A stretch of 64,000 bases of DNA, taken from positions 3,596,001 to 3,660,000 of the forward strand of contig CM073199.1 of NCBI GenBank assembly GCA_037042915.1, read 5' to 3'. The number at the start of each line of letters is the position of its first letter. Positions within the stretch are counted from its first letter, which is position 1. The position numbers and the translations under genes are program-made. The stretch comes from Auricularia sp. M13. Lineage: Eukaryota; Basidiomycota; Agaricomycetes; Auriculariales; Auriculariaceae. The notes under the pieces are model-generated. The model had not been told where the DNA came from. It did no database searches and saw nothing but the letters and a program-made list of their open reading frames with translations. This document shows positions 1-64,000 of the stretch, piece after piece.

Positions 1-442
1 TTGCTCCGAGCGGTCTGGAACTTTGTCTCATTGCCGGTGGATGACATACGGCGCGAACTGTTACCAGTAAGAACACTACCAGCTGTCCTGAACACTACTA
101 ACTGCAGTGAAGTTCTACTTTTCACTAGGGAGTCCCTTTGTCACAATAGGTCTGCCGCGCGTCATGTGTGATGCGGCTGGTTTCGTATCGGTTGCATGTC
201 TTAGTGATTGGATTCGGATCGTGAGAGCGAGGCAGGGACGAGTGAATGTAGCGATGATGGAGTGTATGAGAGCACTGGAGAGATATATCGAGAAATGCAC
301 TACTCAGCTTCAGAAATCTCGCCGACATGGACCCGATTTGGAGTTTCACCGCGATTTTTTGGCAGTCTGGACCTATAGCGTGACCGCGTTCGTAGAGCTC
401 GTGATGGGATGTTCATGGCATCACGGGGAGAGAACGAGTTAG
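1..442 (+). CDS. Family A protein A1, 5' end outside window
   Basis: This is the 3' part of a small gene of unknown function. The first exon runs in from outside the window and ends at 66. A 46-bp intron (67-112, GTAAGA start, ACTAAC branch-like site, AG end) is followed by exon 113-442. The second exon aligns well with A2 downstream: both have an aromatic-Tyr start, PFV, LP.V, an AGFV(S/T)V block, a DW pair, and a C-terminal DLE.H.DF...W segment. The intron position and phase 0 are the same as in A2, A3 and A4. The protein looks mostly helical, with no signal peptide or membrane segment. I do not recognise the family. The paralogy is directly visible; a role with the OB-like proteins or the Helitron is inferred from clustering only. 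Confidence 0.6.
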
Positions 443-1529
443 CAGGAGTCTGTGTATCTAGAATAGCCGTTTGTAATGACATACAGTGCGTCTGTAATAT
501 GCTCGTTTTTTATGAGCCTGAGCGAGCAGGGCGTGGCGTCAAGGAGCGTCTTGGCATCGTTCTCGAGAGCCACATGGATTGTATCGACCAGACGCGTGAG
601 TAATCTAAAGTATTCATCAGTTCACGTGCGGTGCGAGAGTCGGCTCAGCGGCGTGAATTCGTACACAGCGCAAATCCCAAGTCGGCATGCAACAGCAAGC
701 GTTGGCTTCGAGCTCGTGGAATGCGCCGTCGAGGTTGAAAGCATGATGATAAAGGACGGGATTTGGCCGCAAGCTGCCCGAGGTGTCCTTCGCGCACGCC
801 CTTCGAGGCAGGCTGATGTCAGGTGAAATTGCGGTGTGTGACGGACGTCATACCCGTCCCGCACCGAGTCGCGGGCACAGTTTCCGATCGGCTGAGTGAA
901 CTATAATGATCCTAATGCTCTCGAGCGCGCAGAACACACACCAGTGCCTATAGCGTGCTCTGAATCCCTTTTTGTGCGGAATGAGCGAAAAACGCACGCT
1001 GGATTCGGACGATCTGGACAGTGCGAGAGCGTGGTGAAAGGACGTCCTTTGCGCCTGAACGCGGTACAAGGACCATATGCGAGTCCAGGAAACGCCGTCA
1101 GAAGCGGCATTTGCGATGTTGGTACGGATTGAGTGCCGGTCATGCGCGCGGCGTAAGCAGCAGAGCAACCGGGACATGCGCGAGGTGCGCAGTAGACAGA
1201 GCAAATTACGAGGTTAGCAGACGATGCATACATTTGTGGCGCCGTGACAGACCTCTACAGTTCGCGCAGTGGTCGCGTGATCGCGGCGCGTTACGAGACT
1301 GCAGCGCGAGCGTCCATAGTGACCGCAGTCATCGCGTAGTATTCGAGAGCGTGGGCTGTACGGAGTGCCGCTGCCAGTGCGCATTGCAAAGCGCGCAGTG
1401 GACCGTTCAATGGTCGAGCTTGGTACTGTACCCGACGTGTAAAGCAGCAGCAGGGCAACCGATTTTGGCCGGCCGGTCCGGTCGGGCTACTGTCAAGGCC
1501 GATTACTCAGCGAGTGCTCACATTCGGGT
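443..1529. other. No gene recognised between A1 and the Helitron
   Basis: About 1.1 kb of GC-rich DNA. Reading frames of up to 183 codons exist, but none has a recognisable motif, a paralogue in this window or convincing splice sites. It may hold the 3' flank of A1 and the 5' end of the Helitron, but I could not find a Helitron terminus. Confidence 0.4.
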
Positions 1530-1610
1530 CTGTCTCAGAACTTACGGATTCAGGCACGTTGAAATTATGTAGTGACCATCGAAAAGATTTGAGACATACC
1601 GTTCGTATAA
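1530..1610 (+). promoter_or_regulatory. Promoter motifs upstream of RepHel
   Basis: A reverse-orientation 9/10 match to TCTGAGACAT lies at 1530-1539 and a forward 9/10 match (TTTGAGACAT) at 1588-1597. A TATA-like TATAA follows at 1606-1610, about 66 bp before the ATG at 1676. The same motif precedes several family A and OB genes, which suggests a shared regulator. Confidence 0.5.
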
Positions 1611-1675
1611 TCCCCCAAGAAATTAGTACTTAAGTGCCAGACTAGAATGGGGAAGCGGGACGTATCTTCTCTCTC

Positions 1676-4600
1676 ATGGATGTCGATCAGACCTGGAAGG
1701 TGGCCAGAGTACAGAAGAATGTGCTGTGGTGGGGAGTCTGTAAAAGAACACAGGAGTCGAACCACTGTTCTCACTGTGGCATAGAATTTCTTACAGGCGA
1801 AACTGCAGGCTTCTGTTGCGGGCCTAACGGAGAAAAGTTGCACGACGTTGCACCGTTACCTCCATTGCCCGAGGAATTTTCAGAGTTCTTAGGCGACGGT
1901 CGTATATCTTCTCTATCTCGCCTACTAAATCTCGTATTTTCATTTGCGCAATTGGAGTCTTCGCAGCCTTTTCCATCTCTGCCCAACTCCTCGCACTTTG
2001 CAGTACAAGGGCGTATTTTCCACAGAGTCAGGCCCAATCATGCAAACTCTGCAGTTCGTTGGCTCCTATACGACGGATTCATGAGGGGATCTGCCCCTCA
2101 CTCCGACGCGCATTGGTTCAGGAAACTACCTCCGTCGTGGATTGAGGCTTTCGGTACCGCGCTCTTGCGAGTGAATCCTTATGTTCACTACATCAATGTC
2201 TTTCGCCAGTCGCCGGAAAGTGACTTACCCAACGTTCAATTACTGATTCGAGACGCGGGCGCCAACGAAATAGCCGGAATCATGTGCTTTGATAACACAG
2301 TAGCATCTGATGCCAAGGTTCGGGATTGCCATCGCTTGCACGAAGTTATACTTACTTCTTCACAGCTGAGATCCATAGTCATCTCCAAGAAACGGAGGCC
2401 TGCGACGGAGTTTACAGAATCGGTAGAGGAAACCTCCGGAAACGTTCATTACATCTCCGCCGTTAACCGATTTTGGGAACCTCTCGTCTATCCGCTGTTC
2501 TTTCCGCATGGCACGCTTGGGTGGGGCAGGCAGGCATCAGGACCGGTTCGACAAGGCGTTGTTGATGACGATACCGTGACAAGCCAGCTCTGGCACTGTC
2601 GAGCGCGTCTGCTTCGCGAACAAAGATTCTCGCTTTTTGGTCGACTCACCAACGAGTATGTCGTGGACATGTTCACTCGGAACATAGAATCGAGGCTTGC
2701 GTATATTCGCTCTGGTCAACTTGCTGCTCGTCGCGAGGATGCCGCGTTGATGGGTCTCGAGGTATCCACAGAGTCCGAAAACGTGTTCTTGCCGACTTCC
2801 TTCCTTGGCTCGAATGCATGGTGCTCAGAGCAGATCGCGGACGCACTGACTGTTGCTGCAAATTGCGGGGTTCCGACTTTCTTCATTACCATGACTTGCA
2901 ATCCGGACTGGCCTGAGATTCGCGAGAAGCTGCTTCCCGGTCAGGAATGGCAGGATGCTCCACTCGTCGTGGCGCGCGTCTTCAAGCAGAAGCTGAATGT
3001 TTTGTTCAAGACACTCAAAACTATGTTCCCCAACGCCGGCAAAGTGGTACGTCCAGTCTGTTTTAGTTTCGATGGGGCAAGGAGCTGAACAACCCTATGA
3101 CGCAGTTATACCGCCTCTTTGCAGTTGAATTTCAGAAGCGGGGTCTCCCCCATTGCCATGTATTGATCAAGTACGAGAAGGATTGCTTACGCGCGTGCGA
3201 CATTGACCGCGTCGTGTCTGCGGAGATGCCGACCAGTTTTGCGGATGCTGCCCTCATCCACCGCTTCATGCTCCATAACCACCCGGCTCCGAGAAACGTT
3301 GCGGACTCGCAGGGCTCTAGCTCCCTGCCGGAGTACTGCCAGCGTCGTGTCCATCGGTTCTCAAACAACGATGAATCCCTTCGCGAAACGTGCCGGTTTG
3401 GGTATCCTAAACCGCTTCAGCCAACGACTACATTCTCATTCGATGGCAGGCCTCACTACCGTCGACGTTCTCCGGCGGACTCTATGGTGGTACCGTACTG
3501 TATGCCACTTATTCGCGCACTGGAGTGTCATATCAATTTTGAGGTGGCAAATTCTTCGCACATTTTTCAATATCTCTTCAAGTACATCAGAAAAGGCGTG
3601 TATCTCCAGTCTGGTGTCCGTGTCTTTTGCTAACTGCTATGTAGGTGTCGATCGGGCCTTTGTGCGGCTCCGGCCAGATGGTTCTGAGATTATAGACGAG
3701 GTCGAAAACTATTGGCGCGCACGGTATCTTTCTGCTGGGGAAGCCGCGTGGCGTATTCTCGGGTTTCACGTGTCTGGGAAGATGCCTGGAGTCACAGGGC
3801 TGCCTGTTCATCTGGCGACTTCGCGCAAACACCGACAATACCGACGGGTTAACGGTCCCACGAGCACGTTCTCCCTTCTCGATAGGTACTTTCACCGACC
3901 AGCCGGTTGCTTTACTGCTGGTGATGAGACCGTGCTGTTTGCGGACCTGACCTATGCAGAATTCTATAGTAAATTTCGGCATATACCTTGGGATCGGCGT
4001 CTCCTAGGCAGGTCTGACGTTTACGAGGAGTCTGGCATCGTGGACGGCGACCTCAAGCGTCTCGTTCTGCGCCGCGCAGACACACATCGACATTTCGTGC
4101 GCATTGCATCCGTTAAACCATCTCAGGGCGAGCTGTTTTACCTGCGCGCGATCCTTCTAAATCGTCCTGTTACTTCTTTCACCGACGCGCGAACAATAGG
4201 AAGCATTTGTTACGACACTTACCAGGAGGCTGCACAGGCAATGGGTCTGTTTGCGGATAAGAACGAGGCTCACTGTGCATTACATGAAGCCGTTGACTCG
4301 CTGAGAACACCGCGCCAGATACGCCTTCTTTTCGTCCATCTCCTCGTCCACGATCCCGGCGAGGTAGACTTTCCTCTGAATCTCTGGGAGTTGTTTCGAG
4401 ACGAGCTCAGCCGGGATTTCTACTTTGAGAACGGCGGTCTGCGATTGGCAGCCTACTCGCACGCTCTGCAGGAGCTATCAATGATGTTCGACGAGTTTGG
4501 CAGGACATTGCAGGACTTCAATCTACCACTTCCAGATTCTTTCATCGGCGAGGCTATGTACGAACGAGATCGATGGCTCCCTCACTTGGAGAAGTTCAAG

Positions 4601-6040
4601 AATAACCTTGCCGCAGTTCTTCCTCGTCTTACGCACGAGCAACTGGCTATATTCAATGAGGTTGCAGAGTCTATCGTGAATGACAAACCCTTACTTTTGT
4701 TTATCGACGGCAAGGCGGGGCGTGGCAAGACCTTCCTGATCAACGCTATCTGTGATCTCGTACGCTCTCGGAATGAGATTGTGCTTCCTACAGCAACATC
4801 CGCGTTTGCAGCGCTATTGTATGAGGGCGGAAGAACCACGCATTCCTGTTTCAAGGTGCGCATTTCCTTTTATTTCTCAGCAGTTTGTGATGTTATGCCT
4901 TAGATCCCCGTTGACGAGCATAACGAGCTCTTGCGATCACCAATCGAGCCGGGAGACTCGCGTGCGCAGCTTCTGCGGGAGTTCCGTGTGTTGATCTGGG
5001 ACGAAGCTCCCATGGCAAACAGAGCTGCATTGAGCTGTGTGGAGGAGACCTGTCGACGCGTAACAGGCGATGACCGTCCCTTTGGCGGCAAGATCGTCAT
5101 TCTAGCGGGCGATTTCAGGCAGACATGCCCAGTCGTTCGTCGAGGAACCCGCGCGCAAGTTGTAGACGCTTCTATTCGGTGTTCGGCCCTTTGGGAACTG
5201 TTTACAGTGCGACGGTTGACTATTCCCATTCGGAACGCTGAAGATGCTGAGTATGCAGCTTGGGTCGATACTATAGGAGATGGAGCAGGGCCCCAAATTC
5301 CTTTGCAGCTACTTCGTCATGTTCAGACCGAAAGTGAGATGGTTGATTTCGTATACCCACAGGACGTCATCGATGATCCAAAAGCGTGTCTGAAACGCTC
5401 TATCCTTTGCCCAACAAACAAGCAGATAGACCGGTATAATGCGTCCATCCTAAAGCGAGTACGAGGAGTTGCACGTACCTATCTCTCAGCAGATCGCATC
5501 AAAGAAGAAGATCAGGCGGGGATGCCAGAGCGGGGCACCGCAAGCTTGGATTACGCTTCGAAGGCTCACTTGCCCGGCTTGCCAGACCACAGTGTTACCA
5601 TCAAGACAAACGCAGTTTTTAGGCTTCTGCGCAATTTCTCAATTGCCAGAGGCTTGGTTAAAAACGTCCGGGTGGTTGTTATGGATGTAGGAGTTCGTCT
5701 CATCACCGTCCGTCTTCTACGCGATACAGTCGGAGGTGTCATGATCGACGATGAAGATATTTTAATTCCTCGAATTACTTTCGAAACGTATCTACCGGAG
5801 ACTCGACGAACGCTGCAGCGCCGACAGTTCCCGTTGGCTCCGGCGTATGCGACAACATTTAATAGCTGCCAAGGATTGACCCTTGATCTGGTCGCCATGG
5901 ACCTTTGTCGTCCTGTCTTCTCCCACGGACAGCTATACACCGCTGTGTCTCGAGTTCGGCGACGAGAGCACGGCATCGTGAGATTACCTGCGGGTCAACT
6001 ATGTGCAGAGAATGTAACCTATGTCGAGATTTTACTGTAG
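1676..6040 (+). CDS. Helitron RepHel protein (HUH replicase and PIF1 helicase)
   Basis: Helitron transposase, nicking and unwinding DNA for rolling-circle transposition. Exons 1676-3046, 3106-3595, 3645-4855 and 4904-6040 join to 4,209 nt in one frame (1,402 aa), a usual size for RepHel. The N-terminus has a CSHC...CC zinc-binding-like region followed by PLPPLPEEF. The Rep domain has EFQKRGLPHCH, the two-His HUH motif, then QYLFKYIRKG with the catalytic tyrosines. The PIF1-like helicase has Walker A GKAGRGKT, Walker B LIWDEAPM, GDFRQT, and a C-terminal FNSCQGLTLD / YTAVSRV block. Introns 1 and 3 are GT-AG; the frame of intron 2 (3596-3644) fits only a GC-AG intron. No inactivating change was seen, so the gene may be functional. 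Confidence 0.93.
1676..6040 (+). mobile_element. Autonomous Helitron, coding part; ends undefined
   Basis: The element is identified by its RepHel gene. I found no convincing 5' TC terminus, nor a 3' hairpin followed by CTRR. The family A and OB genes downstream could lie inside or outside the element. A1 and A2, the closest pair in family A, flank the RepHel gene. Confidence 0.75.
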
Positions 6041-6099
6041 AACACCTGATAAGCATGAATATATTAGCTTAAACTCATTATGTCCCCAGCAGTCTGCCA

Positions 6100-6188
6100 C
6101 TTCCGCGTGCGGAAGCTTCTCGCAAGTTGTCATTTCCGGCCGGACTGCCGCTGCACTGCCACACAGTCCGCATTCCGAATGTGGCAGT
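6100..6188. repeat. Two hairpins downstream of RepHel
   Basis: Positions 6100-6115 form a perfect 7-bp stem with a 2-base loop (CTTCCGC-GT-GCGGAAG). Positions 6155-6163 and 6180-6188 form a 9-bp stem (ACTGCCACA / TGTGGCAGT) around a 16-base loop. They could act in transcription end or as Helitron 3' structures, but neither is followed at the usual short distance by CTRR. Confidence 0.5.
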
Positions 6189-6358
6189 TCCGCACTTGAT
6201 GTGTCGCTCTGTTCAGACTGTCGCCCGTGCGCCGATGCGGCGTGCGTGTCTGACGTTATCCAGCAAGCTCTTTGGCTATGGATGCGAGACAACTGAGTCG
6301 GCACTAGAAACGCCAGTACAGCGACGGTTCGTGTTCGGACGGTTCCGCATCAGTACAA

Positions 6359-6410
6359 TCTGAGACATCGCCATTCCATGTCATTCCAGCGCAACCCTAA
6401 CAGGTATAAA
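6359..6410 (+). promoter_or_regulatory. A2 promoter: TCTGAGACAT plus TATA
   Basis: An exact TCTGAGACAT at 6359-6368 is followed by TATAAA at 6405-6410. The ATG at 6450, in a CACCATGCGG context, is about 40 bp further on. An ATG at 6378 lies upstream of the TATA box and is not used in this model. Confidence 0.6.
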
Positions 6411-6449
6411 AGGCTTGCGTGTGACGCGGTCTTACGCGCGTTCGCCACC

Positions 6450-6907
6450 ATGCGGAAATATTCACACTCTCCAGATTATATGCCATCCGCTATCCATGAG
6501 TCTTTGCGAGAGTTTTCGGATCTGTGCTGCTATGAAGTTCCCCGAAACCGGCTTGCCGTGCGCAGTCCTCCGATATGAGATTGCCATTCCTGTTGACACC
6601 CTTTTAGTGGTATATGACATTGAAGAACCCGTTCGTTGGAAGTTGGTTGCCTCCCGTGCTTTGCAACGAAGCCGGCTTTGTTACGGTTCACAGCCCGCGC
6701 GATTGGGTCAAGGAGGCAAAGTTGCAGACGTCCGATCTTCGCGCGGACCTTCTCCATTGTCGGACTATCGTGAATCAGGTCGCGCAAGGAAATTATTGGG
6801 AGCTGAGGGAGAGCGAGAAACCAGATTTGGAAGAACATTATGATTTCTTCCATACATGGGAGTTTAGCTGTTTAGCTCTGGTAGATATCCTACTACAGTT
6901 GGCTTAG
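6450..6907 (+). CDS. Family A protein A2
   Basis: Small protein of 135 aa, function unknown. Exon 1 is 6450-6557, the phase-0 intron is 6558-6607 (GTGCGC...TTTTAG), and exon 2 is 6608-6907; together 408 nt. Exon 2 opens with an aromatic-Tyr pair and carries PFV, LPPVL, AGFVTV, RDW and a C-terminal DLEEHYDF..W block, aligning with A1 almost without gaps. A3 and A4 are more distant but keep the intron and the P.VL and W positions. It is predicted mainly helical, with no signal peptide or membrane helix. It sits between RepHel and OB1 on the same strand behind a shared promoter motif. Start chosen for its position after TATA and good ATG context. Confidence 0.7.
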
Positions 6908-7216
6908 TTGTAACGTCACGAAATGTTCATTTACGTTCCTCAGACCTTAATGACACTATGTTGTGAGCCTTGGACATCTGCGCTGAGCTCATGGGGTAGA
7001 GGTGTGAAGTTGGGCACCATAAGTTCAGAGCGCGGTGCGGACGTAGACGCAGGCCCAATAGTTGATGCTAATCGCCGGAGAGATACCCAGTTGTGAATAC
7101 CAGAACGCGAGAGCGCCGATTAAGCCGCGTGGATGTACGGGCATCCTGCCTGCGCAATCCGAGTGTAGTTGCGCCATGGCCGTCAGATCAGGAACCCGGC
7201 AGGTTTGCGAAAAGGT

Positions 7217-7398
7217 TCTGAGACATGAAGCCCCCATCTGGGCCATTTCGCACTTTTGGGACCCAGAGAGTGCAATCGCAGGTGTTCTTTGCGGCGAGCG
7301 ACCCGCCGGTGTCAAATAGAGTTGACTCTGGAGAATGACTGTCTCAGACCTTCCAACGTCCGCACCTAGAATATTTGAATGATCGCACGCTTTAAAAG
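7217..7398 (+). promoter_or_regulatory. OB1 promoter: two TCTGAGACA motifs plus TATA-like box
   Basis: An exact TCTGAGACAT at 7217-7226 and an inverted 9/10 copy at 7339-7348 precede a TTTAAAAG box at 7391-7398. The OB1 ATG at 7455 lies 57 bp after that box. The inverted copy is about 43 bp from the box, much like the A2 promoter. Confidence 0.55.
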
Positions 7399-7454
7399 CG
7401 CGCAAATGGCGAGGGGACTGTGCTCGAACTCGTTCAGTGAAGCCCACGCACTCA

Positions 7455-8925
7455 ATGCCGTCGTTTTTCATCACCTCCATCGTCGTTGCTCTTTATGAGC
7501 CGGTGCGCATCCCCGCCGACGCCGCCGGTCTCAAAGGTTACAATGTTTATCACGCGACAATGTCTCTGCATAGTACGTGCATGTGCTAGAATACTTCAGC
7601 TCATGCTGACGGCTCGTCCAGATTCAGAAATCCCAGTGTGCATTGCTCACCGCACGCTCAAGAGCCGTTGCCCTCCAGGCACAGTGGCACACGTCCGTGG
7701 AAGCGCAGTCATAGTCAACAGGAGCCTACTAGTCACCGCGACCACGCTTATCCCAGCTGCTATCGAGTCAGTGCCAGGTCCTTTTCCACCAAGGCATCAC
7801 TGTCTCCCGCGCGTAGTCCTCGACGGATTCATCTCCTCAGATGTCCGTTTACTTGAGACGAATGTGAACTGCAAGGTCTTCGATTTAACCATCATACGTC
7901 GCGACGTATGGCCCGGGAGACCCCTTACCATTACGTGCGTTCTCGAGAGTGTATGACTCGCGATGACGCGGTTGCTGACTGGGATATAGGTGCTGGGTGC
8001 ACCGCGACCGTCAGCGCTTTTATCTGCTGGAGCCTTTGGCATACGGCACGCCTGTTGTTGTCACAGGCGTTATTAGCGGTTGGACCTACAACGATAAGCT
8101 CGTGATCGACGTGCATACCGTGGGATACAACAACAGCGGCAGCTCTCCGGCTGTGCGCGCAACTGAGGTCGCCAATCCGTTCTGTCGCGCAGTATTCAAG
8201 GACGGTTTCGCGTTATTCCCCGTGCTCACGTACGACCAATCCAAGATACGCACCGTAATCTCCCAGGATGCACTTCCTACGATGGAGAGCGAATGCTCGG
8301 ATGCACACGAGCCTCATTGCAGCCCGACTGGCGTGAATAGTGTCCTGGGCGACGGGTCAGTCAATTTTCCTTAGGCATGATATGTGATCTAACATTGTCA
8401 CTGCGCAGATCAACATTTATTCCTGGTACTTCTGCAGAGAAACAGGATCCCATGGATTGCAGCAACGGCGAGAATGAAGATCCTGCGGAGGAATCCAGCC
8501 TCGGAGATGTCAAGCGAGGCGTAGTTCAGGTCGCCGCCGTGCGCGTTGACGCTGCTGTCGATACTGGAGATGGAGAGCAGGGCACGCCACTGCATATTAC
8601 CCCCGACCAGCCGGTGAACGTCGTACAATGGCCCAGTCTTGCCTCGGACGCCACCGCCAGCACCGGAGATTACGAGCCTCAGGGGCCGGAGCAGCCAGTT
8701 GGTGGAGTTCGACTGCCTTCCGTCCAGGAAGTTCGAGCAGCCACGGTCAAGAAACTGCGGTCACGAGCTCTGCGCTCGCGGAAGTCTACGCGCACCTCAT
8801 CTCCTGATGTTCCGCTTCGCGATCAGGTTAAGCTCAAGATTACTGCCAAGCAGCTCGTGTACGTATCTTTTGAAGCACGTCACGTGGCATACTCATGTTG
8901 TCGCAGTACTATAGCTTCTGCATGA
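7455..8925 (+). CDS. OB-like protein OB1
   Basis: Function unknown; predicted to hold two OB-like barrels and so perhaps bind single-stranded nucleic acid. Exons 7455-7572, 7622-7934, 7990-8355, 8409-8858 and 8907-8925 join to 1,266 nt (421 aa). The first barrel-like block has PGTVAHVRG and a strand-rich run; the second has YGTPVVVTGVISG followed by DKLVIDVHTV, with the Gly-hydrophobic spacing of OB folds. The C-terminal 170 residues are acidic, then basic and Ser/Arg-rich. Intron 1 (phase 1) and intron 2 (phase 2, GTGCGT start, next full codon TGC for Cys) occur at the matching places in OB3, and the phase-2 junction also in OB2. The paralogy is firm; the OB call rests on pattern reading. 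Confidence 0.7.
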
Positions 8926-9470
8926 AGTAGAACAATAATAAGCATGCGACGAGAAATGGACAGACCTATAGTGTATTTCCGCAGTTTTGAAGATGCCGTT
9001 TCAATTGAATTTTTTTGTGGTTGATAAATATTGTTCATCCTGGGTTTAACCGAATCGAATCGACGTCCGTTGAGAACAGCCTGCTCGTCAGAAAGTGTGA
9101 ATGTGAAAAACTAGGCAAAACCGGCACTGTCGTGACGCTTTTCAGGACGTAGTTCTGTGTCTGTAAAAGAAAGTTACACTAACGGGCAAGTCAGCACAAC
9201 CGTCTGTCGTATGCGGTCGACGAGCGGGTGAAGTTCAGGTTCGGAGTTTCTATTGCGCTTGCCCTTCTATCACCCCCGACTGTACCGCGTTCACCTAACC
9301 TATGCGCACATACTTTCACGGTGCCTGCGAGGAGCAACGCTTTTTCCAAGCGTATATCCATATGCGCGTCGATTTAAGTCTGCGTCTGCCGAACTGGAGT
9401 TGACATGTCCTGCAGACTCTGGCTTTCGGTCGTCCTATAAATCCGCACGCTCTACAGGGTGCGCCGCCTC
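8926..9470. promoter_or_regulatory. OB1-OB2 intergenic region with TATA box
   Basis: No gene seen. A TATAA at 9436-9440 lies 31 bp before the chosen OB2 ATG. I found no good TCTGAGACAT copy here, so OB2 is the exception in the cluster. Confidence 0.45.
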
Positions 9471-12025
9471 ATGCTTTCCCCCATGCCCCCCAGTCAGCTA
9501 ATGCGAGCCGTTCGCTGCAAACTGAGCATCGAGCTTCACGACCAGTCCCTTCTTCGGTCGGAGGTGTGCGACGACAAGGTGGTCAAGACGTACATCCTCT
9601 GCTCCTTGGTCAAAGGTTTGCAGTCTCATTTTGCGCACCCGCGTCCCCCCCTAAAGTATTTGCAGACATCAATTCCTCGATTACCGTACTCTATCGCACT
9701 GAGGACCAGCCTTATCCAGATGGTACGGCCGTAACGCTCATGGCTACTCTCTTGATCAGGCGCGGCACCCTCAAAGCCGATGCCTTCGAGGTGGAAATTA
9801 TGACTGAAGAAACTACACCACCTCTTCCCGCTCCTTACGTTCGGCCCCCTCGTCTTTTCTTCGACGCCATCATTCTGCGTGCGCTTTCGTCGGGCCCTCG
9901 CTCTGGTGTCTTCGAAATGCAAGTCTCGGTGGATATTACTAACGAGGTGAGTCGCGCGCGGCAAATCGGCTGGGTATGATGCGAGCTCATTGCCATAGGA
10001 TGGTATGCCGACGCAGCATGAAGTCTGGTGCGTGATCCACTGTTTTACCTTGGCGAATGCTTGCTGATTGTAACGCAGTTGCTCCTTTGCTCGCTCGAAG
10101 AAGCTGTTCAAGACACTCCCTCCCCTGTATACTACGCAAGGTGTCCGGCTGGGCGGAGACATCGGTGGCTGGATCAACTCGGAGACAGTCTGGATTGATG
10201 TTTGCGCGCTGGAGGTTCTGGGCGCTCCGATTCCCGACGTTGGTCGCAGGTTGGAGACGTCAGCGCGAGGGAAGCGTACAGAGGGTCCTATCAAAGGCAT
10301 TGGTCGCGACTCGATGCCGTGAGTTTCGCTGCTGACGCACGGTGTTCGCTGGTATCCTTATTCTTTCCCCTAGACGTCGTGGTCGAACTCCAAGCCCTGT
10401 CAAAGGCTTTGTGTTGCCGTGAGTCCGGTTTGCGTGCCGGTACATTTTGTGAGCTAAGCAGACTCTCAGTCGACGAAGTCCGAGTCCTTCCAAGGAGCTT
10501 GCGTCGTCGTTCGATGCGTTTCATCTGCGGTCAGTCGATTCTATCGCTCGCACGCAACTCATCTGATTTCCTTCACAAGATCGCGAGCATCCAGTCCAGT
10601 AAAGGACTTCTCTGACAGTTTTACGACCGAAGATGCCATGTGCGTATATCGAGGGGCGTTGCACCTTTTCTCACGCGTTGCAAGTGTTTCCGAGGTGCCT
10701 TCGACGTCGGCGAAGGCGATCTTCCTCAATACGCCTGTCGATGTCATGGCAAATGGTATCCTCCAGTATGTCATTTTCTGCTATGTATACGCCGGTAACT
10801 AATACTATCGCTTCAGAACATTGGTACCCGTCCCGGACCCTGTCAAGTCTGTTGATCGTATCGAGTGAGTTCTTAACTCGCGCTGACATCATGAATGACC
10901 GTGGCTGACAATCACATAGGCCACCCGAAACCACGGTCGTCGCTTCTGTAGAAGATGCCGATATCAAGGCAGTGACGCCGTCGCAAGACGCGCATCTTCC
11001 AACGTATGAGCTGGCTCTCTCACATACGAACGCTCACGCTCACTTTCTGATAGCCCTGACGGTCTGAGCCTTTTAACGGCTAGCGTGGTAACTGAGCAGG
11101 CCTGCGTCGATGCTGGCAACCGAGGCAGTTGCATTGAAGTCGAAGGACAGGGTGGTGACGCTGGCGGGGATGTTATGCCTCACGGCCTACAAACCGCGAG
11201 CTCGCGCAAGTGCGTGCTAACCGCGATTGTAAGCTGTGCTCACGCTGTCTTAGTGTCCTAGACGAGCGAGTCCGCACTCCGGCGGCATCCCGGACGCTTG
11301 CACAGTTCACTACAGAGTAAGCAGATGCACTTTTGCTCCGCACCTAAACTAAGCGACGTTGAAGCAATCTCGCTAACATTGGATTTACGCACGGCGCGTC
11401 CGGGAACATGAACAGCTCGATTACCAATTACATGCAGTATGCCATTGTTCTGATGATTTCGTCTGTGTTGACGTCGCTTTCCAGGCATCTTGAGCAGTCC
11501 ATCTCCGCCTTCACCGGCTCTCATGAGCGCGAGAGCACCATCCTTCCTCTACAGTGAGTTTATATTTCGGGTTGTATGCTGCTTTGCGCTCACGAGTTTC
11601 AGGACTTCTGGATTTTCTCTCGACGTCTCGTCCGCGGATTCCCAAGACAAGACTCCGATCGAGAATGCCGCACTGTGGCCGAACGGCTGGGAAGAGTTTA
11701 ACCAGCAGTAAGTCTTTCATTGTCAACACACATCATGAACGAGAGCTGGAAACACGCTTTTTTTAGACAGATAGAACAGTTTATCGCGTATACATCTGCT
11801 TGCGGCGAGCAACTTGCCGCGGATCCAAGGTATGAGACGATTGGGTGTATTTCATACAGTTCACCAACGCACTCCAGCTTCGTACCTCCTACTCAAGCTG
11901 AGCTCGCGAGCGCGGTTGACGGATGGGAGTCCACAATGGAACATCCTCTTCCCTCGTGGTCCTTTGATCCCCTCCCTGCGCCTGTCGCGGCTGCTGCCCC
12001 CACTCCCTCGTCGTCCTTTGATTAG
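9471..12025 (+). CDS. OB-like protein OB2 with long multi-exon tail
   Basis: Third member of the OB family, most diverged. Exon 1 starts at the ATG at 9471 after a TATA box. Introns at 9616-9665 (phase 1), 9957-9998 and 10028-10078 (phase 2, GTGCGT, then a Cys codon) are readable; the first and third match OB1 and OB3. The first barrel-like block has DGTAVTLMATLL, the second QGVRLGGDIGGW and VWIDVCALEVLG. The rest is a chain of short exons with repeated RR.SPSP.K-like units and acidic stretches, then a WPNGWEEF segment and an FD ending at 12025. Tail exon borders are tentative. Same strand as its neighbours, about 400 bp before A3. An alternative is that the tail is a separate gene. Confidence 0.55.
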
Positions 12026-12289
12026 ATGCTGCTGCCTCTTTCTGTGCCATAGCTTGAGTCGTATTTCCCCGCCGATAGCGCGATGACGCGGTTGTTTATC
12101 CGACTGTCTCACGAAATTCATTTTGTTTTGCTAATCTGCTGATGTGCGAAAGCATCGATTCTGCGAGCGACTGAAACTCGTCCCTCCCTGCGCGGATCGC
12201 TCACCCGTTGAAGGGTATCATCGGCGCAGTTCTTCAGGGGATATGGTTTATGGGGACCTTCCACTGGCGACAGTACCAGGCCAGTTGGG

Positions 12290-12370
12290 TCTGAGACATG
12301 CTCTTGAGTTGAGCGCAGGTTTCGGCGAAGTAATTGCCAGACCTTCTCTATAAACGCGACGAGTATAAAA
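12290..12370 (+). promoter_or_regulatory. A3 promoter: TCTGAGACAT plus two TATA boxes
   Basis: An exact TCTGAGACAT at 12290-12299 is followed by TATAAA at 12349-12354 and TATAAAA at 12364-12370. The ATG is at 12424. The 50-bp gap from motif to TATA is close to the A2 promoter. Confidence 0.6.
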
Positions 12371-12423
12371 TGAGAACATTGTTGCCAGGGTGCCCGCATT
12401 CTGTTGCTCGTGTCACTGTCGCG

Positions 12424-12999
12424 ATGAGGACAAACTCACCCATATCCGATCGGAAGCCCAATGCCGATGTCAAACCGTCTGTCAAGCAGGACGACAGCCC
12501 TAATGCTGTCCCCTGGGACGGAGCTAAGCAGGGTGCCGGTGTGACTATCGAAGACAGCCGATCGGGGTCGAATCAACCCGGACGATTTGACGGGGTTCCC
12601 ATTCTCAAGATATCCGAGAGTGATATTGACGTGAGTTAGTCACGTTAACAGCGTTTATGGGATGAACTGATCCTTTCTTAGGCCTATATTACTCAGCGTA
12701 TGCCTAGGGTTCTCTCAGATCTGCCTCGCATCAGCTGTTCCAGAATGGAGAGCGCGTCATATGTGCGGCGATGGATCCGCCGCGCCGAACGCATGACCCA
12801 TTGCGTTGAAGAGCTCTCGCATAGGTTAACTCTCCAGCAGGCGATTGTCTCAGATATAGCTTGCCTCATGATGACAGAGATTGCCTATGAGTCCGGCGAT
12901 GATGAGAAGCGGCAGCTCGTGCGAGACATGGTGGACAACTGGCTTTGGAAGTTTTTGGATTTCCATAACAGGGCTCTAGATATCTGTAGGGAAATGTAA
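12424..12999 (+). CDS. Family A protein A3
   Basis: Small protein of 174 aa, function unknown. Exon 1 is 12424-12630, the phase-0 intron is 12631-12681 (GTGAGT...TTAG), exon 2 is 12682-12999. The N-terminus is polar and low in complexity; it ends in FDGVPI, shared with A4. Exon 2 has YITQRMPRVLS, a helical core with a WI pair, and a C-terminal D.VDNWLWKFLDF block that matches A4 and, more weakly, A1 and A2. No signal peptide or membrane segment. It lies between OB2 and A4 on the same strand. Confidence 0.7.
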
Positions 13000-13205
13000 T
13001 ATTCATACTCAGTAGGATCAATTGCGCTGGTGACGGCCGGCGTGAGCACTCCGTCAGTTCGTAGGCGCGTTTGCAGCCGTCTCGATGATTCTGATAATGA
13101 GGGTACATGACAATCTCTAAAGGAATTTCTTTATCCGGGAATCGTTCTGTCTCGGAACTGTTAGCAGCGAACCGGGTCGATGCGAGTTGTCCCAAACCTG
13201 GAAGT

Positions 13206-13326
13206 TCTGAGACATTCTTCCGGTTTGCTTGGGCTATCAACTCTCAGTACTGGAGGACTTGGGACCAGTATACCAGAGGAAGGAAGGCTTACATATGTGG
13301 TTTGCTTCCGTTCACGCTATTTAAAT
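13206..13326 (+). promoter_or_regulatory. A4 promoter: TCTGAGACAT plus AT-rich box
   Basis: An exact TCTGAGACAT at 13206-13215 lies about 140 bp before the A4 ATG. A TATTTAAA box begins near 13318. The motif-to-box spacing is longer than at A2 and A3. Confidence 0.5.
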
Positions 13327-13421
13327 CGTTGCCGCTCTGACGCTCCCCCGACAATGTCTGCAATTGACCATGTCCAACTCCCGGTCATCTCTTCCCTAAG
13401 AGGCCGGCCCACAGATCAACG

Positions 13422-13637
13422 TGTTAGCATTCTAGGTTTCGGGGTTTAAGTGTTTCCGCGCCGCGCCCGTATTCACCGGAGGTTTGTTTACTTGTGTTTC
13501 TCATCTGGTTGTCCGGTCTCGTTCTGTAGTCGCTACCTCGTGTACCTACGACATACGGACAACCAGTATTACACATTGGTTTGCTCTTCGTCTTTACCTG
13601 CATCGGCGCCGGGCTTTCGGGAGACGTGATTCTAACA
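13422..13637. repeat. 5' long terminal repeat
   Basis: 216 bp, TGTTAG...CTAACA, no differences seen from the copy at 14802-15017. It is preceded by the CAACG target duplication. Confidence 0.9.
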
Positions 13638-13692
13638 CAACCAGATCACGGGCGCATGTGGTCCCCGTTCAACAACACCACGGCGACGGCGA

Positions 13693-13940
13693 CTTGCGCT
13701 GGCTGGTGCCCGCGGCCGTCACTCGGGCGTCTTGCGCTGGCTGGTGCCCGCGGCCCGATCCTAGGTGTCTTGCGCTGGCTGGTGCCCGCGACCTAGGCTC
13801 CTGCTGTTGCCGGTCTGGTGACCCGACAGCACCCGCTTGCCTGAGGACGGCTTGCGGCGATTTGGGGCGACCTGCGCCGGCTGTGGCCCGCGGCCCCACC
13901 CCTAGGCGACCTGCGCTGGCTGGTGCCCGCGGCCTGGGCG
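13693..13940. repeat. 38-bp GC-rich tandem repeat inside the LTR element
   Basis: Units starting CTTGCGCTGGCTGGTGCCCG begin at 13693, 13731 and 13769 (38-bp period). Two more related units start near 13871 and 13910 after a spacer. This makes long artificial reading frames on both strands. Confidence 0.8.
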
Positions 13941-14281
13941 TATATCCTTGCTCCTTGGTGCTCTGCTCTTTCGACAATACATTTTCACCGGCATCGGCCG
14001 ACACGGACGGCGACGATAACGGTCCTGCCTGACCTTCGACATCCTCGTTACGGCGCACCCGCAGTAATCTTGACGTCCTTCTCCTATTTGCGGCACCCCA
14101 TACTTCCTCTTTCAGCTGTCCACTTGCCACCGGCTCCCTGCACCCGCATGTGCGGCTTGCCGACCCGTTGCTCATGCCCAACCTCGTTGCTGCTCTGCAT
14201 GGTCTGTACCCCGGCATATAGGCTCGCCTCATTTACCTTCTTGCCGTGTACTTGGCGCTTCGATGTAACTTGGTCAGCACA

Positions 14282-14361
14282 CTCGTCTATCGCAGTCCGA
14301 AGAGAACGCCACCGCCGCACGCTCGTCTATCGCAGTCCGGAGAGAACGCCGCTGCCGCACG
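14282..14361. repeat. 40-bp tandem duplication inside the LTR element
   Basis: Two units starting CTCGTCTATCGCAGTCCG begin at 14282 and 14322 and differ at a few positions. Confidence 0.75.
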
Positions 14362-14801
14362 CTACTCGGACCGCTATCGACCGAAGACACAGCAGCCTTT
14401 GAGCTCAGGGTGCTGCCTATCCGTGTAGGCAGACTGGAGGAGCCGTTGCCCATTTCCCCGTGTTGACCAGCTCTCTCGGACGTGTTGGCCGGTAGCATCG
14501 CGGTCGCAGGATGAACGTGGCGCTCGTCGACAGCGCCTACCCACTGCCCTTATAGGGGGCTGTTTGGATACACATGGGCGTAGACCATGTGACGTCTCTG
14601 CTTGCGGCCCTGCCATCCTGGATTATGCCTGCACGTTGCTATGCCGCGGATATTTGCTACCTTCGCTTCGATACGATGCGCTCTCAGCACCCTATTACCG
14701 CAACTTGCATGGTTACAGGATTATGGGGAAGCACCTGGGCCTGCACACTTTGTGCAAAACTGGGGGAGCATTCCCAGTACGCTCTGCGGAAACAGGGGGA
14801 G

Positions 14802-15017
14802 TGTTAGCATTCTAGGTTTCGGGGTTTAAGTGTTTCCGCGCCGCGCCCGTATTCACCGGAGGTTTGTTTACTTGTGTTTCTCATCTGGTTGTCCGGTCTC
14901 GTTCTGTAGTCGCTACCTCGTGTACCTACGACATACGGACAACCAGTATTACACATTGGTTTGCTCTTCGTCTTTACCTGCATCGGCGCCGGGCTTTCGG
15001 GAGACGTGATTCTAACA
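14802..15017. repeat. 3' long terminal repeat
   Basis: 216 bp, matches the 5' copy throughout. It follows a purine-rich tract and is followed by the CAACG target duplication. Confidence 0.9.
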
Positions 15018-15548
15018 CAACGCAAGGGTAGAAGTCGTCTGACTCGCTCCCTCCGGAATTTTGACGGCGTTCCAATAACTGAAGTCCTAAACGAGCATCT
15101 TGGAGTGAGTGACAAGTAGTCAGTTATGCTGTATTAATCGTAGTATGTATTCTAGGAATACATCGTCGCACGTCTCCCTCCAGTGCTCTCTCAATTCCCG
15201 GCGCTCGTACCTTCTCGTCTCAGGATCCCCGAGTACATAGAGCAATGGATGCTTGAAGTGCAGAAACGCAAGCTTCCTAAGGACGATGTTGAAGAACAGC
15301 TCGTCCTGCAGCGCAGTGTTGTTCACGCCGTATTCCGTCTTCTTTCGCTTGAGATCGCGCAATCGCCTTGCAGTGATGAACGAAAAATTTTTCTCAACGA
15401 CATTGTAATCAACTGCTCGTGGAGATATCTTGATTTTTACTCCGATGTTATCCAGCTGTTGAGAGCAGTTACGACACTTCCTAACGGCGAGCGTTCGAGC
15501 TGTCGAAGGCACGTGACTCCGACAGTTGCCGATGCCAAGGATCTCTAG

Positions 15549-16000
15549 ATGACAAGCACTTGACGCGAAGCGGTCGAGCCTGGCTCGAGCTGTCAAAGTT
15601 CCTCTCCGACGGTTCCCGATGGTGAGCTTACTTGCATACCTCCAGCATGATTTCTGTTTTTGTATCCTCGCGGTCTGGCTCATGGCGGCTGGCCGTGGGC
15701 GTCTACCGCTCGAAACGCATGACAGGCGTGTGTGTACTGCTGAGGGGCGTACGTCGTGGTCACTGACGGCTCGCTCACATGGTTGTCGAGTGCACGGCCG
15801 CGAGATCCGACCGATCTCGATGCCAAGCAATTTGACAGCTGTCAGATTGAATCACTCTGTCTGCAAAGGTACTGAGACAGCACAGAGCTTTTGCGTCAGT
15901 GCTTCAGCTTAGAGTGAAGCGCCAGAGACGCAACACTAACCGAAGTGCTCTTCGCCGTACAAATGCAACCCTGTCGACGTCTTGAGGCGTCAACGTCGTC
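15549..16000 (+). promoter_or_regulatory. A4-OB3 intergenic region with ACTGAGACAG motif
   Basis: No gene seen. A weaker (8/10) form of the cluster motif, ACTGAGACAG, lies at 15871-15880, about 120 bp before the OB3 ATG. No clear TATA box was found. Confidence 0.4.
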
Positions 16001-17581
16001 ATGGGCCAGTTCTACTTTGACGCTATCCTCGAGTTGCGCTCTCCGTCCATCGTCAACCCCCGGCGCCGTGGGGACGTCCGGCTCCATATGTACGTTGGGA
16101 CCGTCGAACTCCACGGTGAGTAAGGTCTCGCCGTCGTCGCAGTCTTGCGTGGATCATTCATCACGTCGGCAGACTCGAAGTTCGAAGTCACCGTCCTCGT
16201 CCCTGACAAGCATAACCTACCGCCTTTGATATCTGTCGGAACGACCGTGCATGTTCTTGGGGAGGCGGACCTTGAAGGCGTGTGCTTCTTTGTGCACGCG
16301 CCCATCGTCTTCACCGCCAAGCCATTGCCGGATTTGGCCGGACGTCGGCCCGCTCTGATCTTCAAAGGCTCGGTGGTACACTCAACGTCCAAGGACTTCT
16401 TTGCCACCGTCAGCAGCAACGACGCGGAGCATGAATGGGCGGGACCGGCGACAGTCAAGTGCGTCGTATATATTTGTGATGAGCTCCGCTAACGCTACAT
16501 GTAGGTGCACACTCGACCGCGAGGTCTTCCACATCAACACTATTCCGTCTCTCGATGTCGGATCCATCGTCAACGTATCCGGGCTTATGACGGGCATCCA
16601 CCACGGCGTTATTTCGCTCAAGGTCCACGACGTTCGCGACCGCGATACACCCCCATGCCACGCTCATACTTTCGCGCGCATCACGTCCCTGTCTGCCGAA
16701 GTGCTAGAATCGTACTGCTCTTGGTACGTTCTTCGACGTGCTACGCTACGCTAGCAGCCCGCTCATGTCTTTTCCAGGTTTAAGGCTCACTACGACCCGG
16801 CCAAGCAAGATGACATGGATGTCGAGTACGTGCCGTCTTCAGTTCTATTCGTACATTCTGATTGTCTCCCAGACCTACGTCACGGTCAATCCCCAATCCG
16901 TTCGAGCTACCTCCCCCTCGCGGTCCCGTCTTGCCAGACGCTTCGCTGTCCGTGGAAGGATTCACGCCGAGCCTTCAATCCGACGCGTCTGAGTCCGGCG
17001 AGCACTCTTCTATGTCTGGCGAGGTCCGCGACGCGCACGCTGTACTTCGCGCAGCGTACGTCGAACGTCCCTTCAATCCTTCTTTCGACATGCCGTCGTT
17101 CGATGGCCCCGGGCCTCCGGGTGGGAGTTGGCCAGCGTACTGGGCTTCCCTAGAGAAAGAACGTCACAATTCGCCCAGTGATCCGCACTTCTCCGAACAA
17201 CGCTTCTCGCCTACGTCTCCGGGCTCACATCCCGTCTCTCCGCCTTATAATCCCATCTCGCCTCGTGTTCCCTCCGCTCGCGATCTTTTGCCTGAACCCC
17301 TATCTCTCGACCATGTTCTCTCGCCCTCTCCGTCGTATAGTGCTGCGGAGCACGGTGATACCGTTATCCTTTCGTCGCAGACCCGAGACCATCTTCGCTC
17401 GCCCACTCCGTCGTATGGTGCTGTGGAGCACGATGATACCGTGCTTTCGTCGCAGACCCAAGACCGTGCGCGTTCCCCCACTCCGTCGCCGGAAGACGAC
17501 AAGGTGGTGCAGCCTCGCGGCTCAGTCTGGCTGCGTTACAGCTTGGGCTCCAGTGTGCGTGCGAGCTCCGCTAAATTTTGA
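16001..17581 (+). CDS. OB-like protein OB3 with Ser/Pro-rich tail
   Basis: OB family member, function unknown. Exons 16001-16115, 16173-16458, 16505-16723, 16778-16825 and 16873-17581 join to 1,377 nt (458 aa). The N-terminus (MGQFYFDAILELR) aligns with OB1. The first barrel-like block has VGTTVHVLGEADL and FFVHAPIVF; the second DVGSIVNVSGLMTG and GVISLKVHDV. Intron 1 (phase 1) and intron 2 (phase 2, GTGCGT, then Cys) match OB1. The last 230 residues are Ser/Pro-rich and hold two imperfect repeats around SPSPSYSAAEHGDTV and SPTPSYGAVEHDDTV, typical of disordered tails. An SSB- or telomere-protein-like role is possible but unproven. Confidence 0.72.
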
Positions 17582-18199
17582 CATTTCTTGATGTACTTGG
17601 TCCTGTCTTTTTCCTTAAGAACTTGAACATTATGCCCCATTCTTCGCGTCTCCTTATGTATGCTCCAAATAGTCCAGGCTCTCAGTGAATAATGCTCATT
17701 CGTAGTTATTGTACGTTCGATAACGACGTATGAATGAGAGAATTACAACATCTAGCTTCCATGTTTCAAAACCGTAGCGAAGCGAAGGTTCGTCTTGTTT
17801 GAAATATCATGATCTGAAGAGTATGTAAGAGGAAGAAAGGAGCATCACAAGTCAATCTCCAAACAGCATGCTGTTCACGTGACGTCATGACGCGTTGTGA
17901 ACTCCGACTGTTGGCGCAGGGGGACCGAGGTGCTGTCAGGTCCTCGTTATATCCCTGTCTGTATTATAGAATCTGGTTCTAGCTTATAAACGTTCGGGCT
18001 GCCCGTTTTCTGGTCAACTTTGGTCATTGGGCGGCCACTCAGCGTAATAGAACTTCCGCGACGCCGGTTTGACCGGGGAATCCATTGCTACTGGCGGGGA
18101 GGCAAACGTGAGCGCGTGAGTCTAGGCTGTCTAGCTGTCTAGCAAGTACGTCGGGTGCAAAGGATGAGCGCCGAGAGCCACAGAAACAATGTATGACGT
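17582..18199. other. Intergenic, no gene seen
   Basis: About 620 bp between the convergent ends of OB3 and an F-box gene. Base composition becomes more AT-rich than in the cluster. I see no motif or repeat in it. Confidence 0.4.
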
Positions 18200-19633
18200 C
18201 TAGATACTTCGCTGCACGACTGCGCATCCGTATTCATGCTCGACGGCCTTGATATCTCCCGTGAGCCGCACTCCGGCGAGCTCGACGAGTTTGAGAGGAG
18301 ATGGGCGAGCACGAATGACCCTCGCCAGCAGGACCGAAAGTTCGTCAGCGGCAATGGTGACGCCGGCGGGCGAGTCCTCGCTTGGCGTGCAGATGATAGT
18401 GCGCACGGCAGGAAATTGCAGCGCGTAGGGTTCGCGGAACCGATTGTATCCGAGGACTGCGATTAACGGATGATTGTGCAACGACTTCCGCCCATCGAAG
18501 TAAAGTTCTACGATTTCGCACGCGGGGAGCTCGTCGCCAATTTCGGGCACAATGCCGGAGTTGCGCGAGAGCAGACGAAACCGAGTTACGCGAGCGAGCA
18601 GATCGGGGTTGAAGAGCTCTTCCTGGACGCGGCTCCATGCTTCGTCCTCCTCGCCCTGAGCGTACATCTGGTCGATGTGAAAGGTTCGAGTGCGTGGCTG
18701 TGCCGGATCAGGTGAGGAGAGCTCGACACTCACGTCGCTTGTCCCGAAATCCCGAACAGTGAGCGTTAGTTGCCCTGCGATTGCGCTGACCAATGTGTGT
18801 ATCCATCCATCATCTGGGCCGTAGGCGGGGCATGTAAAATGCGTGACGGCTTGGAGATCCGACTGGCGAAACGCTGAGAAGAATGGGCCATAGTTCCCAT
18901 AGCGAGCATGAACGTCGAGCGCCACAAGTGGACCACGCGCGAAGGAAAGGGGCGCTTCATCCTCAATAAATGAGAAGGCGGAGACGCGGAGTTGCCGCAG
19001 AGCGGGAAAGTGGGCAAGAAGGTCTACGAGCGCAAAATCTTGCTGGGACATGAACTGGAGCGATTCGACGTTTTGGAATGCGGCGACGGTGCGTGCGCGG
19101 CCAGGCAGCGCAATTTCTCCGAGAAACGCACTTTGAAGTCTCGGCGCATGGCCGCCAAGGAAATCCTCGGGTAGTATCAATCCGGGGAAATCGTTCGGGA
19201 GACTGACAAGAAACAGGTCCTGCAGTACCGGGGCGGGTTCCATGAGCGCACCGAACACTATTGAAGAGAGATTGTCTGTGCACTCGATGCGCAGGCGCAA
19301 TGTGCGATACAAGTTGCGCTGGATCGCAGGCAGTACAACCGAACGGAACTGCCATGTATTATCCTGGTCTGGAAGACCATAGTCAAGGCAAGCAACGTCC
19401 AGGTTGACACCGGAGGTGTGCGCATAGAGCCTGGACCTGCAAAGGTCGAGCGCTGCTGGCGTCAAGGCAAGCGGCAGCTTGATATCGCGCCAGAAAGTGG
19501 GGTGCGCATGAGCGGCGCGGCGCCAGACCCTGCAAACATGCGAAAGCCAGACGAGTTCTGATAAAGTAACGTGGTCCAGAATCTTCGAGATGAGCTCGAA
19601 GGGAAGACGTGCGTCTGTCGCGGTGGCCGACAT
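18200..19633 (-). CDS. F-box protein (copy 1, intact)
   Basis: Substrate-recognition subunit of an SCF ubiquitin ligase, by family. It is a single exon of 477 aa if started at the ATG at 19633; an in-frame ATG 24 bp upstream is possible. The F-box lies at about residues 9-50: LPFELISKILDHV, then HVCRVWRRAAHAHP and TFWRDIKL. The rest has scattered leucine-rich stretches (LAHFPALRQLRVSAF, FPAVRTIIC) without a clear LRR register, the usual form of basidiomycete F-box proteins. Copy 2 about 0.4 kb upstream is a tandem duplicate, very close in the last 100 residues. Target unknown. Confidence 0.85.
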   Translation of the reverse strand: MSATATDARLPFELISKILDHVTLSELVWLSHVCRVWRRAAHAHPTFWRDIKLPLALTPAALDLCRSRLYAHTSGVNLDVACLDYGLPDQDNTWQFRSVVLPAIQRNLYRTLRLRIECTDNLSSIVFGALMEPAPVLQDLFLVSLPNDFPGLILPEDFLGGHAPRLQSAFLGEIALPGRARTVAAFQNVESLQFMSQQDFALVDLLAHFPALRQLRVSAFSFIEDEAPLSFARGPLVALDVHARYGNYGPFFSAFRQSDLQAVTHFTCPAYGPDDGWIHTLVSAIAGQLTLTVRDFGTSDVSVELSSPDPAQPRTRTFHIDQMYAQGEEDEAWSRVQEELFNPDLLARVTRFRLLSRNSGIVPEIGDELPACEIVELYFDGRKSLHNHPLIAVLGYNRFREPYALQFPAVRTIICTPSEDSPAGVTIAADELSVLLARVIRARPSPLKLVELAGVRLTGDIKAVEHEYGCAVVQRSI

Positions 19634-19999
19634 TGTGGGACGAGGAAAAGCGCACATGGCTGGGCTTGAAATTTGACTTGTTCACGTTGCCGGTTAAACA
19701 AGGGGGGCATTCTGACTGGTACAGTCATACCCTGCTGCTTAATAGTCTCCTTAAAGCAGACGGTACTTACAGCGCGTCCTTGAACCGGCGAGCGGACGGA
19801 CGCGCTGCTTAACACAGGTTTGTAAGTAGAAAACACTGTAATGGTGGAGGTAAAAGCATGTGGGCAGCCACATTAATTGAGTTGAGGGCAGGCCAGTCTC
19901 AAGCGAGCCACAAGAAAGTTTTGCTTCCACTCTAGCTATCTAGTATTGGGATCGAATACATGAGACGACCACCGTGCAGAGAGGGACAATCCGACACAT
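19634..19999. other. Spacer between F-box copies 1 and 2
   Basis: No gene seen. It should hold the promoter of copy 1 and the 3' flank of copy 2, both on the minus strand. Confidence 0.35.
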
Positions 20000-21437
20000 C
20001 TAGTTGCTTCTTTGCATGACTGCACACCCGTACTCATCCTCTAGGGCGTGGATGTCTCCCGTGAGCTGCACACCGGCGAGTTCGATGCGTTTGAGAGGAG
20101 ATGGGCGAGCGCGAATTACCCTCGACAGCAGGGCGCAAAGTTCGTCCGCCGCAATGGTGACGCCGGCGGCCGAGTCCTCGCTTGGCCTACAGATGATAGT
20201 GCGCACGGCAGGAAACTGTAATGCATAGGGTTCGCGGAACCGATTGTATCCGAGGACTGCGATTAACGGGTGATTGTGCAACGACTTCCGCCCATCGAAG
20301 CAAATTTCCAAAATTGCGCACGTGGGGAGCTCATCGCCCATCTCGGGCACGATCGCTGCGCGCCGCGAGAGCAGCCGGAAACGGGACACGCGACGGAGCA
20401 ATTCGGGGGTGAATAGTCCGTTCTTGATGAGGGACCAGAGCTCTTCCTGGTCGCCCTGAGCAGTGTTCTGGTCTATAAAGAACGTCCGCGTGCTGTCGTC
20501 TGCTGGGTCCGCTGAGGAGAGCTCGATGTAGACTGCGCGATCCCCGTGCGAGGTATCCCGGACAGTGAGTGTGACTGGTCCTTCGAAGACGCTGAGAAAG
20601 GCGTGCATCCACCCGTTCGCACCATATCCGTTGCATTTGAGATGCGTAATGGCTGCGAGATCGGAGGGGTGAAAAAGCAGCGAAGAACGGGGTATACATG
20701 CTGTTCGATATAGAAACGTCGAGCGTGCTGAGAGGATGACGGGCAAAAGTGATGCGCGCTGAGTCACGGCACGATGTTGCACGGATCCAGAGTTGCTTCA
20801 GCGCGGGGAAGTGAGCGAGTAGATAATGGAGGGATAAATTGCGCTCGACGTGGATGCGAAGCGATTCGATTTGTTGGAATGCGGTGACGAGACTGCTTGG
20901 TCCAGGGAGCACGACACCCTTGATATATGCATTCCTCAGTCGCGGCGCATATCCGTCGAATAAAGTTGCGGGTAGGGTTGAAAGAGTGAAATCGTTCAGG
21001 CGGCAAGTCAGGGACAGGTCCTGGAGCATCGGGGCGGGCTTCGTGAGAGCAGCGAGAACGTCCGAGTATAGATTGTCTGTGCAATCAATGCAAGTCAGAC
21101 TGAGGCGTATGATGCGAAACAGGTTCCGTTGAACCGCCGGCAGCACAATCGAGCGGAAGTGCTGGAGATGATCTGTGGCTGGAGGAGGAAAGAAATAGCA
21201 GCTAACATCTAGGTTGATACCCGACGTGTGTGCGCAGAGCCTGGACTGGAAAAAGTCGAGCGATGCCGTCTTCCACCTGACCAGCTTGATGTCGCGCCAG
21301 AAAGTAGGATGCGCGCGGGCCGCGTGGCGCCAGGCGCGGCAGACGTGCGAGACCAAGACGAGCTCTAAGATGTCCACGTTGTCCATAACCTTCGAGATGA
21401 GCTCGAAGGGCAGTCGGGGGTCCGTCGCGACTGCCAT
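20000..21437 (-). pseudogene. F-box protein (copy 2, one-base frameshift)
   Basis: Tandem paralogue of copy 1. The N-terminal part (from the ATG at 21437) has LPFELISKVMDNV, HVCRAWRHAARAHP and TFWRDIKL. The frame then shifts near 20670-20680, in a run of T on the coding strand, compared with copy 1 (FFSAFRQSDL against FFAAF...PSDL). The C-terminal part in the new frame is nearly the same as copy 1 and ends at 20000. With no splice signals at the shift, this is either a young pseudogene or an assembly error in a homopolymer. Everything else is open. Confidence 0.75.
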
Positions 21438-21975
21438 GGTGGTATGAGAAAAAGCGCGAATCGCTGGGCTTGAATTTGGCTGACTTATTGCTGATTGCAA
21501 TACATATGTGGCGACCATTGACCAATGCATTCCGATCAGTACTGCGCTGTTTCCCTCATCAAACCCTGAAAGAGAACTATACATGGAAACATAGCCGTGC
21601 TACCGTCGAAGTACAGCATTATGCATGTATGAAATATTCATGGCTTAGTGCTGAACAGCTGATGCAAATCGAGTAACAGTGCCAATCCACAATTTGTTGG
21701 ATCTGGCATTACAGAGATGTTTCAAGGCTCCGTGCGTGACGAGACAAGCATTCGTCGGCACAAGCCGACGCGATTTCGTTCTTGCCTTCTGTTCATCACG
21801 GTGTCCGTTAGAACCGCGCGCCTACTTGCGCGGTACGTCGTTCTAGATTGCCCGGCGTGCTATCTACTCATCACATAGCAGACCATTACGATTTTCTCGT
21901 ATTTTGGGCCTCCCAGCGCGCTCGCAGCTCAACCCACGCTCGCCACATTTGCCTGACGCACATTCGCCGAAGAAA
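21438..21975. other. Divergent intergenic region
   Basis: About 540 bp between the start of F-box copy 2 (minus) and the start of RNase H1 (plus). No gene or repeat recognised; it should hold both promoters. Confidence 0.4.
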
Positions 21976-23304
21976 ATGCCCAAGGCAGCGTTCTACGCTG
22001 TTGCGCGCGGCCGAACTCCTGGTATCTATAGTACATGGTCTGTCAATCCTGGCGCGATTTTCAGGAAATGATGCAAGCTTCACTGACAGGGCGGAGTGCG
22101 AGCAACAAACCAAGGGTTATCCTAACGCATACCAACGCAAATTCAATACGCATCGCGAAGCGGAAGCTTTCATACGTGACAATGCGGCTCGAAACCCCAC
22201 AAGCACCGGCCAGCGTTCTCCAGTCACTGCGACGGAGCCAACTATCGCAGTGTATTCTGCGTCGGCCGGCCCAAGCAGCACACCGTTTTCCGTTCCCGCG
22301 CCGCCCTCTTCATCCAAGAAAGAGAAGAAAACCAAAGGCAAAACCTCCACGCCCAAATCGCCCTACGAGGACGTACCAGTGCATGAGGAGCACCGCTGGC
22401 AGATCGTCTATACCGATGGCGCGTGCTCGAATAATGGCAAAGGCTCTGCGGCTGCAGGTGTCGGTGTATGGTTTGGGAATAACGATCCCAGGTATGCTGG
22501 AGACTTGGCTTTTCTCGTCCTGCCTGCGCTAATGGGTTCCTACGAACCAGGAATATCAGCGAACGCTGCCCTGGCGAACAAACGAACAATCGCGCCGAGC
22601 TCATAGTATGTCTTTTGAATTCCTGCGCCTTCGTTTGTTGATTTCAGGGCAACGCAGGGGATTATTCGTGCTCTCGAGACCGTGCCTTTTGGCGGCAAAC
22701 CGCTGCTGATCAAAACCGACTCAGCGTACTCAATGAAATGTTTGCCCCTGTTCTTATTTTGCCACATCTCTCACACCAGACAATAGGCGTGTACGACTGG
22801 TATCAAAAATGGGAGCGGACCAACAAATTTGTCACTTCGACTGGCCAAGCCGTCAAGAACCTCGCGCTTATACGGTACCTATCGAAGTTGTTGGCCCTGC
22901 GGGATATCCAGTCTCCCGGATGCGTCCGTCTGCAGCATGTCGCGGGCCACTCGAACCTTCCCGGGAACGATGGCGCGGACGCCCTGGCTTGTGACGGCAG
23001 GTGGCTACCCCCAAGCCACGTTTCCGAGGAGAGCTGGGCCGAGAAGACCGCTCAGACGGAGGAGGAAATAAACAAATTCTTGGCGTCGCGGGCAGCCAAG
23101 CATGCAGCAGCGATTGGCGTGAAACTAGACATCAAGTCCGAGGAGGATGTGGATCCCTCTGCGCTGCCTCCCGACGACGAGGTCAACGACGACGGGCCGG
23201 AGACCACAGAAGAATTCCCTGATGATGACGCGTGGATAGACGATCTTTCGGCGGATCAATTAGATTTGCTCGATCCAGTTGGCCAGTCCAAGACGACCAG
23301 TTAG
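21976..23304 (+). CDS. RNH1: Ribonuclease H1
   Basis: Cuts the RNA strand of RNA-DNA hybrids in nucleus and mitochondria. The N-terminal hybrid-binding domain starts MPKAAFYAVARGRTPGIYST and continues after an intron (22038-22089) with KGYPNAYQRKF and HREAEAFIRD. A Ser/Pro/Lys linker follows, then the catalytic RNase H domain: YTDGACSNNGKGSAAAGVG, NNRAELI, KTDSAYSM and HVAGHSNLPGNDGAD, giving all four acidic catalytic residues (D, E, D, D). Further introns begin at 22492, near 22617 and near 22740. The tail is acidic. The gene converges on the dehalogenase gene, stop to stop 28 bp apart. Confidence 0.9.
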
Positions 23305-23332
23305 AATTTGGAACGCACAACTTCTTGTATGA

Positions 23333-24214
23333 TCACACTTGTTCTGTATCAATGCCTAGAACCTTTGCAAGCTCGATCAACCCTCCGTGGATGCAGATAT
23401 CGAAGTCTTTAGCCAGAATCTCGGTTTCCTGTGGCTCGAGACGCGCCTCGGTGTCGCGCGGGAGGTAAATGGTACGAATACCGCTTCACACCGCCCATCA
23501 TGAGTCTGGCTCTCGAATTAGCCGATTACAACTCACTGCGTCTTTGCGGCATGCAAATCATATGCATGTGCAGCGACCATAGCGACTTCCTCGGGCTTGA
23601 GGTTGAGCGCGTTTAGTGTCGCTCGATACATCTTGGGCGACGGCTTGTACGCGCCGACGATGTCGCTGGTGATGAGCAGGTCGAAATGCATGTTGTTTTT
23701 CTTGTGCTGATGTATCTTTGAGATATACGCAGTAAGCAGTATTGGAAGAAGTGGTGACTTACGATGTCGATCATCATGCTTGCACGCCCGTTCGTCAGGC
23801 CTGCTAGTATGAACTTCGTACCAAGCAGTTGTAGGCCGCGCGGCGTGTCTTTCCAAGCTTAACGAAGATATATGAGCTTGAGGCCGTTTGATGGACCCTG
23901 TAAGTACCTATCTGCCGGCCCCAACTGCTGACGAGTTCCTGCCGCACCGTTTCGTCCCAGGCGTCGAGCCCAATTCCACGCTCTTCGCACAGTCGGTCCA
24001 GGACGCGTCTGTATGCGCTAAACATCTCGACAAAGCCGTCATCGCTGGTGATTGCGGACTTGAAGCCCAGACGCCACGTGTTGACGAACTCGGCAGGGTC
24101 TGGGGCAGAGTGCGAGGTCAAGGCGGAGAGGACGGGGCTGTACCAGTCTGTGGTGGTGCCGATAATGTCGAACACTAGTGCTTTGACGCCAGGGAGAGCG
24201 GGGATGGTAGACAT
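23333..24214 (-). CDS. HAD-superfamily haloacid dehalogenase-like hydrolase
   Basis: Predicted hydrolase of the 2-haloacid dehalogenase (type II) group of the HAD superfamily; true substrate unknown. The start MSTIPALPGVKALVFDIIGT carries motif I with the nucleophile Asp (FDIIGT). An inner segment has LTNGRASMMIDI (motif II), then YKPSPKMYRATLNAL with the motif III Lys, and MVAAHAYDLHAAK (motif IV). The C-terminus is IHGGLIELAKVLGID. About four introns are needed; the most visible lies near 23712-23768. The length, about 240-250 aa, fits the family. It overlaps no neighbour. Confidence 0.85.
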
Positions 24215-24875
24215 TAGTAAGCAACCCGGATTGCGGGGAGCCGACGGCCGCAGAACCTGGTATCCCCAGGAGAGAGTCCGTCGTGCGCAATAGATTCTCA
24301 ATGACCACTGAAATCGGCATGTCGTACACGTACCGCGCTATCATACCGCCCAGCTCTCTGAAAGCTTGGAGATATACAGTGGCAACAGCGAGAAAACTGT
24401 GGCTGATGTTGGAGACTCCCCGCACTGTTATCCAGGGTCGAGCAAACCGCCGTATTCATTTTGAAAACCGCTGAAAGGGGTCCCATGCGCCCAATCAGCT
24501 GTCGCAGGGGCTCCGAAGTTGGGCGAACCATCTCGTCGCCCTATCCCGTCCAGAGAAACCTAGAAATCGACAGCACTATGTCGAACGACGACTGTGACAA
24601 TCCTCGTCGCGCCGTATGCCGCAGCGACCCAATCTTACGGGCATAGTTGGAAGTTGAATCCGAGAGATCCAGAATCGTCATGATGCACAGCCGAAGCCGG
24701 TTGCGAGCGCCAAAGGCACGGCGACTACTATCTGATCGCCGTGGATTTAGGAGTTGTGCGTTGCACCGCCCGTCCCTTTCTTCGTTCTTTCTTCTACTTC
24801 TTACTTCTCTTCTGCCTTCGCCTTTCTGCCTTCATCCTTTTTCTTTATCACTTGTGGCCGCCACGCTGGTCCTCG
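24215..24875. other. Divergent intergenic region, no gene seen
   Basis: About 660 bp between the dehalogenase start and the membrane protein start. Pyrimidine-rich just before 24876, as is common in fungal promoters. No coding frame I would support. Confidence 0.4.
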
Positions 24876-26109
24876 ATGCCGTCCGCCAGCCGGCTGCTCC
24901 TGCTCTGGGGGCTGCTCTGGGGCTGGAGTGCCGTGCTGGCAGGGACGCCCTCGTGCACCACTGGCAATCTTTCTCCAACTACTTGCTGCGCTGCGTCGTC
25001 TTCTGAGTGGATGTTGAATGGCCAAGGAATGAATCCCTGTGCGTCGCATATTGCGCCGTTCGTCATCACGTTCGCTAACGATGCGCGCCGCCACAGGTCA
25101 ACTCATCGAGCAAGTCATGCGCACTTGTGTACCGGCGTATTCAGTTCAACTTCTGCCCGAGGACATCCGCTGTCCTGTTACTCGCGATCCATACAGCAAC
25201 GTGCCTTCGAGTTGCTGTTGCAGCACCGTATCATTCGCTGTGCGTGCTGTCCACGCGCATTTGATGACCTGGTTTAACTCCCTCATAGCTTTTCGCTGCC
25301 TGTCGCTTATGCCAAGCAAATGACACGACAAGAACGAGCTTTTATGACTTTCTCAATGGCTGCGGCCAGGACACTGCGCTGGGAGTGTGAGCTACAGATG
25401 TGCAGTGCGACGAGCCGCCGCTGATGGTGTCTCAGACTCCCGCCTCGTGTCGAAGCGGCTGGAAATATCTCTATTCCTCCATGGGCAGGCATTACGCCGC
25501 ACGCCTATGGTGATCTATGGTATGTAGCTAAACGCTGGCCATTGGCTGGTGCTGAAACCAGCCTCAAGGGACGATCAACAAGCTCTCAAGAACGCAACTA
25601 GTTCTCCAGGTGCGAGGTCGCGGAGCTCAGCAAAGCAGGGCGCGTCCAATGTCCCGGCTTTGACTGGTGCGCTGCTCGGTGTGGCTCTCCTTGGGGTTGC
25701 CGTCGGCTTGCTATACTTCTTTCGGATCCGACGGCGACGCGTGCGCGGCACTTCCCCAGGCGCCCCCTTATCCAAGTTTCAGTTTCAGAACAAGCAGCCC
25801 CTCATCGATCTCACACAACATCTCGACCAGCCAAAGATGGATGATCCCGGCGCGCCAATCGTCCCCTGGGGCACCGCACACCGCCTGCCGTTACCAGCGC
25901 ACCCGCAGCCAGCGCGACGGCATCAGCATCCCCGCCGCCCGGTTCTCCACGTCGTGAATCCCAACACACAGCGGCGCGTCAGCGGCATGTCCAGCGGGTC
26001 TAGCGCCGCGGCGCCCACGGGCGCACCGCTCGCGCCAAGTGCGCAATTTCTCATTAGCATCGGCCAGCCCCCTCTTCTTTCAACGCCGGCCATGGGGCGG
26101 CGTTGGTAA
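24876..26109 (+). CDS. Single-pass membrane protein with Cys-rich ectodomain
   Basis: Function unknown; matches a common basidiomycete pattern of secreted Cys-rich domain, one membrane helix and disordered cytosolic tail. The start MPSASRLLLLWGLLWGWSAV is a signal peptide. The ectodomain includes CTTGNLSPTTCC, a VPSSCCCSTV segment, ACRLCQ followed by a conserved-looking NGCG, and NISIPPWAG. The last exon has a membrane helix (ALTGALLGVALLGVAVGLLY) followed by RIRRRR, then a Pro/His-rich tail to 26109. About four introns are needed; a GTGCGT intron splits MNPC from QLIEQ. It may be a cell-surface sensor, by analogy only. Confidence 0.65.
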
Positions 26110-26379
26110 CCCGTCCGCATTTATCCATTCCTTGTAACATTATCGCTCTTCGAGCTCAACATTGCATGCTTGGGCAACGCTCTACAACGCTCTCAATCAC
26201 CGTCTCACACCAGGCTTTAAGTTATAGCTACTTATTATAAATCTTCAGGTAATGGCTTGTAAATGTAAAGGCTACAGTACTTTAGGGAGCCAGGGAGTGG
26301 GGGATTATGAATCAGCAACGAATCTCCTGTCATGATCGACAGTGCTTCCCCTCACGTCGGTTGCGACAAGTGTGGAACA

Positions 26380-26700
26380 TTGCAAAGATATAATGCGCAC
26401 GGAGCCTGGCCCTGAGCAATTCAAGCGTCGCTGACTTCCAGAAAGGTGGCAGCCCTAAGGTCGCGCGAGAATGGAGGATGCGCGCGGGCCGCACGAAGCC
26501 AGGCTCTAGTCTACGGGATGCAGACACTACTTAATCAGCACCCCCTTATACCGGCAGGCGGACGGGAGTGCTGATGTAGCCAGGCTCTTCCGACGTGTGA
26601 AAGCAAGACGAGCTCGGCGATGTTCAGGTAGTGCTCATATCCCTCAAGAGATGAGTTCAAAGTGCAGTGGATGATCCGTCGTTTGGACGGTCACCATCGT
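26380..26700 (-). pseudogene. F-box gene relic
   Basis: Minus-strand remains of the N-terminal part of an F-box gene like copies 1 and 2. The stretch 26590-26700 aligns by eye with the region coding for the F-box of copy 2 (start, ELISK and HVCRAW region), and 26390-26500 with the ARAHPTFWRDIKL to SRLCAHT region. The two parts are separated by a short insertion (see 26497-26588). The frame is broken in several places and no gene is left. The next intact F-box gene starts 117 bp away in the opposite direction. Confidence 0.6.
26497..26588. repeat. 11-bp direct repeat around a 70-bp insert
   Basis: AGCCAGGCTCT occurs at 26497-26507 and 26578-26588. The 70 bp between are absent from the related F-box genes. 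The insert contains a loose inverted repeat (TCAGCACCC / GGGAGTGCTGA) but no terminal inverted repeats. Confidence 0.6.
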
Positions 26701-26816
26701 GGTATTAGGAAGTGAAAACTGCTTTCCTGAGCCTGAATTTATAATTAAGCTGGACGTGAGCTTCGAACTCCGACCGCAATCTGGCTCCTGGCAGCCTGCC
26801 ACTGAGCCCGACCGAC

Positions 26817-28109
26817 ATGGCTCGCGGCTTCGACCTTCCGATCGAACTTATCACTGGAGTGTTCAACTGGATGGACATCGCGCATCTTATCCGGGCGTCA
26901 CATGTCTGTGCTGAGTGGCGTGCTGTGGCTCGGGCGCACCCTGGTTTCTGGCGCGACATCTACCTTCGAGCGGTCTCCACGTCAGCCGTCGAGTTCTTCC
27001 TCGCCAGGCTCGGCCAAACGGACGAGTATGGCATCAACATCACCGTCGACTATTATTCAGATCCCCTCTGTGATGCCGTACGCTCGGACATCCTGCCAGC
27101 AATTGGTCGCAATATTTCTCGTACCGTTCGACTCAACCTGGCATTCCATTTCGATGCATTTCCCTATATCATGTCGGCACTCTCGTCACCAGCTCCGCTT
27201 CTCCGATCCTTGTTGATACTGGTCACCTCTGGCGGCGACGGTCATGAAGATGTGCTTTCATCGGACCTCTTTGCTCAGTCAAGCCCTCTCTTGAAATCAG
27301 TGGCACTCACCAACGTCTATCTTCCTGCCCAACCTATGCCTGCATTCCAACGGGTAGAGACAGTTGCCATCGATTCCAATGATCTCCAACTCACAGACGC
27401 GTTCTTCTCTCATTTCCCTATGGCCAAGGTCCTTCGTGCCTTTAACAAAACAAGAATCGAAAATACTCTCGTGCAATCCGGGCAGCACGTGTCTCCGGGA
27501 CTCTGTCAGCTTGACCTGCATATTGTACCTGAAGCCTACGACACATTGCCGAATATTGCCGCCATCCCGAACGTTATGTTTATGTCGCCTCCAGAACATA
27601 TGGCGCCCATCTTCCTCAGTCATCTCGAGGGTCCTCTAGAGATAGAGTGCATCCTCCGCATGGAGTACTACCTTCGCCTATCCGTGCGTGCGGTGACAAC
27701 CGGACGGACGCGCACACTCTGCGAACTCATCACGGCCAACTGGCCGGGGGATGTTTTGTCTGCTAAGGATATTGTTGGCCGTGTCGTCACGGTGCGCCTG
27801 CACTCTGAGCTGGCCCACCTCGCGCGCTTTGACCTCCCCGCGTGTCGAGTGCTCGAGGTGGTTCTCAATGAGGCCGAGCTTCCAAACACCTCCAACGCGC
27901 CGTTGCGACTCCCTGCGCTGGAGATGGTCATCGTTCGACTAGGAAAGGACCACCCGACGGGAGGCGCGACCGTTTCTGAAGCTTCGTTGAGGATTTTCCT
28001 CATGCATCTCATTGGTCCAAGATCCAAGTATCCTATTGTCCGCCTAGACGGCGTTGCAGTGCGCGCCGATGGCGGATACGGTGCATTATTGCGCGAGTTT
28101 GAATGGTGA
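26817..28109 (+). CDS. F-box protein (copy 3, intact)
   Basis: Predicted SCF ubiquitin-ligase adaptor, 430 aa, one exon. The F-box is at about residues 5-45: DLPIELITGVFNWMD, HVCAEWRAVARAHP and GFWRDIYL. The body has repeated leucine-containing strands and shares the general layout of copies 1 and 2 but is much more diverged, so it is not part of the recent duplication. No signal peptide or membrane segment. Confidence 0.82.
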   Translation: MARGFDLPIELITGVFNWMDIAHLIRASHVCAEWRAVARAHPGFWRDIYLRAVSTSAVEFFLARLGQTDEYGINITVDYYSDPLCDAVRSDILPAIGRNISRTVRLNLAFHFDAFPYIMSALSSPAPLLRSLLILVTSGGDGHEDVLSSDLFAQSSPLLKSVALTNVYLPAQPMPAFQRVETVAIDSNDLQLTDAFFSHFPMAKVLRAFNKTRIENTLVQSGQHVSPGLCQLDLHIVPEAYDTLPNIAAIPNVMFMSPPEHMAPIFLSHLEGPLEIECILRMEYYLRLSVRAVTTGRTRTLCELITANWPGDVLSAKDIVGRVVTVRLHSELAHLARFDLPACRVLEVVLNEAELPNTSNAPLRLPALEMVIVRLGKDHPTGGATVSEASLRIFLMHLIGPRSKYPIVRLDGVAVRADGGYGALLREFEW

Positions 28110-28579
28110 CGACCGCGAACTGGTCTTCACGCTCGTTACTTGGCAGGTTTGGGTGGCGTACTGTAGTATTACCGTGAGAATGCACATTGACTCGATACGA
28201 ATTCAATCAGTTTGAAAGCTTCACTCTAGCTTATGCCCGTAGAATCATCTCCCGAACAGTGATTCACGACACTCACGTTTGAGCAACGTGCTTGAATTCA
28301 CCTGATTGCGGGTTGCCTCCAAGAAAACTTGACTGTGTCACAATGAGCTAGTTCTGCCTTTTGTGGAGTCCATTTGGCCTGACTGGTGAACTTTCCAGCG
28401 ACATTGAACGGCTATATGAACCGCTATGACCGACTCACGGCAATTGCGCCGAAGACTCCGGACTTCATTGAAGTTGTGTCGACAGGTGAAGTTGCAACCT
28501 CGCGCAACTGAAACCAATAAGAATTCACCCGCGCTCCCGATGTTACTTAGGACTGCAGCTTGCGGACTCGTGCACACTC
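28110..28579. other. Intergenic, no gene seen
   Basis: About 470 bp between two plus-strand genes. I see no clear TATA box, repeat or coding frame. Confidence 0.4.
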
Positions 28580-30007
28580 ATGTCTTCGGCTACCGTTCCG
28601 ACTCATCTGGTTCCGACAGAGCTTCTTGCACCTTTTCCTCCATCGATGGACCCACGCATCATACGCATGGTCGCTCATGGCAGCCCTGAGGATCCCCCGG
28701 GCGGAGAAATGCACGAAATCATCCCCGGGCTCTACCTAGGCTCATGGGGCGCCGCGTATAACGCAGCGGAGCTGAAGCGCGCCGGCACCCATATCCTGAC
28801 CGCCATGCATGACGATGCGTTCGCGAAACCCGAGGTACGTCCGTTCTCAACGGAATTAGCAAAGTGGTGCCTAAGATTACTCTATCAAGGGGTTCACGAG
28901 GCTGCACGTGCCATTGGATGACTGTGCCGAGGAAGACTTGCTCTCCGCCCTACCGCCGAGCATCGAATTCATCGAGGGGGCCCTGAAGGGCGGTGGAAAG
29001 GTGCTGGTTCACTGCCACGCTGGGATCAGTTGCGTTCTTGCATCTTCGATCGCAGTTCCTGGTGCTGACGGATGATACAAGGCAGGAGTGCGAGCATCGT
29101 GGCCGCATACCTCATTGCGTCGCAGAAGTTAACGCGCGCCAGCGCTATTGAGCTTATGAAGAAGAAACGTCCGGGAGTGAGGTCCGTTCACAATTGTTTT
29201 TCTTATTCCGCTTTGTTTGAAATGATCGTGCCAGGCCAAACGACGGGTTTCTCAAACAACTCGATACGTTCCATTCGGCACACTGCCTCGTAGGAGTAGA
29301 TGATAAGACGACTCGGCTCCATTATATCGAGAAGACTGTCAGGCTTAACCAAGGCATGCGACATCCGAGTCTTCTGCTGTTCCCGCCCCTAACTCACCCG
29401 AAACACAGCCGGGGAAGGCATCCAGTTAGAGAAAAGTATGCTTGCAAGTGTTCCAAAGAGACCATCGGGACGGAGAATTCGCTGCAAGATGTGCAGGTTC
29501 GCTTTCGGGCGGCTCGGTATAACTCCCAATTCGTTAACCGTTGACTCAGACAGGAACTCGCCACGAGGGCGCACATATTTCCGCACGGGCGGCCGCTTGG
29601 ATTGGCTGACAGTCCCGAGCAGATGTCTCAACTGGCATTACAACACGGACCCCAAGCCACTTTGAAGTCCCTGACACCCGATGAACCACTACTCAAACCC
29701 GCCTGCTCGGGCTACTTTCTTGAACCGGTCTGGCAAATACGGCACGTGATCTTTCTCACGCTGACACTTCGGATTTTAGTTGGAATGGATGCAGAAGACG
29801 CTAGACGAGGGAAATATCGACGGAAAGATCACGTGCCCCAATCCAAAGTGCGGGGCCAAGTTGGGGAACTTCGCGTGGGCCGGCGTTCGGTGCGCATGTG
29901 GCGAATGGGTGACGCCAGTAAGAGGTTTATTGCCATACACGCTTTTAAGACTAAGCGTGATGCAGGGATTTTGTGTTCATCGGTCCAGGGTGGACGAGAT
30001 GCTATAA
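28580..30007 (+). CDS. YVH1: YVH1-type dual-specificity phosphatase (DUSP12)
   Basis: Dual-specificity phosphatase with a C-terminal zinc-binding domain; in yeast it helps late 60S ribosome maturation by releasing Mrt4, mainly through the zinc domain. Residues 1-85 include IIPGLYLGSWGAA. The catalytic loop HCHAGISRS (Cys and Arg present) is formed across an intron. Then follow RPNDGFLKQLDTFHSAH, the IRCKMCRQELATR zinc motif, CSGYFLEP-LEWMQ, CPNPKCGAKLGNFAW and CACGEWVTP, ending GFCVHRSRVDEML at 30007. About six introns; the one near 29365-29404 is short and its 5' site weak, so that junction is tentative. Family identity is clear. Confidence 0.88.
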
Positions 30008-30252
30008 GGGGTCTCACTCTTGCACTTTCTTGGACAATGCCCTCGAACTTAATGGGCCACCCATGAGGTTACCATTGTAAAGTAGTATGTCAAATTCCTG
30101 AGGTGCTGGAACAGTTGCTGAAAATATCAGTGTACAATGCCACCAACGAAACTTCCCGTTGCGCTGATAAGCAATACATGTGTACTAAATCGAGCTGAGG
30201 AAGGGCGAATTCAAACGGTGATCGCCTCCACGTCTTGACTTTCTAGTCGTGT

Positions 30253-31803
30253 TTACAAGCATTGGCTGTAATACGGGGGCGAAACGTCTTTGCAAGTTGA
30301 GCCTGATGCGCAGACGGTCGGACCCCTGCGCAGCACGATCAGCAGACCTCGCAATCCTGGACAGCGCAGAAACTCACGTGTAACCCTGGCCACCGCACTG
30401 CCCAAACTTCGTCTGGGTGGGACCGGGCGCGGATGCCGTGCTAGTTCCGGAAGCAGTCGTGGTCGAAGTCGCGCCTGGCAAGTTGGGCTTGACAGCATTG
30501 ATCCACAGCGGCGCGTCGGTGCCGTCGGGGTTCGGCGTCACAGAAAGCTCATACGTGGTATCAAACGCGCCGGCCTGGGTGTCCATCAGGTTCAGTTCCT
30601 GTTTCATAGCGAACGAGGGGGTCAGCGCAGTACGTACCGACCAAACAGCGAATCCGGCGAAAGTGCTGGGGTTGTTCTTGACGAACGCGAGCTCGTTGCC
30701 GAGCGCGGTGAAGCACGATGCATCGCTGCGTCCACCGCCAGTCTCGCTCAGGAGCGCCTGACGCCCGTTCTGCGATAGCCACGAGCTCAGCGTCTGCAGG
30801 ACGGGGACGTTGTCCGTCACACAGTCTGTATGGAATCATAACTCATTAGACGCGCTGTGTTTGAAGGGCATGTCCCGCTACGCACTAGTATGTGTGCCCG
30901 AGTTGTCCGAATCGAGGTACTTGTGGACGTCAAAGACGAGCTTGTCGGTGCCGCCGGCCGGATCGGTGATGCTCAGCAAGGCAGGGCCGAGCTCGGTCGG
31001 GAGCGCCTGCGCGCTACTCCAGCTGGAGCCGGGTATCAGGATCGTCTGCGACGTGGCGCCTGCTTGGCGTATCGCGTTCACAGCAGCCTGCACGGCGGGC
31101 GGCCAGAGGCTGTTGTTGGGCAAATCGTGCGGCTCGTTCATGATGCCGAACTGCGCCGGAGGTTAGCGTCGCAAATACCTGCCGCGCGAGGGATCCACAC
31201 ACAATGATCCTGTCCTGCGACTTGAAGTGCGCCGCGAGCTGGCTCCAGAGACTGGCGTATTGTGCGTTCGTAGGCCCGCCCTGACCAGGCAGATTAGATG
31301 AGTGGCTTAGTTTGAATATATTATCCCAACTTACTTGGTTAATTATCTGACCATTCCAGCGCGCGTAGTTGTGCAGGTCGACGATGACGTGAGCACCAGT
31401 GGCGAGCGCCGCATTGACAACGGGGTCGTAGCGCGAGAGGAAGCTCTGGTCGAGGTTGCCGCCGACGCTAGGGGTAGCCTCCTGCCACGCGAACGCTAGA
31501 TAATGTAGCATTAGATGCTTGAGAAAATCAAGCAGAGAGGTAGCACGTACGGATACGGAACAGGTTCACGCCCTGGGATGCAAAGTGCTGGAATTGGCCG
31601 GACGGCGGCGGGGTGCCAGGACCGGTAAACGAGCCGTTAGTGTAGACGGTGAAGTCGAATCCTAACAGCCGTCTCAATCACCTGAACCGAAAGAGTCGCT
31701 TGACCGACTTACCGGCTTCGTTGACACCACCGAACGGCCCGAAGGCCGCGACGCCGGCAGCGGCAGCAGCGAGGAGCAGAGGTGCAACACCGATGCGAGT
31801 CAT
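30253..31803 (-). CDS. GH5 endo-beta-1,4-glucanase with C-terminal CBM1
   Basis: Secreted cellulase. The start MTRIGVAPLLLAAAAAGVAA is a signal peptide, with a TATA box 50 bp upstream. The GH5 (subfamily 5-like) core has FGGVNEAG, VNLFRI, DLHNYARWNG, the acid/base IMNEPHD (Glu), VFDVHKYLDSD, and the nucleophile LLSETGGG (Glu). A Thr/Ser/Ala linker leads to a C-terminal cellulose-binding module: GQCGGQGYTG...CASGSTCKD...YSQCL, completed by a last exon. Most fungal GH5_5 enzymes carry this module at the N-terminus, so the C-terminal place is of note. About six introns. Confidence 0.9.
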
Positions 31804-31853
31804 GGCCGAACTGTGTGGAGGTCCTTGGAATGGAGCAGCTCAGTTGCTATGCG

Positions 31854-31863
31854 CCTTTTATAA
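31854..31863 (-). promoter_or_regulatory. TATA box of the GH5 gene
   Basis: On the minus strand the sequence reads TATAAAAGG, about 50 bp before the ATG at 31803. Confidence 0.6.
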
Positions 31864-32350
31864 CTCGTAGGGACGGATAGTTGGCAATGCGTGCTTACAA
31901 CGACGTTGCGCCCATTGCACTTCGCGCCGATGCTTTACCGCGCGGGCCAAAGGCTCGCTGCTGTCGCTGTTATTAGTGGAGCGCGAGCGTCAGCCGATGT
32001 GAGCTGGAGAGAGAATGGCGTTCGCGGCCGTCGCGATGCGCCGCCACGTCTTCGAATCCCCGAGACTGTGCCGAGAGGCGTCGGGCATGCCATTGAGCCG
32101 AAATACGTCACTTGCCAGTTGTTCACGTGTTCGTGGGAATCTGACGATGCAATGCTCCTAGTATTTTCATGCTGCAGGGGAGAGTTACTAGCAGAACTTC
32201 GTATCAGTAACCCGGTCAAGGAGCGCGGAAAGTGCTTACCATCATGTCGTATAATCTACACTGGAATACAGTAGTGCCATCTATAAAGCGAACAAAAGAA
32301 AGCGGGGAAATAGCATGGTGACGACGGGGAGAAGCGAGATGATTGCGCTG
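31864..32350. other. Intergenic, GH5 promoter side
   Basis: Nearly 490 bp between the GH5 TATA box and the end of the coiled-coil gene. No coding frame supported. Carbon-source regulation of GH5 is likely from family knowledge, but I did not identify specific sites. Confidence 0.35.
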
Positions 32351-33173
32351 CTAAACGGTCTTCAATTTGTCCTTAGTTACCTTAATCTGCCTGTCAAATG
32401 CTAAAATTAGACTGATATGAGAGCCCTGCATTGGATCACGTTGCAGCATTTCGGCGTACCGTCAATGGAAGCTTGCTTGAGGGCGATGGCCTGGAGCTGA
32501 TCCTCGGCGCGAGCCTCCTCTGTATCTGCCTGTAAAGCTGCTTGGGCCTCCGAGGAATCCTTGACGATGACAAGCGTGAGTTATCACTTGGTGTTTATGG
32601 TAGAGTGGTCGCACCTTCAGCGTATTGACAACCTCGGCGATTTGGAGCCAGGTCCGACGAATTTCATCTTCGAGCGAAGCGTATTCGAGTTGGAACTGTT
32701 CGTAAGTGGTGTTTCTAAGCTCTAATAAATTCATCATCGCCGACTGGCTCCTCGGAAAGGCCCACATATTATTTATCCCAGCTGCAAAGGCGCGCTGTCG
32801 CGTTTCAAGCTAAAGCACGTAATTTAGAAAAATCAGCGCTATGTCAAGGGCGGTATGAGCAGTGACGACAGACTCACTGCTTCGTCCACATCTCGCTGGA
32901 TGATACTGATGAACTTGCTTTCCTTGTCCTTGCGTGTCTTGTCCCATTTAGCTGAAATTTTCGCATCAAAGCCGAACCCACGCGTTTCGTCGTGGCATAC
33001 GAACCTTCCATCTTGTGCACGATGTCATTTGCGATGCTTTTAGGCCTTGTCTAAGCACCCGCATCCGAAGCAAGGACCGAAGGTGCGTACACGGCGTCGT
33101 CGCTGCCCTGCGACGCCAAAACGGCAGACTCTGCCTGAGCGGCTTTCTGATTCTTGCGCTGGGTCCGTTTCAT
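32351..33173 (-). CDS. Small coiled-coil protein, unknown
   Basis: I do not recognise this gene. The start MKRTQRKNQKAAQAESAV is basic. After a first intron come DETRGFGFDAKISAKWDKTR and a long helix (ESKFISIIQRDVDEA, LETRQRAFAAGINN), then LEYASLEDEIRRTWLQIAEV, EEARAEDQLQAIALKQASID, and a Lys-rich end at 32351. Heptad-like spacing over most of the length suggests a coiled coil, about 210 aa. Four introns with clear GT-AG sites keep one frame, which supports it as a real gene. No signal peptide or membrane helix. Confidence 0.6.
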
Positions 33174-33371
33174 AATGGCAGCTAGGCTCAACCGTGTGCG
33201 ACGGAGTTGAAAACGGATGTGGAGGTGCGGAAGGAGAGCAGCGGAGTGCGGAGCTTGTAATCGCGTTGTTTTTCCCGGAAAATTTAAATAACACGGAATA
33301 CCCACTAGATGTCCTGAATTACTCACAGAATTTAAGAAGGGGCAGAAGGGGCAAGAATACACTTGGTTCTT

Positions 33372-34931
33372 CTACTGCAGAGTACTAAGAGCACGTTGTA
33401 AGTCAAGGAACCAGTCTGATTCTGTATCGTCAATTTCGTCCATCATGATGACGTGTGCGAATATCGACAGTAAACCCTCTGCAACGTCAGAAGAGTGCCA
33501 ATCTGGCACGCGGACGCCGCGCAGCTCAAGAGTTACACCTTGAGGTAGAACAAAGAAGCTCATGAGTCTGTGAAAGACGGCCAAGGGCAAGATAGCGTCG
33601 TCGTGTCGTTCGATACGTCTGCTGTAAAGAACAAGCTTTCTGATGTTCGGAAACGCGAGATGCGCGGCTGGTGGCTCGAAGGCGATGCAGAAGTCATTCG
33701 AGGCGTTCATCTCGATGGTAAGAACTCTGAGCGCCGCGAAAATGGTCCCGTGAGGCAGCTTCAATGAGCAGCGACGGAGCCAAGTAGAGTCTGTGGACCA
33801 GGCGATGAGAAGATCCTGTGCCGCCTCTACCCACCACCCAAGGCTGATGATCCCGTGGTGGTAAGCCACGTAAGCGCCGTATATCGGATCCATCGAGTGG
33901 CGGTAAGCCGCGTGTGGGCTGTATATCCTCCGCCTTATGCCTGCCAAGGTAGAGAGCGCCACCTCCTCGTTCTCCTGTCCATGGGAGCTGAGCGCGCAGA
34001 ATGGCTGTGGAGGTACAAATGCTGTGAAATGCGGGATCACTGTGTGAAAAATCTGCGACGCCTGGGGAAACCAAAGCAGCTCCGTCGATACATCTGGTAT
34101 TGTTGAGATTGGAAGATTGGCGAGCCAGAACACAGCGTAGCCACGGCAATGAAACTGACGGAGCAGCTGAAACCACTGCGTTGTTCCCGGTTCTATAGGT
34201 GACGTTGTCCATGACGGGGGTAAGTCCTGCGTAGTAGGCCAACTGCGATAATTAAGATAGCCAAGATTGAAAGTCAGGCTGCGTGCATTGGGAAATAGCC
34301 TCGCCGTGCTGTTGAGTACTATGACCCCGGATTGGCCGAAGAGCATGAACGCCGATTCAGTGCCGCTCAAGCTAATAGATACGTTCACCACGGAGGGAAA
34401 CGGCACGACGTTTGATTCATAAAAGAGGAAAGAGCAGTTGTCCAACGAAACCGTATGGAGGTTGGGTGCATGTCCGCATAAGAATCTGGATGCTAACAGG
34501 TTTGGCATCCCAAGCAGTCTCCCAACGGGATGGTGTGCCGCCGAGAATAGCCCTCCAGACAGGTTCAACGTGCGCAGCGCAGGCGTTGGGCATTGAAACG
34601 AGCTGAGGATGCGTAACTCGTCTCGCCCAAGCGTGAGGCCGGCGATTCTGTGCATGTTGGTAATCACGGCCTGAATCGCACGAGGATCGCAGCAGAGCAG
34701 TGTTACTTCGATGTCGCGGCCCGTTGACGCGTTGAGACGCTCGACAAAGAGAAAGACGCCACCGCCGCGCTGATGATGACGAAGTTCGACATTCTTCCAG
34801 AACAAAGGATGCGCATGGGCGGCGCTGCGCCAGCGCCGCGAGACCTTGGAGCAACGTATGAGCTGCCGGAGAGTGCAGCCATCAAAGCAAATCCCTAAGA
34901 TCTCGTTGGCGAGATCCTCGATGACGGCCAT
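33372..34931 (-). CDS. F-box protein (copy 4, intact)
   Basis: Single-exon 519-aa F-box protein. The F-box is at residues 1-45: MAVIEDLANEILGICFDG, LRQLIRCSKVSRRWRSAA, HAHPLFWKNVEL. The body has many Leu/Phe-rich strands (SLTFNLGYLNYRS, LRVLTIEMNAS, LELRGVRVPDW). It belongs to a different F-box subgroup from copies 1 and 2 and has a decayed tandem paralogue just upstream. It is predicted to select targets for SCF ubiquitylation. Confidence 0.82.
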   Translation of the reverse strand: MAVIEDLANEILGICFDGCTLRQLIRCSKVSRRWRSAAHAHPLFWKNVELRHHQRGGGVFLFVERLNASTGRDIEVTLLCCDPRAIQAVITNMHRIAGLTLGRDELRILSSFQCPTPALRTLNLSGGLFSAAHHPVGRLLGMPNLLASRFLCGHAPNLHTVSLDNCSFLFYESNVVPFPSVVNVSISLSGTESAFMLFGQSGVIVLNSTARLFPNARSLTFNLGYLNYRSWPTTQDLPPSWTTSPIEPGTTQWFQLLRQFHCRGYAVFWLANLPISTIPDVSTELLWFPQASQIFHTVIPHFTAFVPPQPFCALSSHGQENEEVALSTLAGIRRRIYSPHAAYRHSMDPIYGAYVAYHHGIISLGWWVEAAQDLLIAWSTDSTWLRRCSLKLPHGTIFAALRVLTIEMNASNDFCIAFEPPAAHLAFPNIRKLVLYSRRIERHDDAILPLAVFHRLMSFFVLPQGVTLELRGVRVPDWHSSDVAEGLLSIFAHVIMMDEIDDTESDWFLDLQRALSTLQ

Positions 34932-35068
34932 GTGGTGGTAGTGGTCGAGAGCAAAGGGTCTTCAGCGGAGTTCTATTGTCACGGAGTAATGTGCCCAGCG
35001 GCCCATCGGTCCGGAAGACCTTGACAGAGAGTTTTATTCCCAATAACCAATTGCTACTATTACTAGAT

Positions 35069-36238
35069 CTACGCAACAGCAAGAGCCCGCTGCATGTCAA
35101 GGAACAAACTTTCTCCCATGCCCGATACTACGTCGTTCTCATCCAACATGACATTGTCGAATCCTGAAGGGATATCGTCCGAGCCGACGAAGCCATTTCT
35201 ACTGACCAATCGGACACCGCGCAGCTCGAGGGCGAGGCCTAGACGGAAACTGAAGAAGCTCATGAGCCTGTTGAAGAAATTCCATTCCAGGACGATGTGG
35301 TCAGGCGGTTGGGCACGTCTGGTATACAGAATGATTCGGCGGACGTTGAGGCATGCCGGGCGCGTGTCTACTGGCTTGAGAGAGATGAGGATGCCGTTGT
35401 CCCAGCTGAATCGATACATCTGGTATCTTGGCAAGCGGTATGTGCCCAAGATAGAATGTTGCGTGGTCTCGGGGAATTCGATGATCCGCTGCAATCACTG
35501 CACCGTCGTTGAGGCTAACTGCGCCGTTCTCCAGGACGGAGGCATCTCCAGTTCAAGAGACCTGCTACTGCACTCGATATACTCCAGACTGTATGTCACG
35601 GAGTGCGCATTGGGAAATAGGTCGGCAAGCCTATCGAACAGGACCTCGACAGAATAGCCGATAGCGAAGAACTGAGGTTGGGAGCCTGTCAAGCTGACAG
35701 ACGCACTCGTCACGGAAGGCAATGGAGCAAAGCTGGAGTCCCAGAACAGAAGAGAGCAGTTGTTCAGGGAGACCGAATGAGATGTGGTGCCTGTCCTCCA
35801 ATGAACGTGGCCGCAGCAAGTGCTGCGTCTGGATCTGATGTCCCAAGTCGCCCCACGGGACATTGTGCGCTCGAGAATAGCCCACCGCACAGGGACAGTG
35901 TACGTAGCGCCGGAGCGGGGAAAATGAACAAGCTAAGTATGCAATGTTCGTCACGGCCTAGGGTAAGGCTGCTGATTCTGGCCATATTGGCAACCACAGC
36001 TTGAACCGCGCGTGGATCGCAACAAATGTCGTGACCGGAAGACGCGTTAAGACGCTCTACGAAGAGGCTGACGCCGCCACCCCTGTGGCGATGGCGCAGT
36101 CTAACGTCTTTCCAAAACAGAGGATGCGCATGGCTCGCGATGCGCCAGCGCCGCGAGACTTCAGAGTAGCTGTCGGAGATTGCAGCCATAAAAACAAAGA
36201 CCTAAGACCTCGTTAGCGAGGTTCTCGATGACGGCCAT
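35069..36238 (-). pseudogene. F-box protein (copy 5, decayed)
   Basis: Tandem paralogue of copy 4. It begins MAVIENLANEVLGLCFYG at 36238, stops within the F-box, and resumes in another frame with EVSRRWRIASHAHP and LFWKDVRLRHRHRGGG. A further shift occurs near 35790, and a large central part present in copy 4 is missing around 35490-35510. The C-terminal 140 codons are still clean (LELRGVRLVSRNGF, LFLDMQRAL). At least three breaks, so a pseudogene. Confidence 0.8.
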
Positions 36239-36681
36239 GATATGGTAGAGGACGAGAGCAAAGAAGCTCCTGCGGAGTCAGATTGATCGGAGCCTAATTG
36301 CTACATGGTTCGGTGAAGGCGAAACAACAAAAAATGCTACAACACTCGCCACTCCTGAGTCTCCAGTTCCCACAAGTACCCTGGGTTGATAAAAAAGTAT
36401 GAGAATCGCATATGAATTATGCATATCAGGCCGGCGAGCTCGAGCGAAGGTACCTTTCTGGCGCTCAGACACGACGTGGAGTTGTTCCTGGAGGGATTGA
36501 TGCCACTGTGTTATAGTAATAGGCGGATCAGAACATTATTACGTTGGCACGTATTTCTGATGATATTGTCGGAGCCGGGACTACGCGTTTGATCCGGCCT
36601 TCATTCTGAGCACCATTATAACCCGGCATGCAACATGCTGCGCAATCTTCGCCTCTTCCTCTTGCCTTCCGACAGGTTGCC
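36239..36681 (+). promoter_or_regulatory. Promoter region of the ABC transporter
   Basis: No gene seen. A TATAA begins at 36617, 65 bp before the ATG at 36682. It also serves as the 5' flank of the decayed F-box gene on the other strand. Confidence 0.4.
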
Positions 36682-39600
36682 ATGAACGCGCTTTGTGCGG
36701 AATCGCGCTTTTGGGTATGACCGCTCCACGCGCTCCAGCTGAATTTGTGGTCTGACGCGTCTTAGGAGATTACCGACCCGTGCTGGCGCGCGTTTTGGTC
36801 CGCAGTCGTGCCAGCGGGCATCGCGCTCGTCATCCTACTCCGCGCGTTAATCCCAGCCTCGATATCTAAACGCGTGCTCCCATTTCCTTTCGCGCCGTTC
36901 CTGACGCTCAAGGAGGCCGAAGCGATACTTTATCCCGAGAGCGTTGTACCGCAAGACCCCACGCCGGTCCTCAGCGCTCCATTCGTCTCGCTCAGCATCA
37001 TCTCATGTCTACAGGCCGTCTCCTGGATTGCCGCCTCGTTCCTCGCGCCGGCGACTACTGCGTGGGTGCCCGCCCTCATCGGCTTGACGTGGGTCTTGAG
37101 TTCTGCGCGCCTTATCCTACGGCCAAAACCAACGCCGCATTACGACCTTTTCGTCTTATGGACAGCGCACCTTGTGTTCGCTGCAATAGACATCGGGGCC
37201 ATCATCTTTTTGCATGCCGCAGAGGGCACTCCACTGCCCTCCTCTGAGGCACTCGTTGCGCGGGCCGCGAATCTCATGGCTGTCGTGATCGCTCTAGCGC
37301 TCACTCTTTCTCGCCCTTTGGCGCTTCCCAGCTCGCACGTCGATATAAAAGAGATTGTGCGTCCCTCTCTGCAGACTCTTAGCCATTCTCACGCGTCGGC
37401 ACGTCGCAGGGAACCAGTATCTCTCTCGAGGATTACACCACTTTCTGGAGTTGGCTAACGTTTGCATGGGTATACCCCATTATTGCGAAGGTACGGTGTT
37501 TATTGCGATACTCTTCTCATTAAACATTTTGTGATTTATATGCAGGGAACTAACACCACGTTGGAAGAGAAGGATGTCTGGGATATGAGCCCCACTCTCC
37601 GTGCAAAGTCTTCCTTCGTAAAGTTCCAGAGCATCGTCCGGTGCGTATCAACCAATATGATCAACTGCCGACATCTTACCGGCGCAACATAGCCCTGGCT
37701 TATACCGTCGTTTGCTCGTGGCTCATTCCCGTGATATCATGTCAGTATTCCACAGCGGCCGACGTTGCAAAGCATTGCTAATTGATTTATTCAGAAATCA
37801 CCTTGCACTCACGTACACGTCGGTCCTGCTGCAATACAGCCAGCCGATATTGTTGAAGTGAGTGGAATGTCCGCTTCATGTGCAACTTCACCAACTGTCC
37901 TCCGCACCAGTCGCCTGTTGGACTCAGTAAACGGCACAGCGTCCGCGTCGGCGCGCGCAAGCGCGGTGGTGTTTGCCCTTCTCATGTTCACCGCATCGGT
38001 GCTCAAGGCGGAGTGCGACCTGCAGAGTCTCTGGCTCTGTCGCCGCCTGGCGGCCAACATTCGCAGCGAGCTCATGGCGGCCGTATACGACAAGGCGCTG
38101 CGCCGCAAGGTGCTCACCGGCACTGGCGCGGGGGGTAAGGAGGCTTCCAAACCCGGGGACGAGAAGCAGGGAGGCGCGGACGTCGGGCGCATCGTGAACC
38201 TCATGAGCAACGACGTCGAACGGATCACCCTCTTCGCGACCATGGCGTACCTGCTCGTCAGCGCGCCGGTGGAGATCCTCATCGCATGCATCCTGCTCTA
38301 CCGGTGCGTGCGTCGGCTCACTTAGCCCCCAATCGCTCACATCCGTGCTGCAGTGTCCTCGGCTGGTCTGCGTTCGCCGGCTTCTCGATCTTCATCGTCG
38401 TCTTGCCGATCAACTACGGCCTGACGAAATGGGGCATTCGCATCCAGGAGGGGCTGCTGAGAGCGTCGGACAAGCGCATGTCTGTCATCAACGAGCTCAT
38501 TTCCGAGGTTTGTCTCTGCCCGCATCGTGGCTTTGTTTGCAAACGACCCCGACTAACGTGCCCGCCCAGATCAAGTTCATCAAATTCTTTGCATGGGGAG
38601 AGAAATGGATTGAGCGCACGCTCGACGCACGCAGAGTATGTGTTTAACGCTGTGTTCCTCTTCCATTCTAACCTAGCCCGTGAACCAGGTCGAAATGTCA
38701 TGGATTAAAAAAGGTCGGACATTGCGCACTGCGTCGTCCGTCGTATCTGCCGCTCTGACCTTTCCCTCCATATAGAGCGCATTGCAAGCACGTTCTTTGG
38801 TCTCTTATGGATGGCGGCGCCACCCTTCGTTGCCGTGGCATCGTTCAGTGTATATGTTTGGACAGGTCATACGCTCACAATCCCCGTTGCTTTCACTGTG
38901 CGTCCGCCCGTGGCACGCGATCCTTCGAATTGTGCGTTCTAACTGCCGCAAAATTCCAGACCATATCGCTGTTCTCCATGCTTCAGTACGTTGTGGTTTC
39001 TTCGTTGCATGATATCGTTCCTGATGTGTTTACCCTATCACTGCAGGAACCCCCTGAACATCCTTCCCAATTTCGTATGCGGATCCCACAAGCGCGCATG
39101 TTGATCGCTGACTCATGCTGTGCAGGTCGCAAAGTTCCTTCAGGTGTCAGTATCAGTCGGGCGCATACAGTCGTTCCTTGAGGAAGACGAGGTCTCGGAC
39201 GCTGGCTCGTCCAGGGACAGTCACAACCGCCCGACGCCCCCTCCCGAGAGCGAAACCGCTGCTATCGAACATGCCTCGTTCGTCTGGAACACCGGAGACC
39301 TCAAGACGCCCGAAGGACCGAAGAACAGCTCGTGGTTTGGGTGGGGCCGGCTGCGGTTCTGGCGACGCGACGCGGGGGAGACGGCGACCAAAAAGGCCGA
39401 GGACGACGCGGCCGAAAGGCCGTTCGAGCTGCGAGATATCAACGTCTCCTTTCCGCCGCGGAAGCTCACGCTCGTCACGGGCGCGACCGCGAGCGGCAAG
39501 TCGGCCCTTCTGCATGCGCTGCTGGGCGAGATGACGCAAGTGTCGGCTGGCGGGCGCGTTATATTGCCCGCTGGTAAGGTCAGCTATGCGGCGCAGTCTC

Positions 39601-42600
39601 CGTGGCTGCAACACCGCACCATCCGTGACAATATTTTGTTCGGCGAGAACCTGGACGAGCAGCGATACGACGCAGTGCTGGAGGCGTGCGCGCTCAAGCC
39701 CGACTTGGCTATACTCGACGACGGAGATCGTACCGAGATTGGTGTTCGGTGCGTGTGAATTCATGCCTCCTGAACTGCCTTTGACTTCGTCCTCCAGCGG
39801 CGTCTCTTTGTCCGGCGGCCAGAAGGCGAGAGTCGCGCTGGCGCGCGCAGTCTATCAATACACCAAGCTCGTGCTACTCGACGATCCACTCAGCGCGGTT
39901 GACAGCCATACAGCGCGCCAGCTGCTCGACAACCTTTTCCTTGGGCCGCTTCTTGCAGATAGAACTGTGGTACGCAGTTCTCGCGTTTACATGTTGTTTT
40001 TGGCTGAGAACACACTTAGATTCTCGTGACGCATCATGTGGAGCTCATGCTCCCTGCAGCACACTATATTGTCCGGATGTCAGATGGCCGTGTGGATTCG
40101 GCAGGCACCCTCGCCGAGCTGCGCGCCCGTGGCCTGCTCGACGAGATCAAACGCGATGCCGAAGCCAAGCTCGAAGCGCCTGCAGCTCCGACAGACGAAG
40201 ACGGCGAGAAGAAGGCGGACGCGACTCAGTCGAAGCCCAAGCAGCTGGTGGAGGACGAGGCGCGCGCCGAGGGCTTCATCCAGTGGCGCGTCTACAAAAC
40301 CTATCTTCACGCGTCGTCATACTGGACATGGGCCGCCATTGCTACGTGCATCGTTCTGTACGAACTATTCAGGGTTGGGGAGCTACTTTGGATCAAATAC
40401 TGGGGCGAGGTGAGGCTTCCATTGACGGCGTCACTCTTTGGTGACGTTTTTGCAGGCGTCGCTGGAGGAAACACAACGTTCGCTAGCTCTTGCGCATTCA
40501 GCTACGTTCGTCGTCCAGAACTCTCCGTCTGGGCTGGGATCCCTTCATGAGCTGCAAACGCACAGCCTGGCCGGGACGGTTTCCTCGAAGCTTCCGTCTG
40601 CAGAAGAGCATCCGATGTTCTACGTCGGAATCTACGCCGCAATCACTTTCTCGACTGCGACCGTGGGTGTACTCACCAGGGTCATCGAGTACATTGGAGC
40701 GTTCCGCGCGAGTCGCATACTGTTTGAACGGCTGCTCGTCACTGTCGTCCACGCCCCTTTCAGATGGTTTGATGTCACGCCAACTGGTAAGTTTCTCTCC
40801 AGTCGCAATGTGGGTTTCGTCTGATTGGCGTAGGGCGAATCCTTAATAGGTTCAGCCGGGACATTGAGGTAGTAGACTCGTCTTTAGCCTCATCTTTCAA
40901 CACTTTCATGGGCAAGTCGATATCATCTTTCCGTCTGACACTGGACTCATGGCACATACAGCGATGTTCTCAACTTTTCTCGTCGGCATCTTCGTAAGTT
41001 CTCCTGCCTCCCTTCAGGAAAGCGTGTAATCATCATGTCACAGACCATTTCTTTTGTCCTGCCCGCCTTTCTTCTCCCCGCCGTCGTTGTGGCGTACATT
41101 TACTACCTGCTTGCGCTCGGTTACCTGAACACTGGTGAGCTTGCATTCATAAAAGCAGTCTACAGGGGTGCTGATTATTTCCTGCCTCAGGTCGCGATCT
41201 TCGTCGTATGGAATCTGTGACTCGGTCGCCGGTCTTCCAGTCTTTCAGCGAGCTGCTCGAGGGTATTGTAACCGTCAGAGCGTTCTGCGCCGAAAGGCGA
41301 TTTCTGGAAGGCCTATTCAACTTGGTCGACGTGATGAACAAGATGTATTGGGGCTTCTGGATGCTCAACCGTTACCTGATGTTTCGCTTCGACGTTATCG
41401 GCGCCTTCATCGTTCTGACGACCTCGCTCATTGGCCTCTCCACAATCACGTCGTCGGGAGGCATCGCTGGGTGGGCGGGATTGACCATCACGACCGCTAT
41501 GAACGTCACGATGAGCATCTATTGGACCTGCAGATTTTTCACGCAGCTGGAATTGGATCTCAAGTGAGTACAGTGTCTCCGTGCGAATGCCTGCTGAGCC
41601 AAAACGCAGCTCGGTCGAGCGGGTCATCGAATATCTCGACCTCCCGCAGGAGCCGCCTGCCATCATCGAGGCCCGTCGTCCGCCTGCATACTGGCCATCA
41701 TCATCCGGCGGCCCAGAGAAGCCGCTGCTGTCCGTCGAGAATTTGACCATCAAGTATGCGCCTGACTTGCCAGCGGTTCTGCATGGCATCTCCTTTGATC
41801 TGCGCGCGCGCGAAAGGGTTGGTCTCCTCGGACGGTAAGCTCGTGAATTCGCGTAGACTCGGAGTGCCGAAAACTGATCCCCGCCGCTCAGAACGGGCAG
41901 CGGCAAATCCACCATTGCTATGTCCCTGCTGCGATTCGTCGAACCGGTCTCAGGACGCATCGTCGTTGACGGCATCGACATCTCGACGATCGGGCTGCAA
42001 GATGTCAGGTCCAAAATTGTGCGTTCTCGCCACTCCTTGTGTGTGCGCCAGCCTGACTGACATCGACGTGGCAGACTTTCATCCCCCAAGATGCCGCGTT
42101 GTTCAGCGGCACCATCCGCGAGAACCTGGACCCATTCAACGAGTTTAGCGACGAAGAATGCGCGGACGTGCTCGCGCGCGTTCACTTGGTCTCTACCCCG
42201 GCCAGCGCGTTTGCGTCGGCGTCGACTTCGAGGGCGCCAACGCCTACCGCAGATTTGGCAGAGGATACGGAAGACGCCGCGTCTGCCGCGTCAACGAAGG
42301 TCGATGAGACTAGGCAGAGCATCTCGCTCAGCACGAAAGTCTCGGCCGGAGGCACCAACTTCTCGCAGGGGCAGCGGCAGCTGGTCTCCCTAGCCCGTGC
42401 GCTGCTGCGTCGCAGTGCGATCATTATTATGGACGAAGCGACGTCCTCGATCGGTGAGTCAGGCTCTGATCTGAGGCCTGCCGGGCTCAGCATATTTAGA
42501 CTTCGATATGGATGCCAAGATTCAAGCCACAATCCGCGAGGAGTTTAAGGACTCTCTATTGCTTACGGGTATGTCAGGCTCCCCGCAACTTGAGGAAAGG

Positions 42601-42870
42601 TTACTCACAATTACCAGTTGCGCATCGTCTCAAGACAGTCGTGGATTACGACCGCCTGATCGTACTCGACAAAGGTCTGTGATTCCTGACAAGACACTGC
42701 GTTGGTACTGTTCTAAACCTTCTGCAGGAAATATTGTCGAGTTTGATACGCCTCTCAATCTCATCCGCAAACAGGGCGGTTATTTCCGCAACATGGCGGT
42801 GAAGAGTGGGACCTTTGCTGAACTAGAGGCGACTGCTGTAGCTGCAGCGGCGAAAAGCAAACGCGACTGA
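36682..42870 (+). CDS. ABCC (MRP-type) full ABC transporter
   Basis: Exporter of organic anions or conjugates across plasma or vacuolar membrane, by family. Exon 1 codes [11 protein letters not shown]. An N-terminal membrane region of several helices (36800-37350) resembles a TMD0. TMD1 includes [13 protein letters not shown] and [16 protein letters not shown]1 has [24 protein letters not shown] and [10 protein letters not shown] (Asp for the catalytic Glu, as is usual in ABCC). TMD2 includes [23 protein letters not shown]2 has [15 protein letters not shown], an Ala/Ser/Thr-rich insert of about 50 residues, [17 protein letters not shown] and [11 protein letters not shown]. It ends KSKRD at 42870. 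More than 15 short introns; borders approximate. No inactivating change noticed. Confidence 0.9.
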
Positions 42871-43168
42871 CTTCTATCGGAAAATAATACGGCCTCTCTG
42901 ACCGGTACCTAGCTATGATATACCCATAAATGCTTCCTATGCTGCCTTATATTCCACTCTGTGATGCTACGGAGATCGATGCCCACTAGAGTCATATCCT
43001 GGATGCCTAACTTTGACGGAACTGCACGCAGACGTTGAGCGCGTTCGTTGTTTCCTCGTTCACAAGATAAAAATCAACGAGCAAGTCTTATGTAAAGGAG
43101 GAGTACTCGGCAACCTCATCGTTTGAGGCTTCGAAGATATTCGCGGCTGGCGCGCACTTGGGCGATAC

Positions 43169-43759
43169 TAGTGATGTGCCGGCCCGGCTCGGCTCAAAGC
43201 CGCCGGCTACGGCTCGGCTTCGAGGGGCTCAGGCTTGAGAGAGTCGCGAGCCGGGCCCTGAGCCGGCGGCTCAAGCAAGCCGCCGGCCCAGCCGCGGCTT
43301 ACAACGGCCTGTCCTAGTGAACAACGGTGTTGAACAAGTGAGATCAAAATTATCATTATATGAGTACAAACTCACTTGTACACATTGCGGTTGCATGGAG
43401 AGGTTGTAGCACGAGATCGGAGCGGTGAGCACGCTTGTGGCACGAAACGAAGGACCGCAGCATGATCCGCAACGTGTTCCGCGCCCCCGGTAGCTCTGTT
43501 CTGAGATACAAGGCCTTCCTGTCCGTCAGTAGCCTACTGGATATCAAATAACTGCCACTTACCAAAACTCTTAACCTGCAGCATAACAAAGTTCAATATG
43601 TACACAGAGAGCCCCGGCCTGGCGGCCGGCTCGCGGCTTTTCAGAGGGTGAGCTGAGCCGCAAGCCCTTCCGAGCCGTTCGGACGGCCCGGCCGGGCTCG
43701 GCCTACAAACGGCTCGGCTCGGCCGGCTCACGGCTTGAGCCGAAGCCGACCCATCACTA
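43169..43759. mobile_element. hAT-type MITE
   Basis: A 591-bp element starting TAGTGATG and ending CATCACTA. The terminal 35-40 bp are imperfect inverted repeats (TAGTGATGTGCCGGCCCGGC against TAGTGATGGGTCGGCTTCGG). An 8-bp target duplication, GGCGATAC, lies at 43161-43168 and 43760-43767, the length typical of hAT. Subterminal regions are rich in CGGCTCGGC-like words. The inner part is AT-richer and has no transposase motif, so it depends on a transposase from elsewhere. It sits between the ABC transporter and the GH3 gene. Confidence 0.88.
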
Positions 43760-43900
43760 GGCGATACCGATAAGAAAGAGTGTACTGTCGCGTTCGAGGC
43801 GGTTGCGGCCATGAATTGAGAATATACCTCGAGATTACCTGAAGATAGAGGGTCTAATGATCATATTCGCCACTTCTCACCTGCGCACGTGCCAGGAGAC

Positions 43901-43907
43901 TATATAA
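43901..43907 (+). promoter_or_regulatory. TATA box of the GH3 gene
   Basis: TATATAA lies 38 bp before the ATG at 43945 and about 140 bp after the end of the MITE, so the MITE is a near neighbour of this promoter. Confidence 0.6.
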
Positions 43908-43944
43908 TGTGCTGGCACGCGGTAAAACTCTAAGCGCCCGGAGT

Positions 43945-46900
43945 ATGCCGAAGCAAGGTCTCTTCCGCACGCGCAACACGCGCCAGCAGCTGCCAATGTA
44001 CCAGCCGCTCGCGCTCGACGAAGACGGAAGCGTACGCATACAGGCACCAGTGTCAGCGCGTTAATCACCCAGTTATTTATCAGAATGTCAACAAAGTTGG
44101 TGAACATGGCGCACGCGGCCGGCGACATTTCTGCTCGCAACTATCGCGCAGCATAATCATCGGGATTGGCATACTTGCTGCTGTATGGGGCCTCAGTACC
44201 GTTGTTCCATACTCGTGGTCTTCAAATTCCGGTTCAGGCGCACCAAAGTTGGAAGACAGTCGGATGCTTCGTGCGTGTGCAGTATTTACTTGCGGATTTT
44301 TCTTGAGCTTTAATCTCAGTAAAAAAAATCGAAAATACCGATTGGGATGATGCCTTTGCACGGGCTTACAAATTCATCAAGGGCTGGAGTATCGATGACA
44401 AGGTCTCCGTCGCCACGGGTGTCGGTTGGACCAAGGGTGCGCAACAAGCGCCATCCCTGAACTTTGTCGTTCTCATCCATCTTTCAGGTCCATGTGTGGG
44501 AAATATTCCCGCGCAACCCAAACACAAGTGGCCAGGGCTTTGTCTTCAGGATTCGGTTCGCGCCTACTTAAGCCCTTCGTGGTCTGTGCTGACCGATGAG
44601 CAGCCTCTCGGCGTCCGGAACGCAGACTACGTTTCTGCCTTTCCAGCGGGTATCAATGCCGCTGCGACCTTTGATCGCGCCCTCATGCGTGCCCGGGGAG
44701 TGGCCATGGGTGCCGAATTTCGAGGGAAAGGCGTTCATGTGCAGTTAGGGCCAATGATGTACGTCGACTTTTGCCTATATGTTGCAGCTGACCGGGGCTA
44801 CTTAGGAACCTTGCTCGTGTCCCCGCGGCGGGACGCAACTGGGAAGGCTCCGGACCTGATCCATATTGTGCGTTCGATTCCACCTGTCAGCATTCCTAAT
44901 AGTGTACCCCGCACAGTGACCGGAGAAGCGTCATATGAAACGATAATTGGCATTCAAAGTCAAGGTGTGCAAGCATGCGCAAAGCACTTTATCAACAACG
45001 AGCAAGAATGGGCACGGACAACCAGTTCGTCCATAGTCGACGACCGCACAGTGCGTTTTTATATCTATCCCAGTCTCTCAGTCTCTGAAATATGCGCAGG
45101 AGCATGAACTATACGGCCACCCCTTTCTCCGCAGTGTACAAGCCGGTGTGGCCAGCGTCATGTGCTCTTATAGTCAGTAACTATTCCTCCCACCATCTCA
45201 TTCACCTCTGACTTGCGACGAGATCAAATCAATGGCACGTACGCGTGCGAGCACCCAGAGCTTCTGCACGGCCTGCTCAAGCGTGAATATGGCTTCCGCG
45301 GCTACGTCATGTCGGACTGGCAGGCGACGATGTCCACGCAGTCCGCGCGCGACGGGCTAGATATGACTATGCCGGGAGACATCACCTTCGGCTCGCATTC
45401 CTCGTGCGTTTGGCTTCTTTCCGTGCCGCCCCACACTGGCAGGTCCTTGCTGACAGCTTGAATTCAAAGGTATTTTGGCCCCGCCTTGGTGAAGTATATT
45501 AAGGACGGCAAGATGAAGGAGTCGCGGCTAGACGACATGGCCACACGCATTGTGGCTGCGTGGTTTGCGCTCGGACAGGATAAAGACTTTCCCCAGGTCA
45601 ATTTCGACTCGTTCCGCCCGCACAGTCCGGCGAATAAGCACGTCGACGTGCAGGGCGAGCATCACAAGTGAGCCCCCGTTCCTTTGTTTTTCTCTCGCAA
45701 ACATCTGAGCACTCGAAGGTTGATCCGCGAAATTGCGGCCAAGTCGACTGTGTTGCTGAAGAATGTCGACGGGACGCTGCCGTTGAAGAAGCCGAGGAAT
45801 ATCGTTCTCCTTGGGCAGGACGCGGGTCCTGCGAAGAAGGGACCGAACGGATACAAGGATCGCGGTGGGCTCGATGGTGTGCTCGGAATGGGATGGGGCT
45901 CCGGGTAAGTTCTCCCGATTAACCTGCGCTGGTCTGCGCTGAGATTTCCTGGCGCAGAACGGCGGAGTATCCGTACCTAGTGTCGGTTAGTGGTCTTTTC
46001 CATCGTCTCACTGGAGGAACTGACTCGACGAACAGCCTCTCGAAGCCATCCAGGCGCGCGCCAGGGAAGACGGGACGACTGTATCTTGGTTCCTCGATGA
46101 CTTTGACCTGGAGGGCGCCAAATCTGCGAGCACGGGGTACGACGCGGCTATCATCTTCATCGCCTCGGACTCGGGCGAGCAGCATGTCACCGTGCATGGG
46201 CAGGAGGGAGATCGGTAAGCTTTTGTCTCTCACACTCAGGATTTTCATCACGCTAACAGTGACATTCTCCGCACAGGCACAACCTCACTGCATGGTACCA
46301 AGGCGACGCGCTCGTCCAAGCTGTTGCGTCTGTCAACCCCAACACGATCGTCGTCATCCACTCCGTCGGCGCAGTTCTCACGGAGCCTTGGATCGAGGAT
46401 CCACATGTCACCGCGGTTCTATGGGCCGGCTTGCCCGGCCAGGAGGCGGGAAATGCGCTCGTGGACGTGCTTTGGGGCGCTGTGAATCCCAGCGGGCGCC
46501 TGCCGTTCACCATTGCGAAGCGCGAGGAGGACTATCCCGCGAAGCTGAACCTGGGTCCGAACGATAAGAAGAACATACTGCAGATCCCGTATTCTGAAGG
46601 GTACGTGCTGGAGGTTCATGGCAGACGAGATGCTCATATCACTGGCTGCAGCTTGAATATTGACTATCGACACTTTGATGCTGTATGCCTTTCTCTGTCT
46701 GGCGCGTGTACAGGTTTAAAATGCTGACAATTTCACCAGAACAAGATCGAGCCGCGGTTTGCCTTCGGCCATGGATTGTCCTACAGTTCCTTCAAATACT
46801 CCGCCCTCGAGATAGTCAAGCATAAAGACGACTCGGAAGTCCACGCCGCGGCTTGGAGGAAGGGAAACGTTAAGGATGCCGATGCGTTCGGGGCCTCCGC

Positions 46901-47326
46901 TGCGAAATGGTGCGTATGTTGTTCTTATCCTGCGTACTGTGATTTTGACTTTCTCAAGGCTGCACGAGAAGCGCGTCACCGTCTTGTTTACCGTAGAGAA
47001 TACCGGGAAGGTGGCAGGGACCGAGGTAAGCCCACTGAGCGTGAAAACGGTTACTGGCGAAGTAATTCGTGCTACAGATAGCGCAGCTCTACGTGTCGCC
47101 ACCCCCTTCAGCGCAGAGTCCGCCGAACAGCTTGAAAGGCTTCGAAGCCGTCGGCCCGCTTGAGCCAGGAGAATCTCGGCGCGTGCAGATTGATCTGAAT
47201 CGATACGATCTCAGCGTATGGAGCGTCGGGAAAAAGGGCTGGGTGCTGCCGCACGAAGCCAAGTTTGGGGTTCACATTGGTTCGAGTAGTCGAGACTTTA
47301 GGCTGGACGGAGAAATACGACTTTGA
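43945..47326 (+). CDS. GH3 beta-glucosidase with N-terminal membrane anchor
   Basis: Releases glucose from cellobiose and other beta-glucosides. Exon 1 (43945-44031) codes a cytosolic start, MPKQGLFRTRNTRQQLPMYQ. After a 52-bp intron, a basic stretch (ARGRRHFCSQLSRS) and one helix (IIIGIGILAAVWGLSTVV) form a type II anchor. The GH3 domain follows: FIKGWSIDDKVSVATGVGW, GLCLQDS, KHFINNEQE, and GYVMSDW with the nucleophile Asp. The second domain has STVLLKNVDGTLPL, VLWAGLPGQEAGNALVDVL, NPSGRLPFTI and FAFGHGLSY; a fibronectin III-like end follows. Many introns. Fungal GH3 enzymes are more often soluble and secreted, so the anchor suggests a wall- or membrane-bound enzyme. Confidence 0.87.
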
Positions 47327-47747
47327 GCCAAGGCGGTATGTCTTCAACATGTACATGTAGTTTTAGTAATTCAAAAGTACTTTCAGCGTGGCACAACATC
47401 GTCCTTCTTCGTCGTGCACCGCTAGTAGGCTACTAAGCAAAGCTGGGATTACGACCCAGAGTTGGCACTGAGACGCACGAATGCGTGGCAACGACTTCTC
47501 ACATGTCAGCACGACTGCGAGCACGACACCCCCGATGCTGATACTTAAAGGTCTGCTGCGCCAGGGCTCAATCATTGGCCTGATTCGTCAATAACGCCGA
47601 TCCCATCAATCTCCTTTTCCTGACATCACTCACATTTGTTTGGGCGCGTTCCGATGACCGTTCCGCAGCTCACCGGCCGCAGTCATGCTTTTCACCGAGC
47701 CGTATAAAGGCTATGATTCGCGTCTGGGTAGACGCATGCTATTCACG
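47327..47747 (+). promoter_or_regulatory. GH3-GH78 intergenic region with TATA box
   Basis: No gene seen. TATAAA at 47703-47708 lies 40 bp before the GH78 ATG at 47748. An in-frame ATG at 47685 is upstream of the box and was not chosen. Confidence 0.5.
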
Positions 47748-50171
47748 ATGGGACGTCTTCATCTTCTCCCGTTGCTTGTTCCTTCTGTTCTTTCGTCGGT
47801 CCCCACGGGTCCTTGGGACGCCTTTCATTATGCTCCGGAATCGCGCACCGTTTGGCCCAAGGCCATCTTCAAGACCGAGGGCAACATTGTCGACGCTGAC
47901 AAGCTGGTCAACAATGGCGGTGCGGCAACGTTTTCTGGGAAGGGATCTTTCGTATCCCTAGATTTTGGACTCGAAGTGCGTACCGAACGACCTCTTGACG
48001 TGCTTTCTCTGACTCCAAATGCGAAAGGTGGGGGGCCTGACCTCCCTGAGCTTCGACAGCGTGACACCCTCTTCCTCAATCGCACTCTCATTCTCTGAAT
48101 CCTCTATCTATGTCCGACCCGACGCGTCAGACGACTCTGCCCAAGTGTCTTCCACGACACGGTACGACGGTGTCGAGCCAGTCGATGCTCCCCTCCCTCA
48201 GGGCCTGTGGACGCAATCCTCCCCGCGTCAGCGCGGCGGCTTCCGCTACCTCACCATCGTTCAGACTAGCGACGACCCGGTGACGATCTCCAACGTCTCG
48301 TGCGCACTCACGTTCATGCCGCACACCACGAACCTGCGCGACTACGCGGGTTACTTCTTTGCGAAAGACCCGGTGTATAAGGATGAGGACTTCCTGACGA
48401 AGGTTTGGTACGCCGGCGCGTATACCCTGCAGACGAATACGATCCCCGGCGATACGGGACGTCATTGGCCAATATGGCCCTCTCCAGGTGCGCATTGCTT
48501 TTAAAGCTCCCAGTGCGCGTTCTCAATCGCCGTACGAGGTTGGTCAAATGATGGGAAGATTCTGGAGGAGTTCGGGCCTGTCATTGTCGATGGAGCCAAA
48601 CGTGATCGGTGCGTCGAACAGAGCTCACCTTCGCGACTCTGAACGACTCCCTCTAGCACCGTTTGGCCTGGAGACACGGGGATCGCCATCCCCACAGTCT
48701 TTGTCTCGACAAACGACCTCGTCTCCATCAAGAACACGCTCAACGCCATTTACTCAATCCGAAACAAGGACTCCGGGGAGCTGCCCTTCATCGGTCCGCC
48801 AATTGGACCCGCGTACGGTGAATATCAGTGTTGATTGTAGCTCCGTTCTCTTACTTACTGTCGCAGGCTCCGATACCTATCACTCCTGGACGCTCGTCGG
48901 GACGCACAACTATTATATCTACTCGGGAGACCGCGAGTGGCTCGACGCGCACTGGGACGCCTACACGAGCGCCGTAGCGTTCCTGCAGGGCAAGGTCGAT
49001 GACACCGGTCTGTTGGATCAAACTGGTACGGCTGACTGGGGACGCAATGGCGGCGGACACAATGCCGCGATGAACGCCATTCTTTACAAGGCGAGTACCC
49101 TGTGCACAGGCTTGCAATACACAGCTGACGGATGTGCTGATGCTGCAGGTGCTGACGGACGCGGCCAACCTCGCGACCCTGACGGACCGTGGCGACCTCG
49201 CAGCGCAATACACCTCGAGCGCGGAGGCGCTCAAGACGGCGTACAACGAAAAGCTGTGGGACGACGGGCAGGGCCTGTACCGCGACACGCCCGAGTCGTC
49301 GCTCTTCGCACAGGACTCCAACTCCTTCGCGGTGTTGTTCGGCCTCACGACCAGCCTCGAACAGGCGCGGCGCGTCAGCGACGGGCTCCTCCGCAACTGG
49401 AACGACCTCGGCCCCGTGTGCCCAGAGCTTCCCGACACAATCTCGCCGTTCGTCAGCGGGTTCGAGGTGCGCTGTCTTTGGCTGTGACCAGTGCATGCGC
49501 CGTTGAGACGCGACCCGTTGGCTGCAGCTGCAAGCCCACTTCGAAGTTGGGAATGACGAGAGAGCTCTGGACCTGCTTCGCCGCGAGTGGGGATACATGC
49601 TCTACACCGACATCAGCGTCCAGTCTACGCTCCTCGAGGGCTTTACCGCCAACGGGTCCCTTGGGTATGCGTCCATTTCTTCAGGTTCTCAATCTCTTTC
49701 GTTATTCTCACACCGTTTGGAAGCTACCGCGCTACCACAGGCTACGATAACGACCCCGCCTACACCAGCCACTCGCACGGCTGGAGCACGGGCCCTACAT
49801 CAGCGCTCACATACTACGTGGCCGGCATCTCACCAGTGGGCCCGAAGAGTGCAACATGGCGCTTCGCACCGCACACGAGCGGGCTCTCCGGCGCGCAGGC
49901 CGGGTACGAAACGTCTCTTGGCCGGTTCGACGTCGAGTGGAGCATCTCGGGGGATACATTCACAGCAAAGCTCACGACGCCAGAGGGTACTGCGGGTGCC
50001 GTCGACCTGTCTCATGTTTCGTGGCCGGGCGACAAAGACACCGCTCGTGTGTTTGTCAACGACAAGAAGGTCGCACAGGGGATTAGCGAGCCGGTCGTGG
50101 TGGAAGGTGGCAGCCTGGAAATCACGATACGCGGTCCAAAGGCTTCGTGCAAGAAGAAGCCCAAGGACTAA
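47748..50171 (+). CDS. GH78 alpha-L-rhamnosidase-like protein
   Basis: Predicted to remove terminal alpha-L-rhamnose from pectin side chains or plant glycosides. The start MGRLHLLPLLVPSVLSSV is a signal peptide. Beta-rich N-terminal domains (about residues 20-200) include GGAATFSGKGSFVSLDFG. The (alpha/alpha)6-type core has WSNDGKILEEFGPVIVDGAK, TDTYHSWTLVGTHNYY-like SDTYHSW, LDQTGTADWGRNGGG, and a C-terminal SHSHGWSTGPTSALTYYVAG followed by a beta-rich domain. It ends KKKPKD at 50171. About six introns. It looks whole, follows GH3 on the same strand and has its own TATA box. Confidence 0.82.
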
Positions 50172-50316
50172 CTTAACTCATTTTATTTGTTGCAAATTGG
50201 TATTTATGGACGTATTTACCTCTTGTCAATCTTGCCGATGTGGAAGATCAGGTGCGATTGCAATATAAGTACATTGGCAGTACAAAACTCTCCCGAGCAG
50301 ATTTTCAGACGCAGTT

Positions 50317-51504
50317 TCAAGGCCCATGGGCACACGGCATACCGTTAGAAGTACCATAGAAACTGTTCAGCAGTGTCACATCATCATGCCATGCACAACC
50401 GATGGAGTTGCACTCCGGTTGCCCTGCAATTAACATCAGGAACACGGACAAACTCAGTGGAGCTCCGAGCTCATCACTTACCATGTCAGCAGCCTCTTTA
50501 GCAAGTGCGTCTGCTCGCTGGTTCAGTGCGCGCGGGATGCGCCAGAAAAGGATGCTGAGCTCCGCGCGCTCGCTGGCTTGAATCTCGTAGAGCAGCGCTT
50601 CCCACAAGTCGCGATTCTTCACGGGCGTGCCACTCGCTGTCCTCCAGCCGCGCGTGATCCAAGTAGGGAGCCTCGAACAGGCGCCCTCGACGACGTACTC
50701 GCTGTCGGTGGCGATGACAATCCTATCCGCGCCGCCCGCTTCCCACACGCGCATTTGAAGGAAGAGCAACACCGCGCGAAGCTCGGCGCGGTTGCTCGTC
50801 TGCTCCGGGCCGCCGATGGTGCCCTCGAGCGGGTGCTTGATGCCAGGTTGCGAGTCGCAATAGACAAAAGCGCATCCCGCACGACGGCGCCCGGAGGACC
50901 CGCCGTCCTGGTCGAGACACGCGCCGTCGGTATAAACGAGAATCGTGCGATCGTCCTGCCTGTGGAAGAAGCGCGGGAAGGCGTTGATGCTGAAGTCAGG
51001 CCGCTCGTAGAAAAGGTCTGCAGGGCGTGAGTCCGGCGTCGGGGGCACGAAACGGCGCGGAGACTTGGGTTTCGTCATGGACTGTACAACTCTCGGGTTG
51101 CTTGGACGCTGCGCGCCGCGGACACCAAAGGGCCGGCTATCCTTGGGGACAGCAGTGTGGCCCAGACGAAGCAGCGGATTGCTTTGATCGAACACGACGG
51201 GAGGCCATGGGGGTGCCTGATTCGTGCCATTGGTAGCAGTATTATTCTGCGCGGGTTCGCCGTCGTCAGAGCCAGCGTCGCTGTCACGGTCGGTCGCATC
51301 GCTATCGACGTTGTCTTCGATGTCCAGGTCGCGGTAACAGTTCGCGCTCTCCAGAAGACGGCGCGTAAAGTCGAAGCAAACGTTGCAGTCGTTCGTAGAA
51401 TGGCTCAGACACTTGTAAACGCGTTGCTCGTCGACAACTCGATTAGTTGGCTTGCCCAGCGCCAGCAAGTCCAATCCCTGACGACGAGTCTGATCCAGAC
51501 GCAT
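50317..51504 (-). CDS. RNase H-fold protein with CxxH/CxxC motif
   Basis: Second RNase H-type protein in the window, unlike RNase H1 in its N-terminus. The start is taken at MRLDQTRRQG (51504). Near residue 40 is VYKCLSHSTNDCNVCFDF, a zinc-binding-like CxxH...CxxC motif. An acidic, Asn-rich linker follows, then a type I RNase H fold: VYTDGACLDQDG, TSNRAELRAVLLFL, IATDSEYVVEGA, ITRGWRTASG and NQRADALAKEAAD; the acidic catalytic residues are present. The C-terminus continues about 60 residues past the domain. It lacks a hybrid-binding domain. Its job is unknown; stand-alone RNase H-fold proteins of this form are frequent in Agaricomycetes, to my knowledge. Confidence 0.78.
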   Translation of the reverse strand: MRLDQTRRQGLDLLALGKPTNRVVDEQRVYKCLSHSTNDCNVCFDFTRRLLESANCYRDLDIEDNVDSDATDRDSDAGSDDGEPAQNNTATNGTNQAPPWPPVVFDQSNPLLRLGHTAVPKDSRPFGVRGAQRPSNPRVVQSMTKPKSPRRFVPPTPDSRPADLFYERPDFSINAFPRFFHRQDDRTILVYTDGACLDQDGGSSGRRRAGCAFVYCDSQPGIKHPLEGTIGGPEQTSNRAELRAVLLFLQMRVWEAGGADRIVIATDSEYVVEGACSRLPTWITRGWRTASGTPVKNRDLWEALLYEIQASERAELSILFWRIPRALNQRADALAKEAADMVSDELGAPLSLSVFLMLIAGQPECNSIGCAWHDDVTLLNSFYGTSNGMPCAHGP

Positions 51505-51535
51505 CGAATAAGCAAGGAACACTGTGAATTTAGAG

Positions 51536-51727
51536 TTAAGAATGCTTTACCCATTCCAGTCTCTGAAGAGCGAGCGCAGCGAGGTCTTTGTCTTTATATT
51601 TCTTGACGTACTTGCGAACCCAGTAATTATTCTGGACTCGGTTATCGGCAAAGCAGACCATGCAGGACTCCTTGCCATGCTTCGCGCAGAAGATGTAGTT
51701 GCGGACGATGTCAAACTGCGGAAACAT
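51536..51727 (-). other. Likely 5' exon or duplicate motif of the RNase H-fold gene
   Basis: An open frame beginning MFPQFDIVRNYIF carries FCAKHGKESCMVCFADN, the same CxxH...CxxC layout as the gene just downstream. The only GT-AG gap to the next exon (GTAAAG...CACAG) would be 29 bp, too short for a normal intron, and leaves the wrong phase. It may be a first exon disturbed by a frameshift, or a small separate gene. Confidence 0.45.
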
Positions 51728-52064
51728 CGAGCACGGCAGGTGGGGGTCAAGAACAAAGAGACAAGATAGCGCCGGAGCTTCCCGCGGACGACGGCCAGGC
51801 ACGATAATAGACCCGAGGGGACGACAGCTCATCTATTCCAAGGAGAGGCCGCTAATCGAAGCGCAAGACGTAGACCTTATACGATAAATAGGCATGTGGC
51901 CGCAGGAATGTAATGTAAGTGAACGACAGCGAGACAGTGAGTGGGCAAAGGGCAAGAGGAGATGTAGTGATAATACATCGGGGTCAGGATGGCGGAGGGG
52001 AGCTGCTAGTACAACCGATAGATAATGCAACAACACAGAAAGCGCGGGGATGCTGGGAGGGATG
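51728..52064. other. Intergenic, no gene seen
   Basis: About 340 bp between two minus-strand genes: promoter of the RNase H-fold gene and 3' flank of the P4-ATPase. No motif recognised. Confidence 0.35.
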
Positions 52065-55000
52065 TCACGAGTCGCGGATGTCGGAGACGGAGTAGTACGA
52101 CAGAGCGGTCGGAGTCCGTGACACCTTCATGCCCGTCGGCGGCCGCGGCAGCTCTTCCGGGTGCTCGCGCTCCACGGGGCTGAAGTCCGACTGCGCGCCG
52201 AGCGACGGCGCGGTGACGTGGAACGACAGCGGCCGCATCTCGTGGTGCTCTGCTGGTGGCGGCGAGTGGAACCCTCCGCTGTCGGAGGGCGACGGCACGC
52301 TCTCCGACACACGCCGCTGCGCTCGTCTTCGCCGTCGCGGCAAGCCAAGCTGGTCCTTCAAGTCGCCTTTGACCCACATCTCGCGGACCAAGTCGCGGTC
52401 CAGGGGATGGTAAGCTTGCTGGAAGAACTTGATGAAGAAGCGCGGCGCTGGACCAGGTGTCAGCAAATCCACCCGATGTAAGACAAGGAACCGGGCGTAC
52501 CGAGAGCAAGGACCACAGACAGCACTACATTGCCCCAGAAGTCGACGGCCGCGAAGAGGGAGAACATCTCCTGGTAAAAGTCTACGCTAAGGGCGAACGA
52601 GTAGCCAGAGACCCAAACCAGGATCGACAGATCGGAGAGTATGAGCGACAACCACGTCACCAGCGACCAGCTGTGCGCAAGAGTAATCATCAGCCCCCCG
52701 GTACCCGCAGCAAGAGCAAAGGGGTACGCACTATCGGGTGTTCATCCCAACGTACAAGTTGGCAGCAAACACAGCCGACACGGCAATCGTCGTGCCCAGC
52801 TCGGTGACCGAATCCAGAGAGCGACCGTTCGCCATGACCGGGATGTAATTGTTCCAACACACGAAAGGCAGGAAGTATACCACGACGGACTGGTACAGCC
52901 CGTCGAGCATATACAACCAGAACACCGTGCGCGTGTACTCCAGCCCGGCGATGCCGCGCTTATACAGCTGCGGGAACGCCAGCGACGCTTTCGCGTTGAC
53001 GTCCTGGTCCGTAGCTGCGGGCTGCGTCAGCGTAACCGTACGTACGGCGTGGACAACCGGACTGACCTCCAAGAATGATGACAGGCGCGGCCGTAAAGAA
53101 GATGTTGTACCACAGCACGAACGAGAACTGGTACATGTTGGCCGCGTCGAACCCGTTCGAGAACAGGAACCAGAACATGGGCATAACCCAGATAATGTTC
53201 TGGGCGAGAGGCAAAACGCGTCAAAAGTGCGTTGTGCGCGACGAGCAATGGTACACACCTTGTAGAAGAAGTTGCCATGCATGTCCGCTATGCGGAGGTA
53301 CGACCATCGGCCGTGCACGAGGAGCAACTTCGTCAAGTACCTGAACTGTCCGAACGCATAGTCGGCGCTCATAGCGGCCTGCGAGCCCTCGAGACCGAAC
53401 AGACCGCAGCCGACGTTGGCCTCCTGGATCATAGCAACGTCGTTGGCGCCTGTATGAACCTATCAGTAAAACGCGACCAAAAAATGTCGACATAGAACCG
53501 ACCATCTCCAATGGACAGCGTCATAGCATTACAGCCCTGCTTGACGAGCCGGACGACAGCAGCCTTCTGACTCGGCGACACACGACAGCAGACGACGGTT
53601 TCGCAGCGCGTCGTCAACCGCAGGAACATGGACTTGAGCGCCGGCTCGAGAGCGTATCGCAGAGTATCGCCGTCCACCACCACAGCGTACTTGCCGGTCG
53701 GCACGCGCTGCTGGCTGGTCGCCTCGGACAGTGTAGTTAGCGACGACTTGCTGCGTCTGAACCTCAAGCTGCCGCGCTTCTCCTCGGGCGCCGATGCGCC
53801 GGGGAGAACCTTCTCGAGACTGCTCTCGATAATCGTGCGCGCCTCGTCCGCGTTGGTCGCGCTGAGCACCATGACGTCCATATCGTTCCGCAACAAGTTG
53901 CAACTGAAGCCTGCCGAAGAACGCGTAAGCAAACGCAGGAGAATAACGCAAAGTTGGACGAACCGATCTCGATAGCCGTCTGCACCTTGTCGCCCGTCAG
54001 GATCCAGAGCTTGATGCCCGCCTTATGGAGCGTCTCGATCGCCTCGGGCACGCCCTCCTGCAGCTTATCCTCGAGCGCAGTCGCGCCGAGCAGCGTCAAA
54101 TCGCGCTCGACCTCGTCCGCTGCCTCCTCAATCAGGCGCTCGCGCTCCTCCTGCGGCGCGCTCGAGTTGACAGCAGCATCATACTTCTCCGCCCAGCGCG
54201 CGAACTCCTCCTCGCGCAGCACGCGCTGCGCGACCGCAAGCGTCCTCAGCCCGCTGTTGGCGAACATCTCCATGTCGCGCTGCGTCGCCTCGCGCAGCGC
54301 GGGATCGTGGTCCGCCGCGAGGCGCGCGTAGACGACCGAGTCGGCGCCCTTGCACGTCAGCACAACGCGGCCGTCCGGCGCGCGGGTGAGCACGCTCATG
54401 CGCTTGCGCGCGCTGCTGAACTCGAGCATGCGCAGCGGGAAGTGGCGCTCGGGCACGCCGAGCACCTCGATGTCGAGCACCTTCGTCGTGCGCGCCAGCA
54501 CGGGGAAGCCCGCGTCGCGCGCGGCGCCGACCAGCGCGACCTCGTCGGGCGACTCGGACTTGTACTCGAGCACCACCGGGCCGTGGCCGTGAATTGTCGA
54601 GTTGTCGTCGTCGGCGCTCTCGACGCGCTCGACGAGCACGGCGTGGCACAGCGCGAGCGCGCGGAAGAACGCGATGATGTGCGGCCGCTGCGGGTGTCCC
54701 TCGTCCGCGAGCTCGCTCGCCAGGCGCGGCGCGACGAACGAGAGCTTGTCCTTCTGCAGGTACGGGTTCGGCCAGTTGGCCTGCATGACGTCGAGCATCT
54801 TCTCCTTGGCCACCTGCAGCACCTCCGGGTCGAAGTCGCCGCCCTGCTCGACCTGCTGCTTCGCCTGCCCGCGCTGCGCCTCGGTCACGCCCTCGCCGTA
54901 CGGGACGCCGTTAATCGAGCACCGCTGGAACTCCATGATGTTCTGCGTCAGGGTGCCCGTCTTGTCCGAGAAGATGTACTCGATCTGGCCCAGGTCGTCC

Positions 55001-56869
55001 GAGATGTTCCACGTCTTGGGCACGCAGGCCGTCTTGAGCGGCTCGTACCACATATCGAGGTCTTGCGATATAAGATACGCCTGTAGTGTGCGCACGATTT
55101 CGAGCGAAATGTACAGCCCGATGGGCACCTGAGCGATGTTAGAACGAGAACATTACCAAATGATTGGAAAGGGCATACCATGTTCTGGAAGACGATCAGA
55201 CAGGCGCCAAAGTTGATTATAGCGCTCAGCGTAGTCGACTTGGTTTCGCGCGCGTCGTCCTCGTAGAAGAAGTGCTCGCTGGACATGGGCCGGCCAAGCG
55301 CAATGCCGTTCGCGATGGCCACGAATAGGCACATGGCGATAAGCAGGATGAAGCTCATGACGACGTTGAAGTACGTCTCCTTCTCGATTCTACTGCGTTT
55401 CGTGGGTGTGTCGCCGCCGTTGAGCATGATCTTGCTGTCCGCGCCCGTGAACACGACGAGGCCGACGACCCACGCGGTGTTGCGCACTGCGCATCCGCGC
55501 AGCAAGAACTCGTTGATGCTGGTTGCTTCTACGCTGCCGCCGCCAAACGTCAACAACCCATTCTGGACGTAGAGGTTTGAGTGGGGCGCGTCCGTGTCGA
55601 ACACCGCGCGGAAGGACGCCCAGTCGTCCTCGGACGCCATGGCATGCGTCGCGCGCACCGCCCTGCGCGGCTTGAGGTTCGTCTCGCCGTCGAGGTTCTT
55701 GGTCTCGATGAAGCACAGGCCGTCCGAGTCGCTGGTGGCCAGCACGAGCATGTCCGCGGGGACCTGGTCGTCGTCGCGCAGAAGCACGAGATCTCCCACG
55801 ACGAGCTTCTTCCACAGGGTCCGCTCCCATCGTGCACCGCTCGGCGGGGCGCTCCGGATGCTGGTTCGGTCGGTGTCTGTGCGGTGCAGCACGAGCGGCG
55901 AGCTGCTCTCGTTGGGCATGGGCATGCTCATCGCCGTCTCGACGCTCATCGCGGCCGAGCGGCCGAGCGTGTCTTCCAGCGCGGAGCCGGGGCGTGCGAG
56001 CGGCTCGAAGGGCTCGTCCTTCTCCTTCTCGCGCAACCGCCGCACGCCGCGCGAGACCTCGCCGGGTTTGTTCAGACCGAGAAGCCGCTCGAACCACGAG
56101 CGCGGGTCGCGCGGCTGATTGACATTGCGCCAAGAGCCAGCGAGCTTGGTCGCTGCGGCGACGTTGACCTCCTCGTCGGCCGCCGCGCGCCGCAAGTCCT
56201 CAATGGCGTCCTTGATGGCCGTACTGGTCAGAATGACGCCAATGGGGATGACGGAGAGTATCGCGTTCGGGCCGGAGAAGATGGGACTGACGGTCAGGAC
56301 GACGGTCAGAACGAAGTAAATGTTGGCGACTCTGCGCAACGGGGTCAGCTATTGCAATTCAATACCAACATTTGCACGTACCTCGAGAACTGCTCATAGA
56401 GATTCTTGGGAAGGAATGTCAGCGCAGTATACTCTGAAAGCAATCGGTCCAGTCAGCTCTTCGGCATGAGGGTTACGAATCAACGCTGCGCACTGGTCGT
56501 CCTAACTTTGTTGCGCGGATAGCGTGCAGCTGGGTCGCCGCGCTGGTCCAGTTCGGCCGCCGGCAGCGGCTGGTTGACGTAGACACGTCGCCGCGGACCC
56601 GTCGCGGCCGCCGGGATCGGTGCCGCTGGTGCTGGCGCTGGCGCCGGCGGCGGAGTCACCTCGAGCGTGGGCACGACGAGCTCGTCGTCGGCGATGGTCG
56701 ACTTGGAGAAAAAGCGGCTCTTGGAGCGCTTGACCTTGGCCTTGCGCTTCCGCGCTGCCCGCTCCTCGAGACGGTTGGCCTCGGCGAGCGTCTCGACGGC
56801 CGAGCGCACGGGGCGCAGCGTCAGGTCATTGTCGTCCTGGTCCTGCTTGCGCCGCCTGAAGAACGACAT
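52065..56869 (-). CDS. P4-ATPase phospholipid flippase, DNF type
   Basis: Moves phospholipids from the outer to the inner leaflet, using ATP; DNF-type pumps act at plasma membrane and late Golgi. The start [16 protein letters not shown] is followed by a basic, Pro-rich cytosolic region. After the first membrane helices come DGETNLK (the P4 form of TGES), YVQNGLL, and [12 protein letters not shown] (the PISL-type motif). The P domain has the phosphorylated Asp in DKTGTLT (near 54946-54966) and [10 protein letters not shown]. The N domain has [11 protein letters not shown]. Six C-terminal helices and a Ser/Pro-rich tail ending SDIRDS at 52065 complete it. Few introns. All catalytic motifs are intact. 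High GC in the N domain creates long antisense frames that are not genes. Confidence 0.92.
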
Positions 56870-58251
56870 GGGCCCTGCGAGCCCGCGAGAGAATGGAGCG
56901 AGAGCGAGTACGCGGAAGGGAAAGGGAAGAAGCCGCGATCGGCGCGACAGCCCAAGAAAGATCCCGTCCCGCTTAGTCACTCCTGCAACCTGCATCAACA
57001 CGCGCGCGCTCCTGAGTCTCCATTGAGAACTGCTATTCTAAACGCCAAACTTTGCAGCATCGCATGACGGGGAAGCCGGCGAACAGAGTTTATCAACCCG
57101 AAGTGACTCAGTGTCACTGTCGACGAGCTCGCCGACAGCTGCACAGATTCAGAGAATACCCCACCTATCCACAATGGCTCGCGCCATCTGACACCACAAA
57201 GGTCATGAGAGCCACCTTCAAGGCGGGAGAACCCACAGCAAACCCAGTCGGCGTCCCATCGCACCGCCCATTGAGGCCGACCCGGCCAACGCAAACAGCT
57301 GGCCAACAAACGCCCATTTATGGAGAGAAATCTCCCAGTCATGATATCGGACAGTTCAGCAGCCGAGGATCGGACGAGTGCATTGCTCTGCTGCAGAAAC
57401 AAGAGCCTGAAGAGCCCCTGTGGACCCGGATCGTCCATCAGATACGATGCAGGTGCATTCTCCGAGAGAGAAACCCGTCAGGGAGCGCAAAGGAGTTGAA
57501 TGGAAATAACCATGGCGTGTCCGCGAAGTCCAGTGGGTTTGGAGGTAATAATGTACCGCGAATAGTGCCGCGTCCGGGGACTGGATTCCACAAACAGCGA
57601 CGTCGTCCGAACAAGCCGCGGCAAAGCTTATTCAGCATATACCAGATTCATTTCGCCCGGAATGAGTTACGAGACCCCAAATGCTACGAGGCTCCAGCTG
57701 GACCTATCGTATCCCGCGTAAGATCGCTTAGGATTAGCTGCTAGCGGCATGGAAGACCCTAGCCTTGGGAGCGCGCCTTCAGAAGCCTGTCGCGAGCCAG
57801 ATCCCGCCAGACTTTGTCCAGAGAGCCCGTAACTCAGAGGTAACCCGCCAAAGAGACCGCAGATTCGGTTTCTGCGGGAAACCTGGTTTGCGAGGCCGCG
57901 CAAGCCGGCCGTCGCGGTGTACGGAATCCGCAACTGCTTGTCTAGTTAGCCACGCAGTCAGCGCAAAGCCCTGTAACTCGAATGAATACGTACGCCTGCG
58001 TAGTGCGCACGAGCAGCGAGCAGCGCTATGGTTATGGTCCGAGGGAGAGAGAGAAAGGATAAAGCCGTCCACGTGAAGATCGTCGCTTGCCACGATGACG
58101 ACGCCTGTCTCATAAAGGTCCGGATTCACTACTTTATATTAAAGCCGCCAATGACGGCCAGAGTTGCAGGTGCAATAGTACATGTCAGTAGCTGATAAGT
58201 TGAAGATATCTCGGCCCTAAAGATCCTAATGTACATCATCGTCAATCCAAG
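56870..58251. other. 1.4-kb region without a supported gene
   Basis: It lies between the start of the P4-ATPase and the 3' end of the P450, both on the minus strand. A plus-strand frame of 230 codons (57052-57744) and a minus-strand frame of 147 codons are open, but neither has a recognisable domain, signal peptide or family-like pattern. I treat them as chance frames. Confidence 0.4.
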
Positions 58252-60073
58252 CTACAATGCGGTAATCAGAACGGGCAGGTTAATCCCTTTACTCTCCTCG
58301 TTTACAACGCGCGGGGACAGCGTCGCACCAAACCGCGTGTTGATAGCGACATCCGCATCGCAGAACTCGAAGGCGCGCACCAGCGTCACCAACAAAGCCT
58401 TGTACTCGAACAACGCCAACCGAATTCCCACACAGCTGCGCGGCCCCTCAGAGAACGTGAACACGCCGCTCCAGCCACCGCACGACTCTCCAGCGGCAGG
58501 CACACCCTGCTCACCCGGCGCACAGTACTGCGCCTCACACGCCCGCCCGACGAGCCAGCGCGTCGGCCGGAAGACGTCCGCGTCGTCTCCCCAGACATCA
58601 AAAGCGCGGTTGATCCCTATGGACGGGATGTGGATGACCTGGCCCTTCTGGACTGCGATGTAGTGCATCAGCCTGCCGTCCCGGCCGCGGATGGGATGGC
58701 GGAGGGGGATGAGGTCGTCCTGCTCTGCGACCTTCTCGTTCCGCGCAGAAGGCGGGTAGAGACGCATGGCTTCCCTGCAGACGGCGTCCAGGAGCGGTAG
58801 ACGGTCTGCGTCGGCAAAGTCGTCGTAGCCAATGTCGTCTTTCACGGAAAAGGTGGAGATTTCGGCGCGCAGACGCGCTTGGATTTCAGGGTTGCGGGCG
58901 AGCTCCCAGAGGGTGAATGCCAATGTGCTCGAAGTCGTCTCATGCCCCGCGACGCTTCAATGCGCGTCACGTATTAGATGACATGAGAGAATTGAACAAG
59001 GAGACGGTTGCTCACACGAATGTGATGATGTGCTCGTATATCTCACTGACATCGACACGCTTGTCTTTCTCCTCGCGCGCGTTGGCCTTGACTGCAGAAT
59101 GGATGCGTCAGCTGAACCGACCGTTCGCGTTTAACTGCATGCAGACGCACGTAAAAGGGACATCAAGTCCTTCCCAGCGCCAGTGTCATCGACTTGGCCT
59201 TTGTCCACGATGTCCCGCGCCCTGCGGCGTATAGTATCCGCAACGGCTCCCTGCGCCCGAATAGCCGCCAGAGGCAGCGAACTGATCCAGGGAAACATGC
59301 GCAGCACAAGGAGGGCGACAAACCCCGCATCCTCGCACCCCATCTCATTCTGCCGGCGCCAAGTGTCCGTAATCCTCAGCGCCTCCTCGCTCTGCCCCAC
59401 AGCGTCGAAGTCGTATCCAAAGGCGACGCGGCCGATAATGTCCATCGTGGCGCGCGCGGTGTACTCGATGCTATTGACGACCTGGCTCTCTCGCGTATGC
59501 AGGTGCGCGACGAGGCGGTGCGCGACCTCGTAGATCGCGGCGTGCATATGCCACACGTTCTCCGCGGAGAACGCGGGCGCGACGAGCGCGCGCATGCGCC
59601 GGTGCGCGCGCTCGCCCTCCACCCAGATCAGCCCGCGGCCGGTGAGCCGCTCGATGAGCGGCCGGAAGACGGGCGAGTGCGCGTAATTGTAGGTGTTTTT
59701 CGCGTAGATGTGCGACAGGCCCACGGGGTCTCCCATTACGAGCTGGAAGAGTGTGTTAAGCTATGGTTATTGTAGGTAGTACTGGATAGCACTCACGATA
59801 TCGGGATGGCCCCAGGCTGCCTTGATCCTGAACGCCTTGCCGCACTCGGCGAACCATGCGTGCCACTGCGAGGCTCTGTCGTCCTCGAACTCGAGTCGTT
59901 CGTGGCCCCAGATAAGCGAGGCGCCGCGCTATAGCGAGTGTCAGTCAGAGCATCTGAACGGTCCTGGTGCAAGAACCTACAGGGCACGGAACGTTGCGAA
60001 GGCTTCCGCGCCGACGCCAGGCAAGCCATCCAACGACGGCACAGAGTGCGATCGCGAAGACGGCTGGCAGCAT
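58252..60073 (-). CDS. Cytochrome P450 monooxygenase
   Basis: Haem monooxygenase of the ER membrane; substrate unknown. The start MLPAVFAIALCAVVGWLAW is a membrane anchor followed by RRRG. The core has GRGLIWVEGERAHRRMRALV (C-helix WxxxR-like), AGHETTSSTLAF (oxygen-binding I helix), CREAMRLYPPS (ExxR), a PTRW meander, and the haem loop FSEGPRSCVGIRLA with the Cys ligand (about 58427-58456). It ends LPVLITAL at 58252. Four or five introns. Length about 530 aa, normal for the family. Basidiomycete genomes carry many such P450s for lignin- and xenobiotic-derived compounds; no cluster partner is evident here. Confidence 0.9.
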
Positions 60074-60688
60074 CGTGGTGTGAAGACAAGGTGCCAGCAA
60101 ATTCAAAATGAAAAGATCGGTCAGGACTCGCCGAGACGTTCCTAGATTGACCATATCGGGGTGTGCGCCAAGAGCTGTGTTGAGAATACCTGCCCAGTGC
60201 CAACAAGCGCCGCTCGTAGTACTAGGTCATTTGCGACACCGCGCTCGCAGTGCCCAGAGTCTTGTATTGATCCCATATCTTTCACGCGTCGATACTTTGC
60301 CGCTTAACTCTGTGGTAGAATTGAACAGTTTAGCGGGACTAGAAGTACATGGGGACAAGTGGCGAGGGGAGGGGGAAGAGCGTGGGTTGCAGAACATGAG
60401 CAGACGGGAGACACACATCGAGGGGAATAGGGTCGTGAGGATTTCGTGGGGCATGATCATTGATGGGCGATTTGAGACGTGGACTGGAAGGGCGAGGGCG
60501 GCGGCACTGTGCCGTACGCGTCACGAGGGGGATAAGGGAAGAGATTCGGGGGCAGGATACACGAGAGATGGGGAAGGCATATGTGGACGAGCGCAGGAGT
60601 CGAAGTCGCGCGGAGTGATCGTGGCCGGCCTCTCATTCAAACGTATTCATGAGGGCGCACTGCCAGTCTTGGACACATCTGCGCGTCT
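60074..60688. other. Intergenic, P450 promoter
   Basis: About 600 bp. An open plus-strand frame (60108-60704) shows no family features and is rejected. It should hold the P450 promoter and the 3' flank of the next minus-strand gene. Confidence 0.35.
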
Positions 60689-61051
60689 TCAAAGGACACA
60701 ATAAATGTCATGAAAAAATTCTGAGGGAGAAAACGTCAGACCGAGGGTGGGGGTCACAAAGACTAGAGACGGACGCACCATGCCGAGAAGGAACACATTT
60801 CCTGAAGTCCCAATGCAGCAGCGATCCGATTCCTTTCCGGTGCGGAGCGGGCTGGTAAAAAATCTCTTCGCTTGGCCGGTTATAGTGTACGTCGTTGTGC
60901 TCTTGGGGTCACTCTTGAAGATCAAATCCACCTCATCGCCTGGCCCAAAGTTCGGTGGTCCTAAACCGTGGGCACCGAGTTTCTTGAAGACGTCGACAAT
61001 TTCGGCGAGGCATTCTCCAGGAACGTACGTCTGAGACGCGCCTGGAGTCAC
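60689..61051 (-). CDS. Open frame that may continue the gene upstream
   Basis: A 120-codon frame on the minus strand (TPGASQTYVPGECLAEIV, HGLGPPNFGPGDEVDLIF) follows the stop of the next gene within a few bases but in another frame. Its amino-acid composition looks protein-like. It may be the 3' part of that gene after a frameshift or unrecognised splice, or a chance frame. Confidence 0.35.
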   Translation of the reverse strand: MTPGASQTYVPGECLAEIVDVFKKLGAHGLGPPNFGPGDEVDLIFKSDPKSTTTYTITGQAKRFFTSPLRTGKESDRCCIGTSGNVFLLGMVRPSLVFVTPTLGLTFSPSEFFHDIYCVL

Positions 61052-61052
61052 A

Positions 61053-63250
61053 TTAGCCCTCCAGTTCGGTGTATGATATCATGCCGCACGCACCACTGTC
61101 GACACTAAAATACTTTCGGACAGGGATATTCCATCCCACGTGGCCGTCCCCGTCTGGAGATGGTTGTGTGATGTTCATCTCTTCAAGATAGACCATCCAT
61201 TGGCCGGGGAACTTGTGGGAGTTGACCACAGGAATATGGGACCAATCGGATTCGGGAATGGAAGGAAATCCTGGATCAAACGGCGGCCCGTATATGATGC
61301 ATTTAGGAATACTCATGAGGGTGTCAGCTATCTCAACGATTATTCCAGCTTGTTTGGCTTACCCACGGTTGAAGGACGGATGGTCGATGTAGATCGTGAA
61401 CCTCGCCTCCTATATGAAGATGAGACAAGGACACTACGAAAGTAGGGTATACTCGCAGTGACCATCCGTGCCTCGAGCAGGATTTCAAGGATCGTCTAAC
61501 AACTACATCAGCTTTCTTGACACTCTTGTAGACTCCCGAGCTTTGCTTCACCTTCGACTTCCAATAAACATTGTCGCCGAAACATGTCGAAGGATATCCG
61601 CTGAAGAGTTATCAGCAGGGCCCTGTCTGACTCAACTGGCGGCCAGAAAGCTCACAATTTGCGTCCGTGGCCTAATATGCCATCTGCGGAGAGAGAGAGG
61701 TCACCTGGCGTAATTGCAACAGCAACTCCTATAGCCGAAGGGGGAAGTTCCAAGTAGTCGTACGCTTGCGTATTGATGCGCAATTTTGCAAGCGTCTGTG
61801 CAACCCCTATAGACGATTATCAGCGACTTGGCACTACTTATGTCGTTCAAAACGCACTGAGAACCCTGCTGTATTCTACGACCCCGTAATTGAAGTCGGC
61901 GCAGTTGTCGTCGTCGAGGATGTGATCATGGGGAGGATAGGGGATCTTTGCCTTGTTTTCGTAACAAGGCCTATGGACAACGTCGTCCCAAACTACGACG
62001 GGGTCACCGTCCTTGTCTACTGTCTCGTTCTTACCGACAGCGTCATACGTCAAGTTGGTGAATGCCCATCTGAGAACTTATCAATTGGACGGCCCTGAAT
62101 GGCGCTGGTTGACCTACGAATCCACGCCACCGCCTGGCGTATGATAAGTTAATCGACAATAGGCGGGGCCGAGAAACTGACCGGTGTCGACCAGTAACTT
62201 ATACTTCACGACAACATCATCAGCGGACTTCACCAGTTGCCAGTCCGCGTTCGCCCAGTCAGTTCCACGGGTGTTGTCGAAGACTTGGAAACCTGACCAG
62301 TCGCGAGGGACGCAGATTTCCTATTGTCATCGGTGAGCATTACCGGAAGCGTCGGTCAAAGACAAGTAACTGACGACTTCGAGACTGTGTCCATCTGAAA
62401 TGAACATAAGCTTGAGTAGCCGAATGGGAAAGATCGGCAGCGCCACGCACAGTAAGGAAGCGCTTTACCGGTCCTGGACCTGGCGCTGAGAGTGTCGAGC
62501 GTCAAGAGTCGTTGCATCATTTGAAGCTGTTGTGCAGGTGGAGCCTGCATGGTAGGCGGCGTGTGACGAGGAGCCGGCGTCGCGGGATGCGCCAACAATG
62601 GCGTGGACGGTCTCGTGCTGCCCAGCGGGGAGGGCTGAGTAATCATGGAGACTACGCCGCCAGTTGACATTGGTGGAAAGGTGGCACGAGAAGCGGACGA
62701 GGAGGCAGCGCTGGTAACGTTGAAGCGAGCGTCTTCGCCGTTCGGCGGCGTATAAGCTCCATGTAGACAAACACCACAAACATCCGCACTCACAGTGTTC
62801 CGGAGGTTTAAATTCGGCAGGGATCGGCACAACAGTAATTCCTCGGAGCATGAGGTCTCGATGCATCTACGTACACGGTCAATAAACATATAATCAAGAT
62901 GCCCAAAGTGTCACGACACGTACCGCGTCTTCATAAGTCGGAAGTTCGTCCGGCGCGTGCAACGTAAAAAGCAGAGAGCCATGTGTCCCATCTGAAGACC
63001 AAGTAATGGGTCGGTTGAGTGCCTCCAGGTACGCCGAAGACATTTCGACTCTTGGGTGTCGTCGACCCGTCAGACCTGGGCGCGCTTTATACCGAGACGA
63101 ACAAAAGAGACAACAGATAGATCCCATGTATTCCAGGGAGAAATATCTATTGTCCCCAACCCAAGAAGTCAGCTGACGAGTGTCTAACGGCCATCTCACC
63201 AGGATTCGGTCAGGATCGCACACGATCCCGACCGGCCCCCAGGCTTGCAT
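61053..63250 (-). CDS. Many-exon gene of unknown function
   Basis: I do not recognise the product. A first exon (MQAWGPVGIVCDPDRILVRW ... DELPTYEDA) is joined by a GTACGT intron to MHRDLMLRGITVVPIPAEF. A low-complexity Ser/Thr/Pro/Gln stretch follows (about 62480-62720), then domain-like exons: EICVPRDWSGFQVFDNT, WQLVKSADDVVVKYKLLVD, WAFTNLTYDAVGKNE, ILDDDNCADFNYGVV, FTIYIDHPSFNPD, IPKCIIYGPPFDPGFPSIP, and GQWMVYLEEMNITQPSPDG, ending at 61053. At least eight introns, many with GTGCGT or GTAAG-like starts. Two exon joins are uncertain. No signal peptide or membrane helix is clear. It could be two genes. Confidence 0.45.
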
Positions 63251-63596
63251 GAAGCCCGAAACAAAATTCACATGCTAAGAAGCATTGAAACAATAGGGCT
63301 GATGCGCATCGGGTAGCAGACAATGAGATATGCTCGTCACCACGTTCGGCACCAGAACGATCCAGCTTCGATCAAGTCTCGACTCTACTCTCGAGAGAGC
63401 CAAGGCGTTAAATAATAAGGTTGTACTTATTATCTCCTATTTTATTTGTTTCACAAAGACCCGCTGTCGAGTGGTGAAGAGGCGTTGAAGGTTGGAAGGT
63501 TGCCTTTCGGAGTTCGGTTTGCGGCGGCAGAACCCGGGCCGGCTGATGCCGCAACCCTTCCAACCACCGCAACCAGTGACGCGCAATTTCGCCTTC
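63251..63596. other. Divergent promoter region
   Basis: About 350 bp between the unknown minus-strand gene and the F-box-like gene. A small inverted repeat lies near 63409-63432 (AATAATAAGG...CTTATTAT). No gene seen. Confidence 0.4.
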
Positions 63597-64000
63597 ATGA
63601 GACCGCCCAAATCGGCCGAACAAGCGACATGGTAAGTAGACTGTTGATGTGCTTAGATGGACTATAATTTATCTCCCAGCCTGGCCAACCTGCCGTACGA
63701 TATTTTGTACATCATTTGCGACAGTTTGGCACACGGACAGTCCGTCCCGATCGTAACGGTCGCGCGATTCGAAACGCATCTAGGGGAGGGCTTTGGTCAC
63801 CTTACGAGGCCTAAGGCGGCACTCATTGCGCTCTCCATGACTTGTAAACAGCTGCGTCGAATTTGTGGCCCTCTTGTCTTCAGGGCTAGCCGGCTAGACG
63901 TCAAGGCGGATGCTACATGCCTACCACCCCATGTTATTCAATTTACACGGTAAGGGTCTCGCCTACGCTGATGTCCTACTCATGGAATCTTGTCTAGGCG
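63597..64000 (+). CDS. F-box-like protein, 3' end outside window
   Basis: Exon 1 starts at the ATG at 63597 and codes MRPPKSAEQAT. An intron (63632-63679, GTAAGT...CCCAG) leads to LANLPYDILYIICDSLA, an F-box-like start, then LIALSMTCKQLRRICGPLVF, the second half of an F-box. A GTAAGG at about 63952 begins the next intron. The rest lies beyond the window. It is unrelated in detail to the other F-box genes here. Confidence 0.65.

Follow-up and report, generated by a model that had tools for sequence, protein, structure and literature searches.

A fungal RepHel Helitron cluster with two families of accessory genes, one of them putatively OB-like, and a shared promoter 8-mer

The 64-kb stretch of DNA analysed here (the window) carries a cluster of one RepHel gene, four genes of a family termed A, and three genes of a family termed OB, which together span 17.6 kb with an LTR insertion counted in. 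The RepHel Helitron cluster of this composition that an earlier note on this DNA had proposed is real, and the claim that its genes form one unit gains support from a promoter 8-mer that RepHel has in common with all but one of the six accessory genes that start in the window. We tentatively read the cluster as a large Helitron—or its surviving body—from what is probably an Agaricomycete fungus, encoding RepHel and accessory proteins, with the OB proteins as putative ssDNA helpers, a reading to which we give slightly less than an even chance.

Table 1 Features of the cluster, in positions of the window
Feature	Start	End	Strand	Description
A1, 3' part only	1	442	+	exon 1 end 1-66, intron 67-112, exon 2 113-442; cut by window start
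RepHel promoter sites	1530	1597		TCTGAGACA at 1531 (-), TTTGAGACA at 1588 (+)
RepHel	1676	6040	+	exons 1676-3046, 3106-3595, 3645-4855, 4904-6040; 1,402 aa
A2 promoter site	6355	6368	+	with CTGAGACA
A2	6450	6907	+	exons 6450-6557, 6608-6907; 135 aa; clean 408-nt frame
OB1 distal promoter site	7213	7226	+	with CTGAGACA
OB1 proximal promoter site	7339	7352	-	with CTGAGACA, inverted
OB1	7455	8925	+	exons 7455-7536, 7622-7934, 7990-8355, 8409-8858, 8907-8925; 409 aa; long tail besides two predicted OB domains
OB2 core	9483	10320	+	exons 9483-9615, 9666-9946, 9999-10027, 10079-10320; 228 aa, open frame; core only, without downstream 3' exons
A3 promoter site	12286	12299	+	with CTGAGACA
A3	12424	12999	+	exons 12424-12630, 12682-12999; 174 aa; clean 525-nt frame
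A4 promoter site	13202	13215	+	with CTGAGACA
A4	13354	15548	+	exon 1 13354-15104, split by LTR element; exon 2 15156-15548
LTR element	13422	15017	.	1,596 bp; identical 216-bp LTRs TGTTAG...CTAACA; 5-bp target duplication CAACG
OB3 promoter site	15867	15880	+	with CTGAGACA
OB3	16001	17581	+	exons 16001-16115, 16173-16458, 16505-16723, 16778-16825, 16873-17581; 458 aa; clean 1,377-nt frame

Architecture of the cluster

The genes follow one another in the order A1, RepHel, A2, OB1, OB2, A3, A4, OB3, and all eight lie on the plus strand, as the earlier note had it (Table 1). RepHel is intact: with one intron taken as GC-AG, its exons total exactly 4,209 nt in a stop-free frame. A Pfam scan that left out exon 3 placed Helitron_like_N in exon 1 (E 2.4e-28) and PIF1 in exon 4 (E 4.2e-27). 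Rep (HUH) and Pif1-type helicase domains within a single RepHel frame are the mark of an autonomous Helitron, and the present gene has both. Within the translation, we take PHCH to be the HxH motif and YLFKYIRKG to be the tyrosine motif. No relatives were found in viral_contigs with RepHel exon 4 and the end of RepHel exon 1 as queries. Directly 3' of the cluster lies an F-box gene (18203-19633).

The exon-model lengths given earlier for RepHel, A2, A3 (525 nt), and OB3 were reproduced to the nucleotide, whereas the 1,266 nt given for OB1 were not, the present model comprising 1,230 nt including the stop. A recurrence of A–OB neighbors (A2–OB1, OB2–A3, and A4–OB3) had also been claimed, which turns out to be no more than chance: three A and three OB genes can be arranged in 20 orders, and by our own enumeration eight of these (40%) give three mixed neighbor pairs. 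This adjacency was hence dropped as a sign of a functional pair.

Two accessory families

Both families had been described as sets of paralogs with conserved introns, and both descriptions are borne out by sequence comparison and by intron position and phase. Among the eight proteins of the window, blastp links A1 to A2 (2e-19) and A3 to A4 (4e-17, A4 exon 2 with A3), with A2–A4 at 0.10. Profiles of A1/A2 and A3/A4 are co-linear over 98 columns, a result matched by one of 200 column-shuffled controls. All four A genes have a phase-0 intron at one common alignment position; in A1, this holds with the acceptor AAG, which was chosen because it restores the frame, and the gene then reads open across the exon junction with its phase-0 intron at the A-family position. 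Exon 1 of A4 is open on either side of the LTR element, and its frame continues across the site when the insertion is removed.

For the OB family, blastp gives 1.3e-6 for OB1–OB2, 0.007 for OB1–OB3, and 0.22 for OB2–OB3, and OB2 aligns with the OB1+OB3 profile over 169 columns (hhalign score 43.6, which none of 200 shuffles of OB2 equalled). The first two introns coincide in all three genes: intron 1 (phase 1) interrupts the codon for one shared D of the alignment, and intron 2 (phase 2) falls within the codon that precedes a shared C. Two OB domains are also predicted for OB3, whose tail bears repeats of 25-26 aa (period 78 bp, 2.4 copies). The copies of A and of OB are strongly diverged, at 17-30% identity.

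As modelled, the A proteins are helical and without a known match. Exon 2 of A3 is predicted to form three long helices (pLDDT 87), and Foldseek with this model returned nothing at a threshold of 0.001, the best values being 0.35 in PDB and 0.70 in BFVD. A PDB sequence search with the A profile gave nothing useful, and viral_contigs held no relatives of A3 exon 2. The Pfam matches of the A proteins—DUF5753 (0.041), RteC (0.058), and Rab3-GTPase_cat (0.068)—are chance-like.

A common promoter element

The 8-mer CTGAGACA is found at most 150 bp upstream of six of the seven genes that start in the window (RepHel, A2, OB1, A3, A4, and OB3), OB2 being the gene without a copy. When every control set was represented by its top-scoring 8-mer, this level was reached by none of 500 dinucleotide-shuffled sets and none of 500 sets of random segments drawn from 18.2-64 kb; at a range of 250 bp, the counts were 0 of 2,000 for either control. 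Searches with other word lengths look weaker: six of seven was reached by 7-mers in 5 of 2,000 random-segment sets at 250 bp and 4 of 500 at 300 bp, and by 9-mers with one mismatch in 2 of 60 shuffles, against 0 of 60 for 10-mers. The 64 kb hold nine copies of CTGAGACA. Eight of them lie in the first 18 kb—seven upstream of cluster genes and one inside A3 exon 2—and the ninth is at 25428. A 14-mer weight matrix from eight sites scores these at 18.2-23.4 bits, and nowhere else in the window does it exceed 12.9, though it was trained on these same sites. The 9-mer TCTGAGACA is not enriched across the whole window with up to one mismatch (20 found versus 16.5 expected). When the spacers are compared with one another by blastn, the strongest match (E 0.09) is just this motif, and there is little further similarity; hence, the motif does not seem to be a remnant of recent duplication.

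Going by these sequence features, the A and OB genes likely belong to the element and would be expressed together with RepHel. We consider it very unlikely that they form a host gene cluster that was hit by a RepHel Helitron. No ends that would delimit the Helitron were found in a scan for its 3' end, and the F-box gene follows at once, both of which would suit a host cluster; yet the promoter element is common to RepHel and the A/OB genes with a single copy in the other 46 kb, and the eight genes keep one orientation.

Boundaries of the unit

The LTR element inserted in exon 1 of A4 and is no part of the unit; one plus-strand frame of 185 aa within it has no Pfam match at 0.01. Helitrons start with TC at the 5' end and finish with CTRR at the 3' end, with a hairpin just before the latter, and their insertion takes place between A and T and leaves no target duplication. 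A strict scan for a hairpin plus CTRR over positions 1-20,000 gave one candidate 3' end per strand, compared with 0-4 on the base-shuffled plus strand over 10 shuffles, and both candidates fall inside A3 or OB2. As no Helitron ends were found by this 3'-end scan, a single element around all genes is putative.

The position of A1 upstream of RepHel was counted against one unit. It would agree with serial insertion, in which related Helitrons came to lie side by side, each bringing A and OB genes, and one RepHel survives—a graveyard and not one element. The great divergence of the A and OB copies fits such a history, and so does the description of Pleurotus ostreatus Helitrons as often landing where other Helitrons sit (PMC4289320, in part). 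Against it, tblastn of the window outside 1-17,600 found no second RepHel or RepHel remnant and no further A or OB copy (best E 0.11), the strict scan yielded no internal Helitron ends, and the modelled accessory genes are open except for the insertion in A4. Serial insertion appears improbable to us, if somewhat less so than a host cluster.

Evidence for an OB fold

The OB proteins fairly likely contain two tandem OB folds, an assignment from profile comparisons that is supported, not proven. In Pfam at E 1, the first 254 aa of OB1 match SSB (0.12) and OB3 matches tRNA_anti-codon (0.13), with no other families, and the OB2 core has no match. Scanned alone, domain 2 of OB1 matches SSB at E 0.012 with 16.1 bits against a curated cut-off of 26, and domain 2 of OB3 loses its match. 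No Pfam match of the OB proteins to an OB-fold family lies above the curated cut-off; RPA families are absent at E 1 from OB1 (254 aa), the OB2 core, and OB3, and NCBIfam and PHROGs gave no match at E 1. Single Pfam matches near 0.1 count for little here, because the chance-like matches of the A proteins are equal or better.

In hhalign comparisons with the SSB profile, domain 1 scores 18.5 over a match of 32 columns and domain 2 scores 17.8, values equalled by 0 and 1 of 100 shuffled profiles, respectively, with probabilities for the OB domains of only 4-5%. Against tRNA_anti-codon, 2 of 100 shuffles are as good for domain 2 and 55 of 100 for domain 1. Among non-OB controls, PDZ_2 comes near the edge for domain 1 (5 of 100), and the controls for domain 2 give 17, 46, and 81 of 100. 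A PDB sequence search with the OB profile and three single OB domains found no OB protein, the best match being an immunoglobulin-type protein (0.07, OB1 domain 2), and AlphaFold2 on part of OB3, with intron 1 read through, was uninformative (pLDDT 35). What stands of the earlier OB call is a set of sub-threshold signals that tend the same way, the SSB profile being the best-scoring one for either domain, while no curated cut-off was passed and the structure model adds nothing.

Possible role of the accessory proteins

If the OB proteins bind single strands, they might coat the strand that RepHel displaces or transfers in rolling-circle transposition, and, equally tentatively, the small helical A proteins could be their partners. 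On this reading, the copies of both families arose by duplication, perhaps via growth of the element by 3' read-through, and then diverged. We regard this helper role as the likeliest, though unproven.

The A and OB genes might instead be Helitron-borne passenger or "cap" genes as in Pleurotus HELPO1, kept for a purpose other than ssDNA handling, for example, countering host silencing. In HELPO1, RepHel is followed by between one and four genes, among which capA, capA2, and capB are without known domains (PMC4289320, parts covered), and fungal transposons including Helitrons carry TET/JBP genes with a presumed role against methylation (PMC12730594, parts covered). Multiple, strongly diverged copies would also fit an arms race. 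The OB signal, on the contrary, points weakly to nucleic-acid binding, and no TET/JBP match at E 1 was found in the A and OB proteins with Pfam. We find the cap-type explanation conceivable but rather doubtful.

Returning to the helper role, a more far-reaching version of it is that a fungal Helitron lineage evolved its own RPA-independent, jointly regulated ssDNA-binding complex—two-OB proteins plus small helical partners, amplified within one element, and switched on with RepHel via one dedicated promoter element. This we put forward as a speculation with the odds against it; if true, Helitrons would have acquired an SSB-like helper independently once more, here with several specialised copies. 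If the OB genes do encode single-strand-binding helpers, the domain-less genes beside fungal RepHel would gain a testable function, and rolling-circle transposons, which have taken up such proteins repeatedly, would furnish a fungal case as well. Where Helitron ends elude detection, a promoter element held in common offers a simple test of which neighbors belong to an element.

Relation to known Helitrons

Single-strand-DNA helpers have so far been reported from plant and animal Helitrons. For fungal Helitrons, the literature matches listed, mainly non-subscription papers, mention neither OB nor SSB-like genes in the parts covered. In plant Helitrons with RPA-like genes (PHRPA; PMC4683698, in part), a protein that probably binds single strands is likewise encoded next to RepHel. 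Unlike them, the present cluster shows no Pfam RPA family at E 1, its nearest profile being SSB below the cut-off, and it has three divergent OB copies plus a second, helical family.

Along with these plant elements, HELPO1 of P. ostreatus is the nearest known likeness. As given in the sections of PMC4289320 covered, HELPO1 is also fungal; its RepHel of ~1,400 aa has introns, the accessory genes that follow RepHel are domain-less, diverge from one another, and agree with the present ones in position and orientation, and one copy has taken in an LTR element. Its capA, capA2, and capB share ~45% similarity, transcription is described for several cap genes, and several Basidiomycetes have capB next to RepHel and oriented alike (PMC4289320, same sections). 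The earlier label "undescribed" was hence too strong for the kind, as P. ostreatus Helitrons with divergent paralogous genes downstream of RepHel are known from that source. Compared by description only, the seven accessory genes of two families found here differ from the one to four cap genes of HELPO1, and neither an OB assignment nor a shared promoter element is reported in those sections.

Among other fungal elements, the FoHeli Helitrons of Fusarium oxysporum include one subgroup with an extra domain-less gene, which, unlike here, lies upstream in opposite orientation, and their authors found RPA-like genes absent (PMC5148889, in part). An accessory gene is also found aboard the Helitrons and other fungal DNA transposons that carry TET/JBP (PMC12730594, in part), but the protein is another one, TET/JBP being absent at E 1 from the ten sequences scanned here with Pfam. 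Taken together, these comparisons suggest that the cluster is a variant of a known Helitron type, set apart from the elements compared here by two accessory families, a putative OB assignment, and a shared promoter 8-mer.

Gene content of the cluster

The analysis drew on the window sequence, profile libraries and the published literature. The transposase of the cluster is intact. Four exons of the Helitron gene RepHel join into a stop-free frame of 4,209 nt (1,402 aa)—the sum that the earlier note had claimed—and the product matches the Pfam families Helitron_like_N (2.4e-28) and PIF1 (4.2e-27). Its second intron was read as GC-AG; an alternative GT-AG reading seen in the sequence spans 31 nt only. 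Removal of the GC-AG intron joins KG to VDRA, the junction that other Helitron Rep proteins also show.

The small A proteins and the OB proteins form two true gene families, and the cluster is real. Blastp among the eight window proteins links A1 to A2 (2e-19), A3 to A4 (4e-17) and, more faintly, A2 to A4 (0.10), as well as OB1 to OB2 (1.3e-6), OB1 to OB3 (0.007) and OB2 to OB3 (0.22). A1/A2 and A3/A4 are co-linear over 98 columns, which was equalled by one of 200 shuffled controls. When OB2, modeled as a 228-aa core, is aligned with the combined OB1/OB3 profile, 169 columns yield a score of 43.6, and none of 200 shuffled OB2 sequences does as well. All four A genes carry a phase 0 intron at the equivalent aligned site, whereby the site in A1 rests on an AAG acceptor picked because it restores the frame. 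OB1–OB3 have in common a phase 1 intron that interrupts an aligned D codon, and a phase 2 intron in the codon preceding an aligned C; OB2 bears one extra intron. Hence, the paralogy and conserved introns proposed from the sequence are borne out by blastp, profile scores, and matching intron positions and phases.

The earlier lengths of A2 (408 nt), A3 (525 nt) and OB3 (1,377 nt) were recovered exactly, whereas the junctions chosen here give 1,230 nt for OB1 instead of 1,266 nt. A1 is truncated, as the window opens within the cluster. The coding tail of OB3 holds a tandem repeat encoding proline/serine-rich repeats of ~25 residues. The LTR element in A4 has two identical 216-bp LTRs (ends TGTTAG...CTAACA), a CAACG target duplication, and internal tandem repeats of 38 and 40 bp. 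Because the frame of A4 exon 1 is open on either side of it, this suggests that A4 was intact up to a recent insertion. Beyond the cluster, the window holds F-box genes, a frame with an RNase H domain and a putative second gene of the latter type, listed in the table. The F-box genes, together with the dense gene spacing and the shortness of introns, suggest an Agaricomycete.

Positions of features within the window
Feature	Positions	Strand	Remarks
Inverted motif pair before RepHel	1531–1596		
RepHel	1676–6040	plus	Helitron transposase gene
RepHel intron 2	3596–3644	plus	
Inverted motif pair before OB1	7217–7348		
Inverted motif pair before A4	13148–13214		
LTR element	13422–15017		1,596 bp, within A4 exon 1
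OB3 tail repeat	17309–17488		period 78 bp, 2.4 copies, 83% match
F-box gene	18203–19633	minus	
Frame	20000–20797	minus	close likeness to F-box gene at 18203–19633
Putative second RNase H-like gene	~21980–23300		by eye
F-box gene	26817–28082	plus	
409-aa frame	50320–51546	minus	RNase H domain (Pfam 3.9e-20)

Probable fold and possible role of the OB and A proteins

By eye, each OB protein appears to comprise two segments with an OB-fold strand pattern, in both of which an intron would lie between predicted strands 2 and 3. At a threshold of E 1, the only Pfam matches are OB3 to tRNA_anti-codon (0.13) and OB1 to SSB (0.12), both members of the OB-fold clan, and the OB2 core has none. In the same scan, A proteins match unrelated families at 0.041–0.068, and therefore these values alone prove little. 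Scanned by itself, domain 2 of OB1 improves to 0.012 for SSB, besides EndoS_helical at 0.23; the five remaining single domains, OB3 domain 2 among them, have no Pfam match.

The domains were further compared with profiles from bacterial genomes (SSB, 50 rows; tRNA_anti-codon, 23; as controls Biotin_lipoyl, 31, and PDZ_2, 60). Domain 1 scores 18.5 over 32 columns against SSB, equalled by 0/100 column-shuffled profiles; for its scores against the other profiles, shuffles do as well in 55/100 cases with tRNA_anti-codon, 59/100 with Biotin_lipoyl, 5/100 with PDZ_2 and 99/100 with the A family. Domain 2 reaches 17.8 over 75 columns against SSB (1/100) and 15.2 against tRNA_anti-codon (2/100), with controls at 17/100 (Biotin_lipoyl), 46/100 (PDZ_2) and 81/100 (A family). 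The test is independent for domain 1 and non-independent for domain 2, since SSB and tRNA_anti-codon were picked from the Pfam matches, and absolute probabilities are low throughout (~5% at most). An AlphaFold2 model of the first two OB3 exons, translated through intron 1, was uninformative (pLDDT 35). Altogether, we judge it reasonably probable that these proteins hold an OB fold.

For A3, exon 2 aligned with its three paralogues gave a model (pLDDT 87, pTM 0.75) with three long helices—residues 25–39, 42–69 and 74–104—which presumably form a bundle; PDB and BFVD structures yielded no fold match to it at E 0.001. That the A proteins are partners of the OB proteins is a guess from gene company.

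A promoter element shared by most cluster genes

A new promoter link ties the A and OB families to RepHel. The 8-mer CTGAGACA occurs nine times in the 64 kb, eight of these within the first 18 kb—seven upstream of genes and one within A3 exon 2. It lies at most 150 bp upstream of six of the seven genes starting in the window (RepHel, A2, OB1, A3, A4 and OB3). The motif was spotted by eye and tested later, with controls scoring the best of all 8-mers per set: none of 500 dinucleotide-shuffled sets and none of 500 random segment sets reached six of seven, and with 250-bp stretches both controls gave 0/2,000. Comparison of the spacers brings up the motif as the best match (E 0.09). RepHel and OB1 are each preceded by two copies that face opposite ways, one RepHel copy carrying a one-base difference. 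The inverted pairs before RepHel and A4 are spaced by 57–58 bp, one member being degenerate in each, and the pair before OB1 by 123 bp.

Besides the shared motif, the common orientation of all cluster genes counts for one unit, as does the tblastn search, which found no further copies of A, OB or RepHel outside 1–17,600 (best E 0.11). Against one unit stand the position of A1 ahead of RepHel, the lack of the motif before OB2, and the scan of 1–20,000 for 3' ends, which identified no Helitron end. The recurring A–OB neighbours put forward earlier lose their weight as evidence, as 8 of the 20 ways to arrange three genes from each family yield them.

Relation to known Helitrons

A single-strand-binding role of the OB proteins is plausible, albeit unproven. 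The Mothra paper counts no fewer than three separate occasions on which Helitrons, in plants and animals, took up single-strand-binding proteins (PMC4683698). For fungi, a study of Fusarium Helitrons reports that no RPA-like gene was found (PMC5148889), and among the literature matches listed none mentions an OB or SSB-like gene for a fungal Helitron. A giant-transposon review gives lengths of fungal Helitrons up to 14 kb (PMC6431247).

The nearest known kind are the HELPO1 Helitrons of Pleurotus ostreatus, where, as Castanera et al. describe, RepHel is followed downstream by one to four cap genes (PMC4289320). There, capA, capA2, capB and capC are described as lacking known domains, the first three sharing ~45% mutual similarity; capB adjoins RepHel in several other Basidiomycetes, no RPA domain was found in the RepHel frame, and the authors regard the position of capA/capB as consistent with growth by read-through at the 3' end (PMC4289320). 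The window cluster is of a kind already known, and what is new is its gene content, its gene number and the joint promoter element.
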